Positions 1 through 52,685 of a stretch of DNA of 52,685 nt are shown piece by piece. The notes below the pieces were generated by a model. It was not told the origin of the DNA. It saw only the letters and a program-made list of their open reading frames with translations, and did not search any database. Positions within the stretch are counted from its first letter, which is position 1. Each line of letters opens with the position of its first letter. The stretch covers positions 1 through 52,685 of the forward strand of contig NZ_NXIB02000036.1 in the NCBI RefSeq assembly GCF_002412335.2. Direction: 5' to 3'. A program made the position numbers and the translations under genes. Source of the stretch: Tychonema bourrellyi FEM_GT703. GTDB lineage: Bacteria; Cyanobacteriota; Cyanobacteriia; Cyanobacteriales; Microcoleaceae.

Positions 1-34
1 CACGTTCCGTTCTGAAGGAGAGGTAGGGGTAGAA

Positions 35-487
35 ATGCCCCTATCGACTCTAACACCCACGAATTTAACCAAAATCATGCTCACAGAAACAAACGCCACA
101 CTGTGGCCAAGCCTAGTTACCGCCTCAGCATTATTACTCTACTTCATTGTCACAATCAACGTCGGCAGAGCTAGATTCAAATACAAAGTTTCTCCCCCAC
201 AAGTGACAGGAAATCCAGACTTTGAGCGAGTGTTGCGAGTTCAGCAAAATACTGTAGAGCAAATGATTCTATTTTTGCCATCGCTGTGGCTGTTCGCGCA
301 ATTTATCAGCCCAATTTGGGCCTCTGCGATCGGTGCAGTTTGGATAATTGGACGCATTTTGTTTGCTTGGGGATACTATCAAGCTGCGGAAAAAAGAGCT
401 GTGGGATTTGGTATTAGTACCTTAGCTACTTTAACTTTGCTTGGCGGTTCCTTTACTGGCATCATCATGTCGCTGCTGAAGGCTTAA
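35..487 (+). CDS. MAPEG family membrane protein
   Basis: A small integral membrane protein of the MAPEG (membrane-associated eicosanoid/glutathione metabolism) superfamily. The family hallmark is visible as FERVLRVQQNTVEQ (about residues 63-76), which matches the conserved FxRxxRxxxNxxE block, and there are about four hydrophobic helices (residues 25-45, 77-95, 97-113, 125-147). Bacterial members are glutathione-transferase-like, but the substrate cannot be told from sequence. The start at 35 has a purine-rich GGAG stretch upstream. An in-frame ATG at 77 gives 136 residues, closer to the usual family length, and is a good alternative. It lies near the left edge of the window and no operon partner is visible. 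Confidence 0.8.
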   Translation: MPLSTLTPTNLTKIMLTETNATLWPSLVTASALLLYFIVTINVGRARFKYKVSPPQVTGNPDFERVLRVQQNTVEQMILFLPSLWLFAQFISPIWASAIGAVWIIGRILFAWGYYQAAEKRAVGFGISTLATLTLLGGSFTGIIMSLLKA

Positions 488-571
488 GCAACAGAGGAGA
501 CGGCAATGCCGTTTCCCTACTCGAAAATAATCCATAATTGATATCAAATGTCATAAATTTTAGGAGTAAAT

Positions 572-754
572 ATGTCAGAAATAAACAAACCTGTATTTCA
601 AATTAACCAGCAACTTTTTCAGCAACTAACTGAGTGGCAAGAAAAAATTGCACAAGAAGATGAATTAGCAAGTGAGTCAGAAGACGAAAAACCCACTGAG
701 GTGAAAAATCCGATCGCAAGTCATGAAGAACATTCTCAAACAGATAATTCCTAG
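572..754 (+). CDS. small acidic hypothetical protein (60 aa)
   Basis: A 60-residue, strongly acidic, Glu/Ser/Asp-rich protein with no membrane segment. The second half is probably disordered. The start is supported by a good Shine-Dalgarno sequence (taggag) 7-8 bases before the ATG. I do not recognise the family. Its 3' end overlaps a second short frame starting at 723 that would encode a signal peptide, so the two could be translationally coupled. Confidence 0.5.
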   Translation: MSEINKPVFQINQQLFQQLTEWQEKIAQEDELASESEDEKPTEVKNPIASHEEHSQTDNS

Positions 755-851
755 CTTGTGGCTAGCAGCATTTTGGGGATTCCCGGCTGCTGCATCATCC
801 CAATCGTTGACAAACAGTTTAAAATATCATGGCGCAATTCTGATACAATAA
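723..851 (+). CDS. possible 42-aa secreted peptide or gene remnant
   Basis: A short frame overlapping the end of the preceding gene. It reads MKNILKQ followed by a hydrophobic stretch (IIPSLWLAAFWGFPA) and AAASSQ, which is a textbook Sec signal peptide with an Ala-rich cleavage region, and then only about 17 residues before a TAA at 849-851. The same frame continues after the stop without another stop for about 28 codons. It may therefore be the 5' end of a decayed secreted-protein gene rather than a functional small protein. No family is recognised. Confidence 0.3.
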   Translation: MKNILKQIIPSLWLAAFWGFPAAASSQSLTNSLKYHGAILIQ

Positions 852-916
852 ACGCAGCTCAGATTGCCAGTATTAATACACGACTTAAAGACATTTGCAG
901 GCACTATTAAAATGAA

Positions 917-1114
917 ATGGAGGTCAGTATTCAAACCCTAGTGTTAACCGATAAAGAAACAATGGCTAAGTTGAAAATAGCCATGCTGGAATCTGAAACT
1001 GCTGCTCAACTGGCGGCGATTATCATTGACTACACTCATGAAGAAATGATGCTAGTTTTTAATGAGCTAGAATGGGAACAGCAAAATAGAATTAAAACTA
1101 TATGGAATGATTAA
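917..1114 (+). CDS. small hypothetical protein (65 aa)
   Basis: A 65-residue protein rich in Glu, Met and Leu, predicted mostly helical (TMAKLKIAMLESETAAQLAAI... then EEMMLVFNELEWEQQNRIKTIW). It has no signal peptide, membrane helix or known motif. The Shine-Dalgarno is weak. It sits between the small secreted frame and a palindromic repeat that starts at its stop codon. It could be a genuine small cyanobacterial protein, but the evidence is only its open frame and plausible amino-acid composition. Confidence 0.35.
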   Translation: MEVSIQTLVLTDKETMAKLKIAMLESETAAQLAAIIIDYTHEEMMLVFNELEWEQQNRIKTIWND

Positions 1115-1195
1115 ACCGCGAAGGCGCTAAGAGCGCGAAGGAAGAACGGTATTTTCTTCTTTCTCTGACTTCGCGTCCTTTGCGCCTTCGCGGTT
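1114..1195. repeat. CGAAGG-type interspersed palindromic repeat
   Basis: An inverted repeat with arms of the form AACCGCGAAGGCGC and GCGCCTTCGCGGTT separated by a variable centre. The same family recurs at 14810-14893 and 23153-23236, with half copies near 39197-39232 and 45731-45768. It lies between convergent genes (the 65-aa frame and murD) and would form a long hairpin in RNA, so it may also act as a terminator. Confidence 0.8.
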
Positions 1196-1204
1196 CATTT
1201 AATC

Positions 1205-2554
1205 TTACGAACTAACAGTTTCGAGGCACAGTTGACGGAAATGATCGCCCCGTTGCTCGAAGTTTTGGTATTGATCGAAACTAGCACAGGCTGGCGAAAG
1301 TAGCACAACTTTTGCATTATTTTGTTTAGCTAATTCTGCCGCTCTTGGGACTGCTTTTTCCATTGTTTCGACAATTTCCCAAGTGTTGTAATTTGCTTTT
1401 TCTAGCCGATCGCGAAAAATACCAGCCGCATCTCCAATTAACAACACCGCAGCAGCTTTAGCCTTAATTGTATCAATCCAAGCGCCATCCTCACCTTCTT
1501 TCGGAGCACCACCTGCTATTAAAATCGCCGGGGCGCTCACGGAAGCCAACCCGACTTGGGCGGCGTCATAATTAGTCGCCTTGCTGTCGTTGATGAAATC
1601 TATGCCTTCCCAAGTGCGGATGTGTTCGAGGCGGTGCGCTACTCCAGGGAATTTGGCAATGGCTTGGGCGATCGCACTTTTATCGATTCCCGCCAAATTA
1701 GCCGCCGCCACCGCCATCAACAAGTTTTGCAAATTGTGTTCTCCCACCATTCGCAAAGCATCAGCAGGCAGAATTTTCTCGCTTTGAGCTATTACCCAAC
1801 CGTCTTGAATGTACGCTCCAAAATCTGCATTTCCCAACAGTTCTTTTTCACCTTTGATACTCGTCCAACACGCATCGGGCCAGTTGTCAAGTCCTTGTTG
1901 CCGCAAACAAGGATCATCGCCGTTGATTACTTGCAATTGAGAATTTTTCAGCAATTGCGCCTTAATACTGTAGTAATTTTCTAAAGTTTTATGGCGACTG
2001 AGGTGATCGGGAGTCAAAGTCGTCAAAATGCCGATTCGCGGTGCTACAGACGGCGATGATTCTATTTGATAGCTGCTGATTTCGGCGATTACCCAATCCG
2101 GCTGTTTTTCAGCCAAAGCTAATTCGCACGCAGCATAACCAATATTGCCACAAGCCGGGGCGTACAGTCCAGCTTCTGCAAAAATCGCCGCGATTAAAGC
2201 AGTAGTGGTAGTTTTGCCATTAGTGCCCGTAATTCCCACCCAAGGAGATTTGAGATAACGCCACGCGAGTTCCATTTCTCCGATTGTTTCAATCCCTAAT
2301 TTTCTCGCTGTCACTAATGCTGGAATGTCCCAGGGAACGCCCGGACTTACTACTACTAATTGTATGGATTCTGTGGGTTCAAAAGATTTACCTAACTCAA
2401 CTTTAATGCCTTCGGTAGCGAGTTTTTGTTGCTGTTCGAGCAAATTTGGGGAAGATGAGCGATCGCTCAATGTTACTTCCCATCCTTCGCGCTTGAGCAG
2501 TCTGGCGGCGCTAATTCCTGATTTTCCTAGTCCAATGATATGAGCGATCGGCAT
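1205..2554 (-). CDS. murD: UDP-N-acetylmuramoylalanine--D-glutamate ligase
   Basis: Cytoplasmic Mur ligase that adds D-glutamate to UDP-MurNAc-L-alanine in peptidoglycan synthesis, using ATP. It shows the N-terminal Rossmann-like motif [13 protein letters not shown] (residues 8-20), the ATP-binding loop [15 protein letters not shown] (about 107-121), the central EISSYQIE and LTPDHLSRH blocks, and the C-terminal HRLEHI and FINDSKATN motifs typical of MurD. The length of 449 aa is normal for the family. The gene stands alone on the minus strand, with repeat-filled spacers on both sides. No anomalies were seen. Confidence 0.96.
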
Positions 2555-2625
2555 ATGTGTGTGATAGAGCGAATTTTCCTGGTTTTATCAGTTTAGATCT
2601 TAACCTTTTATTAGTCATTAGTACC

Positions 2626-2689
2626 GTAGGGTGCGTCGCTGCGAGATTGTTGCTCTTTTTTAGGATTTTTGGTGGCGACGCACCCTACA
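2626..2689. repeat. GTAGGGTGCGTC palindromic repeat
   Basis: Inverted repeat whose outer arms read GTAGGGTGCGTCGC and GCGACGCACCCTAC. The same family occurs at 15970-16033 and 37971-38034, and a fragment lies at 11331-11346. It fills part of the gap between murD and glyS. Confidence 0.8.
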
Positions 2690-2690
2690 G

Positions 2691-2845
2691 ATATTAACTT
2701 TCAGCAACAGGCAAGATGCCTATTCCACAAAGAGTGGATTTTCTTGTGGAACAGATATTAACTTTCAGCAACAGGCAAGATGCCTGTTCCACAAAGAGTG
2801 GATTTTCTTGTGGAACAGGCAAGATGCCTGTTCATAAAAGGCTTG
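2691..2845. repeat. 64-bp direct repeat, 'GGCAAGATGCCTGTTCCAC' family
   Basis: Two full direct copies with a period of 64 bases (2691-2754 and 2755-2818) and a partial third. Each contains the small palindrome caGGCAAGATGCCtg followed by TTCCACAAAGA. The same family appears singly at 44416-44480 and as a long array at 46323-46770. It lies just downstream of the glyS stop codon. Confidence 0.8.
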
Positions 2846-2865
2846 TTGAGAATGGTGCAATATCT

Positions 2866-5154
2866 TTAACTTTTTACGATCGCACCAAAGTCAGCCAACA
2901 CCCGCGCATGATTCCGCAGCAATCCCAGTAAACTCAACCGATTGCGCTTAATTTCCGCGTCAGCATCCATCACCAAAACGCTTTCTGGCCCGTCGAAAAA
3001 GTTGCCTACAGTCGGAGCAATTTCAGTCAAACTATCTACCAAGAGCTGATAATTGCGAGTTTGCTTCGATAATTGAGTTTGCGGAACTAACTCCACTACA
3101 GCATCATAGAAAGCTTGTTCAGATGACTTTTGAAACAACTCTGGTTTCACCACAGTTTGCGGTTCCAATTCAATTTTATCCAAATCTCCTTGAGCCGCCA
3201 AACGAGTTGAACGGTTGACAGTTTCGTAAATCAGATCCAATGTTTTGTCATTGCGGATTTGTTGCAAGAAAAGCGCTCTTTCCAAAGCGTCTAATAAATC
3301 CCGCAATGCTCGTTCCGTATATTCTGGGTCGTTTTCTCCCAAAACTGCATTTACCAAATCATAATCTACGTGCTTTTCTTCTTGCAGCAAAGTGCGAATT
3401 CTTTGCAGGAAAAACTCATACAATTGTGATAGTAATTCTGGGCTGGTTTCCGGGCGAATTGCTGTAAATTCAGCAACACTTTCTGCAAGTAATTGGTGCA
3501 AATTCACTGGTAACTGAGCCGCCCAAATAATGTTAACTATCGCATTGGCGGCGCGACGCAAAGCAAAAGGATCGGAGGAACCTGTCGGCAACATTCCCAA
3601 GCCGAAGATGCTGACTAATGTATCTAATTTGTCAGCGATTCCGACAATTTGACCTGTCAGAGTTTCCGGCAAATTGTCGCCTGCACCTTTGGGCAAATAA
3701 TGTTCAAAAATCGCTGTGGCTACTGCTTCTGGTTCGCCGCTGGCTAGGGCGTATTTCTGCCCCATGATTCCTTGCATTTCGGGGAGTTCGTAAACCATTT
3801 GGGTTACGAGGTCGGCTTTGCAAAGTAAGGCTGCTCTTGCTATGTGTAAGTTTTCTGCTGCTGTTAGTTGCAGTTGATTTACAATTAAATTGGCAATTTT
3901 GCATAGCCGATCGACCTTTGCACGTACAGTCCCCAAATCTTCTTGGAAAGTCACTGTTTCTAATTTGGGCAAATAATCTTCTAGAGGTTTTGCCAAGTCT
4001 GCTTTGTAGAAAAATTGACCGTCTGCTAGTCTCGCCCGCACGACTCGCTCATTCCCGGCGGCAATGATGGCTGATTTGGCTGGATCGCCGTTGGAAATTG
4101 TAATGAAGTAGGGCAGAAGTTCGGGTGATTTGGGATTTTTGAGTATTGGAAAATACCGCTGGTTTGTGACAATAATTGTGGTGATTACTTCCGGTGGTAG
4201 CATCAAAAATTCGTCGTCGAATTTTCCGACTACGGCGTTTGGCCATTCTACTAAATCGGTGACTTCTTCTAACAAGTCATCGCTGATGTCGGCGTAACCG
4301 CCTTGTTTTGTGGCTGCGGCTTCTACTTGGGCTTGAATTTGAGTTTTGCGCTGGGTTCGATCGACCTCAACGTAAGCAGCCCGCAGACACTCGACATAGC
4401 CCTCGGCTTGCGGAATGGAGACCCCCCCCGTCCCCCCCTTAGCAAGGGGGGGTGTAGGAAGCGATGTCCCCCCCTTAGCAAGGGGGGGTGTAGGAAGCGA
4501 TGTCCCCCCCTTAGCAAGGGGGGGTGTAGGAAGCGATGTCCCCCCCTTAGCAAGGGGGGGTGTAGGGGGGGTGTATAACACCCGGTGTCCTTGGGAAATG
4601 CGATCGCTCTTGACCGTATCCGAACCGCTCACCAATGTAATTGGCAGTACAGTATCATCAAGTAGCGCCACGATCGATCGAATTGGACGAGGAAACTTCA
4701 AATCCCCGTCAGCCCAGCGCATGAATCTTTTACCTTCCAATTTGGAAATCCACAGCGGCACAAGTTCAGTCAAAATATCCGCACTCATCCGCCCCGGAAT
4801 CTTTTTCAGTACAAACACAAAATCGCCTTTATCTGTAGCGCGAATTTCCAAAGCATCCATTTCTACGCCTTGCTTTTTGGCAAAACCTTCGGCGGCTTTC
4901 GTCGGTTTCCCATCTTTAAAAGCCGAACTTGCGGGCGGCCCTTTCACCTCTTCTTCTCTGTCTAATTGCTGAACTGGCAATCCTGTTACCAGAACAGCCA
5001 AGCGTCGCGGAGTAGCGTATACATGAATTGAGTCATTTGTCAAGAATTCTTCAGCAAGATTTGCAGGTATTAATCGCTGCCATTGCTGGACACTATCGCA
5101 GACAAAGGACGCGGGTAATTCTTCTGTACCGAGTTCTAATAAAAATGCAGCCAT
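2866..5154 (-). CDS. glyS: glycine--tRNA ligase, beta subunit (with in-frame repeat insertion)
   Basis: Beta subunit of the bacterial alpha2beta2 glycyl-tRNA synthetase, which carries tRNA-binding functions; the alpha subunit (glyQ) is not in the window. The N-terminus [14 protein letters not shown], the block [27 protein letters not shown] and the C-terminal anticodon-binding region are typical. At 762 aa it is about 45-50 residues longer than I expect. The excess is an insertion between GHRVL (ends at residue 193) and VSIPQA (starts at 245), encoding four copies of a 12-residue unit [12 protein letters not shown] from a 36-bp DNA repeat (4430-4573). The insertion keeps the frame and the rest of the protein appears intact, so the enzyme is presumably functional. 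Confidence 0.95.
4430..4573. repeat. 36-bp tandem repeat (x4) inside glyS
   Basis: Four head-to-tail 36-bp units at 4430, 4466, 4502 and 4538. The last unit diverges after its first 28 bases or so. Each unit contains a C7-TTAGCAA-G7 hairpin. Because 36 is divisible by three and the unit has no stop in several frames, the array is read through in glyS. The hairpin resembles the CCCCCTTAAGAAGGGGG core of the MITE-like elements at 5221, 36912 and 50240, so a common origin is likely. Confidence 0.9.
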
Positions 5155-5220
5155 ATCGCACCGTAATAGAGTTTAGTTTAGGATAATTTATCCGATCGCG
5201 CGATCGATCTGTAGGGAAAC

Positions 5221-5435
5221 GGCACTGCCCATTGGTGTCAACTTAAGCCTGAAACCCTTGAGAAATCTCGTTTTTATCGCAGTCTAGATCCCCCTAAATC
5301 CCCCTTAAGAAGGGGGACTTTGAGAAGACTCCTGTCCCCCCCTTCTTAAGGGGGGCTAGGGGGGATCTGGGCCTAATCGTCAAACAACAGTCTCTGACAG
5401 GGTTTGACCTTAAGTTGACACTAATGGGCACTGCC
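5221..5435. mobile_element. MITE-like element, complete copy with terminal inverted repeats
   Basis: A 215-bp element with no coding capacity. Its left end (GGCACTGCCCATTGGTG..., 5221-5257) is the inverted complement, with a few mismatches, of its right end (5398-5435), giving terminal inverted repeats of about 38 bp. The centre holds a strong palindrome, CCCCCTAAATCCCCCTTAAGAAGGGGG with its inverse. Two further copies that have lost the right terminus are at 36912-37076 and 50240-50405. It lies upstream of glyS and of the gene at 5598. Confidence 0.75.
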
Positions 5436-5499
5436 GTGTCCAAGGCCGCTGTAGGGAAACGGCACTGCCGTGTCCAAGGCCGCTGCCGTGTCCCTACCG
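5436..5499. repeat. 'CACTGCCGTGTCC' direct repeats
   Basis: Short direct repeats of the pattern GTAGGGAAACGGCACTGCC followed by GTGTCCAAGGCCGCT, present twice in full and once in part, directly abutting the right end of the MITE-like element. A related GTAGGGAAAC lies at 5211-5220 on the other side. The rest of the 5155-5597 gap shows no gene. Confidence 0.6.
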
Positions 5500-5597
5500 T
5501 ACCTGTGTACTCAACTGAGAAATGCTGTATCTCAAAAACACTCAAAAAACCAGGATACCACGTAAAATCGGGGTGAAAGACAATATCTCAACAGCCC

Positions 5598-6725
5598 ATG
5601 ACCTTGCCGGAAAGACTAGCACAAGATTGGAAGTCTCGACTGGAAAAAGATTGCCCGGACGAAAATTCTAGCACTCGCCAGAGTGTTGTTCGCTGGCTGT
5701 TGGGAGACACGCCAGATAGATTTGAAACTCTTGCCCCAAATCAATTGTCAATTGCGATCGCCGCGATCGACTTTCTGTATCGAATTTTGATTTCTCGCTA
5801 TCTGGGATTAGCACCAGAACAAGCTTACCGCAACTTAATCGGGCGGTTGGGTGGTTTGGTGGTGCTACGACAAAAAATCCAAGCGTGGGTGTCCCTAAGT
5901 CGCGACAGACAGCGGAGTGTCGTAGATGTTTTGCAAGAAGTGATTCAGGAAATGCTCAATTCCGATCGCTACCTCCAGCAGCAAGTCGCCTGGATTGCTG
6001 AATGTACCTCAGACAGACGCCTGCAAAATTCTTTGCTACTAGCAAGTGTAGAAGAATATTGTCTGCGCCCGATTCGCAACCAGCCGCTGCTAGTGTACCG
6101 CTTCGTCAACTACCTGCGACGTTCTCAGCGGGGCGGTTTGACGCAAGTGCCTTCAGGAGACTGGGTGCGATTAGTATCTGAACAAATTCTCCTCGATGAT
6201 ACAGACGAAACCGTCAGCCTGCTAGACCAACAGGGGATGTCTGAGTATCAAGAAACTCAAGCTTGGGAAGATCGGCAAGCTCAGCGGCAGATTGTCCAAG
6301 CAGAATTTGAGACTTATTTAGCAGCCCAAGTCGATCCGCTGGCCTCTCAGTGGCTGCGGCTGTACCTGCAAGGACGTTCTCAGGAAGCGATCGCCGAAGT
6401 TTTGAATGTACCGATCAAGCAAATTTATCGCTTGCGAGAAAAAGTCAGCTACCACGCGATTCGGGTTTTCGCAGTCAAACAATCGCCGGAATTAGTCGCT
6501 AGTTGGCTGGAAACTTCTCTGCAAGAACACAGTTTGGGCTTGACTCCAAGTCAGTGGCAACAATATTGGGACAACCTCACTCCCGTTCAACGGCAGTTGA
6601 TAGAATCGCTGAAAGCAGGTAAAAGTGTAGAGGCGATCGCCTCTGAGTTGAAATTGAAAACCAATCAGGTCATCAGCGAGTGGACTAAACTCTATTTAGC
6701 AGCTCAATCCCTCCGCAACCAGTGA
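5598..6725 (+). CDS. HetZ-related / sigma-region-4-like regulatory protein
   Basis: A 375-aa soluble, probably DNA-binding protein. The N-terminal half is helical and cyanobacterial in style (e.g. RNLIGRLGGLVVLRQKI, SDRRLQNSLLLASVEEYCLRP). The C-terminal third holds two helix-turn-helix-like modules: one at about residues 258-296 (QWLRLYLQGRSQEAIAEVL... IYRLREKV) that looks like sigma region 4, and a second at about 322-370 (LTPVQRQLIESL... SVEAIASELKL). The overall pattern matches proteins I know as 'HetZ-related' in cyanobacteria; HetZ itself controls heterocyst differentiation. The role in this organism is not evident, and the assignment is from memory of the family, not a search. Confidence 0.6.
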   Translation: MTLPERLAQDWKSRLEKDCPDENSSTRQSVVRWLLGDTPDRFETLAPNQLSIAIAAIDFLYRILISRYLGLAPEQAYRNLIGRLGGLVVLRQKIQAWVSLSRDRQRSVVDVLQEVIQEMLNSDRYLQQQVAWIAECTSDRRLQNSLLLASVEEYCLRPIRNQPLLVYRFVNYLRRSQRGGLTQVPSGDWVRLVSEQILLDDTDETVSLLDQQGMSEYQETQAWEDRQAQRQIVQAEFETYLAAQVDPLASQWLRLYLQGRSQEAIAEVLNVPIKQIYRLREKVSYHAIRVFAVKQSPELVASWLETSLQEHSLGLTPSQWQQYWDNLTPVQRQLIESLKAGKSVEAIASELKLKTNQVISEWTKLYLAAQSLRNQ

Positions 6726-7124
6726 TCGGTAATTAGTTACAGGCAATTGCTAATTGTTAATTACTGTAGCATTTTGATTCTATGCTCGCTACAAATCAGT
6801 TCCCGAACCGCCTTATTTACTGTGAGTTGCCAAATAGAAATTCGCGCGATCGTTCTGATCAGCTTAATTTTCAGCAATTAATCGCAATTATTACTCAGTA
6901 AGATAAGATACTAGCAGCACAATCAACTTCTCAGGATTTTCTACCCAATCCTCAATTAACTATTACCTCACTTATCTACCGGGCGACGAGTTTTGTTGGA
7001 TGACAGCCTTAAGTTTTCGGAATTCAGCCCCGTCAGGGAAGTCAAAGCGTTTAATTTGATCTGCGGAGGTTGGTGTGTTGCAAAAAGCGCGATCGCGCTT
7101 GTCCCGACTACTACTTATTGGCTA

Positions 7125-8219
7125 ATGATATATACATCTCCAACAGACTCGGCGACGACAATGGACTCCGATCGCATATTTCCATTAATCGATACGGTTG
7201 TCCCCTTTGAAGCCTGCCTTTACTATGAAGTTTTGCCTCTATCTCTAGAAGGTAATATTTTAAAACTGGGCATAGTCGATCCACAAGATGACTCGGCTTT
7301 AGACTATGTACAGCGAATCTTAGCTTACATGAATTGCTCTGTCAAAACGGAGGCAATTTCATCGGAAACCCAACACTCAATGCTCTCAGCTTACCTGTTG
7401 CACGGTAGCCAACCCAGAGAAACAGTTCCAACAGCAACCGTAGCAGACTCTACCCAGGCGAATCCGACCTTTGGGGACAAAAAAACTGTAAGTTCACAGC
7501 CAAAAGCAGAAACAATAGTGTTTGAAGCCGAATCGGAACCTCTCACCAGCTTTTGCTTAAAACCTTCGCCAGCAACAATTAAACCAGCTTATTCTGAAGT
7601 TTCGCACCTACCAACCGCATTGCAAATTTTGGAGGTAAAACCCTTGCACTTGTCAAGTCCTGTAGAAGTTTTGGCAAATTTACCCGCCCCGCAATTGCTG
7701 CAAGAATTGCTCGGCAGAATATTACTCGAAGGTATCGGTCGCCTGTTTTTTGAGCGACAGCAGTTGCAAGGCCAAATTCTTTGGAGTCAAGACGGCGTTT
7801 TGAAATCAATGCTTGAAGATATCCAACCCCTATTGTTTCAAGAAGTCATCGACGAGTTGAAGCGGCTGACAGATATGCCTCTGACTCGCGTGCAACACAC
7901 ACAAGAGGTGGAGGTTGAACGAATTTATCAAGAAACTCATTTGTTATTGCGCTTGCGTGTGATGCCTGTGGGCGGTGGCGAAGAAGCGACGCTGCAAGTG
8001 TTGCGGGGAGCTGCTTTGAGGTTTTATGAACAGCAGCAGTTGTCTACATTGAGTCGGGATGCACTACAATTAGCCCAGGAATTGCAGCGAAAAGTGAATA
8101 AAATTCGCGATCGAACTCGGCTTGCTTCTTTGCCATTAGAGGGCTTGCCGGCTTTGGAACAGGTGATTAGAAACGTTGACTATCAAATAGAAGCTTTGAT
8201 GAACCAACACCATCTTTAG
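7125..8219 (+). CDS. MshEN / GspE N-terminal domain protein
   Basis: A 364-aa protein. Its N-terminal domain (IFPLIDTVVPFEACLYYEVLPL... LKLGIVDPQDDSALDYVQRIL) is the MshEN/T2SSE N-terminal fold found on type II secretion and type IV pilus ATPases; in MshE this domain binds c-di-GMP. There is no Walker A motif, so it is not itself an ATPase. A Pro/Thr-rich linker separates it from a C-terminal domain (about residues 180-360) that looks like another cyanobacterial conserved module. It may regulate pilus machinery, but this is inference. The frame is open back to a TTG at 6993. ATGs at 7125 and 7161 fit the domain start better, and none has a clear Shine-Dalgarno. Confidence 0.6.
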   Translation: MIYTSPTDSATTMDSDRIFPLIDTVVPFEACLYYEVLPLSLEGNILKLGIVDPQDDSALDYVQRILAYMNCSVKTEAISSETQHSMLSAYLLHGSQPRETVPTATVADSTQANPTFGDKKTVSSQPKAETIVFEAESEPLTSFCLKPSPATIKPAYSEVSHLPTALQILEVKPLHLSSPVEVLANLPAPQLLQELLGRILLEGIGRLFFERQQLQGQILWSQDGVLKSMLEDIQPLLFQEVIDELKRLTDMPLTRVQHTQEVEVERIYQETHLLLRLRVMPVGGGEEATLQVLRGAALRFYEQQQLSTLSRDALQLAQELQRKVNKIRDRTRLASLPLEGLPALEQVIRNVDYQIEALMNQHHL

Positions 8220-8229
8220 TAACAATATG

Positions 8230-8256
8230 GGGCATTGGGCATTGGGCATTGGGCAT
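8230..8256. repeat. heptanucleotide STRR array (GGGCATT)n
   Basis: Almost four copies of the 7-mer GGGCATT immediately after the stop codon of the MshEN-domain gene. Related 7-mer arrays are at 11984-12032, 12049-12097, 29019-29071 and 35417-35546. Confidence 0.85.
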
Positions 8257-8290
8257 ACCTCACTAAGATTGAGAAAGGCTATATAGCCGG

Positions 8291-8350
8291 AACGAAACCC
8301 AACATTTTTCGTAGATTTGTTGGGTGGCGCTACGCTTGACCCAACCTACA
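8291..8350. repeat. 'AACCCAAC / GTTGGGTT' palindromic repeat
   Basis: Inverted repeat of the ACGAAACCCAAC ... TTGGGT ... ACCCAACCTAC type. Related copies occur at 19685-19773 and 34596-34670. Confidence 0.65.
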
Positions 8351-8410
8351 GCCTACAGCCGTCTGGTGTATTTCATCTATTTAATAAACGCTATATTAAC
8401 AAGGGTGAAA

Positions 8411-8440
8411 TTTAGACTAATCTTAAACTAACGTTAAACT
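8411..8440 (+). promoter_or_regulatory. Pho-box-like triple repeat upstream of PPK2 gene
   Basis: Three octamers in phase with 3-bp spacers: TTTAGACT (8411-8418), CTTAAACT (8422-8429) and GTTAAACT (8433-8440). Their 11-bp spacing matches the cyanobacterial Pho box, three tandem PyTTAAPyPy(T/A) octamers bound by the phosphate regulator SphR. Each octamer departs from the consensus at one or two positions. The motif ends 27 bp before the start of a polyphosphate-handling kinase. The distance is short for an activator site, so the call is tentative. Confidence 0.4.
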
Positions 8441-8467
8441 AAATTTTCTGATTGATAGAAGGTAAAT

Positions 8468-9955
8468 ATGCTCGACAACCTGGATTTAGATATTTCCCTG
8501 GATAAGGAAACCTATGATGCCAAAATCGAAGTTTTAATGCAAAAGTTGCGATCGCTCCAACAAGCTTGCTGGGAAAAAAAACTGCCCATCATCATTGTCC
8601 TCGAAGGTTGGGCGGCCGCGGGCAAAGGCGCTTTGGTTAAAAAAATGGTGGGTTATATGGACCCGCGAGGATTTACGGTACACCCGATTTGGCCGCCGTC
8701 AGATGCAGAGTTGGGCTATCCTTTTTTGTGGCGATTTTGGCAGAAACTTCCAGCCCGTGGTCGGATTGGTTTTTTCTACCATAGTTGGTACACTCATGTG
8801 TTAGAAGACCGATTGTTCGATCGCGTATCCGATGCCCAATTACCCACAATCATCAGACAAATCAACTCCTTCGAGCGCCAGATGGTAGATGACGGCGCAG
8901 CAATCGCCAAATTCTGGATTCACCTGAGCAAAAAAGAACTCAAACACCGACTCAAAAAACTAGAAGAGGACAGCCTACAAGCTTGGCGAGTGCGCCCCGA
9001 AGACTGGAAACAAGCCAAAAAATACACAGAATACAAAATTTTTGCCGAAGAAATGGTCGCCCAAACAGGCACTGGCCCAGCACCCTGGACATTAGTAGAA
9101 GGCGACTGTCAACGTTGGGGGAGAGTCAAAGTTCTCACACAAATGGCCTCAACAATTACAGAAGCCTTAGACAGACAAACGATGCAATCAGCACCGATAC
9201 AATTGCCGCATCAAGAACACTTACAACCTACCGAACCAGACTTGCTTGCTCAAGTTGATTTGACTCAATCGCTGTCACCCGAAGAGTACAAACAGCAACT
9301 GCGTGAAGAACAAACCCGTTTTGGCAAATTGCAACAAAGCATCGACGAACATCAAATACCCGTGTTAGTGCTGTTTGAAGGCTGGGACGGGGCCGGCAAA
9401 GGAGGAGCAATCAAACGCTTGACGGACATCCTAGACCCCCGTAGTTACACAGTCAATCCCTTTGCGGCCCCGACAGACGAAGAAAAAGCCCATCAATACC
9501 TGTGGCGATTCTGGCGGAAGTTGCCAACGGCGGGCAAAATTAGTATTTGCGATCGCAGTTGGTATGGTAGAGTTTTGGTCGAGCGAGTCGAAGGATTTGC
9601 CACCGAGCCCGAATGGCGCAGAGCTTATCAGGAAATCAATGAATTTGAGGAGCAACTCACCAGTTTCGGTTGTGTCTTAGTTAAATTCTGGCTGCACATC
9701 AGTCCCGACGAGCAACTAAAGCGGTTTACAGATCGGCAAAATAATCCCTTCAAACAATACAAACTCACCGACGAAGATTGGCGGAATCGCCAAAAGTGGA
9801 ATTTTTATGAAGTCGCGGTGAATCAAATGATTCAGCGCACGAGTACCCCGACTGCTCCCTGGACAACAATTGCGGCCGATGACAAGTATTATGCTCGTGT
9901 TAAAGTAATTCAAACGGTAACGCAGGCAATTCGGAATCAACTGAAACGCCGATAA
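8468..9955 (+). CDS. pap: two-domain PPK2 family polyphosphate kinase (polyphosphate:AMP phosphotransferase type)
   Basis: A tandem PPK2 protein of 495 aa, the architecture of polyphosphate:AMP phosphotransferase, which makes ADP from AMP and polyphosphate. Both halves have Walker A-like loops: EGWAAAGKGALVKK (about 45-58) and EGWDGAGKGGAIKR (about 304-317). The C-terminal half also keeps the Walker B/lid block CDRSWYGRVLVERV. In the N-terminal half the equivalent is FYHSWYTHVLEDRL, where the Asp-Arg pair is replaced by Tyr-His, so the second domain is probably the catalytic one. The start has a good Shine-Dalgarno (agaagg). A Pho-box-like motif precedes it. Whether the substrate is AMP or another nucleotide is not decided by sequence. 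Confidence 0.88.
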   Translation: MLDNLDLDISLDKETYDAKIEVLMQKLRSLQQACWEKKLPIIIVLEGWAAAGKGALVKKMVGYMDPRGFTVHPIWPPSDAELGYPFLWRFWQKLPARGRIGFFYHSWYTHVLEDRLFDRVSDAQLPTIIRQINSFERQMVDDGAAIAKFWIHLSKKELKHRLKKLEEDSLQAWRVRPEDWKQAKKYTEYKIFAEEMVAQTGTGPAPWTLVEGDCQRWGRVKVLTQMASTITEALDRQTMQSAPIQLPHQEHLQPTEPDLLAQVDLTQSLSPEEYKQQLREEQTRFGKLQQSIDEHQIPVLVLFEGWDGAGKGGAIKRLTDILDPRSYTVNPFAAPTDEEKAHQYLWRFWRKLPTAGKISICDRSWYGRVLVERVEGFATEPEWRRAYQEINEFEEQLTSFGCVLVKFWLHISPDEQLKRFTDRQNNPFKQYKLTDEDWRNRQKWNFYEVAVNQMIQRTSTPTAPWTTIAADDKYYARVKVIQTVTQAIRNQLKRR

Positions 9956-10133
9956 ATTGGTAGCAGTGAATGGGTAACAGGTAATGGGGAAAAATAGCAG
10001 ACAGCACGAATCAGGCAAAATAGTCAATTCCACCTGCCTGCGATCGACTCATTACCAATTACCAATCAACCATTGTCAGTTATCAATTACCCAGTAACTA
10101 AATCCAGTAACTAAATACAGACAATATTGCAAG

Positions 10134-11126
10134 ATGTTTGTACTACTAGCTCGAATTCTATTTCTATTCCTGTTGTTCTCATTAGTCAAATCTTGGTGGG
10201 ATCAATCAGGAGGCAAAGACAATCCATTATTAGACCGGCTGCGTGTCTTATTGCTGATCAGCCTTTTGCTGCTGGCTTTTTTTGCCCCCGACACCCCCGT
10301 CGGAGCAGCGATTTTCGGCTTAGTGGCTTTCTTCTTTAAGCCGCTAGGTTTTTCGATTACGTTGCTGGTGATTGCATCGGCTTTGATTACAAACGGCGGC
10401 ATCCGCAACCCGGCACCCAAATTAATCCTGGCAGCGCTTCTAGTTTTAATCCTTTCGAGTATGCCAGTTGTGGCTTTGTGGTTCGCAGACCAAGCAGAAC
10501 GGGAAGCCGCAGCGGCTGTCCAGACAACTTGTTGTGACGAAACTGCCGCAGCAATTGTCCTGTTGGGTAAGGGAACCACTCAGCCTCACATCCCAAACCG
10601 GGTGGCGATTCAACTGACAGATACAGGCAATCGCTTGCCCTATGCTGCTGTTCTTTACAGAAAGCAATTAGCACCTTTGGTCATCGTTACCGCTGGGCCT
10701 AGACCGGAGTTGGAGAATTATACTGGCGAAGCTAAGGATATCCAAACTTTGCTGGCAAGCAACATGGGTGTGCCTCGCAGCAGCATCATTCTCGACGAGA
10801 ACGGCAGGAACATCCGCACCAGCGCTCAGGAAGTGAGAAAGATATTGGATAGCCGTGGCTTGGAGCGTAAGGTACTCCTTGTTACTTCTGCGATTCAGAT
10901 GCGCCGTGCTAGCCTAGCTTTTGCTGATTTGGGAATCAAGGTGGTTCCTAGAGCTACCGATTTCTATACTTTTCAACCGACCGCAGGAGGGAGGTCTAGG
11001 CTGCGTATAGATGCGACTGATTTTCTGCCCAGCGCAGAAGCTTTGGTAACTACGACGCGAGTGTTCGATGAATATCTTGGGTCTTTTTATTACTTTTTTC
11101 GTGGCTGGCTGGCTCCAAGTGCCTAA
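10134..11126 (+). CDS. YdcF/SanA/ElyC family membrane protein (DUF218)
   Basis: A 330-aa protein with four hydrophobic segments in the first 120 residues (for example ARILFLFLLFSLV, LLISLLLLAFFAP, ITLLVIASALI, LILAALLVLILSSMPV) followed by a periplasmic/lumenal DUF218 domain. The domain is recognised by AAIVLLGKG, the central LVIVTAGPRPE and the block GVPRSSIILDENGRNIRTSAQEVR... KVLLVTSAIQMRRA. Relatives (SanA, ElyC, YdcF) affect envelope integrity and glycan carriers in E. coli, but the biochemical role is unsettled. The start is 6 bases after a run of A and T, with no clear Shine-Dalgarno. A hairpin with a T-run follows at 11181. Confidence 0.85.
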   Translation: MFVLLARILFLFLLFSLVKSWWDQSGGKDNPLLDRLRVLLLISLLLLAFFAPDTPVGAAIFGLVAFFFKPLGFSITLLVIASALITNGGIRNPAPKLILAALLVLILSSMPVVALWFADQAEREAAAAVQTTCCDETAAAIVLLGKGTTQPHIPNRVAIQLTDTGNRLPYAAVLYRKQLAPLVIVTAGPRPELENYTGEAKDIQTLLASNMGVPRSSIILDENGRNIRTSAQEVRKILDSRGLERKVLLVTSAIQMRRASLAFADLGIKVVPRATDFYTFQPTAGGRSRLRIDATDFLPSAEALVTTTRVFDEYLGSFYYFFRGWLAPSA

Positions 11127-11180
11127 AATTGCGTCTAACGGTCACTGAGCGAAGTCGAAGTGTTGTTAGGTATTGACACT

Positions 11181-11208
11181 CCCCAGCCTAAAGGCGTGGG
11201 GATTTTTT
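11181..11208 (+). terminator. rho-independent-type hairpin after the YdcF-like gene
   Basis: CCCCAGCC-TAAA-GGCGTGGGG stem-loop (one bulge) followed by ATTTTTT. This sequence also resembles the ends of IS200/IS605-type elements in cyanobacteria, so it could be an IS relic that now acts as terminator. Confidence 0.55.
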
Positions 11209-11255
11209 GTTCATAGAGCCAACTTGCTCAGACAGGATTTCTCCAACCAGAGTGC

Positions 11256-11332
11256 GTAGGGGCTCTCTTGCCATTCGCCCGTACAAGGCGTTTCCCATGT
11301 ATAGTAGGGGCTCTCTTGCCATTCGCCCCTAC
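11256..11332. repeat. two direct copies of a 'GGGGCTCTCTTGCCATTCGCCC' type repeat
   Basis: Two near-identical stretches (from 11256 and from 11304) read GTAGGGGCTCTCTTGCC then ATTCGCCC. The second is followed by a fragment of the GACGCACCCTAC repeat. No gene is visible in 11127-11384. Confidence 0.7.
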
Positions 11333-11384
11333 TGACGCACCCTACGTGGATAGTTAGTGGTTTAAATGTGTAACAGCTTACAGA

Positions 11385-11678
11385 CTACTCCCCAGATTGG
11401 TTTAACATCTCACTAGATGAAGGAGGCTCATGTGGGGGGCTGTATTTTCTGATTCCGGCGGGGTCGCCGGCAGCCAGGTTTGCTACCAATAGAAACAGCA
11501 CCCAAAAGATATTTGTTTCCCATGCAGGGGCTGGTTTTTTCGGTTGTTCTACGGCTTTGACTGACTCGACGTTAATTTTGATATCTAGTTTGCCTTCAAT
11601 TTCTTTGCCTTTGAGAACTCCGTCTTTGCAAACACCTTTAAAAATCATCGGAGCTGGTTTTGCTGCTTCGTCTGCCAT
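11385..11678 (-). CDS. small membrane-anchored hypothetical protein (97 aa)
   Basis: A 97-residue protein: an N-terminal region (MIFKGVCKDGVLKGKEIEGKLDIKI) with alternating charged/hydrophobic residues suggesting beta structure, a Pro/Lys-rich linker (QPKKPAPAWE), one transmembrane helix (NIFWVLFLLVANLAA, about 58-72) and a Pro/Ser-rich tail. I do not recognise the family. It is convergent with the YdcF-like gene and precedes a repeat-rich spacer. Confidence 0.5.
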   Translation of the reverse strand: MADEAAKPAPMIFKGVCKDGVLKGKEIEGKLDIKINVESVKAVEQPKKPAPAWETNIFWVLFLLVANLAAGDPAGIRKYSPPHEPPSSSEMLNQSGE

Positions 11679-11983
11679 TTTTGTGTCCTGATTTTGGTAG
11701 ATTCTGTTGGATAGTAATTTCTCAGAGGTTCGAGGGGTTTTCCGGAAGGATTACGAATTTCTCTGAGAAAATTAAGTTATAGAAGCACCCTGCCCCCTTG
11801 TTGGGGTGGGAAAATCACGCTAGATTGGCATTTCCAGCTAGTGCTGGTTGTTGGGTTAACAACTTTGCCTTTAAAGCTGCTATTTATTTATCGGGGTAGC
11901 GAGCAGGTTTTTATGCAAAGTATTTTTTTTTCTTAAAATGTATTCTAAAATCGGGCATGGGAAAATTTGTGAGTTCGATCGGG

Positions 11984-12032
11984 CTGTTAACTGTTGACTG
12001 TTGACTGTTGACTGTTGACTGTTGACTGTTGT
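11984..12032. repeat. heptanucleotide STRR array (CTGTTGA)x7
   Basis: Seven units of CTGTTGA (first and last slightly variant). The rest of the 11679-12089 gap, apart from the second STRR at 12049, holds nothing I can name. Confidence 0.9.
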
Positions 12033-12048
12033 TATAAAAAACAACAAA

Positions 12049-12097
12049 TGCCCGATGCCCCATGCCCGATGACCCATGCCCGATGCCCCATGCCCGC
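12049..12097. repeat. heptanucleotide STRR array (TGCCCGA/TGCCCCA)x7 overlapping the glsA start
   Basis: Seven 7-mers alternating TGCCCGA and TGCCCCA. The most likely start codon of the glutaminase gene (ATG at 12090) is formed at the junction of the last two units. Confidence 0.85.
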
Positions 12098-13004
12098 TAT
12101 ATCTCGTCTACAACCAGAACAACTGGAAATTTGGACTGCACAGGCAATTAATCGCAGTCTGTCGGGTCAAATGCCCGCGTACATACCCCTGCTTGTTCAA
12201 GCCGATCGCCAAAAGTTTGCAGTGCAAATTAGGGCAATTGACGGTGGATTTTTGGGCTTAGGTAACGCCGATCAAATATTCCCGTTGATGAGCGTAGTTA
12301 AGCCTTTTGTGTTACTTTATCTGCTGTGTGAATTGGGAGAAATAGCGGTATTTGAGAAGGTTGGTTGGGAACCTTCGGAACTGCCTTTCAATTCCCTAAC
12401 TCAACTCCAAATCGACCAGGGTCAGCCGAGAAATCCGATGATTAATAGTGGGGCGATCGCGCTGGCATCTCTGATCCCTGGTGAAAATGCGGTCATTCGT
12501 TGTCAAAACCTCTTCCATTGGCTGAATCAACAGGCAGAGAGTGAGTTATTTGTGGATGAGTTAATGTTAGATTCAGTCAAGGCAAATCCTAATCAAAATA
12601 ATGGGAATCTTGCCTTAGAAATGGTAAAATCTGGTGTGATTCAAGATGCCGAAATTGCTTTGGCAACTTACAATCGGGTCTGTTGTTTGTCGGGAACTGT
12701 GGAGGATTTGGCTAAGCTGGGAATGCTATTGGTCAATAGGGGCGATCGCACAATTTCAGAACATGGCCGCACTGTCAAAGCATTGATGGCAACTTGCGGT
12801 TTGTATGAGGCATCGGGACGCTTTGCTGTGCGGGTGGGATTGCCTACCAAGTCGGGAGTTAGCGGGGCTGTATTGTCGGTGATTCCGGGTCAAGGTGCGA
12901 TCGCCTGTTATAGTCCGCCCCTGGACAAAGAAGGAAATTCTGTAGGTGGCTTATTTCTGTTGGAACAAATAGCGAAATCTCTGCGACTGAGTGTATTTGA
13001 GTAG
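12090..13004 (+). CDS. glsA: glutaminase (beta-lactamase-like serine glutaminase)
   Basis: Hydrolyses L-glutamine to glutamate and ammonia in the cytoplasm. It belongs to the GlsA/YbaS family with a beta-lactamase fold. The catalytic SxxK is visible in FPLMSVVKPFVLL, followed by the diagnostic GQPRNPMINSGAIAL and the late block PTKSGVSGAVLSVIPGQGAIACYSPPL (split here for reference to its KSGVSG turn). The length of about 304 aa is normal. The frame is open back to 12015, but those 25 residues come entirely from heptanucleotide repeats, so 12090 is preferred. Any ribosome-binding site would lie inside the repeat array, and none is obvious. Confidence 0.92.
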   Translation: MPAISRLQPEQLEIWTAQAINRSLSGQMPAYIPLLVQADRQKFAVQIRAIDGGFLGLGNADQIFPLMSVVKPFVLLYLLCELGEIAVFEKVGWEPSELPFNSLTQLQIDQGQPRNPMINSGAIALASLIPGENAVIRCQNLFHWLNQQAESELFVDELMLDSVKANPNQNNGNLALEMVKSGVIQDAEIALATYNRVCCLSGTVEDLAKLGMLLVNRGDRTISEHGRTVKALMATCGLYEASGRFAVRVGLPTKSGVSGAVLSVIPGQGAIACYSPPLDKEGNSVGGLFLLEQIAKSLRLSVFE

Positions 13005-13026
13005 ATAGACTTACCCATCAGATACC

Positions 13027-13093
13027 AAAAACCCGGTTTCTGGGTTAGCATTGGTGAAAAAAACGACAATTTTTCAAAGAAACCGGGTTTTTT
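13027..13093. repeat. 'AAACCCGGTTTCT' palindromic repeat
   Basis: Inverted repeat with arms AAAACCCGGTTTCT and AGAAACCGGGTTTTT. A second copy is at 29072-29139. It lies just after the glsA stop codon and ends in a T-run, so it may serve as a terminator. Confidence 0.8.
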
Positions 13094-13191
13094 GCGTCCA
13101 CGACTCATAGAAAAAACCTGTTCCGATGTAGACGGCAAACGGTAAAATGGACTGTTGAATATAGCTTACATAGAGCAGGAGAACATTTTCA

Positions 13192-13392
13192 GTGGCAATA
13201 GAAGTAGGTCAGAGAGTTAAGGTGCGCCGTCTCAGAGATCGGATACCTGCAAATATCGTAGGCAAGTTGAAAACGAATCCAGTCGGCACTGTTGACAGTT
13301 TCAGAATGGTTGACGGTAGTGGAGTAGGTTTGGTTGTTAAGTTTGACGATTTTGCGACTTGGTTTTTTGAAGACGAACTGGAAGCCGTTTAG
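13192..13392 (+). CDS. petP: cytochrome b6f complex subunit PetP
   Basis: A 66-residue peripheral subunit specific to the cyanobacterial (and red algal) cytochrome b6f complex, which influences electron transport and supercomplex formation. The pattern GQRVKVRRLRDRIP near the start, DSFRMVDGSGVGLVVKFDD in the middle and the C-terminal ATWFFEDELE are the PetP/DUF2862 signature and match it over nearly the full length. Start is GTG at 13192 with AGGAG about 12 bases upstream. It is monocistronic, followed by a repeat-rich, pyrimidine-rich spacer. Confidence 0.9.
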   Translation: MAIEVGQRVKVRRLRDRIPANIVGKLKTNPVGTVDSFRMVDGSGVGLVVKFDDFATWFFEDELEAV

Positions 13393-13404
13393 CAAAAGGA
13401 AGAA

Positions 13405-13442
13405 GTTCGGCAACGGATTCTGTAACGGATTTAACGGATGTC
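13405..13442. repeat. 'GTTCGGCAgCGGATTnTGTA' repeat
   Basis: A copy of the repeat that occurs twice at 22324-22400, where it overlaps the end of sufR. The remainder of 13443-13686 is a polypurine/polypyrimidine tract with no gene visible. Confidence 0.6.
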
Positions 13443-13686
13443 GGGAAGAAGGAAAAAGGAAGAAAATTTTTCTAACTCTCCCCCTTCTCCCCCCTCTCCC
13501 CTTCTCCAATTTTTTCCTTTTCGGACTCTGCAACTCTTCAGAAAGATAGGTGGCACGGGCTGAAAATGACCGTTAATATGGTTGGTATTGTCGGCGAAAG
13601 TAAGGCCAATGACCGATCGATCGTTGGGAAATCGCCCTGGCTGAGAATTGCGGTGAAATAGTAAGCTTTGGCAGTGAGAACAGAAA

Positions 13687-14787
13687 ATGGCTTTGATTTT
13701 GACATTTTTGGGCAAAGGTGGCACTGGCCGCAGTACGATCGCGATCGCAACTGCTAAGAAATATGCGGCTCAAGGCAAGCGAGTTCTGCTGCTGAGCCAA
13801 GATCCGGGCCCTGGATTGGGCATCCTGCTGGGAACAGTCCTGACTTCGAGCCCGCAAGAAATCGCCCCCAACTTCAAAGCAGTTCAGGTGCAAAGCGCGC
13901 CCCTGCTGGAACGTAGATGGGACGAAGTTAAACAACTAGAAGCCCAATATGTCCGCACACCCTTTTTTAAGCAGATTTATGGTCAAGAATTGGGGGTGTT
14001 ACCGGGAATGGATAGCGCGTTGGCCCTGAATGAACTTCGGGAATATGACGATAGCAAACAATATGATGCGATCGTTTATGACGGTACCGGCGGCATGGAT
14101 ACGCTGCGGATGCTGGGAATGCCGGAAATTCTGAGTTGGTACATCCGGCGATTCCGTAAAGCTTTGATAGATTCCGATTTGGGTAAAACTTTAGCTTTAT
14201 CGCCGTTTATTCAACCGTTGATTACTACGGTGTTGACTGTGGATTTGTCGGGGGACAATGCCAGTAAGTCTACTCAACAAGTCGATAATTTTTTGGATAA
14301 AGGCAAGGAAATCTTAGCAAATCCGAACCGGACAGCGGCTTATTTGGTGACGAATGGGGATGCAAGTGCGATCGCCACTGCCCGCTATTTGTGGGGAAGT
14401 TCTCAACAGATTGGTTTGACTGTGGGCGGTGTGATTCTGAATCAAGTACCGATTACAGAAGCTATTGCCGCTAATTTTGATCCTTTGACAGCCGTATCGG
14501 TGCCGGCCCATAGTGAGAATAATTGGCAACCGCTAATTGACGCTTTACCCGATTTTTCTGAGGCTGCAAGAGCTCCAAAGGCGATCGACATCAATATCGC
14601 CCAACGTCAAGTTAGTTTATTTTTGCCCGGATTTGACAAAAAAGAAATTAAATTGATTCAATCGGGGCCAGAAGTGACGATCGAAGCAGGCGATCAGCGG
14701 CGTAATATTTTGTTACCTCCGCAGCTAACAGGGAAATCTGTGACAGGCGCTAAGTTCCTGAACAGTTATTTGATTGTGTCTTTTTAA
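13687..14787 (+). CDS. Get3/ArsA-family ATPase with C-terminal alpha-crystallin-like domain (Get3d type)
   Basis: A 366-aa soluble ATPase. The N-terminus LTFLGKGGTGRSTIAIA is the deviant Walker A (KGGTGxST) of the ArsA/Get3 family, and AIVYDGTGGMDTLRML is the switch region. The last about 85 residues (INIAQRQVSLFLPGFDKKEIKLIQSGPEVTIEAG, positions 300-333, and on) form an Hsp20/alpha-crystallin-like beta-sandwich. That combination is described for Get3d proteins of photosynthetic organisms. Get3 proteins chaperone tail-anchored membrane proteins, and the client of Get3d is not established. The CxxC zinc motif of eukaryotic Get3 is absent. It is a single gene, with no arsenic genes nearby. Confidence 0.82.
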   Translation: MALILTFLGKGGTGRSTIAIATAKKYAAQGKRVLLLSQDPGPGLGILLGTVLTSSPQEIAPNFKAVQVQSAPLLERRWDEVKQLEAQYVRTPFFKQIYGQELGVLPGMDSALALNELREYDDSKQYDAIVYDGTGGMDTLRMLGMPEILSWYIRRFRKALIDSDLGKTLALSPFIQPLITTVLTVDLSGDNASKSTQQVDNFLDKGKEILANPNRTAAYLVTNGDASAIATARYLWGSSQQIGLTVGGVILNQVPITEAIAANFDPLTAVSVPAHSENNWQPLIDALPDFSEAARAPKAIDINIAQRQVSLFLPGFDKKEIKLIQSGPEVTIEAGDQRRNILLPPQLTGKSVTGAKFLNSYLIVSF

Positions 14788-14809
14788 CAGTTAGGTCGTA
14801 AGATTAAAT

Positions 14810-14893
14810 GAACCGCGAAGACGCGAAGGACGCGAAGGAAGAAAAAGAAGAAGATATAGTTCTTCCTTCGCGCTCTTTGTGTCTTCGCGGTTC
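14810..14893. repeat. CGAAGG-type interspersed palindromic repeat
   Basis: Arms GAACCGCGAAGACGCGAAGG and its inverse around an A/T-rich centre. Same family as 1114-1195. It creates an apparent N-terminal extension (MNREDAKDAKEEKEED) on the SGNH-like pseudogene that follows. Confidence 0.85.
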
Positions 14894-14903
14894 GTTCAAA
14901 AGT

Positions 14904-15447
14904 ATGAACAAAAATATTGCAAAGAACCTTGCTTTCAGATTAATAACTTATCTAATTTTTCCAATATTTCTATCTGTCGGTAGTGCCGAAATTGTCTTAC
15001 GGGTTGCGGGATACAAACCATTACAAATAGAAAATGTGGATGTTGCTGTTGAACCTAAAGGTAACTTTTTCACTAAGGATTCTGAACTGGGCTACAAACA
15101 TTTACCGGGAAAATTCCAAGTAACACTTAACGGCAATTACTCATTTAATGCAACTCATCTCAATAATAGTTTGAGGATTACACATCCTCTGAATACTTAC
15201 AATTTACAATCAAATAAGCCAGAGATTTGGATATTTGGCTGTTCTTTTACCTACGGTTGGTCATTGAATGACAGCGAAACTTATGCTTGGTTGCTACAAG
15301 AGAAATTACCACAATATTACGGTGGATATTTCTGTGGATTTGAAAATACCTGCTAATAATAATTTACCCCATGATTTGCATCCAAGTGCGATCGCCAATC
15401 AGCAATATGCACAAAAATTAGAAAATTTCTTGCACAATATCGAATGA
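14904..15447 (+). pseudogene. SGNH/GDSL-like hydrolase remnant
   Basis: The frame from 14904 starts MNKNIAKNLAFRLITYLIF, has one membrane helix (residues 13-33) and reaches an SGNH block-I motif, IWIFGCSFTYGWSLND. It then stops at 15354-15356. A second frame immediately after carries LPHDLHPSAIANQQYAQKL, ending at 15447, which is the block-V Asp-x-His motif that should end such a hydrolase. The family normally has about 150-200 residues between these blocks, so the gene has lost its centre and changed frame at the junction near 15320-15350. It is therefore a deletion pseudogene. Intact relatives are membrane-anchored lipases/esterases or acyl hydrolases of cell-surface glycans. Confidence 0.7.
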
Positions 15448-15509
15448 GTCTGAAATCTTCCAGCATTGTCAATTTCTTCATCCTGAGATTACGGAGTTTT
15501 AAATACAAA

Positions 15510-15932
15510 TCATTTTGTATTTGCTGTCATCGTTTTTGCCACAGATATAAGCTGAGCCGGAGTTAAATCATCCTCTGGATTGGCAACTGGGCCCCAGTTT
15601 GTATATTGAGTGGTTCTGCCTGCACGTATTGCCGCAAAGGCTCGAATAGATTGCAAGTTACCGCGAGCCATTTCAAAATAAGTGTAGGTGGCTCCCCAGC
15701 ACACAAATTGATTGGTAATTCCTCCGATTCTTCCATTGCCTAAATCCATGATTTTTACTAAAGAAACAGAGACATTCGTTAGACAAGCTTTGTTATAATA
15801 AGAATAGGCTACCGGAGCTTTCTCATTGTATTTATAGTTAGTTGCAAATATTGCTAACTCTGAGGGAGTCATCGCTAAGCAAGGAATTGCTGTAGAGAGA
15901 AAAATAATTGTGGTAGTTAGTAATTTTTTCAT
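15510..15932 (-). CDS. secreted hypothetical protein (140 aa)
   Basis: A small exported protein. From the ATG at 15932 it starts MKKLLTTTIIFLSTAIPCLA, a clear Sec signal peptide with likely cleavage after CLA or AMA. The mature part of about 120 residues has three cysteines (KACLTN, FVCWG plus one in the signal) and no recognised domain. The frame stays open for 32 more codons upstream, but those lie in the palindromic repeat at 15970-16033, so the shorter start is chosen. Function unknown. Confidence 0.6.
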   Translation of the reverse strand: MKKLLTTTIIFLSTAIPCLAMTPSELAIFATNYKYNEKAPVAYSYYNKACLTNVSVSLVKIMDLGNGRIGGITNQFVCWGATYTYFEMARGNLQSIRAFAAIRAGRTTQYTNWGPVANPEDDLTPAQLISVAKTMTANTK

Positions 15933-15969
15933 GATATGCTGTTCGGCATTTAAACCACTAATTAGGCCT

Positions 15970-16033
15970 GTAGGGTGCGTCAGCTCGATCGCCCCAAAAG
16001 CTAAGGGAAACGCTGCGGGCTGACGCACCCTAC
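15970..16033. repeat. GTAGGGTGCGTC palindromic repeat
   Basis: Arms GTAGGGTGCGTCAGC and GCTGACGCACCCTAC. It lies between the secreted protein gene and the end of sufS. Confidence 0.85.
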
Positions 16034-16042
16034 AATACTAAC

Positions 16043-17305
16043 TTATCCCATAATCTGACCAAAAAAGGCGATCGTCTCTTTCAACGCTTTCACAAACACA
16101 TCAATCTCCTCGCGAGTATTGTAAAAATACAAACTCGCCCGCGCCGTCGATGAAAGGTTCAAATAGCGGTGCAAAGCTTGCGTGCAGTGATGCCCCGATC
16201 GAATCGCGACTCCCTCCTCATCCAACATCGTAGCCAAGTCTTGAGGGTGAATTTCTCCCGCGCTAAATGCCGCTAACGCCGCCCTACCTTCGCCGTTGCT
16301 GTCTGGCTGCGGCCCGTAGATTTTAATCTCAGGAATTTGCCGCAATTGTTGGAACAGATAAGCCGTCAATTCAGCTTCGCAAGCGTGAATCTGATCCATG
16401 CCGATGTTACTAAGATAATCGATTGCTGCACCAAGGGCGATCGCCTCTCCGATTGCAGGCGTACCGGCCTCGAATTTGTGCGGCAAATCGGCATAGGTGG
16501 AATAATCTAAAAACACGTCAGCAATCATCTCGCCACCGCCAAAAAACGGAGGCATTTCTCTCAGCAAGTCCAACTTTCCATACAAAAAACCGATGCCAGT
16601 CGGAGCGCACATTTTGTGCCCGGAAGCAACCAGCCAATCGCAATCCATCGCTTGCACATCTATTACCATATGCGGCACGCTTTGGCAAGCATCGATTAAA
16701 ACTTTTGCGCCGAAACGGTGGGCGATTTTGCATATTTCTTGAACCGGATTGATGCAGCCCAAAGTATTAGAAACGTGAACGATTGACACCAACTTAGTTT
16801 TCTCGGAAATCAGCGTTTTGAACTGCTCTAAATCAAACTCCTGAGTCTCAGTCAACTCGACAAACTTCAGCACCGCACCAGTTTTTTGAGCTATCATTTG
16901 CCACGGAACAAGATTGCTGTGGTGTTCCATTACCGACAGGATAATCTCATCTCCCGCTTGCAGATTGTTCAAACCCCAAGAGTAAGCAACTAAATTAATC
17001 GCTTCAGTCGCATTGCGAGTGTAAACAATTTCTTGTCGCGAAGCTGCATTGATAAAAGCAGCAACTTTATCTCTAGCGCCTTCGTAAGCATCTGTGGCTT
17101 TTCCACTGAGAGTATGAGCGCCACGATGGACGTTAGAATTATATTGTTCGTAGTATTCGCGCCAAGCATTAATAACAGCTAAAGGTTTTTGAGATGTCGC
17201 TGCATTGTCCAGATAAACTAGCGGTTTACCGTTGACTTTTTGGGTCAAAATTGGGAAGTCACCGCGAACTTTTGAGGCTAATGTTTTTTCTTGAATAAGT
17301 GTCAT
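16043..17305 (-). CDS. sufS: cysteine desulfurase SufS
   Basis: PLP enzyme that takes sulfur from cysteine as a persulfide for Fe-S cluster assembly. Key features are [13 protein letters not shown] at the N-terminus, the PLP lysine in [14 protein letters not shown], and the catalytic cysteine in [12 protein letters not shown] near the C-terminus, the SufS/CsdA (group II) form. The length of 420 aa from the ATG at 17305 is normal. An upstream ATG at 17371 adds 22 residues partly encoded by a GC-rich repeat and is less likely. It is the last gene of the sufB-sufC-sufD-sufS run, separated from sufD by a repeat. Confidence 0.96.
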
Positions 17306-17334
17306 ATTTTTTGAAGTTATTGATTTGTCGTTGG

Positions 17335-17397
17335 GTGGGGGCGGGTTTACGAGATTGTTGGTTTTAGGCAATTATTATTCGTGAAACCCGCCCCTAC
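17335..17397. repeat. 'GGGGCGGGTTTA / AAACCCGCCCC' palindromic repeat
   Basis: Arms TGGGGGCGGGTTT and AAACCCGCCCCTAC around an A/T centre. Other copies are at 19811-19873, 45594-45656 and 52488-52546. A short GGGACACAGCA/TGCTGTGTCC palindrome follows at about 17430-17451. Confidence 0.85.
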
Positions 17398-17462
17398 AGG
17401 CTATTAAAAATGGTGCAAGATGTGGTAGGGACACAGCACTGCTGTGTCCTCATCTTTATGAT

Positions 17463-18785
17463 TTATCCTTGGATAGCCATACAGGTAGAAAGCATTTTTG
17501 CTACCCCAACAATTGGCAATTTATCCAGAATTTCTCCCGCGAAAGCATCGATGAGCAAATAGCGACTTCTCTCTAAATCCAAACCGCGACTTTGCAAGTA
17601 GAAGAGTTCATCATCTTCTAACTGGCTGACAGTTGCACCGTGGGAACATTTAACGTTGTCAGCCACAATTTCCAACTGCGGTTTAGTATCTACGCGGGCT
17701 CTTGATGACAGCAACAAATTCCGGCTCAATTGTCCAGCGTCTGTCAATTGTGCGGCTTTGGGAACGAAAACTTTGCCGTTAAATACAGCACGAGCTTTGT
17801 TACCGATGATGCACTTATGCAGTTGGCGACTGGTACCGTGGGGATGATTGAAACTAATCAAGCTGTGAGTGTCAGATAACTGTTCCCCAAAGGCTACGGT
17901 TAAACCGTTGAGAGTTGTTTCAGTAGCTTCGCCGTGCTGAAACACTTCTAAATTGTGCCGCGATATTTTTGCGCCCAAGCTGATAGCATGACAAGTATAA
18001 CGGCTATTGCGAGATTGCGCGATCGCACTTTTGCCAATATGAACAACATTCCCAGCTTCCCGCTGAAGTCGAACATGATTCACAGCAGCATTTTCGCCGA
18101 CAACAACATCCGTTACAGCATTCGTAAATGCAGCGACATTGCCGATAGTTGCGTAATCTTCAACCAGGGTGACATTGCTTCCAGGCTCAGCTATAATCAC
18201 ACAGTGTGGCTGACACATCATCGGAGATGCGCCCGGTGCGGTCAGGAAGAGCAAATGAATCGGAGTATCAAGAGACCTATTGGCCGGCACGAACACTACC
18301 GCAGAATCGACCAAACCTGCCACATTCAAAGCAGTAAACACCTCATTCGGCTGTCTGTGCTTGCTCAAAACATCGGCGATGCGCGCCTGATATTTTTCCG
18401 GTGCATTGGATAAATTACCTACATAAAAGTCCGGCAAATTCACCGCTGACAAATCCGGCGCATAAACACCATTGACAAATACCAATCTTAAAGGTAAATC
18501 GTCCTTGTTTTTCACAGGCATAGTAATATCAGACAGTTGAATTGCTGACTGATTATCCTGGGGTACATGAAAAGGAATTTGCAACAGCGACGACAAATCT
18601 GTAAACCGCCATTCTTCATCCTTTACAGTCGGAAAACTGGCAGCAAGCACGTATTGAGTCGCAATATCGCGCAAATCATCCAGCCCGTAAGCAGAACTTT
18701 TGCCATTAGCTTCGCCCAACTTTTCGCACTGATTCACCAAACCAGCCAAAAACATTTCTCTAGTAGCAACCTGAGTATTAATCAT
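17463..18785 (-). CDS. sufD: Fe-S cluster assembly protein SufD
   Basis: Scaffold subunit of the SufBCD complex. It shows the SufB/SufD beta-helix core, with the C-terminal block [35 protein letters not shown] characteristic of SufD (positions about 384-418), preceded by [13 protein letters not shown], which contains the conserved His at the SufB-SufD interface. At 440 aa the size is normal. Its start codon overlaps the sufC stop codon by 4 bp, so the two are translationally coupled. Confidence 0.95.
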
Positions 18786-19573
18786 CGCGCCCCAACTCCT
18801 GCTGCTTCTTCTTCCACAACCCAGTCATAACCGCGTTCTTCCAATTCCAGCGCCAACTCTTTCGGGCCAGTCAAGATAATTCTGCCAGCTTCCATGACGT
18901 GAATGAAATCAGGGATAATGTAGTTTAATAACCGCTGATAGTGAGTAATCACCAACATACAATTTTCAGCAGTTGACAACTGATTCACACCGCCAGCGAC
19001 AATCTTGAGAGCATCGATATCCAAACCAGAATCAGTCTCATCCAAAATCGCTAACTTCGGTTCTAAAAGCGCCATTTGCAAAATCTCATTTCGCTTTTTC
19101 TCGCCACCGGAAAAACCCTCATTGACGCTGCGGTCTAAAAAAGCAGCATTCATCTTGACAATATCCAGCTTGTCCTCGATTAAATCTTGGAAATCAAAAG
19201 CATCCAATTCTTCCAATTCGCGATGTTTGCGGTGAGCATTGTAAGCCACACGCAAGAAATCCACATTGCTAACGCCGGGAATTTCTAAAGGATATTGGAA
19301 TGCGAGAAACACGCCAGCCAAAGAGCGTTCTTCTGGCGGTAATTCCAGTAGATTTTGACCTAAAAATGTAATTTCTCCGCCCGTTACCGTATAAGCGGGA
19401 TGGCCGGCTAATATTTTGGATAAGGTGCTTTTTCCTGAACCGTTGGGGCCCATGATGGCGTGAATTTCACCGGATTTAATTTCTAGGTTCAAACCCTTGA
19501 GGATTTGGGTATCTTCGACATTCGCAGTTAAATTGCGGACGGATAGCACCACTTGACTATTTTCAACAATCAT
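18782..19573 (-). CDS. sufC: Fe-S cluster assembly ATPase SufC
   Basis: ABC-type ATPase that drives the SufBCD scaffold. It has Walker [15 protein letters not shown] (about residues 42-55), the signature [14 protein letters not shown] (the SufC form of LSGGQ) and Walker [17 protein letters not shown]. The SufC-specific [17 protein letters not shown] stretch is present. The 263 aa length is typical. It overlaps sufD by 4 bp downstream. Upstream is a 330-bp repeat-filled gap to sufB. Confidence 0.97.
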
Positions 19574-19903
19574 CTGTTCTTTTTCCTCATTCCTTTGTAA
19601 CGAGAGCGGTTTATTTTGTTCGTAGTGAGGACTTTAGTCCTGATTTAAGAAAAACTAAAATCCTTACTGCTTATCTAATCGTTCGTAGGTTGGGTTGAGC
19701 GATAGCGAAACCCAACTCTTTGGGGCATCCTTGGGGCATCTTTCGTTGGGTTTCGTTCCTCAACCCAACCTACAACTACAACTAAAATCCTTATAGGGGC
19801 TTTTTAGTTGGTGGGGGCGGGTTTATTTAACCTGTCTGCACTTTTTAAGGCTGTTGGTGAACCCGCCCCTACAAGTTTTTGATAATGGTACAAGATGTGA
19901 GTT
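19574..19903. other. repeat-filled spacer inside the suf run
   Basis: Contains an AACCCAAC-type palindrome (19685-19773) and a GGGGCGGGTTT palindrome (19811-19873). No gene or clear promoter is visible. Both hairpins would be transcribed between sufB and sufC and could attenuate or process the mRNA. Confidence 0.6.
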
Positions 19904-21346
19904 CTATCCGACACTTCCTTCGAGTTTCAGACTCAATAGTTTATCAGCTTCCGCAGCAAATTCCATCGGTAACTGATTGAAAACATCTTTGCAGAAACCG
20001 CTAATCATCATCGAAATCGCATTTTCTGCGGAAATTCCCCGCTGGGCGAAGAAGAAAAGTTGTTCTTCCCCAATTTTGGAAGTCGAGGCTTCGTGTTCCA
20101 CTTTAGCAGTGTGGTTCTGCACTTGAATGTAAGGGAAAGTATTCGCTTGAGCGTTATCGCCAATCAGCATGGAATCGCACTGAGAATAATTCCGAGCGCC
20201 TTTAGCGCTCGGCCCCATTTTTACTAAGCCGCGATAGCTGTTAGCAGAATTTCCGGCAGAAATTCCCTTGGAAATAATCGTGCTGCGAGTGTTTTTGCCG
20301 ACGTGGATCATTTTAGTTCCAGTATCAGCTTGCTGTTTGTTGTTTGTCAGCGCTACTGAGTAGAATTCACCGACTGAGTTGTCGCCGACTAACACGCAAC
20401 TGGGATATTTCCAAGTAATCGCGGAACCTGTTTCTACTTGCGTCCAAGAAATTTTTGAATTAACTCCTTGACACAAACCGCGCTTGGTTACAAAGTTGTA
20501 AATGCCGCCTTTACCATTAGCATCGCCGGCGTACCAGTTTTGTACTGTCGAATATTTGATATCCGCGTTATCCATTGTTACCAATTCCACGACGGCGGCG
20601 TGGAGTTGGTTGGTGTCAAACATCGGTGCGGTGCAGCCTTCCAAGTAAGATACAGAACTGTTTTCTTCTGCAATAATTAGGGTGCGCTCGAACTGGCCGG
20701 AATCTTCGTTGTTGATGCGGAAATAGGTGGACAATTCCATTGGGCATTTTACGCCTTTGGGAATGTAAACGAAGGAACCGTCGGTGAATACGGCGGAGTT
20801 GAGGGCTGCGAAAAAGTTGTCGCCGACTGGTACGACGGTGCCGAGATATTTTTCGATTAGTTCGGGATAATCTTTGATAGCTTCTGTGATGGAACAGAAG
20901 ATAACGCCGTCTTTGGCTAGTTTTTCTCTAAAGGTTGTGGCAATTGAAACGCTGTCGAAAACGACATCAACGGCGACATTTCCTAGTCGCCTTTGTTCGG
21001 AGAGGGGAATTCCTAATTTCTCGAAGGTTTCTAATAGTGTCGGATCAACTTCGTCCAAACTGTTGAGCTTTTTGGGCTTTTGTTTTGGGGCGGAATAGTA
21101 GATAATGTTTTGGTAGTCGATCGCGGGATAGTTGACATGAGGCCAGGTAGGCTCGGTCATGGTCAGCCACTTGCGGTATGCTTTGAGGCGAAATTGCAGC
21201 AAGAATTCCGGTTCGTTTTTCTTGGAGGAAATCAGCCGCACTACATCTTCGCTCAAGCCGCGGGGGATGGTGTCTGACTCGATGTCGGTGACGAAACCGT
21301 ATTTGTAGGGCTGGTTGACTAGGGTTTGGGCTGTGGTAGAACTCAT
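19904..21346 (-). CDS. sufB: Fe-S cluster assembly protein SufB
   Basis: Core scaffold of the SufBCD complex on which Fe-S clusters are built. Typical features are [24 protein letters not shown] (about residues 191-214), [23 protein letters not shown], and near the end [23 protein letters not shown], with the conserved Cys in the [13 protein letters not shown] segment. The 480 aa length is normal. It is divergent from sufR across a 300-bp region that contains a SufR operator. Confidence 0.97.
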
Positions 21347-21570
21347 TATTTTGCGTGTTCAGTGTTCTAGATAGTGCTCTCAAAGATGGCAGACTGGGCA
21401 TTTTAGATTTTAGATTTGGGATTTTGGATTGGGGAATCTTGGTGAAAGCCTTGTCCTTTAAGGATGGAACAAATCGTAAATAGTAAATCTAAAATCTAAA
21501 ATCGTAAATCCAAAATCGTTTGGCTGTCTGGGCTTGAGCGAGTTCTGCTGGACTGCTCGGTTGAGTTAAA

Positions 21571-21584
21571 CAACTGGTTGGTTG
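21571..21584. promoter_or_regulatory. SufR operator (CAAC-N6-GTTG)
   Basis: CAACTGGTTGGTTG is a perfect match to the inverted repeat CAAC-N6-GTTG to which cyanobacterial SufR binds. It lies in the sufB-sufR divergent region, next to an A/T-rich TACTATATT stretch (21588-21597) that can serve as a -10 element. Its placement fits repression of both sufBCDS and sufR when SufR carries its Fe-S cluster. Confidence 0.8.
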
Positions 21585-21648
21585 CTTTACTATATTTTAA
21601 GCTACATTAACAATAGCGATCTTGTCAAAGTCAAATTAATATTTTTTT

Positions 21649-22344
21649 GTGAAGATGATGCAGACTCAGCAGACTTCCACTAAACAAGACATCTTGCAGT
21701 TTTTGCTCAAGGGGGATAAAGCGACGGCTCTTGAGTTGGCCGAGTCTTTGGATATTAGCCCGCAGGCGATTCGCCGTCATTTGAAGGATTTGGAGGCGGA
21801 GAGGCTGATTCAGTATCAGTCGGTTCAGGCTGGGATGGGGCGACCGCAACACATTTATGAGCTTACCAGTCTGGGGCGCGATCGCTTCCCGAATCGTTAT
21901 GGCGATTTTGCGATTTCTTTTCTGGATACGTTGGCTGAGACTGTTGGCCGCGAACAAGTGATTTCTATTCTGCGAAAACAGTGGCAACGTAAGGCGATGG
22001 AGTATCGTAGGGTGATGGGTACGGGTTCGCTGCAAGAGCGGGTGGCTAGGTTGGTGGAGCTTCGCAGGGATGAGGGTTACATGGCTGAGTGGTATCCTGT
22101 AGAAGCGGTGGATGATGTGAGTTGCCACACTGATCAGGGCGATCGATTTGTGTTTATGGAACACAATTGTGCTATTTCTAATGTGGCGGAAACTTTTCCG
22201 AGTGTTTGTGGTAATGAGTTGGAGATGTTTGCGGCGGTGTTGCCGGATTGTACTGTGGAGCGGACTCACTGGATTATTGATGGGGAGCATCGCTGTGGTT
22301 ATTTGATTATTGCGAGGAAGGAAGTTCGGCAGCGGATTTTGTAG
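21649..22344 (+). CDS. sufR: Fe-S cluster-binding transcriptional repressor SufR
   Basis: DeoR-type winged-helix repressor of the suf operon. The N-terminal HTH is seen in ATALELAESLDISPQAIRRHLKDLEAE (residues 24-50). The C-terminal part carries the cysteines expected to bind an Fe-S cluster: HNCAISN, SVCGNE, and PDCTVE, with a further HRCGY. Start is GTG at 21649 or ATG at 21655/21658. The last few codons (VRQRIL and stop) fall in a repeat whose second copy lies immediately downstream, so the C-terminus may have been altered by the repeat. It is divergent from sufB with a SufR operator between. Confidence 0.95.
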   Translation: MKMMQTQQTSTKQDILQFLLKGDKATALELAESLDISPQAIRRHLKDLEAERLIQYQSVQAGMGRPQHIYELTSLGRDRFPNRYGDFAISFLDTLAETVGREQVISILRKQWQRKAMEYRRVMGTGSLQERVARLVELRRDEGYMAEWYPVEAVDDVSCHTDQGDRFVFMEHNCAISNVAETFPSVCGNELEMFAAVLPDCTVERTHWIIDGEHRCGYLIIARKEVRQRIL

Positions 22345-22400
22345 CGGATTTAACGGATGTCGGTTCGGCAGCGGATTTTGTAGCGGATTTAACGGATGTC
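22324..22400. repeat. 39-bp direct repeat (x2) overlapping the sufR stop
   Basis: Two copies, from 22324 and from 22363, of GTTCGGCAGCGGATTTTGTA followed by GCGGATTTAACGGATGTC, then short CACGGATGT repeats. A third copy is at 13405-13442. The first copy encodes the last residues and the stop codon of sufR. Confidence 0.8.
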
Positions 22401-22454
22401 ACGGATGTCACGGATTAGCAATAACAAATAACAAGTAACTAATAACTAATAACT

Positions 22455-22862
22455 ATGGAACCATTAGCTGATTTTTTAACGCCGGAAGAGTGTGCGGAAG
22501 TTGATATGGCGCTGTTGTCGTCGAAGGAAAAGTTTTCGGCGCGGTTGGCAATTTATGCTTTGAGGGTGCTGAAGCAAATTGCTGGGGAGACTGGTTTGTC
22601 GGTGGCCCAGGTGAGCAATCAGCAGGTGATGGATTGGGTTAGGAATGATGAGAGTATTAAAGGGTCGATCGAACTTGATGCTAGTTTTGAAAACTTTTTT
22701 ACGAATTTGGTAATTGCGTCTTTGCGACCTTTGAGGCAAATTGCTGTGGAATCGGGAGGGGCGATCGAGCAATTAACAGTTAAGCAGGTTGTGGGGTGGT
22801 TTGTCAAGGATGGGAAGATTCGCAGAGAGCAGGGTGTCGATGCGGCGTTTTTGGATTTGTAA
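22455..22862 (+). CDS. conserved hypothetical protein with duplicated helical motif (135 aa)
   Basis: An all-helical acidic protein of 135 residues. It appears to be an internal duplication: residues about 26-68 (FSARLAIYALRVLKQIAGETGLSVAQVSNQQVMDWV, read in part) and 77-118 (ENFFTNLVIASLRPLRQIAVESGGAIEQLTVKQVVGWF, read in part) share the pattern ALRxLxQIAxExG... QLxxxQVxxW. No catalytic motif or membrane segment. I do not recognise a named family. It follows sufR in the same direction but with a repeat between. Confidence 0.65.
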   Translation: MEPLADFLTPEECAEVDMALLSSKEKFSARLAIYALRVLKQIAGETGLSVAQVSNQQVMDWVRNDESIKGSIELDASFENFFTNLVIASLRPLRQIAVESGGAIEQLTVKQVVGWFVKDGKIRREQGVDAAFLDL

Positions 22863-22913
22863 CCCGGAACTAGCTTGAGAGACTGTCGTAAGGATTGATT
22901 AGCTGATTTGTGG

Positions 22914-23126
22914 CTAACCTCCTCCGACAATTGTTACAACTTCCAAGATGTCGCCCTCTTGCATTTGTGTGGTTTCCCAAAATTGTTTGTGCAGAATTTC
23001 GCCGTTGTACTCTACAGCCACTAATCGCGGATTTAAACCTAGTTGTTTTAATAATTCTGGCAATGGTGTTTCGGTGGAACAATTACGGGTTTCTCCATTG
23101 ACTTGTAGCGCAATTTGATTGGTCAT
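22914..23126 (-). CDS. thiS: sulfur carrier protein ThiS
   Basis: A 70-residue ubiquitin-fold protein that carries sulfur as a thiocarboxylate for thiazole synthesis in thiamine biosynthesis. It shows LQVNGETRNCST at the N-terminus, VAVEYNGEILHKQFWETTQMQEGD in the middle (positions 37-60), and the required C-terminal Gly-Gly (VVTIVGGG). It lies downstream of thiE in the same direction with a palindromic repeat between them, as expected for a cyanobacterial thiE-thiS pair. Confidence 0.93.
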   Translation of the reverse strand: MTNQIALQVNGETRNCSTETPLPELLKQLGLNPRLVAVEYNGEILHKQFWETTQMQEGDILEVVTIVGGG

Positions 23127-23152
23127 TTGTTTATTAGTTTAATGATTTGAAC

Positions 23153-23236
23153 GAACCGCGAAGACGCGAAGAACACGAAGGAAGAACTGCATTTCTTTCT
23201 TTCTCTTGCTTTGCGTTCTTCGTGCCTTCGTGGTTC
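23153..23236. repeat. CGAAGG-type interspersed palindromic repeat
   Basis: Arms GAACCGCGAAGACGCGAAG and CTTCGTGCCTTCGTGGTTC between thiE and thiS. Same family as 1114-1195. Confidence 0.85.
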
Positions 23237-23244
23237 ATTTAATC

Positions 23245-24327
23245 TTACGACCTATTAGTTATGAGTTTGTGAGTTTTCAACTTCTGCATCCGAATTAGCT
23301 GGGAGATGAAAAACTGCGTGACTAAAGTTGGTTGTTCTGCTTCCATAATCGATCGCACAACTGCTACTCTAGAAGCTCCGGCATTTAATACTTGGTCGAG
23401 GTTGTTGATGTCTATTCCGCCGATCGCGAACCAAGGAATTGGTGACTTAGCAGCAGCATAACGCACATAATCTAAACCCGCAGCCTGTTTATCCGGTTTA
23501 GTGGGAGTGGAGTAAACGGGGCCAACTCCAATATAATCGGCTCCTTCTTCAATGGCTCGCTGCATTTCCTGGGCGTTTGTGGTCGATCGCCCGATCGTCC
23601 GTCCAGGCCCTAGTAACTTGCGCGCTTCAGCTACAGGTAGATCTTGCTGTCCTAAGTGTACACCGTCGGCATCCGCTGCGATCGCCAAATCTACGCGATC
23701 GTTCACAATCAACAAAGCATCATAGCGGTGACACAGTTCGCAAAGCTTCCGCACATTAGCCAGCTTCACCGCATCGTCTGAGGTTTTGTCGCGGTACTGT
23801 ACCAAAGTCAGTCCACCTTGCAAAGCAGCTTCCACAACTCCTAACAAGTTGTCTCTCCCCGAAGTTACGAGATATAATTGCGATCGCAATAACTGCTGGT
23901 AGCGCTGGTAGCCCAACAAATCGCTTTCGAGAGTGTAAACCCGATAGCGCATCTGCTTAAAAGCCTTCCCCATATTCGGATCGTAAACTTTGCCATACTC
24001 TTCAAGTACCCGCAGCGCTTCTTCCACCCGACAGAAATTCGCTTCCAATAGCTGCTGAAGTCCAGAACGCTGTTCTTCCTGCGGATGAGTCAGTTCCGTA
24101 CCGGGATCTGCGGGCGTATCCCTAGCACTTCGCAATTCTGCGGTGTGCCAAAAAGCCAATTCTTGGCGCAGTTGCTTACACTCGCCAGCTAAATCGGCGC
24201 TATTGAGACCAAACCTACACCATTCTTCAATGATTCTCAATCCTTCACGGGCGCGATCGAGATTTGCATCTAAAATCCGGCAAAGAGCTGGCTGTGCAGG
24301 TAAAATTCTGTTTTGTTTATTGGTCAT
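23245..24327 (-). CDS. thiE: thiamine-phosphate synthase with N-terminal ThiD2-like domain
   Basis: Joins HMP-pyrophosphate and thiazole phosphate to thiamine phosphate. The C-terminal ThiE barrel (about residues 150-345) shows LVQYRDKTSDD, LIVNDRVDLAIAADADGVHLGQQDLP, GRSTTNAQEM, and ADYIGVGPVYSTPTKP, all active-site blocks. The N-terminal about 135 residues (RILDANLDRAREGLRIIEEWCRF..., positions 16-38 onward) are the helical ThiD2-type domain commonly fused to cyanobacterial ThiE. The 360 aa length agrees with this architecture. No TPP riboswitch was recognised upstream. Confidence 0.94.
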   Translation of the reverse strand: MTNKQNRILPAQPALCRILDANLDRAREGLRIIEEWCRFGLNSADLAGECKQLRQELAFWHTAELRSARDTPADPGTELTHPQEEQRSGLQQLLEANFCRVEEALRVLEEYGKVYDPNMGKAFKQMRYRVYTLESDLLGYQRYQQLLRSQLYLVTSGRDNLLGVVEAALQGGLTLVQYRDKTSDDAVKLANVRKLCELCHRYDALLIVNDRVDLAIAADADGVHLGQQDLPVAEARKLLGPGRTIGRSTTNAQEMQRAIEEGADYIGVGPVYSTPTKPDKQAAGLDYVRYAAAKSPIPWFAIGGIDINNLDQVLNAGASRVAVVRSIMEAEQPTLVTQFFISQLIRMQKLKTHKLITNRS

Positions 24328-24648
24328 ACATAAGCACCTTTATAATTAATCCAGCAGTCAAACCGCTACATTTTCCCACTAATTTTTAATTTTTATTGAA
24401 TTTGAAGAAAACAAAGCATAATAGAGCAAACTTGATTATAGTGGAATCGTTAAAGTACGCGCGGCGAAGCTATCCCGTAGATAATCGCCCAAACCCGACA
24501 CGAAACAAGGGATGCGACACTCGACTCAAAGATAAATTATAACAACTGTTAAGGTTCCACAGGACGTTATTAATTGCTCCAACCGTTGTTTTGATTGCAT
24601 TTTCCTTTTTCTTGAGTTCCTTACTTTCTTAGACTATACATTTTTTTT
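24328..24648. other. intergenic region without recognised feature
   Basis: An A/T-rich divergent region of 320 bp between thiE and the beta-helix protein. It must contain promoters for both, but I see no motif clear enough to call, nor a TPP riboswitch or other RNA. Confidence 0.5.
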
Positions 24649-26376
24649 ATGTTCATTAACTCAAAACAAAACGGGTGCCAAGAAAATCTATCGCAAAGTA
24701 AAGCCTTAAGTTCTTGCCTTTTGGTGATCTTTGCCAGTGTCTCATTTTTCAAGCTTCAACAGTCTGCGATCGCAACCGAAACTCCAATAGTACAGATAAT
24801 TGCTCAGGCGCAGCAGAGCGAAATCAACATCTTGTACGTCAGCTCATCCGGTGGAAGTGACACAGCCGGCAATGGGAGCGATCGAAATCCATTCAAAACC
24901 ATTACCTACGCCTTAAGCGTCGCCCCGCCCAACACAGCAATTTTGCTAGCGCCGGGTACCTACAGCGCTCAAACCGGCGAGCAATTTCCGATCGTACTTC
25001 AGCCCAACGTGACACTTCAGGGAAATCCCAACACTCGCGGTCAAAATATTGCGATCAAAGGCGGAGGAGACTTTCTCAGTCCCACTTCGGCTGGTCAAAA
25101 CATCACAATTTTAGCAGCTTCGGGTGCCAAACTCAGCGGGGTGACTGTCACGAATCCCAATTATCGTGGTTATGCTTTGTGGATCGAATCAAGTTCTCCG
25201 ACGGTTGTTAACAATACTTTTTCTGGGAGCACTCACGACGGAATTTCAGTGGTGGGTAATTCTCGCCCGATGATTAGCGGGAATTTTTTCTCGAAAAATG
25301 GAGCTAATGGGATGACAATTTATGGAACTTCTCAGCCGGAAGTTCGAGATAATGTCTTTGAAAACACTGGATTTGGGGTGAATGTAGCGCAACAAGCTTC
25401 TCCTTTGTTAATCGGGAATCAGATTACTGGGAATAAGGATGGTGTGGTGGTACAAGCTGATGCTACACCGGTGCTCCGTAATAATTATATCGAGAAAAAT
25501 CGGCGAGACGGCATTGTGGCGATCGCCAGATCTCTCCCTGATTTAGGAACTATGACGGAACCGGGGGGGAATGTGATTCGCAACAATGGTCAGCATGATG
25601 TGAATAATGCTGCCAAAGGTCAAATAATTCAAGCTTATGGCAATCAATTGTTGAGCAACCGCACGACTGGTCAAGTTCAAGTGGCGGGAACTTTTAGCCC
25701 TTCCCAATCCGTTGGAACCCCCGATTTACGGTTAGTTTCCCAACCTCGCAGAACTGGTGGGCCAGATAGTTCTTTGCCTGTTTATACGACACCTCCCTCA
25801 ACTCCGAGAACTCAAAGAACCCCGCAGAGGCCTCTGTCAGCGGTGTCACCAAGTCTTGTCCAAAATCGATCGACATCGGGTCAAACTCCGTTGTCGCCTC
25901 TGTTGGCTCCGAGAAGTGTCTCTCCTTCTGCGATCGCGATTCCGGTGCCGACTCCGAATTCTCGATCGCTTGCGGAAATTTCTGTAGAGCCGTCCAATGT
26001 GACTCCCAACTTTGATAGTTCGAGTCCGGTTGCTTCTGAGGGTAAATTGCCGGTTCCGAGTCGCAACATTCCTCTGGGAAGGGGTGGCTATGTACCTGCT
26101 GTGTTAGGGGGTAATTCTTTGCCCGATTCGGGGGAAAATGCGCCGTCAGTCGATCGGGCATTAGCTTTGGGTTTTCGGTATCGGGTGGTAGTTGATACTC
26201 GCAGTCAGGGCGATCGGGCAAAGATACAATCTCTCGTCCCCGATGCTTTTCGGACTTTCTCCAACGGGCGCGAAGTCATCCAAGTGGGTGCTTTTCGGGA
26301 ACCGGAAAAAGCAGATGAATTGCTACAAATTCTCACTGCGAACGGCTTAAATGCCAGGATTGAAGAGATAAAATAG
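24649..26376 (+). CDS. secreted DUF1565 parallel beta-helix protein with C-terminal SPOR domain
   Basis: A 575-aa exported protein. The N-terminus has a hydrophobic signal (LSSCLLVIFASVSFF). Residues about 55-330 contain DUF1565 (YVSSSGGSDTAGNGSDRNPFKTI) followed by right-handed beta-helix repeats (PTVVNNTFSGSTHDGISV, RPMISGNFFSKNGANGMTI, and others). A long Pro/Ser/Thr-rich linker (about 350-490) leads to a SPOR-like domain at the end (FRYRVVVDTRSQGDRAKIQS ... IQVGAFREPEKADELLQIL). SPOR domains bind denuded peptidoglycan and beta-helices often bind glycans, so a cell-envelope role is likely. The specific function is unknown. Confidence 0.8.
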   Translation: MFINSKQNGCQENLSQSKALSSCLLVIFASVSFFKLQQSAIATETPIVQIIAQAQQSEINILYVSSSGGSDTAGNGSDRNPFKTITYALSVAPPNTAILLAPGTYSAQTGEQFPIVLQPNVTLQGNPNTRGQNIAIKGGGDFLSPTSAGQNITILAASGAKLSGVTVTNPNYRGYALWIESSSPTVVNNTFSGSTHDGISVVGNSRPMISGNFFSKNGANGMTIYGTSQPEVRDNVFENTGFGVNVAQQASPLLIGNQITGNKDGVVVQADATPVLRNNYIEKNRRDGIVAIARSLPDLGTMTEPGGNVIRNNGQHDVNNAAKGQIIQAYGNQLLSNRTTGQVQVAGTFSPSQSVGTPDLRLVSQPRRTGGPDSSLPVYTTPPSTPRTQRTPQRPLSAVSPSLVQNRSTSGQTPLSPLLAPRSVSPSAIAIPVPTPNSRSLAEISVEPSNVTPNFDSSSPVASEGKLPVPSRNIPLGRGGYVPAVLGGNSLPDSGENAPSVDRALALGFRYRVVVDTRSQGDRAKIQSLVPDAFRTFSNGREVIQVGAFREPEKADELLQILTANGLNARIEEIK

Positions 26377-26415
26377 TCAGTAATGTCAGTTCAAGTAACT
26401 CTAGAGCTAAAAACC

Positions 26416-27339
26416 ATGATATTTATCAACCCAAAAACTGATTACGCCTTCAAAAAAATCTTCGGTTCTTCAGAAAGCAAAGATATTCTGATTAGCTTTC
26501 TGAATGCCTTGATTTATGACGGAAATCCCACTATCGAAGACTTAGAAATTATCAATCCGAACCTTCCTCCGAAAATTGAAGGATTGAAAGACAGTTATTT
26601 GGATGTAAAAGCCAAACTCCAGGATGGTACTTTAGTGATCATTGAAATGCAGGTACTCAACGTCGAATCTTTTGGCAAACGGGTTTTTTATAATGCAGCT
26701 AAGACTTATGCTTTTCAATTGCAAGCAGCACAAGCCTATCGACTACTGAAGCCAGTGATTGCTTTGACAATTACTGATTTTGAGATGTTTCCTAATAGTG
26801 AAGATTTTATCTCCAGATTTGTGTTAAAAGAAGTAGATAAAAACTTTACTTATCCTGAAAATGAGCTAGATTTAGTGTTTGTAGAGTTACCAAAGTTTAT
26901 GAAAGGAGAGGAGCAACTTGAAACCCTGGCAGATAAGTGGATTTATTTCATGAAAAATGCGAGAAGTCTGACATCAGTTCCTGAAATAATGGATAGTGTA
27001 CCGGAAATACATCAAGCTTTTGATATTGCGAATCAAGTCAAGTTAAGTCGTGAAGAAGTAGAAGAGTTTGACAGAAGAGAGCAGTTTATTTATGACCAAC
27101 AGGGAGCGATCATTAAGGCTGTTCGGGAAGGGATAGAACAAGGAATAGAACAAGGAATAGAACAAGGACGAGAACAAGGACGAGAAGAGGGAATAGAAGA
27201 GGGACGAGAAGAAGGGATGAAATTCGAGAAACTGGCGATCGCCCAAAGATTACTCTCACAGCTAGATAATATCACAATCAGCCAAGTTACCGGACTGAGT
27301 GTGGAAGAGGTGCAGAATTTGCGTGCAGCTAATTCCTAA
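26416..27339 (+). CDS. Rpn family recombination-promoting nuclease / PD-(D/E)XK transposase-like, copy 1
   Basis: A member of the Rpn/YhgA-like family (PD-(D/E)XK nuclease fold), here 307 aa. It starts MIFINPKTDYAFKKIFGSSESK, as usual for the family. The nuclease core motif is DVKAKLQDGTLVIIEMQV (about residues 73-90), where Asp and Glu-x-Gln are the expected metal ligands. The tail contains a charged 4-residue repeat tract (GIEQGIEQGREQGREEG, coded by 12-bp repeats), followed by a short helical end (ITISQVTGLSVEEVQNL). An upstream ATG at 26383 adds 11 residues. Copy 2 follows 41 bp downstream. Rpn proteins promote RecA-independent recombination in E. coli. Confidence 0.88.
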   Translation: MIFINPKTDYAFKKIFGSSESKDILISFLNALIYDGNPTIEDLEIINPNLPPKIEGLKDSYLDVKAKLQDGTLVIIEMQVLNVESFGKRVFYNAAKTYAFQLQAAQAYRLLKPVIALTITDFEMFPNSEDFISRFVLKEVDKNFTYPENELDLVFVELPKFMKGEEQLETLADKWIYFMKNARSLTSVPEIMDSVPEIHQAFDIANQVKLSREEVEEFDRREQFIYDQQGAIIKAVREGIEQGIEQGIEQGREQGREEGIEEGREEGMKFEKLAIAQRLLSQLDNITISQVTGLSVEEVQNLRAANS

Positions 27340-27379
27340 TACTGTCTTTAAATTGATGTAATTATACCAGGTCAAAACC

Positions 27380-28267
27380 ATGATATTTATCAACCCAAAA
27401 ACTGATTACGCCTTCAAAAAAATCTTCGGTTCTTCAGAAAGCAAAGATATTCTGATTAGCTTTCTGAATGCCTTGATTTATGACGGAAATCCCACTATCG
27501 AAGACTTAGAAATTATCAATCCGAACCTTCCTCCGAAAATTGAAGGATTGAAAGACAGTTATTTGGATGTAAAAGCCAAACTCCAGGATGGTACTTTAGT
27601 GATCATTGAAATGCAGGTACTCAACGTCGAATCTTTTGGCAAACGGGTTTTTTATAATGCAGCTAAGACTTATGCTTTTCAATTGCAAGCAGCACAAGCC
27701 TATCGACTACTGAAGCCAGTGATTGCTTTGACAATTACTGATTTTGAGATGTTTCCTAATAGTGAAGATTTTATCTCCAGATTTGTGTTAAAAGAAGTAG
27801 ATAAAAACTTTACTTATCCTGAAAATGAGCTAGATTTAGTGTTTGTAGAGTTACCAAAGTTTATGAAAGGAGAGGAGCAACTTGAAACCCTGGCAGATAA
27901 GTGGATTTATTTCATGAAAAATGCGAGAAGTCTGACATCAGTTCCTGAAATAATGGATAGTGTACCGGAAATACATCAAGCTTTTGATATTGCGAATCAA
28001 GTCAAGTTAAGTCGTGAAGAAGTAGAAGAGTTTGACAGAAGAGAGCAGTTTATTTACGATCAACAAGGAGCGATCATTAAGGCTTCGAGAGAAGCACGAG
28101 AAGAGGGACGAGAAGAAGGACGAGAAGAGGGACGAGAAGAGGGAATGCACTCCAAGGCGATCGCGATCGCCCAAAAATTACTCCCACAGCTAGATAATGC
28201 CACCATCAGCCAAGTTACGGGGCTGAGTATTGAGGATGTACAGAATCTGCGTGAAGCCAATTCCTAA
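27380..28267 (+). CDS. Rpn family nuclease, tandem copy 2
   Basis: A 295-aa duplicate of the preceding gene, with the same PD-(D/E)XK core. By eye the nucleotide sequence is identical from just before the ATG for about 677 bp (27380-28056 against 26416-27092). After that, scattered differences appear: the repeat tract is AREEGREEGREEGREEG instead of GIEQ/GREQ units, and the final 100 bp differ at many positions. The duplication unit is 964 bp. The sharp boundary between identical and diverged parts is discussed as a finding. Confidence 0.88.
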   Translation: MIFINPKTDYAFKKIFGSSESKDILISFLNALIYDGNPTIEDLEIINPNLPPKIEGLKDSYLDVKAKLQDGTLVIIEMQVLNVESFGKRVFYNAAKTYAFQLQAAQAYRLLKPVIALTITDFEMFPNSEDFISRFVLKEVDKNFTYPENELDLVFVELPKFMKGEEQLETLADKWIYFMKNARSLTSVPEIMDSVPEIHQAFDIANQVKLSREEVEEFDRREQFIYDQQGAIIKASREAREEGREEGREEGREEGMHSKAIAIAQKLLPQLDNATISQVTGLSIEDVQNLREANS

Positions 28268-28269
28268 AA

Positions 28270-28953
28270 TTACTGTCGCAACAAAACTTCCCAAGTTGCA
28301 GAGCCGACAACACCATCCGCTGGTAATTTGTATTGCCGCTGAGCCGCCTTGACAGCGGCTTGGGTGGTGCGCCCGAACACCCCATCAGCTCTCAAGCGCA
28401 AAAATCCCTTAGCCCGCAGCCGCTCTTGCAAATCCCTGACTGCTGCTCCCCGCATTCCTCTTTTCAAAACCGGAAAACTGGTTTGTGTCTCCTGAGAGTT
28501 AGTCTGAGGATTTTCAACAGTTGGAGTATTATTGTCGATCGCACTTTCCATCGCCCCAGTAGCCACAGGAAACAGCCGATTCCAAGTATCTTGACCAACT
28601 ACACCATCGGCAGTAACACCGACAGTTTCCTGAAACTTAGACACAGCAAGTGCCGTGCTTTGCGAGAAAACCCCATCTACATTGTCATCATAAAATCCCA
28701 ATAATTTCAGAGCAGCTTGAAGTTCTCGTACCTCAGAACCCCGGTTGCCGAATTTGAGTGCGGGGCGAACGAGTCCACCAGCACCTATTTGAGCAATTTC
28801 ACTATTGTTGCCCGTATCCGAGGCGAGTTGTAGTGCCACAGCAGGAGTAGAGGCGATCGAGCTAATTGCCACTAAACCACACAAGCTCCAGATTCGCAGC
28901 CAACTCGGAACCTCGCGGGCATTAGTCCAGATTGTTGTTAGGTTTCGGGACAT
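28270..28953 (-). CDS. secreted peptidoglycan-binding protein with two PG_binding_1 domains
   Basis: A 227-aa exported protein: a hydrophobic signal region (IWSLCGLVAISSIASTPAVA, residues 22-41) and two PG_binding_1 modules, one at about 72-130 (LKFGNRGSEVRELQAALKLLGFYDDNVDGVF, read in part, then TADGVVGQDTWNRLF) and one at about 164-225 (LKRGMRGAAVRDLQERL... LPADGVVGSATWEVLL). No catalytic domain is present, so it probably tethers to or senses the wall. It is convergent with the Rpn pair: its stop codon lies 3 bp from the end of copy 2. Confidence 0.88.
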   Translation of the reverse strand: MSRNLTTIWTNAREVPSWLRIWSLCGLVAISSIASTPAVALQLASDTGNNSEIAQIGAGGLVRPALKFGNRGSEVRELQAALKLLGFYDDNVDGVFSQSTALAVSKFQETVGVTADGVVGQDTWNRLFPVATGAMESAIDNNTPTVENPQTNSQETQTSFPVLKRGMRGAAVRDLQERLRAKGFLRLRADGVFGRTTQAAVKAAQRQYKLPADGVVGSATWEVLLRQ

Positions 28954-29018
28954 TATGAATTCGACCTTTGCAAAACTGATCGCGATCGTACATCAAATTT
29001 GGCAAAAATAGGGAATTT

Positions 29019-29071
29019 GGGAATTGGGCATCGGGCATTGGGCATCGGGCATTGGGCATCGGGCATTGGGC
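29019..29071. repeat. heptanucleotide STRR array (GGGCATC/GGGCATT)n
   Basis: About seven 7-mers, GGGAATT then alternating GGGCATC and GGGCATT, directly abutting an AAACCCGGTTTCT palindrome. Confidence 0.9.
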
Positions 29072-29139
29072 AAAAAACCCGGTTTCTATGAAAAATAGTG
29101 CATTTCTGCGACAGATATTCACACAGAAACCGGGTTTTT
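29072..29139. repeat. 'AAACCCGGTTTCT' palindromic repeat
   Basis: Arms AAAAAACCCGGTTTCT and AGAAACCGGGTTTTT. Second copy of the family at 13027-13093. Confidence 0.85.
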
Positions 29140-29275
29140 GGGCCCGCTTGGTTCCAGGACTAGGGGAGCAATGCGTGACACCATCACCCAAAACTGTTAG
29201 ATTTCCCTAAAGCAGACACTGAACCGCGTTATCGATTTACTGACGGGAGATGAGGTCGATCGATCGGCTAAGTCT

Positions 29276-29569
29276 TTGAATGACGACTCATTGACGGATT
29301 TCCGCAGTGATGCTGATGGGTCTGCAAGCGGCCAAAGGGCGGCAGAGAGTTGGCTTTTTAGTGGCGATCGTGGTAATTATCAAGTTAGTGATTTTTTGGT
29401 CGATCGACCTTTGACCAATTCAGTCAACATTTCTAGCCTTGGTCAACAGAATGTCGGTCTGGAGTCCAATGCACAAATTAACTCAGTTGTCAAGACTGAT
29501 GGCATAATGAATTGGGCGATCGGGAAATCGGTTCTGACAATGGGTGCGATCGAACTACCACAATTTTAG
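29276..29569 (+). CDS. hypothetical protein or gene fragment (97 aa)
   Basis: An open frame of 97 codons from a TTG, extendable upstream without stop to 29201 but without an ATG or GTG. The composition (Asp/Ser/Asn/Gly-rich, with GDRGNYQVSDFLVDRPLTN) is protein-like and resembles the tail of a secreted or repeat protein. The lack of a good start suggests the 3' remnant of a larger gene. No family recognised. Confidence 0.25.
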   Translation: MNDDSLTDFRSDADGSASGQRAAESWLFSGDRGNYQVSDFLVDRPLTNSVNISSLGQQNVGLESNAQINSVVKTDGIMNWAIGKSVLTMGAIELPQF

Positions 29570-29967
29570 GGAGAAACTGCCCCACGTGCGATAAATCCCA
29601 AATCGGACAAAAAAGTCAGAAAGAAATTAAATTCCCGATCGCGTGATAGTCTATTGTTGGCAACTTCCAAAACTCAAGCCTGACTTGCGGGAACTCTACC
29701 AGCTTGCTTGTAGATTAGAAGCAAGCTTAGGAGGGAACCTGAGCCATTTTAAAGAAGATCGAAAAATTAATTATACGGGGCGAAGAGGAATAAGGCGCGC
29801 AAGTCTTAAAGATTTGCGCTCAAGTTACCACTGTTCTTCAAAACCTGATATAATTGCCAGCGACAAAGCTTAAGGCCTTGTTGTGTGAGATGGGGAACAT
29901 TGCATCAAGTGCAGACGTATGTAAAATCTAGTAGTGGCTGTCAGCTATGAGCAAAAGCTCTTGGCAA

Positions 29968-29996
29968 TTGACAAGCCCAATACAATAGTCTGTAAA
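29968..29996 (+). promoter_or_regulatory. possible sigma-70-type promoter for the SdrD-B-like gene
   Basis: TTGACA at 29968-29973 and TGTAAA at 29991-29996 with a 17-bp spacer, about 30 bp before the start codon at 30027. Confidence 0.3.
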
Positions 29997-30026
29997 TTAC
30001 GTGGATTTAGGTGTGAAGGAGAAATC

Positions 30027-32711
30027 ATGACAGATTTAACTAACGAAGAGCTCATTGCCCAGCAAATACGACCAATTGAGGTTGGGAATGCTGGTTTGGC
30101 AATTTTAGGGATCAAGTTCAATGACTTGGGCGGGGGAGCAGATGGTAGACCAGATGGTATCAGACAGCCGGGTGAACCAGGCCTCCGGGATATCCCCATC
30201 CTCCTGGAACCGGCAGCAACCGCCAACGGTGTATTCAATCCCAATAGTGGGGAAGCCGAAGCCAAATCGGACGCTAACGGCGCGTTCTCATTCATAAATC
30301 TTGCCCCTGGGAATTACCGACTCACAGAAACTGTCATACCTACTGGTTTCCGTGCTACTACTCCAAACCCCCTCAATGCAACAGTCGTAGACAGAAATGT
30401 CAACGTTCTCTTTGGCAATACCGGAACTGCACAGGGCAAGATCGTTGGATGCAAATACCTAGACGTAGATGGCGACGGCTTTCGTGATGGGGATGAACCG
30501 GGCATTAAAAATGTCAGGATATATCTTGATGGCAGCAACACTGATGGCACCACAACCGTCCCCAATGGCACATTTGAACCAGGGGAACGCAGCACATTAA
30601 CAGACAAAAATGGCCAGTGGTCATTCGACGTAGCGCCCGGAACATACAGAGTTCGCGAAGTTTCAGAAACACGAGTGGATTTGTTGGGTGGCTTAGACAA
30701 AAACAACCAATACCCGCAAACCTTAAAAGACGATTTCCCTCAAACCACCCCACCAAACAACGTTCCCCTTCTGGACGTGACGGTAGCAGCAGGTGAGACC
30801 TTTGCCTGTGCTCAAGTTGGCGACACTCAACTCTACAAAATTGTAGTTAACAAATTTCAAGACTTAGACCGCAACGGCAGACGAAACACAGTTGGTACTC
30901 CTTTACAATTAGAGCCCGCTGTTTCTCTGGTACCGTTCATTTTAGATGAGAACAAGAACGGTAAGTTTGATTCAGGAGAAGAAATCCGATTCACCGATGG
31001 CAACGGAGTGGCTACCTTCGAGGATTTGCGAGCGGGTAATTACCCTGTGTTGGAAATTTTCAACGCAACACTGCCAAAAAGCTTGTTGTCGCCAGCCGAA
31101 TTATCTTTATTGGCACTGCGACCAGAGTTAGCGATAGCAGGAAATACAACTGATTTCAAACCAGGTAACCTCAATCTTCCAGTACCAACTACTCCCAACC
31201 CCCTGGTGGTTTCGGCACCTGGGCCTTTGGCAACACCCCAGAGTACGATCAGCCGAAATGAACCGTTCTTAGTAGCAGACACCTATACGCTGAAAGCACA
31301 AGACCCTAAATTCATAGATCTCAACGGCGACGGCTTTCAACAGCTTCCGGGAGAAGTGTCTATTCCCCAAACGGGTGTTCGTCCGATCTTTACAAACACA
31401 CCCGTGCCTTTTCCTGCGCTTAGTCCGTCACCGTCAGTTGTTTTTTCTCCCATAGCACCTAACAATACAGTTGCAGGGAATACTGGTGTGGGTAACACTC
31501 GACCTAACATCAATGTATTCAAGTATGAGGATCTGAACGCAAACGGTCGCTATGACCCACGGCTCCTTCCAAACAATGGGATCAACCCCACTGGTAATGG
31601 CGAAAGAGTTCTTGGCGGTGTTCAGGTTTTCATTGACTTGAACAACAATGGGGTTCCTGAAGCCAACGAACCCACACGAACAACTGATCCCAACACCGGG
31701 AGAGCAGTTTTCCAGAATTTGACACCGGGCAATTACACGGTGCGCGAAATACCCGGGAATTTGTTACCTTCAACCCCTGCTGCTGTTACGTTTGCTCTCA
31801 ACACTGAGGATGCTAACGTTACTTTTGCCAATACGCCGAAGAGCAAAATTACTGGTTGCAAATTCGAGGACATTAACCAAAACGGTTATCGAGACGGTAA
31901 TGAACCTCCAATTAGTGGCATTACCGTTTATCTCGATGCCAATAACAACGGTATTCGCGATACAGGGGAACTAAATACAACTACTGACAAGTTTGGTACT
32001 TTCAAATTTGATAATTTGAGTCCTGGTACCTATAGCCTCCGAGAAGATACTTTGTCCGTTCCCAGCAATTTCAAGCAGACTACTCAACCGTTGGAGATCG
32101 TTCTCGGCCCCAATCAAACTTTTACTTGCGCTTTGATTGGCAACACTCGCCTCTATGACCTCGCGGTTCCTAAATTCCAAGACGACAACCGCGATGGTAT
32201 CCAAAATGGGAACGAACAATCTCTGAATGGCATCCCATTCGCTTTGGATTCGAACAAAAACGGTGCCTACGATGTCGGTGAACCTTTAGCAAGAACGGGC
32301 GCTGATGGTGCCCCTGGTAAAGCTTTATTTAAAGATTTGCTGCCGGGAACTTACTCGGTTTTGGAAGTTTTCAACAATCCTATAGTTCCAAACCCCTTCC
32401 CAATCCGAACCGGCCCTAATCCTGTTAGCTTTGACGTGCCAGGCCCCGATGCAGTCCCTTCGCCAGTAAGACCGGTGGCTGCAAGAACTGCTGCTGGCTT
32501 AGATCATTTGACTGAAGGTGGACTTGATGCTACGGTTAATGGCACCATCATTGATACCAGCTTGATCGTCGCAGGTGAAAATGCAGGTATCAGCTTTGTT
32601 GATGACACCAGCTTCATCAGCACAGCGAATCCACTAACTTTCGTGTTGCCTGAAGATCAGAACTATTTACTATTCGGTGCTCCTGCTACTTCTTCTCCGA
32701 CTGGATTCTAA
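30027..32711 (+). CDS. large SdrD B-like (Cna-B-type) repeat protein
   Basis: An 894-aa protein built from about seven beta-sandwich repeats of the SdrD B/SpaA type. Each begins with an Asp/Asn-rich motif such as DVDGDGFRDGDEPGI, DLDRNGRRN, DLNANGRYD, DINQNGYRDGNEPPI or DDNRDGIQNGNE, and ends with a PGTYxVRE or PGNYxVxE strand. In Gram-positive adhesins such modules bind calcium and form rigid stalks. It lacks an evident signal peptide, membrane helix or sortase motif, so secretion (if any) would use another route, possibly type I. The start at 30027 has a strong GAAGGAGA Shine-Dalgarno; the frame is open 31 codons further up. A strong terminator follows the gene. The role could be adhesion or sheath structure (inference). 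Confidence 0.82.
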   Translation: MTDLTNEELIAQQIRPIEVGNAGLAILGIKFNDLGGGADGRPDGIRQPGEPGLRDIPILLEPAATANGVFNPNSGEAEAKSDANGAFSFINLAPGNYRLTETVIPTGFRATTPNPLNATVVDRNVNVLFGNTGTAQGKIVGCKYLDVDGDGFRDGDEPGIKNVRIYLDGSNTDGTTTVPNGTFEPGERSTLTDKNGQWSFDVAPGTYRVREVSETRVDLLGGLDKNNQYPQTLKDDFPQTTPPNNVPLLDVTVAAGETFACAQVGDTQLYKIVVNKFQDLDRNGRRNTVGTPLQLEPAVSLVPFILDENKNGKFDSGEEIRFTDGNGVATFEDLRAGNYPVLEIFNATLPKSLLSPAELSLLALRPELAIAGNTTDFKPGNLNLPVPTTPNPLVVSAPGPLATPQSTISRNEPFLVADTYTLKAQDPKFIDLNGDGFQQLPGEVSIPQTGVRPIFTNTPVPFPALSPSPSVVFSPIAPNNTVAGNTGVGNTRPNINVFKYEDLNANGRYDPRLLPNNGINPTGNGERVLGGVQVFIDLNNNGVPEANEPTRTTDPNTGRAVFQNLTPGNYTVREIPGNLLPSTPAAVTFALNTEDANVTFANTPKSKITGCKFEDINQNGYRDGNEPPISGITVYLDANNNGIRDTGELNTTTDKFGTFKFDNLSPGTYSLREDTLSVPSNFKQTTQPLEIVLGPNQTFTCALIGNTRLYDLAVPKFQDDNRDGIQNGNEQSLNGIPFALDSNKNGAYDVGEPLARTGADGAPGKALFKDLLPGTYSVLEVFNNPIVPNPFPIRTGPNPVSFDVPGPDAVPSPVRPVAARTAAGLDHLTEGGLDATVNGTIIDTSLIVAGENAGISFVDDTSFISTANPLTFVLPEDQNYLLFGAPATSSPTGF

Positions 32712-32771
32712 TGTTAATAGTTGAGTCTCTAGTTGGAGATTCAACTATTAACAATTAGGTTTTTTTAGATA

Positions 32772-32815
32772 AACCCGCCCTCTCCTAACCTATGGTTGTT
32801 GAGGGCGGGTTTTTT
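32772..32815 (+). terminator. rho-independent terminator after the SdrD-B-like gene
   Basis: Stem AACCCGCCCTC / GAGGGCGGGTT with an 18-20-base loop followed by a T6 run, 60 bp after the stop codon. The stem is related to the GGGGCGGGTTT repeat family. Confidence 0.75.
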
Positions 32816-32834
32816 GAGATTTTGGATGAGTGAT

Positions 32835-33956
32835 ACCAATTTTACATGAAGTTGCATAGAATGAAGATACTGTTTAGAGGTCATTAGTATGGCACGTCAA
32901 CTGATTCTGGCGATCGCAGAAAGTGCAGAGAGTTTGGAGCAACAACTAAAAAACAGTCGCACCGCCAGTCAGAAAGAACGGTTACAAATGTTATGGTGGC
33001 TGAAAACTGGACAAATCACTCAGCATCAAACCCTCGCCAAACGTCTGGGACGCGATGGTTCAACGGTAACTAGGTGGCTGCAAAAGTATCGTCAGGGAGG
33101 ATTGTCCGAATTGTTGGTAGTCAAGAGCGCACCCGGAAAATCACCCCACTTGAGTTCAGAGGCGCTAGCCGGATTACAAAAAAGACTGGAACAGCCACCA
33201 GGCTTCAAAAGTTATGGGGAAATCGTGGAGTGGCTCAATGAGACTTATCAACTGAACTTGACATACCCCACAGTCTATCATTGGGTACACTATCGACTTA
33301 AAGCTAAATTAAAAGTGCCACGTCCCAAAAGTGCCAAGCAAGAACCAAATGCCGATCGGCGTTTTAAAAAAACATCGGCCCAGCCCTCTTGACCTATCAA
33401 CGCCTGTTTGGTTCGGGACAACGGCTACGTTACTTGTGTCAAGACGAGACCCGCTTGGGACTTAAAACAGAAACAGGGAAAGTAATTATGGCGTTTGGGG
33501 TGAAGCCTTACGCACCGGTACTCTGGAAACGTGACAATTTTTGGCTCTATGGGGTGGTCGAACCTTTGAGCGGCTGGCATTTTTGTCAAGAATACGATCG
33601 CCTGAATACTCAAAGATTTCAGGAGTTTATTGATGTCCTCTCACATCAACTGGGAGATGACATCGCACTTATTCAACTTGACCAGGCGGGGGCTCATGTG
33701 ACCAGTGCTCTACACTGGCCTGATAACTTGATTCCCGTTTGTCAACCAGCCCATAGCCCTGAACAAGGGTCCCATTGAACGAGTGTGGCAATTTATCAAA
33801 CAACAATTCAAGGGAGAAGTGTTTCTGACACTTGGGGAATTGCGCGAACGACTTAATGAGGTTCTGCAACAAATCACACCTGAAGAAATCAGTTCACTAT
33901 CTTCTTACACTTTCATTCTGGAAGCTTTATTCTATGCAGCTTCATATTAAATTGGT
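32835..33956 (+). mobile_element. IS630-family insertion sequence (about 1.12 kb)
   Basis: Flanked by imperfect inverted repeats of about 31 bp: left end ACCAATTTTACATGAAG (from 32835) and right end, read inward, ACCAATTTAATATGAAG (from 33956). The left junction is the TA dinucleotide typical of IS630 targets, but the right flank is TC, so the target duplication is not intact. It carries one transposase gene (32889-33950). The right side abuts a truncated IS5-family transposase, which suggests a deletion at this junction. Confidence 0.88.
32889..33950 (+). pseudogene. IS630-family DDE transposase, frameshifted
   Basis: Read in three segments. OrfA (32889-33392) has the N-terminal HTH (QHQTLAKRLGRDGSTVTRWLQ). 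OrfB (33389-33778) begins the catalytic domain with LCQDETRLGL and IQLDQAGAH, the first two acidic residues. An A7 run at 33366-33372 allows a -1 shift that joins orfA to orfB as KKNIGPALLTYQRL, so the first break is probably a programmed frameshift. A second break near 33760-33768 (one extra base after SPE) takes the NPIERVW-type motif with the third catalytic Glu out of frame; the remaining frame runs to 33950. This second break should inactivate the transposase. Confidence 0.85.
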
Positions 33957-34486
33957 CTTAGGCAGCGAAGCCGGTTTAGATTGGAAATAATCGATGTTTT
34001 GCTCAAACATTTCAATCAACCCTTGGTCATCAGATATGTTAGCTTTGGTACAATGAGTGAAGAAGGGAAAGCCCAGGATATCCACTGCCAGATGTCTTTT
34101 GATGCCGTTAGTGCATTTGTAGAAACAAAAGCCTTTCGACTCAACACTAGCATTACAAGTGTTTTTCACTGCTTGTGAGTCAACTATTATCAATGTCGTC
34201 CACTGTGGTTTTTTTTGACTTGTTCACGCACCTTGCTATGTAGCTCCGTCATGATGCGATCGAGCGCGCCGTCTTCACACCAATTTTGGTAATGCCAGAA
34301 GACAGTGGAATATGGCGGTAAATCCCTGGGTAAGTCAGACCAATTACAACCGTTCTTGAGTTGATAAAGTATACCATTGAGAATTTGTCGCTTTGTCCAC
34401 ACTGGTGGTCGAGTTTTTTTCTTCTGGGGCAGTAATGGCTCGATAATTTCCCACTCTTTGTCGCTCACATCGCTAGAATAACCCAT
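33942..34486 (-). pseudogene. IS5-family transposase, orfA complete, orfB truncated
   Basis: OrfA (34190-34486) starts MGYSSDVSDKEWEIIEPLLP and includes GILYQLKNGCNWSDLPRDLPP, the DUF4096 N-terminal domain. An A8 run near 34210 allows a -1 shift into orfB, giving KKPQWTTLIIVDSQAVKNT with the first catalytic Asp (IIVDSQ). OrfB runs through ESKGFCFYKCTNGIKRHLAVD and ends shortly after NIDYFQSKP, where IS630 sequence begins, so the remaining catalytic residues are missing. The orfA/orfB overlap is natural for this group; the truncation is not. Confidence 0.8.
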
Positions 34487-34500
34487 TTTCAGACCTGACC
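33957..34500 (-). mobile_element. truncated IS5-family element
   Basis: The 5' part of an IS5-family (IS427-like) element on the minus strand, cut at its 3' end where the IS630 right inverted repeat begins. Its other half is not found on the far side of the IS630 copy. The outer terminus near 34500 is not precisely defined. Confidence 0.7.
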
Positions 34501-34571
34501 TGTTTGATTTGATCTAGATATTGTTGATTTTACTCGATCGCCTAAAAGATCTCAAATGGGTTCTATAGAGA

Positions 34572-34708
34572 AATACGGTTCAGTTAAGCATGATTGTAGG
34601 TTGGGCCCGTGGAACGAAACCCAACCTGGACGAGGCTTTGTTGGGTTTCACTTCGTTCTACCCAACCTACATAGATTTGTTGCGTTTTAGTCTTAACTGA
34701 ACGGTATT
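34572..34708. mobile_element. nested MITE-like palindrome (137 bp)
   Basis: Outer inverted repeats AATACGGTTCAGTTAAG (34572-34588) and CTTAACTGAACGGTATT (34692-34708) differ at one position. Inside lies an AACCCAAC-type palindrome at 34596-34670 that matches repeats at 8291 and 19685. The arrangement suggests one small element inserted in another, or a composite MITE. No coding capacity. Confidence 0.7.
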
Positions 34709-34714
34709 GGTTGA

Positions 34715-34916
34715 TATAGCAATCCTAAATGAGTCGTAAAGATTTTTACCCCACCCCAACCCTCCCCTTACTAAGGGGAGGGGGTAAGAAGTTCACAAAT
34801 GATTTAGGATAAATATAGCAATCCTAAATGAGTCATAAATATTTTTACCCCACCCCAACCCTCCCCTTACTAAGGGGAGGGAGTAAGAAGTTCATAAATG
34901 ATTTAGGATTGCTATA
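34715..34916. repeat. 99-bp tandem duplicate of a palindromic MITE
   Basis: Two copies in direct orientation with a period of 99 bp, starting at 34715 and 34814. Each begins TATAGCAATCCTAAATGA, ends with ATTTAGGAT, and contains a CCCTCCCCTTACTAAGGGGAGGG hairpin read around its centre. The complete outer inverted repeat (ATAGCAATCCTAAAT / ATTTAGGATTGCTAT) is seen for the second copy. Its right end truncates the transposase fragment that follows and supplies its stop codon. Confidence 0.8.
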
Positions 34917-35250
34917 TTACTTCTAGAGATGGGTCAAATGGTAGTTCATTGCTGTAGCTTGATTGACCAATAAAGTATTGCAGATAGGGGTTTTCCCGGA
35001 TCTGTTCGACTGTTTCGCGATCGCTAATTCCTAATTTTTCTTTAATAATTAATGCCCCCAATGCTATCCGAAACGATTTGGCGGGTGCCCCTTTTTCTGT
35101 GGGGAAGTTGGCCGCATATTCTGATTCAAATTCAGACCACGGGATTATTTGGGTCGTTTTTACCCAGCGGTTGTCGGCTGACAAAGTTCCTCCGAAAGGC
35201 AGTTCAAACTCGGATGGGGGACTTGGGGCAAGCTCAGCTTTTCTGTACAC
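34912..35250 (-). pseudogene. DUF772-type transposase N-terminal fragment
   Basis: 112 codons matching the N-terminal DUF772 domain of IS5/IS1182-type transposases: FPTEKGAPAKSFRIALGALIIKEKLG followed by SDRETVEQIRENPYLQYFIG and ending at PFDPS. Full-length proteins continue for another 200-350 residues, including all catalytic acids. The frame is cut where the 99-bp MITE begins, and its last codons are MITE sequence. Confidence 0.8.
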
Positions 35251-35416
35251 GATCGCAGGTGGTGATGCACGGTTTTCGACCTATTTTACCTGTTTTTCTT
35301 GCACTTTACTCTCGATCGCGCGATCGAAAACCTTTCGCGACGCAATATGCGATCGATTATTCACCAAACCCTAAGTATCGACAAATTAGATATATAAACC
35401 CGCCCTTTCTTCCTCC

Positions 35417-35546
35417 GATGCCCAATTCCCGATGCCCAATTCCCGATGCCCAATTCCCGATGCCCAATTCCCAATTCCCGATGCCCAATTCCCGATGCCC
35501 AATTCCCAATTCCCAATTCTCAATTCCCAATTCCCAATTCCCAATT
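35417..35546. repeat. heptanucleotide STRR array (GATGCCC/AATTCCC)n
   Basis: About 18 units of 7 bp mixing GATGCCC and AATTCCC, ending 10 bp before the start codon of the M16 gene. It is the longest STRR array in the window and opens long false frames on both strands. Confidence 0.9.
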
Positions 35547-35556
35547 AAATAATTCA

Positions 35557-36825
35557 ATGAAAAACGAAATCCACCGCACAGTTTTAGACAACGGTATTGT
35601 TGTCTTGGCAGCAGAAAACCCAGCAGCAGATATTATTGCAGCTAGGATATTCCTACGGGCTGGTAGCCGCTGCGTACAGCCAGAACAAGCTGGATTGTGT
35701 CACTTACTGTCGGCGGTAATGACGAAAGGAACCGATCGCCTTTCTTCGCTAGAAATTGCCGAACGTGTAGAATCGGTGGGAGCGAGGTTGGGTACTGATG
35801 CAACTTCCGACTATTTTTTAGTCAGTTTGAAGACGGTTTCAGCCGACTTTACGGATATTTTGGAGTTGGCTAGTGAGTTGATGCGATCGCCCACTTTCCC
35901 GGAAGCAGAAGTAGAATTGGAAAGACGCATTGCTCTATCAGCAATTCGATCGCAAAAAGAACAACCATTTTCCATCGCCTTTGAGCAATTGCGGCAGACG
36001 ATGTACCAGGATCATCCCTACGCTTTCTCTACCTTGGGCACGGAAGATACCATGTCCAAGCTGACTAGAACCGAACTCGAACAATTTCATAAAACCTATT
36101 TCCGTCCCGATAATGTAGTTATTTCTGTAGCTGGCAGAATATCAACGGAAGATGCGATCGCGTTGGTCGATCGCATATTTGGCGACTGGAAAGCCCCCGC
36201 AACACCGCTACCAACTTTAACCTTACCCCCCATCATTGCCAACCCAGAATCAGCATTGAAGCCGCAAGAAACCCAGCAATCAGTGGTGATGTTGGGCTAC
36301 CTTGCACCAGCAGTAAAAGAGGCAGGCTATGCACCGCTGAAGTTGCTAAATACTTATTTGGGTAACGGTTTGTCGAGTCGGTTGTTTGTGGAATTGAGGG
36401 AAAAGCGAGGTTTGGCTTATGATGTTTCTTCGCTTTATGCGACACGGTTAGATGCGGCACAGTTTGTGGTGTATATGGGTACTGCGCCGGAAAATACACA
36501 GACTGCTTTTGATGGATTGCGTACAGAAGTCGATCGACTCACCAGTCTCCAACTAAGTGATGAGGAATTGCAAGCTTGCAAGAATAAAATCCTCGGTCAA
36601 TATGCTTTAGGAAAACAAACTAATTCGCAAATTGCTCAAGTTGTTGGCTGGTACGAAACTTTGGGATTAGGAATTAAATTTGATGAAGAGTTTCAAGCAG
36701 AAATTGCCCAGGTGACTGCTGCTGAAGCGCGGGATGCTGCTAGGAAATTTTTCGTGGAACCTTATGTTTCTTTGGTGGGCCCGGAGGCGGCGATTAGAGA
36801 GTTTGGGCTGGCGGCGGTTTGTTAA
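35557..36825 (+). CDS. M16 family peptidase-like protein lacking the zinc motif
   Basis: A 422-aa M16 (pitrilysin-family) protein. In catalytic members the GLxHLLEHM block gives the inverted zinc motif HxxEH. Here it reads [14 protein letters not shown], so the Glu and second His are replaced by Ser52 and Ala53. The C-terminal half keeps [16 protein letters not shown], the Arg/Tyr block used in substrate binding by the partner subunit. It is therefore most likely the non-catalytic subunit of a heterodimeric M16 peptidase, with the catalytic partner outside the window. The frame extends 37 codons upstream, but these are STRR repeats, so the ATG at 35557 is chosen. Confidence 0.88.
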
Positions 36826-36911
36826 GGAAATGCTGTCAATATTACTTCGATCGCCTAAAACCTCAGTAATTTGCGCGATCGCATTTTTCTGCCCATCCAA
36901 AATCAGGATAC

Positions 36912-37076
36912 GGCACTGCCCATAGGTGTCAACTTAAGCTTGAAACCCTTGGTATTTCTTGCTTTTACCTAAGTCTAGATCCCCCTAAATCCCCCTTAAG
37001 AAGGGGGACTTTGAGAAGACTCTTGTCCCCCCCTTCTTAAGGGGGGTTAGGGGGGATCTGGGACTAATAGTCAAAC
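36912..37076. mobile_element. MITE-like element, copy 2 (right end missing)
   Basis: Matches the element at 5221-5435 from the left terminal repeat (GGCACTGCCCATAGGTG) through the CCCCCTTAAGAAGGGGG palindrome to the GTCAAAC block, then stops inside the 3' end of the cysQ-like gene. The last residues and the stop codon of that gene (37064-37076) are element sequence. Confidence 0.75.
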
Positions 37077-37948
37077 AGCCTCCCATCTATCCCCGCCAAA
37101 ATCCTCTCAGCATCCCCGCACAAAGCATCGTGACAGCAACCATTACTCGCCAGCAATCCCCCCCACTGACTCACATCTCCCCGGTTATATTGCAAAGCAG
37201 AACCGTCAAAACGAGTAAATCGGCCACCCGCTTCCGTCAAAATCAATTCCGGTGCCGCCAAATCCCAATCTTTAGGTGCAGACTTCCCCGAAAGCGCAAT
37301 ATAAACATCAGCGTTTTGTTCCACAATTGTGGCAATTTTACAGCCAATGCTACCGACAGCTAGTTGATTTTGACAAGGCAGTTTGTGCAATAATTGATTA
37401 AAGCGATCGTCCCGGTGACTGCGGCTAGTTACTATAGATAAATCCGCCACTGTATTTCGCGCAGACACCTGCAATTTTACCGCAGAACCGTCCCGACTTT
37501 CCACAAAAGCACCAGCATCTTTCATCGCATAATAAATTTTTTGTTGTTCCGGCCAAGCGACAACCGCTAATACCGGTCTTCCATGATATGCTAAAGCAAT
37601 ATGTACTGCAAATTCGCCTGTCCTGTCGATAAAGTCTCGCGTTCCATCCAAAGGGTCAATAATCCAAACCCAAGATTGAGGTAAGGGAATTTGCCCGTTA
37701 GTTGCTAAATAAGCTTTATAAGTTTCTTCGCTAAGATAGCCAAATTCTGTATTGCCTAAAGCCGACTGCAATTCGTCGAGAATGCAAGTATTGACAGCGA
37801 CATCGGCGGCAGTTACTGGGCCGTCTTTTTGTTCTTGGATGTCGAGGTTTGGGGTGTTGGGATCCTGGCGATAATAGGATTGTAGGATATCTGATGCACT
37901 CCACGCGATCGATCGCACAATTTCGCTAATTTCTTCGAGAGTTTTCAT
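37064..37948 (-). CDS. cysQ: 3'(2'),5'-bisphosphate nucleotidase / inositol monophosphatase family (CysQ-like)
   Basis: Lithium-sensitive Mg-dependent phosphatase fold. It has the metal-binding GYLSEET (about residues 95-101), WIIDPLDGTRDFIDRTGEF (about 119-137, the DPLDGT motif) and WDLAAPELILTEAGG (about 223-237). CysQ removes 3'-phosphate from PAP(S) formed in sulfate assimilation, and cyanobacterial relatives can also act on inositol or sugar phosphates, so the substrate is not certain. The 294 aa length is normal. The C-terminus LFDY lies within a MITE-like element, which suggests a replaced tail. Confidence 0.85.
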   Translation of the reverse strand: MKTLEEISEIVRSIAWSASDILQSYYRQDPNTPNLDIQEQKDGPVTAADVAVNTCILDELQSALGNTEFGYLSEETYKAYLATNGQIPLPQSWVWIIDPLDGTRDFIDRTGEFAVHIALAYHGRPVLAVVAWPEQQKIYYAMKDAGAFVESRDGSAVKLQVSARNTVADLSIVTSRSHRDDRFNQLLHKLPCQNQLAVGSIGCKIATIVEQNADVYIALSGKSAPKDWDLAAPELILTEAGGRFTRFDGSALQYNRGDVSQWGGLLASNGCCHDALCGDAERILAGIDGRLFDY

Positions 37949-37970
37949 ATGTTATTGATAAATTCCCGTA

Positions 37971-38034
37971 GTAGGGTGCGTCAGTTCGTATGTACTTCAT
38001 AATAATCGAAAAAATCCCAACTGACGCACCCTAC
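37971..38034. repeat. GTAGGGTGCGTC palindromic repeat
   Basis: Arms GTAGGGTGCGTCAGTT and AACTGACGCACCCTAC. The final CTA of the repeat (38031-38033) is the stop codon, on the minus strand, of the adjacent cupin-like gene. Confidence 0.85.
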
Positions 38035-39155
38035 CAATTAATATGAGGATATTTCCATTCATAATAATTGGGAAACACAAAATTAGTAAACGAAACCGAA
38101 ATACTCACATCCAATGATTTTACATGGTGCCACCAACCCACAGGAATAAAGATAGCTTCTCCCGGTTCCAAAATCACTTCAATAATTTTGGCGTCTCTGT
38201 AAAGAGGATACTTTTCATAGTCGGGATTTTCGCCATCAACCTTACTGAAAACACCGACATGATTGTAAAGCAGAGGAGTTTGCTGGGGAGAAATCAATTT
38301 AATTAGCTTGCGACCAGAAACTTGAGCTAAAATTAAATTAACTGGGTCATGGTGTAGTGGCGTAATCGTACCTTTCGGCCCGAACCAAAAGAAAACTCTG
38401 CCACTTGTCTCAGCAGGATTTAGGTATTCTGGAAAAATTTCAATGTCATTAAATAGAGGTTTAAATTCTTCTCTTTCCAAAGTCTGGTTGTTAGCCACCA
38501 TATAACAGTCATTGCTAGGCCCACCATTCACCACCATGTCTACATATTCACGGAACAAAACGGTTTTCTTGTGGTTATGTACCTTAATTTCGTAGTCCGG
38601 GTCTGAGTTGCGGTTGGCTTGAATTTCCACCGCTGCATCACCGTATTTTTGCTGCAAATATTCCGGTGTCCACAACTGCAATGCTTTCCAGTTGTGCATG
38701 ATGTTGCTAATAATTACTGGAGTATTTTTGGCGTAGTAATTTTCTAGAAAATACTCGCGTGATAGGCTGCTTTTGCGTTCGATTGTCCCAAACTTGGAAG
38801 ACAGGGCGGCTAATTGATTGTTAATGCTAAGTTGCGATTCTAATTTCTGCAATAACTGGACGTATTGACTACCTGCTTGGAAGTACGGGTGAGATGATAT
38901 TTGAGTAACTTCTGCTGTTGCTGTTTCTGCATCAATTCCTGTACTTATTAGGATTTGAATGATTTCTGCATCGGGTGTATTTAATAATTTGTTTGCCGCC
39001 ACCCACTGTTTCATATTGTCGGGGACTTGTGGTTTACTTTGAGTAAGTAGATTTGGCAGGTTTTGCGTCAGCCATTCTAGATTAACCTGCTGTTGGTCAG
39101 TCATGGTAATCCGCAAAGGGGGAAGGGTGATGGTTAGGGGTTGGGTGTCTGGCAT
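38031..39155 (-). CDS. cupin-like / JmjC-type (Cupin_8) 2-oxoglutarate-dependent oxygenase-like protein
   Basis: A 374-aa soluble protein. The second half is a Cupin_8/JmjC domain: YFLENYYAKNTPVIISNIM, then the iron-binding HxD in ITPLHHDPVNLIL and the distal histidine in FIPVGWWHHVKSLDVSIS. Such proteins are commonly Fe(II)/2-oxoglutarate hydroxylases of proteins or small molecules. The first about 110 residues are helical and could be a substrate-recognition domain. Start at 39155 or at an in-frame ATG at 39104; neither has a clear Shine-Dalgarno. No neighbour suggests its substrate. Confidence 0.82.
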   Translation of the reverse strand: MPDTQPLTITLPPLRITMTDQQQVNLEWLTQNLPNLLTQSKPQVPDNMKQWVAANKLLNTPDAEIIQILISTGIDAETATAEVTQISSHPYFQAGSQYVQLLQKLESQLSINNQLAALSSKFGTIERKSSLSREYFLENYYAKNTPVIISNIMHNWKALQLWTPEYLQQKYGDAAVEIQANRNSDPDYEIKVHNHKKTVLFREYVDMVVNGGPSNDCYMVANNQTLEREEFKPLFNDIEIFPEYLNPAETSGRVFFWFGPKGTITPLHHDPVNLILAQVSGRKLIKLISPQQTPLLYNHVGVFSKVDGENPDYEKYPLYRDAKIIEVILEPGEAIFIPVGWWHHVKSLDVSISVSFTNFVFPNYYEWKYPHINW

Positions 39156-39353
39156 AATTGGGGTATGTTGTTTTGGACTAATATAGCAATTTTAACGAAC
39201 CGCGAGGCACGCGGGCGCGAAGGAGGAGGGAAGAGAAGTTTATGATTTTTGTCAGGGTTGTTTTTAAGATTTTAACTTAGGGAGTGTTGTCTGTTCAAGT
39301 TTTCTGGCTGGGATGGGTTTTTCCCGGATACTTTGGTTAATTTTAATTTAAAA

Positions 39354-40211
39354 TTAACTCTTATTCATCCAGTTGCGGGTTCCGAAAAATTTGCAGGAAT
39401 GGGAAGCGATTTTGGCGGCTGCGGTGAGAGTGTCTATAAAGTTGTTTTGTAAAATGTAGTGACAGAAAGCACCGTGAAAAATGTCGCCTGCGCCTAAAGT
39501 ATCTGTGGCTTGAATTTGAGGTATTTCTAAACTGCCGTATTTACCATTACTGAGGTATAATATTGGTTTTTCGCCGCGAGTGATGGCAATATTGGGAATT
39601 CCGGCTGCTGATAAATAAGCAAATACTTGTTCGGAGTTGTCGCAGTTGGGTGGATGAAAGTTATCGGAACACACAGCCCATCCAACAAATGGTAATATTT
39701 CTTCTAATCCGGGTTTCCAACTGCCGCCGTCTAGTACAATTGGTATGTTCTTGGACTTGGCAAGTTGAGCAATTTCTGTGCTGGCTGGGATTTGGTGCCC
39801 GTCAATCAGGATAATATTAACTGAGGTTAAAATATCCGGGTTAATTGTTTGATTGTCAACTTGCGATTTCGTAGCATTGATCGAAATTACCGATCGCCCT
39901 CCGGTTCCTTGAGTTACAATAATCGAGGAAACTGGCGGCGGGTCCGATCGCCCTGGTGACAAATCGACTATCCTCACATTATACTCAGCTAAGTCTGTTT
40001 TAATCAATTGGGCGATCGCGTGATTCCCCAAAACCCCCGCCCATATCGCCGCATTTCCCAAATAACCAAAAGTCACCGCAGCATTCGCCGCCGGCCCACC
40101 CGCAGCAATGGTACAATCGGAAGCAACAACTTTCTGATTTTCACCCGGAGGCTTCTCGGCCAAATAAATTAAATCCCAAGTCGCCAATCCCAAAAACAAT
40201 CCCGTTTTCAT
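39354..40211 (-). CDS. PfkB family carbohydrate/nucleoside kinase
   Basis: A ribokinase-fold sugar kinase of 285 aa. It has the N-terminal GGPAANAAVTFGYLG (glycine-rich substrate motif) and the C-terminal PfkB signature ATDTLGAGDIFHGAF with the catalytic Asp in GAGD. The substrate (sugar, nucleoside or other) cannot be decided. The frame continues to 40310, but the extra 33 residues (MVHGRDAHATYLR repeated) come from a 42-bp direct repeat, so the ATG at 40211 is preferred. It is divergent from rsmI across a 126-bp gap that contains that repeat. Confidence 0.88.
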   Translation of the reverse strand: MKTGLFLGLATWDLIYLAEKPPGENQKVVASDCTIAAGGPAANAAVTFGYLGNAAIWAGVLGNHAIAQLIKTDLAEYNVRIVDLSPGRSDPPPVSSIIVTQGTGGRSVISINATKSQVDNQTINPDILTSVNIILIDGHQIPASTEIAQLAKSKNIPIVLDGGSWKPGLEEILPFVGWAVCSDNFHPPNCDNSEQVFAYLSAAGIPNIAITRGEKPILYLSNGKYGSLEIPQIQATDTLGAGDIFHGAFCHYILQNNFIDTLTAAAKIASHSCKFFGTRNWMNKS

Positions 40212-40230
40212 ATTATATCTTACATCTGTT

Positions 40231-40304
40231 CTTAAATATGTGGCATGGGCGTCCCGCCCGTGTTCCATTCTTCTTAAATATGTGGCATGGGCGTCCCGCC
40301 CGTG
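40231..40304. repeat. 42-bp-period direct repeat with GGGCG-TCC-CGCCC palindrome
   Basis: Two copies (40231-40262 and 40273-40304) of CTTAAATATGTGGCATGGGC followed by GTCCCGCCCGTG, located between the divergent PfkB and rsmI genes. It generates false N-terminal extensions on both genes. Confidence 0.85.
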
Positions 40305-40337
40305 CACCATCTCCGGTTAAAAAATCTAAATCTTAAA

Positions 40338-41219
40338 ATGCAAGCAAATCCCAATACAGGAACACTTTACATCGTCGGAACCCCGATCGGCAACCTCGAA
40401 GACATGACATTTCGCGCCATCAAAATTTTGCAAGCAGCAGACTACATCGCCGCCGAAGATACCCGCCATACAGGGAAACTTTTGCATCACTTTCAAATCA
40501 AAACCCCCCAAATCAGCTATCACGAACACAACCGACATCAACGATTACCCGAATTAATCGACAAACTGCTTCTAGGAAAAAGTATAGCCCTTGTCACCGA
40601 TGCTGGAATGCCGGGAATTTCTGACCCCGGATACGAATTAGTCAAAGCTTGTGCTGATGCTAATATTAACATAATTCCCATTCCCGGTGCCTGTGCTTGT
40701 ATAGTCGGAATCAGTGCATCGGGATTACCCACAGACAGATTTGTGTTTGAAGGTTTCTTACCCGCGAAAGGTCAAGAACGCCAACTTAGTTTAGAAGCTT
40801 TGCAAATAGAATCCCGCACCATCATCTTATACGAATCTCCGCACCGATTGCGACAAACTTTACAAGATTTAGCAAATAGTCTGGGAAGCGACAGACAGAT
40901 TGTATTGGCCAGAGAGTTGACCAAGATGCACGAAGAGTTTTGGCGTGGTAGTATCGAAAGTGCGATCGAACTTTACACCACTCATGAACCAAAGGGAGAA
41001 TTTACCCTCATCATTGCCGGTATCCAAACAGATGCACCAATATTCTCCGAAGATGCAATCAAAGCCGAATTGCAAGCATTAATAGAAACAGGCGTAACTC
41101 GTTCCCAAGCCAGCCGCCAATTAGCCCAACAAACCTCCCTTCCCCGCCGCCAAATCTACCAACTCGCCCTGACAATAGGCGACAGCGAATCACTAGAACA
41201 ACCCTTAGATGACTTGTGA
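40338..41219 (+). CDS. rsmI: 16S rRNA (cytidine1402-2'-O)-methyltransferase
   Basis: SAM-dependent tetrapyrrole-methylase-fold enzyme that 2'-O-methylates C1402 in the ribosomal decoding centre. It shows GTLYIVGTPIGNLEDMTFRAI at the start (split reading), EDTRHTGKLL, the HEHN block, the SAM-binding ALVTDAGMPGISDPG (about residues 80-94), and the late GEFTLIIAG. The 293 aa length is normal. Start ATG at 40338; the 17 upstream residues in the longer frame derive from the repeat. Confidence 0.95.
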   Translation: MQANPNTGTLYIVGTPIGNLEDMTFRAIKILQAADYIAAEDTRHTGKLLHHFQIKTPQISYHEHNRHQRLPELIDKLLLGKSIALVTDAGMPGISDPGYELVKACADANINIIPIPGACACIVGISASGLPTDRFVFEGFLPAKGQERQLSLEALQIESRTIILYESPHRLRQTLQDLANSLGSDRQIVLARELTKMHEEFWRGSIESAIELYTTHEPKGEFTLIIAGIQTDAPIFSEDAIKAELQALIETGVTRSQASRQLAQQTSLPRRQIYQLALTIGDSESLEQPLDDL

Positions 41220-41287
41220 ATAACTCCCTCTCCCCTGCGCCCTCTGCGGTTAAATAAAAAAAACTAGATAATCACACTAAAAATTCT

Positions 41288-42511
41288 ATGGTACGCGGAA
41301 ACTACGATCGACAAAAACCATATTTAAGCAATCCCCAAATCAGCAAACCAATCGCCGAGATTTATGCAGACTTAGACGCCTTTAGCTGGGAGATATTCGA
41401 GGATCAAACCCACCGCTTCGATACCGTCAGTTTCTACGTCTTGATTCCCCCGCTATTTTACGAAGGAAAATTCATCAAAGGCATTTACTTCAGCGAAGCA
41501 GTAGAACTCATCAACAAACTATTTCCCCAACTTTCCTCAGTCTTTCATTCCTTTACCTATTCCCCCGGCGCTTCCTATTCCTGGGCTCCCGTAGCCGATG
41601 CTTATTCCAGCTTATATAAAAACCCACAACGGGATAAATGGTTTCGCGAAACTTATGCCGATCGCGCACATAAACCAATCATACCACTGCAAGACACAGA
41701 CTTTATCAACGAATACCTGATTTCCCCGCGAAATGTCCCAGAAAAAGACATCGACTTGCTAGCCGTAGCCCGCATCTCCGAAGAAAAAAACCTGCCAACA
41801 ATCGCCAAAGCCTTAAAAGTTTACCGCCAAAAATACCCGCAAAAACCGATAAAATTAACAGTAGTAACCGGACATGACTTTGATGCTAGCAACCTAAAAA
41901 CTCTCGACGAATATGCCTTAAACGAATGGCGACAAATCGAGACAATTTTAACCAATCCCTCGGACTACATCAACTTACTGCCGCGAGTTGATTACTATCA
42001 AGAAATCCCTAACTATTATTCGCGGGCGCAAGCATTCGTCCTCGGTTCCCTCCTCGAAGGAAAAAATCGCGGCATCACCGAAGCTATGAGTTGCAACGTT
42101 CCAGTAATTTGCTTCCAAGAATTCAACCAATACGCCAGAGGTGACTCGCCTGTTTTCCCGGAAGGTGCCGGGCTTTATGCTAAATTCGATCCAGAATCTC
42201 TCGCCGATACTATATATACAGTATTGGAAAATCGGACAGAATTTAAACCGCGATATCAGTATTTAAAGCATTGCGGGCGGAAGAACTTTTTCAATACTTG
42301 CATTGACAGTTTTCCTTACTACCAGCACAATATTCCAGACTACAAAGCTGGAGATGCGATTAACAATTTGTGGCTGGATTTAGCAGTTCAGCAAAATTAT
42401 CAAGTTAGCTTGAATAGCTTTTTGTATGGAGGTTCACATCTGTCGCACCTGCGCGGGATAAATACGATTCAGCAACATCTCGGCGAACTCACAAAGTTTA
42501 TAGCTGAGTAG
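41288..42511 (+). CDS. GT4-like glycosyltransferase
   Basis: A 407-aa GT-B-fold glycosyltransferase. The C-terminal nucleotide-sugar domain shows LLAVARISEEKNLPTIAKAL (about residues 157-176) and the E-x7-E donor-binding block SLLEGKNRGITEAMSCNVPVI (read around LLEGKNRGITEAM). The N-terminal half contains no signal or membrane helix, so it is cytoplasmic. Donor and acceptor are unknown; surface polysaccharide synthesis is the usual role. It follows rsmI by 68 bp. Hairpins after its stop (GTCCGCGAAGGCGGAC at 42539) may terminate it. Confidence 0.82.
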   Translation: MVRGNYDRQKPYLSNPQISKPIAEIYADLDAFSWEIFEDQTHRFDTVSFYVLIPPLFYEGKFIKGIYFSEAVELINKLFPQLSSVFHSFTYSPGASYSWAPVADAYSSLYKNPQRDKWFRETYADRAHKPIIPLQDTDFINEYLISPRNVPEKDIDLLAVARISEEKNLPTIAKALKVYRQKYPQKPIKLTVVTGHDFDASNLKTLDEYALNEWRQIETILTNPSDYINLLPRVDYYQEIPNYYSRAQAFVLGSLLEGKNRGITEAMSCNVPVICFQEFNQYARGDSPVFPEGAGLYAKFDPESLADTIYTVLENRTEFKPRYQYLKHCGRKNFFNTCIDSFPYYQHNIPDYKAGDAINNLWLDLAVQQNYQVSLNSFLYGGSHLSHLRGINTIQQHLGELTKFIAE

Positions 42512-42538
42512 GGCTTAAATACTGCGTTTATTCTTGAG

Positions 42539-42554
42539 TCCGCGAAGGCGGACT
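42539..42554. terminator. hairpin after the glycosyltransferase gene
   Basis: Perfect GTCCGC-GAAG-GCGGAC hairpin followed by TTCGTTT. It is followed by a second small palindrome (GCGGTTTCAACCGC). It may be a terminator or part of another repeat family. Confidence 0.4.
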
Positions 42555-42625
42555 TCGTTTGTATAGTTGCGGTTTCAACCGCCGAACAATTCAGGGGGTA
42601 GCAAACCGAATTTTGGCAGAAATAA

Positions 42626-42670
42626 GTAATTTACGATACAGTCACAACCACATTTATGGTATTATAAAAT
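42626..42670 (+). promoter_or_regulatory. NtcA-type promoter upstream of hpxO
   Basis: GTA-AATTTACG-A register gives a perfect GTA-N8-TAC at 42626-42639, the binding motif of the cyanobacterial nitrogen regulator NtcA. TATTAT (42660-42665) and TAAAAT (42665-42670) match the TA-N3-T -10 element at spacings of 20 and 25 bp, bracketing the usual 22-23. It lies 133 bp before the hpxO start codon. About a dozen chance GTA-N8-TAC matches are expected in a window of this size, so placement and pathway logic carry the argument. Confidence 0.55.
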
Positions 42671-42771
42671 ATAGTTAGTTTCAAGGTTGGGACAGACCGG
42701 AAACAATAGTTAAGATTCTAAATTGTTATAAATTCTTGAAATAAGATGTCATTCAGCAGGAGAAACACAGA

Positions 42772-43932
42772 ATGCACGACTTGAAAGTTGTCATCATCGG
42801 TGCGGGAATTGGTGGCTTAACTGCGGGAATTGCCCTACAACAAGCGGGCTATGAAGTTGAAATTTACGATCGCGTTAAAGAACTGCGCCCCGCCGGAGCA
42901 GGCATTTCCCTGTGGTCAAACGGTGTCAAAGTTCTCAACCGCCTCGGCTTAGGCGAAAACATGGCAAAAATCGGCGGTCAAATGGAGCGCATGGAATACC
43001 GCACCAAAACCGGCGAACTCCTGAATGACATCGATTTAATGCCGTTAATTGAACAAGTCGGTCAGCGCCCCTATCCCGTAGCCCGCCGAGATTTGCAACA
43101 TATGTTGCTAGCAGCATTTAAGGGAGAAGTCAAGCTCGATCGCAAATGTATTGCCGTCGAAGAAGACGCAACCAAAGTGACAGCAATCTTTGAAAACGGA
43201 GACAAAGCCCAGGGCGATTTGTTAGTGGCGGCTGACGGCGTGCGTTCTATTTTGCGTACCTATGTATTGGGTCACGAAGTAGAGCCGAAATACGGCGGTT
43301 ATATCAACTGGAACGGGTTAGTTCCGGCTGCGGAAGAACTCGCACCGAAAAACACTTGGGCGATATATGTTGGCGAACACAAACGCGCGTCCCTGATGCC
43401 AGTTGCGGGCGATCGATTTTACTTTTTCTTAGATGTTCCCTTGCCCAAAGGTACACCCGCCAATCCCGACAATTACAAAGCCGAACTTAAACAATACTTT
43501 AAAGATTGGGCCGAACCAGTGCAATTGTTGATAGATAGATTAGATCCCGCAGCAGTGGCGAGGCCGGAAATTCATGACGTAGGTCCGATCGACCGCTTCG
43601 TTCGTGGTAAAGTTGCTTTGCTGGGAGATTCTGCCCACGCTACTTGCCCGGATCTCGGACAAGGAGGCTGTCAGGCGATGGAAGACGGGCTGGTACTCAC
43701 CAACTACCTTTTGAGTACGAATTTGGGCGTAGAATACGCGCTCAAACGTTACGAAACCGAGCGCAAACAGCGGGCGAATGCAGTTGTCGAAAAAGCCCGA
43801 CAGCGCGCGGAACAAATACATGGTAAAGATCCAGTTGTAACAGAAAAATGGTATGCACAATTGGCCTATGAAAAGCCTACTGATGTCACCGATGCGATCG
43901 CGAAAGTCATCTCAGCCGGCCCGTTACACTAA
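42772..43932 (+). CDS. hpxO: FAD-dependent urate hydroxylase
   Basis: Flavoprotein monooxygenase that converts urate to 5-hydroxyisourate using NADH and O2, replacing uricase. It has the FAD-binding GAGIGG (residues 10-15), LVAADGVRS, and LLGDSAHATCPDLGQGG motifs. Over its length it follows the Klebsiella HpxO pattern (ISLWSNGVKVL, RFYFFLDVPLP, HGKDPVVTEKWY, final SAGPLH). The urate-binding residues known in Klebsiella HpxO (Arg204, Tyr216, Asp293) correspond to Arg205, Tyr217 and Asp294 here. Start has GGAGA 10 bases upstream. It is first in a run hpxO-uraH-Rieske-uraD, and an NtcA-type site lies upstream. Confidence 0.92.
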   Translation: MHDLKVVIIGAGIGGLTAGIALQQAGYEVEIYDRVKELRPAGAGISLWSNGVKVLNRLGLGENMAKIGGQMERMEYRTKTGELLNDIDLMPLIEQVGQRPYPVARRDLQHMLLAAFKGEVKLDRKCIAVEEDATKVTAIFENGDKAQGDLLVAADGVRSILRTYVLGHEVEPKYGGYINWNGLVPAAEELAPKNTWAIYVGEHKRASLMPVAGDRFYFFLDVPLPKGTPANPDNYKAELKQYFKDWAEPVQLLIDRLDPAAVARPEIHDVGPIDRFVRGKVALLGDSAHATCPDLGQGGCQAMEDGLVLTNYLLSTNLGVEYALKRYETERKQRANAVVEKARQRAEQIHGKDPVVTEKWYAQLAYEKPTDVTDAIAKVISAGPLH

Positions 43933-43943
43933 TAGTTGCTAGG

Positions 43944-43964
43944 ACACAGCAGTGCTGTGTCCCT
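43944..43964. repeat. GGACACAGCA palindrome
   Basis: A short perfect palindrome, GGACACAGCA-G-TGCTGTGTCC, followed by CTAC. A close relative is near 17430-17451. It lies between hpxO and uraH. Confidence 0.7.
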
Positions 43965-44029
43965 ACGGATACCGGGTTTATTTAAATTGCAGCAAAATAG
44001 ATCTAAAAATAACATTTAACCTTGCAAAA

Positions 44030-44392
44030 ATGTCAGGAAAACTCACTACTCACGTTCTCGATACAGCCCGCGGCTGTGCGGCTGCAAATATGTCGATCGC
44101 CCTGCAATCAATTGACCCAAAATCCGGCGCAAAAACGCTGTTAAAAACTGTCACAACTAATGCTGACGGTCGCACCGCAGATCCTTTACTATCAGACAGC
44201 GAACTCAAACCAGGAGTTTACGAATTAGTCTTTTCTGTGGGCGAATACTTCGCGCAATCCGCCGAAAATTTGCCAGAACCACCGTTTTTAAACAGCGTTC
44301 CGATTCAGTTCGGTATCGCCGATATCACCGCACACTATCACGTACCTTTGCTAGTTTCACCTTGGTCTTACAGCACTTATCGCGGTAGTTGA
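44030..44392 (+). CDS. uraH: 5-hydroxyisourate hydrolase
   Basis: Transthyretin-like enzyme that hydrolyses 5-hydroxyisourate to OHCU, the second step of urate breakdown. It has the N-terminal [14 protein letters not shown] with the catalytic His, [12 protein letters not shown] with the catalytic Arg, [17 protein letters not shown] with the third His, and the diagnostic C-terminal YRGS. From the ATG at 44030 it has 120 residues, normal for the family. The frame is open 26 codons further up, but those residues do not fit the family. It is 97 bp downstream of hpxO. Confidence 0.95.
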
Positions 44393-44415
44393 ATAACTCA
44401 TATCTTGCATCTCAA

Positions 44416-44480
44416 GAACAGGCAAGATGCCTGTTCCACAAAGAATAAATTTCTTGTGGGGTGGGCATCCTGCCCGCCCA
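44416..44480. repeat. 'GGCAAGATGCCTGTTCCAC' repeat, single copy
   Basis: One copy of the family seen at 2691 and 46323, between uraH and the Rieske oxygenase gene. It includes the GGGCATCCTGCCCGCCC half. Confidence 0.75.
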
Positions 44481-44559
44481 TAAAAACCTTAATGAGAATG
44501 GTGCAAGATGTCAGATAAAAGGAAGATTGGTTTAGTTATTATTTAGGATAGAAGAGATT

Positions 44560-45579
44560 ATGTTAGTTACGAAGCAAGCTGTTTTCAAACGATTCTGGTA
44601 TCCAGTGATTCCCACAGTTGAATTGTCCGGCGAACCAAAAGCGTTTGAACTATTAGGAGAACCCATCGTTTTGTGGCTGGATTCTGAAGGCAAACCTGCC
44701 GCAGTTGAAGACCGTTGCTGTCACCGCACGGCTAAACTTTCCCTCGGAAAAGTTGTCGGCGGCAACATTTGCTGTGCCTACCACGGCTGGACATTTAACT
44801 CATCTGGAACCTGCGTCCGCGTTCCGCAACAGCAAAATGACACAATTTCTCCCAACTACAAAGTAAAAGCATACCGCACGTGCGATCGCTACGGATACGT
44901 TTGGGTTTGTCTGGGAGAACCACTGACAGACATTCCCGAAATTCCCGAAGCTGCGGACTCGAATTACCGCCAAATTCACGAATTTTACGAACGCTGGAAT
45001 TGTGCGGGATTGCGAGTAATGGAAAATGAATTAGACATGGCTCATCCTACTTTTGTACATACCACAACTTTCGGCAGCGAAGCACATCTTACACCGGATG
45101 TAATGGAATTTCAAGAAACAGAATGGGAACTACACTATCACAGCGTTTTAGGTGTCGTCAATCCCGCCCAGCAACAGCAAAACTTAAAAATCGAGGAACA
45201 GGAAACCGTGCGGACAATCGATGGAATTTGGTTTATGCCATTTACCGTCAAACTGCGGATTGTTTACCCAAACGGACTCGTTCATATTATAGTCAATACC
45301 ATGACTCCGATTAACGATTCCGCATCTCAAATGGTGCAATTTTGCCTCCGCAACGACACCGAAACTGATGCCAAAACCAGCGATATTATTGCCTTCGATC
45401 GCGCCGTTACATTAGAAGACAAACGCATTTTAGAAACAACAGATTGGGATGTTCCTCTCGACATCAACCAAGAACAACATATGCTGACAGACAAGCCGGG
45501 AATTATCATGCGCCGCAAAATTGCAGCACTCCTAAAAGCCCACGGCGAAGTCGAACAAACTAAAGTCATTAGTCATTAG
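44560..45579 (+). CDS. Rieske non-haem iron oxygenase, alpha subunit (HpxD-like)
   Basis: A 339-aa aromatic-ring-hydroxylating-type oxygenase. The Rieske [2Fe-2S] ligands are Cys53/His55 (DRCCHRTAK) and Cys72/His75 (CCAYHGW). The mononuclear iron site is the Asp159-x2-His162-x4-His167 motif in ELDMAHPTFVH. In Klebsiella a Rieske protein (HpxD) with a reductase (HpxE) oxidises hypoxanthine upstream of HpxO. The position here between uraH and uraD suggests a related purine-hydroxylating role. No reductase gene is in the window, so electrons would come from ferredoxin or an unlinked reductase. Other substrates remain possible. Confidence 0.82.
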   Translation: MLVTKQAVFKRFWYPVIPTVELSGEPKAFELLGEPIVLWLDSEGKPAAVEDRCCHRTAKLSLGKVVGGNICCAYHGWTFNSSGTCVRVPQQQNDTISPNYKVKAYRTCDRYGYVWVCLGEPLTDIPEIPEAADSNYRQIHEFYERWNCAGLRVMENELDMAHPTFVHTTTFGSEAHLTPDVMEFQETEWELHYHSVLGVVNPAQQQQNLKIEEQETVRTIDGIWFMPFTVKLRIVYPNGLVHIIVNTMTPINDSASQMVQFCLRNDTETDAKTSDIIAFDRAVTLEDKRILETTDWDVPLDINQEQHMLTDKPGIIMRRKIAALLKAHGEVEQTKVISH

Positions 45580-45593
45580 TCCATAATACATAG

Positions 45594-45656
45594 GCCGGGG
45601 CGGGTTTTTGAAATTGTCGGTTTTTGGCGACTATTGTTGGTGAACCCGCCCCTACA
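45594..45656. repeat. 'GGGGCGGGTTT / AACCCGCCCC' palindromic repeat
   Basis: Arms CCGGGGCGGGTTT and GAACCCGCCCCTAC, just after the Rieske gene. A half copy of the CGAAGG palindrome follows at 45731-45768. Confidence 0.8.
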
Positions 45657-45821
45657 GGAATCATAGTCAATCAACCGCACATAATACAACTTCACCAGTA
45701 GAAGATTATTTACTTCTTCCCTCTTCTTCCCTCTTCTTCCTTCGTGCCCTTCGCGCCTTCGCGGTTCAATCAAACTAAAAAGTAAAACAAAACTAATTAA
45801 AATTAATCAACCCGATTCAAA

Positions 45822-46322
45822 ATGCCATACTCTTTAGTTGAACTCAACCAACTCAGCCAGGAAGAATTTACACAAGCTTTGGGCGCGATTTTTGAACACA
45901 CGCCCGACATCGCCCGTCGCACTTGGGACGATCGCCCTTTTGCATCCACAGCCGATTTGCACGCTAAAATGGTAACAGTCGTCAGCGCCATGACTGAAGC
46001 CGAAAAATTAGCTTTAATTCAAGCCCACCCGGATTTAGGAAGCAAAGCAAAAATGGCAGCAGCATCGGTTAGCGAACAAGCTGGTGCGGGTTTGGATAAA
46101 CTTTCTGTTGAAGAGTTCGATCGCTTTCAATACCTGAATCGATCGTACCGCGAAAAGTTTGATTTCCCCTTCATTGTGGCGGTAAAAAATCACACTAAAA
46201 CCAGCATTCTCGCAGCATTTAAACAGCGCCTCGACAATTCCTGGGAAACAGAAATGCAGCAAGCTGTAGCTGAAATTTGCGAAATTGCCCGCTTTCGCCT
46301 TGAGTCAGCAATTCAAAATTAA
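45822..46322 (+). CDS. uraD: 2-oxo-4-hydroxy-4-carboxy-5-ureidoimidazoline (OHCU) decarboxylase
   Basis: Third enzyme of urate breakdown; it decarboxylates OHCU to (S)-allantoin. It has the LNQLSQEEFTQALGAIFEHTPDIA opening (read in part), the catalytic His69 in QAHPDLGSKA, the EQAGAGLDKL segment, and FPFIVAVKNHTKTSIL near the end, all typical of UraD. The 166 aa length is normal. It is the last of the three core pathway genes. A long tandem repeat array starts at its stop codon. Confidence 0.95.
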   Translation: MPYSLVELNQLSQEEFTQALGAIFEHTPDIARRTWDDRPFASTADLHAKMVTVVSAMTEAEKLALIQAHPDLGSKAKMAAASVSEQAGAGLDKLSVEEFDRFQYLNRSYREKFDFPFIVAVKNHTKTSILAAFKQRLDNSWETEMQQAVAEICEIARFRLESAIQN

Positions 46323-46770
46323 TCGGGCGGGCAGGATGCCCACCCCACAAGAAAATTAAATCTTTGTGGAACAGGCATCTTGCCTGTTGCTGACGGGCAG
46401 GATGCCCAACCCACAAGAAAATTAAATCTTTGTGGAACAGGCATCTTGCCTGTTGCTAACGGGCAGGATGCCCAACCCACAAGAAAATTAAATCTTTGTG
46501 GAACAGGCATCTTGCCTGTTGCTAACGGGCAGGATGCCCAACCCACAAGAAAATTAAATCTTTGTGGAACAGGCATCTTGCCTGTTGCTAACGGGCAGGA
46601 TGCCCAACCCACAAGAAAATTAAATCTTTGTGGAACAGGCATCTTGCCTGTTGCTAACGGGCAGGATGCCCAACCCACAAGAAAATTAAATCTTTGTGGA
46701 ACAGGCATCTTGCCTGTTGCTAACGGGCGGGCAGGATGCCCACCCCACGCAGGATGCCCACCCACAAGAA
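46323..46770. repeat. 66-bp tandem repeat array (five perfect copies plus variants)
   Basis: Five consecutive 66-bp units with no visible difference occupy 46395-46724, with a variant unit before and partial units after. Each contains two small palindromes (GGGCAGGATGCCC and CAGGCATCTTGCCTG). The unit is a multiple of three with few stops, so it opens long artificial frames on both strands (46319-46789 minus, 46380-46805 plus). Same family as 2691-2845 and 44416-44480. Confidence 0.92.
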
Positions 46771-46966
46771 ATTCAATCTTTGCCCCCATGCCTAAGTCCG
46801 ATTAGAGTGCCTTCTACAATATCACCCGATCGGACGATCCTTTTCGCTAAAATTGTTATACAATAGTATCATCAGGCACAGAAAAAGATTCGGACATACC
46901 AAATAAAGCTGGTATGGTGACAGGTTTCGATGTGTCTCCCAGAAAAACCATCTTGGAGGCAAAGTT

Positions 46967-47122
46967 ATGACATTCTTCAATCGCCAACTTACCAAAAAAT
47001 CCCCCGCGCCAGTACCTGTAGAAAACATCAAACAGGTCGATCGGGAAGAACCTTTAGGCCATATGCACGGCAATTTTCGGCACTGGGTTTGGTTGAATCC
47101 ATCCCATCAGCGCGCCCAGTAA
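46967..47122 (+). CDS. possible 51-aa protein or truncated gene
   Basis: A short frame with an excellent Shine-Dalgarno (TTGGAGGC, 7-8 bases before the ATG) and an upstream TATACAAT stretch at about 46856-46863. The product starts MTFFNRQLTKKSPAPVPVE, continues IKQVDREEPLGHMHGNFRHWVW and ends about 12 residues later, overlapping the end of the ABC permease gene tail-to-tail by 16 bp. The start signals look like those of a real gene, while the end may be accidental, so a gene truncated by a deletion or by the permease operon is plausible. No family recognised. Confidence 0.4.
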   Translation: MTFFNRQLTKKSPAPVPVENIKQVDREEPLGHMHGNFRHWVWLNPSHQRAQ

Positions 47123-47877
47123 ATCAGGTACTTCTCCGCCGCCGCAAACAAGCCATAAAGCACGGTTCCCATCACTGCCAAAACCATCAATCCTGCAAAA
47201 CCTAAAGGCACGTCAAAGTTAGAACTCGCGGTGACAATTAAGTAGCCGAGGCCTTTGTTTGATGCTACTGTTTCCGAAATTACAGCGCCGACAAAGGCGA
47301 GGGAAATTGCTACTTTTAGGGATGCAAAGACGTAGGGTAAGGTGTGGGGGAACCCGACTTTTTGGAAGATTTCAATTTGCGATGCACCTAGCGATCGCAT
47401 CACATCTTTCATCTCAGGTTCCACTGTATCTAACCCTAAAGCTACGTTAACGGCGATCGGGAAAAATGCCAACAAAAAAGCAGTGAGTATTGCAGGCACT
47501 GTGCCGATGCCAAACCACAGCGCAAACAGTGGCACTAACGCTACTTTCGGTACAGTATTGAACCCCACTAATAGCGGGTACAGAACTATATATGCAATCC
47601 GCGAATAGCCGATCGCAAACCCCAGCACTACGCCAGCGATAATGGCGAGGATGAAACCCGCTAAAGTTGTAAACAAAGTTTGGCCGCTGTTTTCGATCAG
47701 TGCCTGACTTTGGTTGAAAGTAGCGGCCAGAATCGCAGAAGGTGCGGGCAAGTTATAGGGAGGAATTTTAAACAAAAATACCAGAGTTTCCCACACCAGG
47801 AACAGCAAAATTGTCGCAGCAATTGGCATCACAATACTTGCTGTTTTTGAGCGTGCAAATTTCTCTAAATTATCCAT
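47107..47877 (-). CDS. ABC transporter permease (SsuC/TauC-type)
   Basis: A 256-aa inner-membrane permease of the nitrate/sulfonate/taurine/NMT1 importer class, with six hydrophobic helices. The EAA-type loop is GLDTVEPEMKDVMRSLGASQIEIFQKVGFPHTLPYVF (central part RSLGASQIEIFQKV, about residues 160-173), the contact to the ATPase. It is downstream of the ATPase gene with a 16-bp gap, so they form an operon. Its end overlaps a small frame on the opposite strand. The substrate is not defined by sequence; the neighbouring urate genes suggest a purine or ureide. Confidence 0.9.
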   Translation of the reverse strand: MDNLEKFARSKTASIVMPIAATILLFLVWETLVFLFKIPPYNLPAPSAILAATFNQSQALIENSGQTLFTTLAGFILAIIAGVVLGFAIGYSRIAYIVLYPLLVGFNTVPKVALVPLFALWFGIGTVPAILTAFLLAFFPIAVNVALGLDTVEPEMKDVMRSLGASQIEIFQKVGFPHTLPYVFASLKVAISLAFVGAVISETVASNKGLGYLIVTASSNFDVPLGFAGLMVLAVMGTVLYGLFAAAEKYLIYWAR

Positions 47878-47893
47878 TGCTTTCTCGTGTTTT

Positions 47894-48706
47894 TTAATTG
47901 CGGTGAATGTGGCGGCGCAGTTCTGCTACAATGTGATTGAAATCATCCGACATCATCATATCTAGATTGGTAGGACGGGGGAGATTGACTTTTACTTTGT
48001 AGACGATCGAACTCGGACGCGGGCCCATCACATAAACCGTATCCGACAAGAAAACAGCCTCCCGCAAATCGTGAGTGATCAGGATGCAAACGCACTTCAC
48101 TCGCATCCACAACTCTTGCAACATCACCCACATTTCCTCGCGGGTGAAAGCATCTAACGCGCCAAAAGGTTCGTCTAACAGCAGGATTTCCGGTTGGTGA
48201 ATTAACCCGCGACACAGGGAAGCCCGCTGTCTCATTCCTCCCGACAATTGCCAGGGAAACTGTTTCTGAAAGTCTTGCAATCCGACTGTAGCTAACAATT
48301 CTTGGGCTTGGCGCACAAACATTTCCCGCCGCTTGGGATCTTTTGATTCTCGCTTGTACGGCTGCACTACTTCCAGTGGCAAAAGTACGTTGTCGAGGGT
48401 ATTTCGCCAAGGCAAAAGCACGGGATTTTGAAAGGCGATGCCGACATTTTTCAGCGGTTTGGTAATCTTTTTGTCGCGAATCCGAATTTCGCCGATCGGC
48501 GCTGGAGATAGCCCGGAAACCATCCTTAAGATAGATGTTTTACCGCAGCCGCTCGGCCCCACAAAGGATACAAATTCTCCTTGGGCGATCGACAGTGAAA
48601 TCTCGTCAATAATTCGCCTGGGTTGGCCGTCAACTTCATATTGTAAACCCACCCGATCGAACTCTAAAAGAGTCGGTTCTTGGGTGCCGATCGCATTTGT
48701 TAGCAT
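47894..48706 (-). CDS. ABC transporter ATP-binding protein (SsuB/TauB-type)
   Basis: The ATPase of the importer. It has Walker A GPSGCGKTSIL, the Q-loop in GIAFQNPVLLPW, the signature LSGGMRQRASL and Walker B EILLLDEPFGALDAF, with the His switch in LITHDLREAV. From the ATG at 48706 it has 270 residues, the usual size. The frame is open to a TTG at 48775, but the upstream residues are not typical. It is the first gene of the minus-strand ATPase-permease pair and faces the substrate-binding protein gene across a 380-bp region with an NtcA-type site. Confidence 0.92.
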   Translation of the reverse strand: MLTNAIGTQEPTLLEFDRVGLQYEVDGQPRRIIDEISLSIAQGEFVSFVGPSGCGKTSILRMVSGLSPAPIGEIRIRDKKITKPLKNVGIAFQNPVLLPWRNTLDNVLLPLEVVQPYKRESKDPKRREMFVRQAQELLATVGLQDFQKQFPWQLSGGMRQRASLCRGLIHQPEILLLDEPFGALDAFTREEMWVMLQELWMRVKCVCILITHDLREAVFLSDTVYVMGPRPSSIVYKVKVNLPRPTNLDMMMSDDFNHIVAELRRHIHRN

Positions 48707-48827
48707 TTTAGGCTGTACCACAGTTAGTCTGCCTCCTTTATTTAGTAGAATCTCATCCGTATCCTGTATGCACAAATTTTTTTAAATTTATATACTGTAT
48801 TTATTCTTGATAATTTAGAATCGTGCT

Positions 48828-48841
48828 GTATCCGAAAATAC
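48828..48841. promoter_or_regulatory. NtcA-type site between the two transporter arms
   Basis: GTATCCGAAAATAC is a perfect GTA-N8-TAC match in the divergent region between the ABC ATPase and the substrate-binding protein. In the minus direction a TACAGT follows at 28 bp, longer than the usual 22-23, so the promoter match is weaker than at hpxO. Being palindromic, it could act on either arm. Confidence 0.4.
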
Positions 48842-49085
48842 AAACTTTTGCACGATCGCTCAAGCAAGCGAGCGCAACATCAAGTTGAGGCGCAAATATC
48901 AACTTGTCTATTTGATTGTTGTTTGACATAAAACCAAAAACTGTGTTTGTCTATACAGTCAGCCAAGTAATTTAAGCATACGGTATACAAGAAACCAGAG
49001 CGCTGCTTAACTTTGAGGCGAAATCCGCAGAAATTGGCGATCGGTTTTTGATTTGGTTTGTTGTCCAAATAGCAAGCATTTTTAT

Positions 49086-50204
49086 ATGAACAATACATGG
49101 TTACGACGATCGCTATCTCTAGTTCTGATTGCAACTCCAGTTATCCTCAGTAGCTGCCAATCTCAGCCGAATGCCACAACTACCCCTGCATCCGGGGGAG
49201 CAACTGCAACCACAGCGGCAGACACGTCACAGAAACGCACCATCAAAGTCAATCCATCTTGGCTATTGCAAGGTGACAATGCACCGCTGACAATGGCGAT
49301 CGACAAAGGCTATTTCCCAGCCGAAGGATTGGATGTCAAAATCGAGCGGGGGTACGGTTCCTCTGATACAATTACCAAAGTTGCAGCAGGCCAATTCGAG
49401 ATCGGATTTGGCGATATTTACTCGATGATGGAGTTCAACGCCAAGAATCCCAACGATCCAGTAGTCGCAGTTGCAGTACCTTACAATCGATCGGCATTTT
49501 CAATAGTCACCCTCAAGTCGAGCAACATTGCAGATCCTAAAGCATTAGCCGGCAAAAAGCTAGGAGCACCCGCAGGAGATGCACCGCGCAAATTGTGGCC
49601 GGTATTTGCCCAAAAAGTGGGCGTAGGGGCCGACTCGGTAGAGTGGATTACAATGGAACCGAAGCTGCGCGAAACATTATTAATTAAGGGCGATGTGGAT
49701 GCAGTCAGCGGCTTTGCAACCACGATAATTCCTGCATTAGAAAAATCAGGCAAAAAGCCGGAAGATATGAATGTATTCTACTACACCGATAACGGTTTAG
49801 ATTTGTACGGAAATGCGATCGTGGTCAAAAAAGCATTTTTAGACAAAAATCCCGAAGTAGTAAAAGGCTTTTTGAGAGCTTATTTTAAAGGGCTCCAAGA
49901 TACCTTAAAAGATCCGACAGCCGGATTGGAATCGGTGGTGAAAGCTGGAGATAGCTTGATGGACAAAAATGCGGAAAAGCGTCGCCTGCAAATTGCTTTA
50001 GAAAGGCTATATATAACTCCAGAAGTTGAAAAAGTTGGCTTGGGCGGAGTCGATCCAGTTCGTCTGGAAGCGACAGCAAAACAAGTAGCAGAAGTCTTGA
50101 AAATTCCAGCTCCCCCAGTTGATAAGATAGTTGATGAGAGCTATTTACCTCCGAAAGAGCAGCGGGCTTTACCTCCTGCGGGCGATCGCAAACCGCTGAC
50201 TTAA
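49086..50204 (+). CDS. ABC transporter substrate-binding lipoprotein (NMT1/SsuA-like)
   Basis: A 372-aa periplasmic binding protein anchored as a lipoprotein: MNNTWLRRSLSLVLIATP leads to the lipobox VILSSC (Cys24). The mature part is a type II binding fold of the NMT1/THI5/SsuA class (GDNAPLTMAIDKGYFPAEGLDV, KVAAGQFEIGFGDIYSM, GKKLGAPAGDAPRKLWP). It pairs with the permease/ATPase operon transcribed away from it. Start ATG at 49086; the longer frame from 49053 would put residues before a normal signal peptide. The ligand is unknown; urate, allantoin or a purine is inferred from neighbours. Confidence 0.92.
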   Translation: MNNTWLRRSLSLVLIATPVILSSCQSQPNATTTPASGGATATTAADTSQKRTIKVNPSWLLQGDNAPLTMAIDKGYFPAEGLDVKIERGYGSSDTITKVAAGQFEIGFGDIYSMMEFNAKNPNDPVVAVAVPYNRSAFSIVTLKSSNIADPKALAGKKLGAPAGDAPRKLWPVFAQKVGVGADSVEWITMEPKLRETLLIKGDVDAVSGFATTIIPALEKSGKKPEDMNVFYYTDNGLDLYGNAIVVKKAFLDKNPEVVKGFLRAYFKGLQDTLKDPTAGLESVVKAGDSLMDKNAEKRRLQIALERLYITPEVEKVGLGGVDPVRLEATAKQVAEVLKIPAPPVDKIVDESYLPPKEQRALPPAGDRKPLT

Positions 50205-50239
50205 AAGCGTATTCCAGGTTTATGAAATGTAGGGACACC

Positions 50240-50405
50240 GCACCCTGCCCATTGGTGTCTACTTGAGCATGAAAACCCTTGTATCTCTCGTTTATAGCCG
50301 AGCCTAGATCCCCCTAAATCCCCCTTAAGAAGGGGGACTTTGATCGGAATCTTGTCCCCCCCTTCTTAAGGGGGGCTAGGGGGGATCAAAATCTAAGAGT
50401 CAAAC
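50240..50405. mobile_element. MITE-like element, copy 3 (right end missing)
   Basis: Matches 5221-5435 from CCTGCCCATTGGTG through the CCCCCTTAAGAAGGGGG palindrome to GTCAAAC, ending 43 bp before the porin start codon, so it separates the porin from the binding-protein gene. More diverged than copy 2. Confidence 0.75.
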
Positions 50406-50448
50406 AAAGTCCACTCCAAGCGGACTAAATAATTACGGTGTGAGGATC

Positions 50449-52470
50449 ATGTCTAAATCTTTGTTTTTCCAAATCCTGCTGACAGCAACGCCAGCCTTTT
50501 TTTGTATTAATTTGCTGCATTGTCCTGCAATCTCTGCTGCGGAAAATTCCGTTTTGGAAACCGAGGAAGCAACAGCCGAGATAGCAGAGTCACCTATAGC
50601 AGAATTGGCGGCATCACCAATTGACACACAGACAAATCCTGCGGTAACAAATGAAAAACCAGCCGCCATTGCATCAGAAAATCAACTAGAAACAAACCCG
50701 AAAGAAGTCGCAGCAGTTTCTGAATCAAGCGAAGTAAAATCTACAGAAACAGCAGCCGAAGCATCCAACGAATCCAGCGTATTGGCCGAGTCAATCCAAA
50801 CACCGGAAAATCCAGTAAATATCGCCGACATCCAACAGGTAGATACCCTGGAAACAAACGATGCTTCCAAAATCGAGCAAGTCACCTCAGTTTCCCAACT
50901 CAGCGATGTCAAACCCACAGATTGGGCATTTCAAGCACTGCAATCCTTAGTTGAACGCTACGGATGTATCGCAGGATATCCCGACGGTACCTATCGCGGA
51001 AATCGAGCCATGACACGCTACGAATTCGCCGCCGGCTTAAATGCGTGTCTAGATAAAGTTGCGGAATTAATCAAAGCCGGAGGTTCTAATTTCGTCAAAA
51101 AAGAAGATTTAGAAAAAGTTCAAAAACTGCAAGAACAATTTGCAGCCGAACTAGCAACCCTGCGCGGTAGAGTCGATGTATTAGAAGCTCGCACAGCGGA
51201 GCTAGAATCCAATCAATTCTCGACCACAACTAAACTCAATGGTACGGTTTGGTTCAACCTGACATCAGCATTTCCCACAGGCGATATCACCGCCGAACGC
51301 AGCCGCACTACCCCAAATAGCGCCTTTGCTCCTCCAACTCGCGATGCCAACAATCGACCAACTCGCGTCGAGCGGGGTACGCCTGAAACTACTTTTAGCT
51401 ACTACAGTTTTTTGACGCTAAATACTTCGTTTACTGGCAAAGATTCCCTGGTAACTCAGTTAGTTTTTGGTAACGGCAATTCGCCTGCTAACGAACTGGT
51501 GTCGGCGGGTTTTTATAACTCTTGGGGTACGCCGTTTTTAGACCAAACTGGCGTACCGACGGCGAATACTGTGGGAATTCGCGAGATGTCTTACACGTTT
51601 CCAGTGGGAGATAAAGTACAAGTTGCGATCGGACCGCGCTTGAATTATTATCGATATTTTGATGGCAATCGCTTCACGTTTTTTATGAAGGGAGCAACCA
51701 GTTTTAACTCGAACGGAAGTACACTGTTAAATGCAGTCGATCGCGGATCTGGCGCTGCTGTAACTTGGCAAGTTGCTAAACCACTCAGGTTTACGGCTGC
51801 TTATATGGCTGAAAATACCGAATTTTTGAATCCTGCGGTATATAATACGGCTAGCAATCCCAGCGATGGTTTGTTCAACAGTTCCAACACAATCACAGCA
51901 CAGTTGGAATACGCCCCCAGCAACTCTTTCAATCTGCGGCTGATTTACGCGCGATCGAGCCTTAAACCTTATAATGGATTCATCGGCGGAGCAGTGGGCG
52001 AACCGCTGCCTTACGGCTATGCAGATGACGGTTTTGGGGGGAAAGTTCGAGACTCTGGTGCTGATACTTTTGTGGTTAATTTTGATTGGTTGCTGGGTCG
52101 AAATTTTGGTTTGTTCGGGCGGTATTCCTACGGTCAACTTGAGGTAAATCCGGTAAATCGCGATCGCTCTGGCGGAGATATTAAGGTACAATCTTTGCAA
52201 GTCGGCATGGGATTTCCCGATATTGGCAAAAAAGGGGCGCTGGGCGTACTTTCCTTTGTGATTCCCCAGGATTACATATCGGGGCGCAGATTTTTGCTCT
52301 CCGGCGGCGGAAATGGAGGGACTCAGTACGAGATAGAGGGCTCGTACTACTACCCGATTACGAATAATATTGCGATCGTCCCGGCATTTTATGCTATCTT
52401 TAATGCCAACAATTTTGATGGCAACCCCACGGTGTTTGTGGGAAATCTTCGCACTCAGTTTAGCTTTTAA
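50449..52470 (+). CDS. SLH/OprB-type outer-membrane porin ('iron uptake porin' family)
   Basis: A 673-aa outer-membrane protein with the typical cyanobacterial layout: signal peptide (SLFFQILLTATPAFF), a long low-complexity Glu/Ala/Ser-rich region (about 35-150), one SLH domain (VKPTDWAFQALQSLVERYG and NRAMTRYEFAAGLNACLDK, about 160-210), a coiled coil (LQEQFAAELATLRGRVDVLEAR), and a C-terminal beta barrel ending in NLRTQFSF with the terminal Phe of porins. Cyanobacterial relatives allow passage of inorganic ions and other solutes; the substrate here is unknown. A GTG nine bases upstream (50440) is an alternative start. Confidence 0.9.
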   Translation: MSKSLFFQILLTATPAFFCINLLHCPAISAAENSVLETEEATAEIAESPIAELAASPIDTQTNPAVTNEKPAAIASENQLETNPKEVAAVSESSEVKSTETAAEASNESSVLAESIQTPENPVNIADIQQVDTLETNDASKIEQVTSVSQLSDVKPTDWAFQALQSLVERYGCIAGYPDGTYRGNRAMTRYEFAAGLNACLDKVAELIKAGGSNFVKKEDLEKVQKLQEQFAAELATLRGRVDVLEARTAELESNQFSTTTKLNGTVWFNLTSAFPTGDITAERSRTTPNSAFAPPTRDANNRPTRVERGTPETTFSYYSFLTLNTSFTGKDSLVTQLVFGNGNSPANELVSAGFYNSWGTPFLDQTGVPTANTVGIREMSYTFPVGDKVQVAIGPRLNYYRYFDGNRFTFFMKGATSFNSNGSTLLNAVDRGSGAAVTWQVAKPLRFTAAYMAENTEFLNPAVYNTASNPSDGLFNSSNTITAQLEYAPSNSFNLRLIYARSSLKPYNGFIGGAVGEPLPYGYADDGFGGKVRDSGADTFVVNFDWLLGRNFGLFGRYSYGQLEVNPVNRDRSGGDIKVQSLQVGMGFPDIGKKGALGVLSFVIPQDYISGRRFLLSGGGNGGTQYEIEGSYYYPITNNIAIVPAFYAIFNANNFDGNPTVFVGNLRTQFSF

Positions 52471-52487
52471 GATGCTTGTTGGTGGGG

Positions 52488-52546
52488 TGGGGGCGGGTTT
52501 ATGAGATTATGAATATGAGTCAAATATTATCGGTGAACCCGCCCCT
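52488..52546. repeat. 'GGGGCGGGTTT / AACCCGCCCC' palindromic repeat
   Basis: Arms TGGGGGCGGGTTTA and GTGAACCCGCCCC, 17 bp after the porin stop codon; it could terminate that transcript. Confidence 0.8.
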
Positions 52547-52600
52547 TGTATCTTAAAAGAGTGAATCAGTCGATCGCCACGTCATAGATTTAATCATACC

Positions 52601-52685
52601 GACAATCAGGCGATCGAGCCGACAATCAGGCGATCGTACCGATCATCAGGCGATCGTACCGATCATCAGGCGATCGTACCGACAA
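52601..52685. repeat. 20-bp tandem repeat with GGCGATCG core, running off the window
   Basis: Four 20-bp units starting at 52601, 52621, 52641 and 52661 (GACAATCAGGCGATCGTACC with small variants GATC for GACA and GAGCC for GTACC) and the start of a fifth at 52681. Each contains GGCGATCG, close to the HIP1 octamer. The array continues beyond the window, so its length is unknown. Confidence 0.9.

Follow-up and report, generated by a model that had tools for sequence, protein, structure and literature searches.

How does a filamentous cyanobacterium that carries predicted genes for turning urate into allantoin obtain its urate, when its genome shows no xanthine dehydrogenase (XDH)? The question is raised by a gene cluster in the window, i.e., the whole stretch of DNA analysed, which is the entire contig C201 (52,685 bases, the end of the contig being a tandem repeat). 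No match to the XDH subunit family PF02738 was obtained in the genome of the window, which is 92.5% complete. The answer that we consider rather likely is that the region is a purine-nitrogen module, in which a Rieske oxygenase takes over the step that in most organisms belongs to the molybdenum enzyme XDH, a porin and an importer bring in oxopurine, and HpxO, UraH and UraD lead on to allantoin. All genes named in a preliminary description of this DNA were found at about the positions given there, and the start that it had set (42626) is the first base of an NtcA-type box (Table 1).

Table 1. Features of the purine gene region, in window coordinates.
Feature	Position	Strand	Remarks
NtcA-type box GTAATTTACGATAC	42626..42639	+	GTAN8TAC, upstream of hpxO
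hpxO, FAD-dependent urate hydroxylase	42772..43932	+	NF033623 612.7 bits, curated cut-off 500
uraH, 5-hydroxyisourate hydrolase	44030..44392	+	TIGR02962 128.7 bits, cut-off 87.45
Rieske oxygenase, candidate molybdenum-independent xanthine hydroxylase	44560..45579	+	Pfam Rieske + VanA_C
uraD, OHCU decarboxylase	45822..46322	+	TIGR03164 197.5 bits, cut-off 96.25
66-bp tandem repeat array	46328..46728	no strand	6.1 copies; between uraD and importer
Small ORF, 51 aa (MTFFNRQ...HWVWLNPSHQRAQ)	46967..47122	+	Convergent with permease gene
ABC importer permease	47107..47877	-	PF00528; no NCBIfam cut-off reached
ABC importer ATPase	47894..48775	-	PF00005; nearest NCBIfam models of taurine/SaoA/nitrate type
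CTGTATACAG-like palindromes, possible GntR-family operator	48764..48990	no strand	Weak in window
NtcA-type box GTAN8TAC	48828..48841	-	Between ATPase and lipoprotein genes
Importer substrate-binding lipoprotein (NMT1/SsuA family)	49086..50204	+	PF09084 130.8 bits; ORF opens with TTG at 49053
OprB/iron-uptake-type porin with SLH domain	50440..52470	+	PF04966, NF033921; recurrent neighbor

The proposal that hpxO, uraH and uraD encode the enzymes from urate to (S)-allantoin is borne out at the level of protein families, since all three products exceed curated cut-offs. By family assignment, HpxO would convert urate to 5-hydroxyisourate, UraH the latter to OHCU, and UraD OHCU to (S)-allantoin. The true start of uraH is probably the ATG at 44030 rather than the GTG that opens the ORF at 43952. 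Residues 4–385 of the 386 of HpxO align with structure 3rp6, listed as a flavoprotein monooxygenase, which we take to be Klebsiella HpxO, with R204 and Y216 presumably as its active-site Arg and Tyr. In the alignment the residues matching this Arg and Tyr are identical in the window HpxO, while 3rp8 differs at the Arg. HpxO occurs in 25 of 386 cyanobacterial genomes. Its use in place of uricase had been singled out as notable; it is unremarkable here, because uricase was found in none of the 68 HpxO-bearing cyanobacterial genomes searched. Allantoinase and the later steps are missing from the window, as had been stated, and were located on another contig of the same genome (C248), where a PuuE allantoinase over cut-off lies beside an M20 gene of the allantoate amidohydrolase family and an allophanate-hydrolase-C-like gene; PuuE and the allantoate-amidohydrolase-type enzyme would carry the route onward from allantoin. 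Guanine deaminase (GuaD) was not found over cut-off in this genome, so xanthine would have to be taken up from the surroundings, be supplied by some other enzyme, or arise through a gene in the missing part of the genome.

The Rieske gene lies between uraH and uraD, as described before, and the order hpxO-uraH-Rieske-uraD is conserved in six of the 10 Microcoleus-group loci fetched, the exceptions being L007 (without the Rieske gene), L064 (which differs) and L008 and L010 (which end too early). Additionally, uraH or uraD is found near hpxO in many further cyanobacteria. Concerning the ABC importer said to follow the urate genes, all three components are present; its permease and ATPase genes are on the opposite strand, so that the importer genes are divergent and do not form one operon with hpxO-uraD. 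Two members of the gene set were absent from the preliminary description, namely the porin, whose cluster is represented in 18 of 80 hpxO loci, and the conserved 51-aa ORF; the 66-bp tandem array went unnamed there too. The ORF is open in all five importer-bearing Microcoleus-group sequences (window, L005, L006, L007, and L009), shows a dN lower than dS in each of the 10 pairs, has a short relative at the equivalent place in two Pseudanabaena loci, and gave no match in a Pfam search.

GTAN8TAC is the consensus of NtcA. Such a box is present at most 300 bp upstream of hpxO in all 10 Microcoleus-group loci fetched; in the window it is followed about 20–23 bp downstream by TATTAT/TATAAAAT. The box between the ATPase and lipoprotein genes is kept in 5/5 aligned sequences, with a spacer that varies. 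These motifs make nitrogen control of hpxO and the importer through NtcA plausible; NtcA would probably turn both on in nitrogen shortage. In the interval of the possible GntR-family operator, GTATAC occurs three times in L005 and L006, twice in L007 and L009 and once in the window, where such palindromes taken alone are not above chance.

The ligand of the importer would be an oxopurine, taken up through the porin and the NMT1-type ABC system. That it carries a non-purine (nitrate, taurine/sulfonate or a thiamin precursor) and stands here by chance is somewhat improbable. Systems for taurine, nitrate and thiamin precursors belong to its family, but an assignment to the taurine/sulfonate/nitrate importers was not reached: permease and binding protein attain no curated NCBIfam cut-off, and for the ATPase none was exceeded among the best 25 of 186 families. 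Compared by profile with solved structures, the lipoprotein matches 3ix1 best, a protein that binds a pyrimidine (thiamin precursor). The lipoprotein gene is away from purine genes in six of the eight importer-bearing genomes of the phylum sample (9.5–14 kb examined), and in G005 and G008 it adjoins another FAD monooxygenase and a protein that, by our own reading of the sequence, is VOC-like. Against chance, the importer stands beside purine genes in three lineages, i.e., Microcoleus, Microcoleus sp. FACHB-1515 (L063) and Pseudanabaena, and it recurs there with the porin in Microcoleus and Pseudanabaena, the small ORF being equally placed. On a Pseudanabaena plasmid it is part of a single run (hpxO-uraD-puuE-AtzD-GGCT-uraH-porin-importer-8-oxoguanine deaminase-Zn hydrolase-GntR), between uraH and the deaminase. 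Elsewhere, NMT1-type and tauA-type genes are described downstream of xanthine/urate riboswitches (PMC7373994). Finally, the binding protein is enriched in HpxO-bearing genomes: it occurs in 8 of 386 genomes, six of them among the 25 with HpxO (p = 1e-6) and two without.

The Rieske oxygenase, previously treated as an interloper, is instead the most informative member of the cluster, since its distribution is complementary to that of XDH. Among the 68 HpxO-bearing cyanobacterial genomes, the window-type Rieske (at least 60% identity) is present in 33 and XDH (PF02738, at least 250 bits) in 31, with both in only two (p = 4e-11), so that 31 of the 33 carriers are without XDH. Five of the six genomes without either have an ortholog of Klebsiella HpxD, the known molybdenum-free xanthine hydroxylase, which was never found together with the window type at this cut (0/68). 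The alternation holds on the HpxO tree, where 14 independent pairs gave on average 11.1 opposite, 0.4 same-way and 2.5 undifferentiated outcomes (median p = 0.001, range 0.0005–0.012; 18 changes of state). The 60% cut was picked after a first sample had been seen, and departs from the Rieske tree in that two of the 33 genomes (G008 and G425) sit in a nested clade; in the set not used for choosing it, XDH is present in 1/22 Rieske carriers versus 17/21 others (p = 2e-7). For the 19 genomes of known completeness (92.5–100%) the figures are 1/9 versus 9/10 (p = 0.001); the other 49 were reached through loci, with completeness not given, and some of their absences may be gaps. At a looser cut (at least 50%), XDH occurs in 10/41 carriers versus 21/27 others (p = 2e-5), and the 11 pairs on the tree give a median p of 0.03 (range 0.008–0.29), the weakening being due to the eight added genomes, all of which have XDH; three of them (G411, G409, and G011) also carry HpxD. 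HpxD and XDH occur together in eight genomes. For the XDH calls, TIGR02965 was above cut-off in both separate-subunit proteins tested; two weaker PF02738 matches were closest to the aldehyde oxidoreductase PaoC, under the PaoC cut-off.

Gene neighborhoods point in the same direction. For 23 of the 33 carriers, the Rieske gene is within 10 kb of hpxO, uraH, uraD or guaD. The remaining 10 showed no purine gene in its vicinity; of these, G405 and G414 were outside the set of fetched loci, G393 covers only about 4 kb and G407 is a 6.2-kb contig. In L135 and L178 GuaD adjoins the Rieske, in L179 and L070 it is at most 5.2 kb away, and it adjoins HpxD in L140, L154 and L155. In L033 an XDH-like gene occupies the place between uraH and uraD where the Rieske sits elsewhere. 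A natural swap is seen in Microcoleus LEGE 07076 (L007), which has the same cluster minus the Rieske, and an HpxD ortholog beside guaD instead.

We infer from distribution and linkage that the Rieske enzyme forms urate by hydroxylation of xanthine and possibly also of hypoxanthine. Scores against it are about equal for NdmA, SxtDIOX and HpxD, so that the sequence by itself does not single out xanthine as the substrate. The methylxanthine demethylase NdmA is its top-scoring solved structure, and NdmB is also among the best. The genes ndmA and ndmB are adjacent, and part of the nested clade of Rieske relatives likewise consists of tandem Rieske pairs. A purine N-demethylase would make this a module for methylxanthines or methylated nucleobases, with HpxO acting on methylurates like TmuM, an enzyme of the C-8 oxidation route of caffeine similar to HpxO (PMC4408171). 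This is unlikely: it leaves the alternation with XDH and HpxD and the position beside guanine deaminase unexplained, HpxO scores far over the HpxO cut-off, and the best-scoring solved structures of HpxD itself are SxtT and NdmA, so that a match to NdmA does not discriminate. Quite unlikely as well is that the Rieske serves another step of the pathway (e.g., one limited to hypoxanthine or adenine, or one at a hydantoin further along) and that the absence of XDH is lineage history, a reading to which unreadable substrate specificity, the retention of both enzymes in G008 and G416 and the lack of all three oxidases in the MAG G408 lend some room, but which conflicts with the anticorrelation on the HpxO tree and with the HpxD orthologs that point to the same step.

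Returning to xanthine hydroxylation, the window Rieske was rejected as an HpxD proper (28% identity to Klebsiella HpxD). The two form groups on long branches (support 100/100) in a tree that holds the matches to these two queries only and from which their sister relation is not readable; xanthine hydroxylation would either have arisen twice or predate the split of the clades. An HpxE query against 136 loci gave, besides Klebsiella, one weak match (L048, 24%). As no reductase gene is near the Rieske, its electrons would probably come from ferredoxin. Tentatively, and with slightly more doubt than confidence, we propose that cyanobacteria recruited a second Rieske clade separately from HpxD, as a molybdenum-free xanthine hydroxylase running on photosynthetic ferredoxin and swapped many times with XDH and HpxD, which in Microcoleus is joined by an NtcA-controlled oxopurine importer owning a conserved 51-aa protein.

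If true, this would mean molybdenum-free, perhaps light-linked, use of purine nitrogen in cyanobacteria, would account for the 37 of 68 HpxO-bearing genomes in which XDH was not seen, and would give a function to a gene family currently without a specific name. Tungstate is predicted not to stop growth on xanthine, and the importer and the small protein would be testable parts of nucleobase scavenging. The three-way exchange (XDH, HpxD and window-type Rieske) would illustrate non-orthologous gene replacement well; reasoning of this kind from presence and absence also led to PuuD urate oxidase (PMC4562309).

Among known systems, purine catabolism of SAR11 resembles the window in combining nitrogen-harvesting purine genes with an ABC transporter, and differs in that the gene list given for it has XDH and PuuD instead of Rieske and HpxO (PMC11698098). 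Operons of the NMT1-motif (xanthine/urate) riboswitch share NMT1-type proteins, TauA-type transporters, hpxD-like dioxygenases and purine deaminases (PMC7373994), whereas no such riboswitch family was matched at positions 41000–52685 (E up to 5). NdmA and NdmB, which remove N-methyl groups of methylxanthines (PMC4408171), are similar by profile and in their purine ligands; unlike them, the cyanobacterial Rieske goes with a lack of XDH and, in several genomes, with guanine deaminase. The Klebsiella hpx system has the flavin urate hydroxylase with uraH and uraD nearby, and HpxDE, which oxidise hypoxanthine and xanthine (PMC7373994), HpxD being labeled in the Klebsiella record as "molybdenum cofactor-independent xanthine hydroxylase subunit." It differs in that the window cluster has no hpxE-like reductase gene and a Rieske of another clade, and in that Klebsiella hpxO adjoins an NCS2 symporter instead of an ABC importer and porin. 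In both systems a Rieske oxygenase stands for the XDH steps, known for HpxD and a candidate here, and the window type behaves like HpxD in being found where XDH is missing and near purine genes.

The contig that carries the cluster (C201, 52685 bases, the entire window) belongs to a draft genome of 5.08 Mb with a completeness of 92.5%, and its nearest named relatives, judged by HpxO, are found in Microcoleus (94-95% identity). The named genes of the cluster exist, with hpxO, uraH and uraD exceeding their curated cut-offs, and the pathway from urate to allantoin proposed in the preliminary description is correct within its limits, although that portion is of an already-known kind. Pfam profiles placed a Rieske (VanA_C) oxygenase gene between uraH and uraD. 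The genes of the importer described downstream are also present, but they do not lie on one strand; the minus strand carries the permease and ATPase genes and the plus strand that of the lipoprotein, and thus the importer is a divergent pair of units, with an OprB-type porin gene after the lipoprotein gene. Flavin-type HpxO is no rarity among cyanobacteria: 25 of 386 genomes drawn evenly across the phylum carry it, and 3 of the 7 genomes of the window's genus in the same sample do so. In 80 fetched hpxO loci (one Polyangiaceae MAG, L081, and some short contigs included), 51 have the UraH cluster and 44 that of UraD.

Positions of features in the window
Feature	Position	Strand	Remark
Near-identical tandem ORFs	26383-28267		318 and 295 aa; C-terminal EQGREQG/EEGREEG-type repeats differ between them
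GTAN8TAC box	42626-42639		ahead of hpxO, expected NtcA-site position
Rieske/VanA_C oxygenase gene	44560-45579	+	candidate molybdenum-independent xanthine hydroxylase
66-bp array	46328-46728		6.1 copies, 99% alike
Conserved leader	46901-46972		precedes the 51-aa ORF
51-aa ORF	46967-47122	+	
GTAN8TAC box	48828-48841		between ATPase and lipoprotein genes, expected NtcA-site position
20-bp array	52593-52685		contig end, an assembly break point

Concerning the later steps, another contig of the genome (C248) bears the allantoinase gene puuE (544 bits, cut-off 424.6), adjoined by an M20 amidohydrolase whose best model is 'allantoate amidohydrolase' (420.3 bits, cut-off 399) and likewise by an allophanate-hydrolase-C/GGACT-like gene. 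Relatives carry such genes directly after the porin, in the order GntR, puuE, GGACT-like gene, M20: L011 has all four, and L005-L007 have the first two or three of them. The window's genome (92.5% complete) yielded no uricase, no PF02738 molybdenum subunit of xanthine dehydrogenase (XDH) and no guanine deaminase over the cut-off (best 125 bits of 375).

The novelty lies in the Rieske gene, which may provide another molybdenum-free route into urate. Presence, family, distribution and linkage of the genes are direct observations, while the substrate and electron source of the Rieske protein, the ligand of the importer and the control by NtcA are what we infer. Orthologs of at least 52% identity occur in 18 of the 386 genomes, 15 of which are HpxO-positive (p = 7e-18), and the next matches below them are either full-length at 34% or partial at no more than 39%. 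The window-type gene alternates with XDH: when a set of 68 HpxO-positive genomes (19 from the phylum sample and 49 from fetched loci, six recognised duplicates excluded) was scored with limits of at least 60% identity for Rieske and at least 250 bits for XDH, 33 carried Rieske, one of them (G430) truncated by a contig end, 31 carried XDH and two carried both. The XDH limit has partial grounds: two of the high scorers exceed the cut-off of TIGR02965 (XdhB), two low PF02738 scorers are nearest to the aldehyde oxidoreductase PaoC, under its cut-off, and the fused L033-type gene, scored as XDH, reached no cut-off but is situated among purine genes. The 60% limit was noticed in the first sample and then used unaltered on the second, where XDH was carried by 1 of 24 Rieske-positive genomes vs. 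20 of 25 others (1/22 vs. 17/21 without the six duplicates, p = 2e-7). For the 19 genomes with a stated completeness (92.5-100%) the figures were 1/9 and 9/10 (p = 0.001); completeness is on record for these and not for the 49 locus-derived genomes, so some gene absences may be gaps. A looser 50% cut weakened the contrast (XDH in 10/41 Rieske-positive genomes vs. 21/27 others, p = 2e-5). In a phylogeny built from the 68 HpxO proteins, a gene tree rather than a species tree, the Rieske state changes 18 times, and independent pairs averaged 11.1 opposite, 0.4 same and 2.5 without difference (median p = 0.001; 0.03 at 50% identity).

A nested clade of Rieske genes, some in tandem, comes from eight cyanobacterial genomes, six of which have XDH; of this clade only L062 is near purine genes within the stretches examined. 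Function may therefore have shifted within this clade, to which G008 and G425, counted as Rieske-positive at 60%, belong by the tree. Tandem pairs of window-clade genes (52-57%) were seen in the XDH-bearing genomes of L125, L127 and L117 and are possibly methylpurine demethylases; the neighbours of the L125 pair are a GntR-like gene and a further ABC system of NMT1 type.

Six of the 68 genomes have neither Rieske nor XDH, and five of these (G388, G423, G427, G185, and G434) have a Klebsiella HpxD ortholog, called at a minimum of 55% identity to the L140 protein, with the next matches at 37%. HpxD adjoins guanine deaminase in G388, G185 and G289 (a duplicate of G423) and hpxO in G427, while in G434 (L169) no purine gene was found near it within a 12-kb stretch. 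In the sixth, G408, a small-contig MAG, neither Rieske, XDH nor HpxD was seen. HpxD and a window-type Rieske at 60% co-occur in none of the 68 genomes; HpxD is present in three genomes whose Rieske copies are at 54-55%, and eight carry HpxD jointly with XDH. As a side observation, true HpxD orthologs in genomes without XDH adjoin guanine deaminase (L140, L154, L155) or the hpxO cluster (L141), and those in the XDH-bearing G170, G431, G409, G413 and G412 have no purine neighbour within the stretches examined, two of which are short. Microcoleus sp. LEGE 07076 (L007) is a natural swap of HpxD for the window-type Rieske. Its hpxO-uraH-uraD, importer and porin follow the same order, the uraH-uraD gap is without Rieske, neither window-type Rieske nor XDH was found in the genome, and an HpxD ortholog adjoins guanine deaminase on another contig (L140); on the HpxO tree it is nested within Rieske-bearing Microcoleus with modest support (95/69). 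In L033, the uraH-uraD interval is occupied by an XDH-like gene.

The binding protein of the importer was found in 8 of the 386 genomes, six of them HpxO-positive (p = 1e-6) and seven having a Rieske of at least 50% identity (p = 1e-9). Purine genes adjoin it in the window and in L005, L006, L007 and L009, all of the Microcoleus group, as well as in L063 and the Pseudanabaena loci L116 and L128, but in six of the eight phylum-sample genomes it is not near them within the stretch examined, which counts against a purine link. Plasmid ABRG53c of Pseudanabaena sp. ABRG5-3 (L116/L183) has the importer within one large run of purine catabolism genes, comprising hpxO, uraD, puuE, an AtzD-type amidohydrolase, uraH, a porin, 8-oxoguanine deaminase, a Zn-dependent hydrolase and GntR. 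The AtzD-type gene belongs to the cyanuric-acid-amidohydrolase family (NF052395, 478 bits, cut-off 360), a cluster that recurs in hpxO loci L037, L038 and L043. In L011 and L013 the importer is absent and a permease stub of 24-25 codons is left before the porin. Among solved structures the best profile match of the binding protein is a thiamin-precursor binding protein; a purine would be its putative ligand. In SAR11, an ABC transporter accompanies nitrogen-harvesting purine genes (PMC11698098). Across the 80 loci the NCS2 cluster was found in 21, the importer in five and both in none within the flanks examined, numbers too small for meaning. In L126 and L131 (G005, G008), relatives of the binding protein (52-54% identity) have as neighbours a VOC-like protein and another FAD monooxygenase.

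The 51-aa ORF has GGAGG upstream, overlaps the 3' end of the permease gene and is open in all five importer-bearing Microcoleus-group sequences. A short relative sits at the equivalent position in two Pseudanabaena loci (49 codons in the L116 annotation), and a motif search over the fetched loci gave no further one. In 10/10 pairs dN was below dS (ratio 0.32-0.75), a modest sign of selection. A weak Avashort-thermometer match at 46901-46972 was discarded (23.7 bits, gathering 88, E = 0.7), and the NMT1 (xanthine/urate) riboswitch had no match in 41000-52685.

The window contains 11 GTAN8TAC copies vs. 5 expected, a number reached by 1 of 100 shuffles. A box lies less than 300 bp upstream of hpxO in 10/10 fetched Microcoleus-group loci and the second box is kept in 5/5 aligned sequences, suggesting NtcA control of the cluster. 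Of all 77 loci with sufficient upstream DNA, 16 have such a box (shuffles: mean 3.2, largest 11); beyond Microcoleus, 6 of 67 loci (mean 2.3, largest 7) is near chance and unconvincing. Judged on the window alone, a GTATAC operator was not above chance frequency.

Two AlphaFold models were poor (mean pLDDT 48.7 with 10 sequences and 42.1 with six). Among the listed matches from the open-access literature (titles and abstract starts), neither Rieske xanthine oxidation in cyanobacteria nor this cluster appeared. On a Variovorax plasmid (NZ_CP070344; L113), from a betaproteobacterium, a 46% Rieske relative is divergent from an adjoining 36% binding-protein relative, and ten reading frames compared with NCBIfam at E 1e-15 named no purine gene.

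Finally, the window Rieske is not HpxD: it shares 28% identity with the Klebsiella protein, and the two groups separate with full support on a tree confined to these two groups of Rieske proteins, from which independent origins of the function do not follow. C53, H55, C72, H75, D159, H162 and H167 are invariant across 10 aligned orthologs; the first four and last three are presumably the cluster and iron ligands, respectively. Klebsiella HpxD has a reductase partner, HpxE, whereas no HpxE-like reductase gene stands beside the window Rieske. The best profile matches of the window Rieske among solved structures are NdmA, SxtDIOX/SxtT and NdmB, and HpxD has the same ones.
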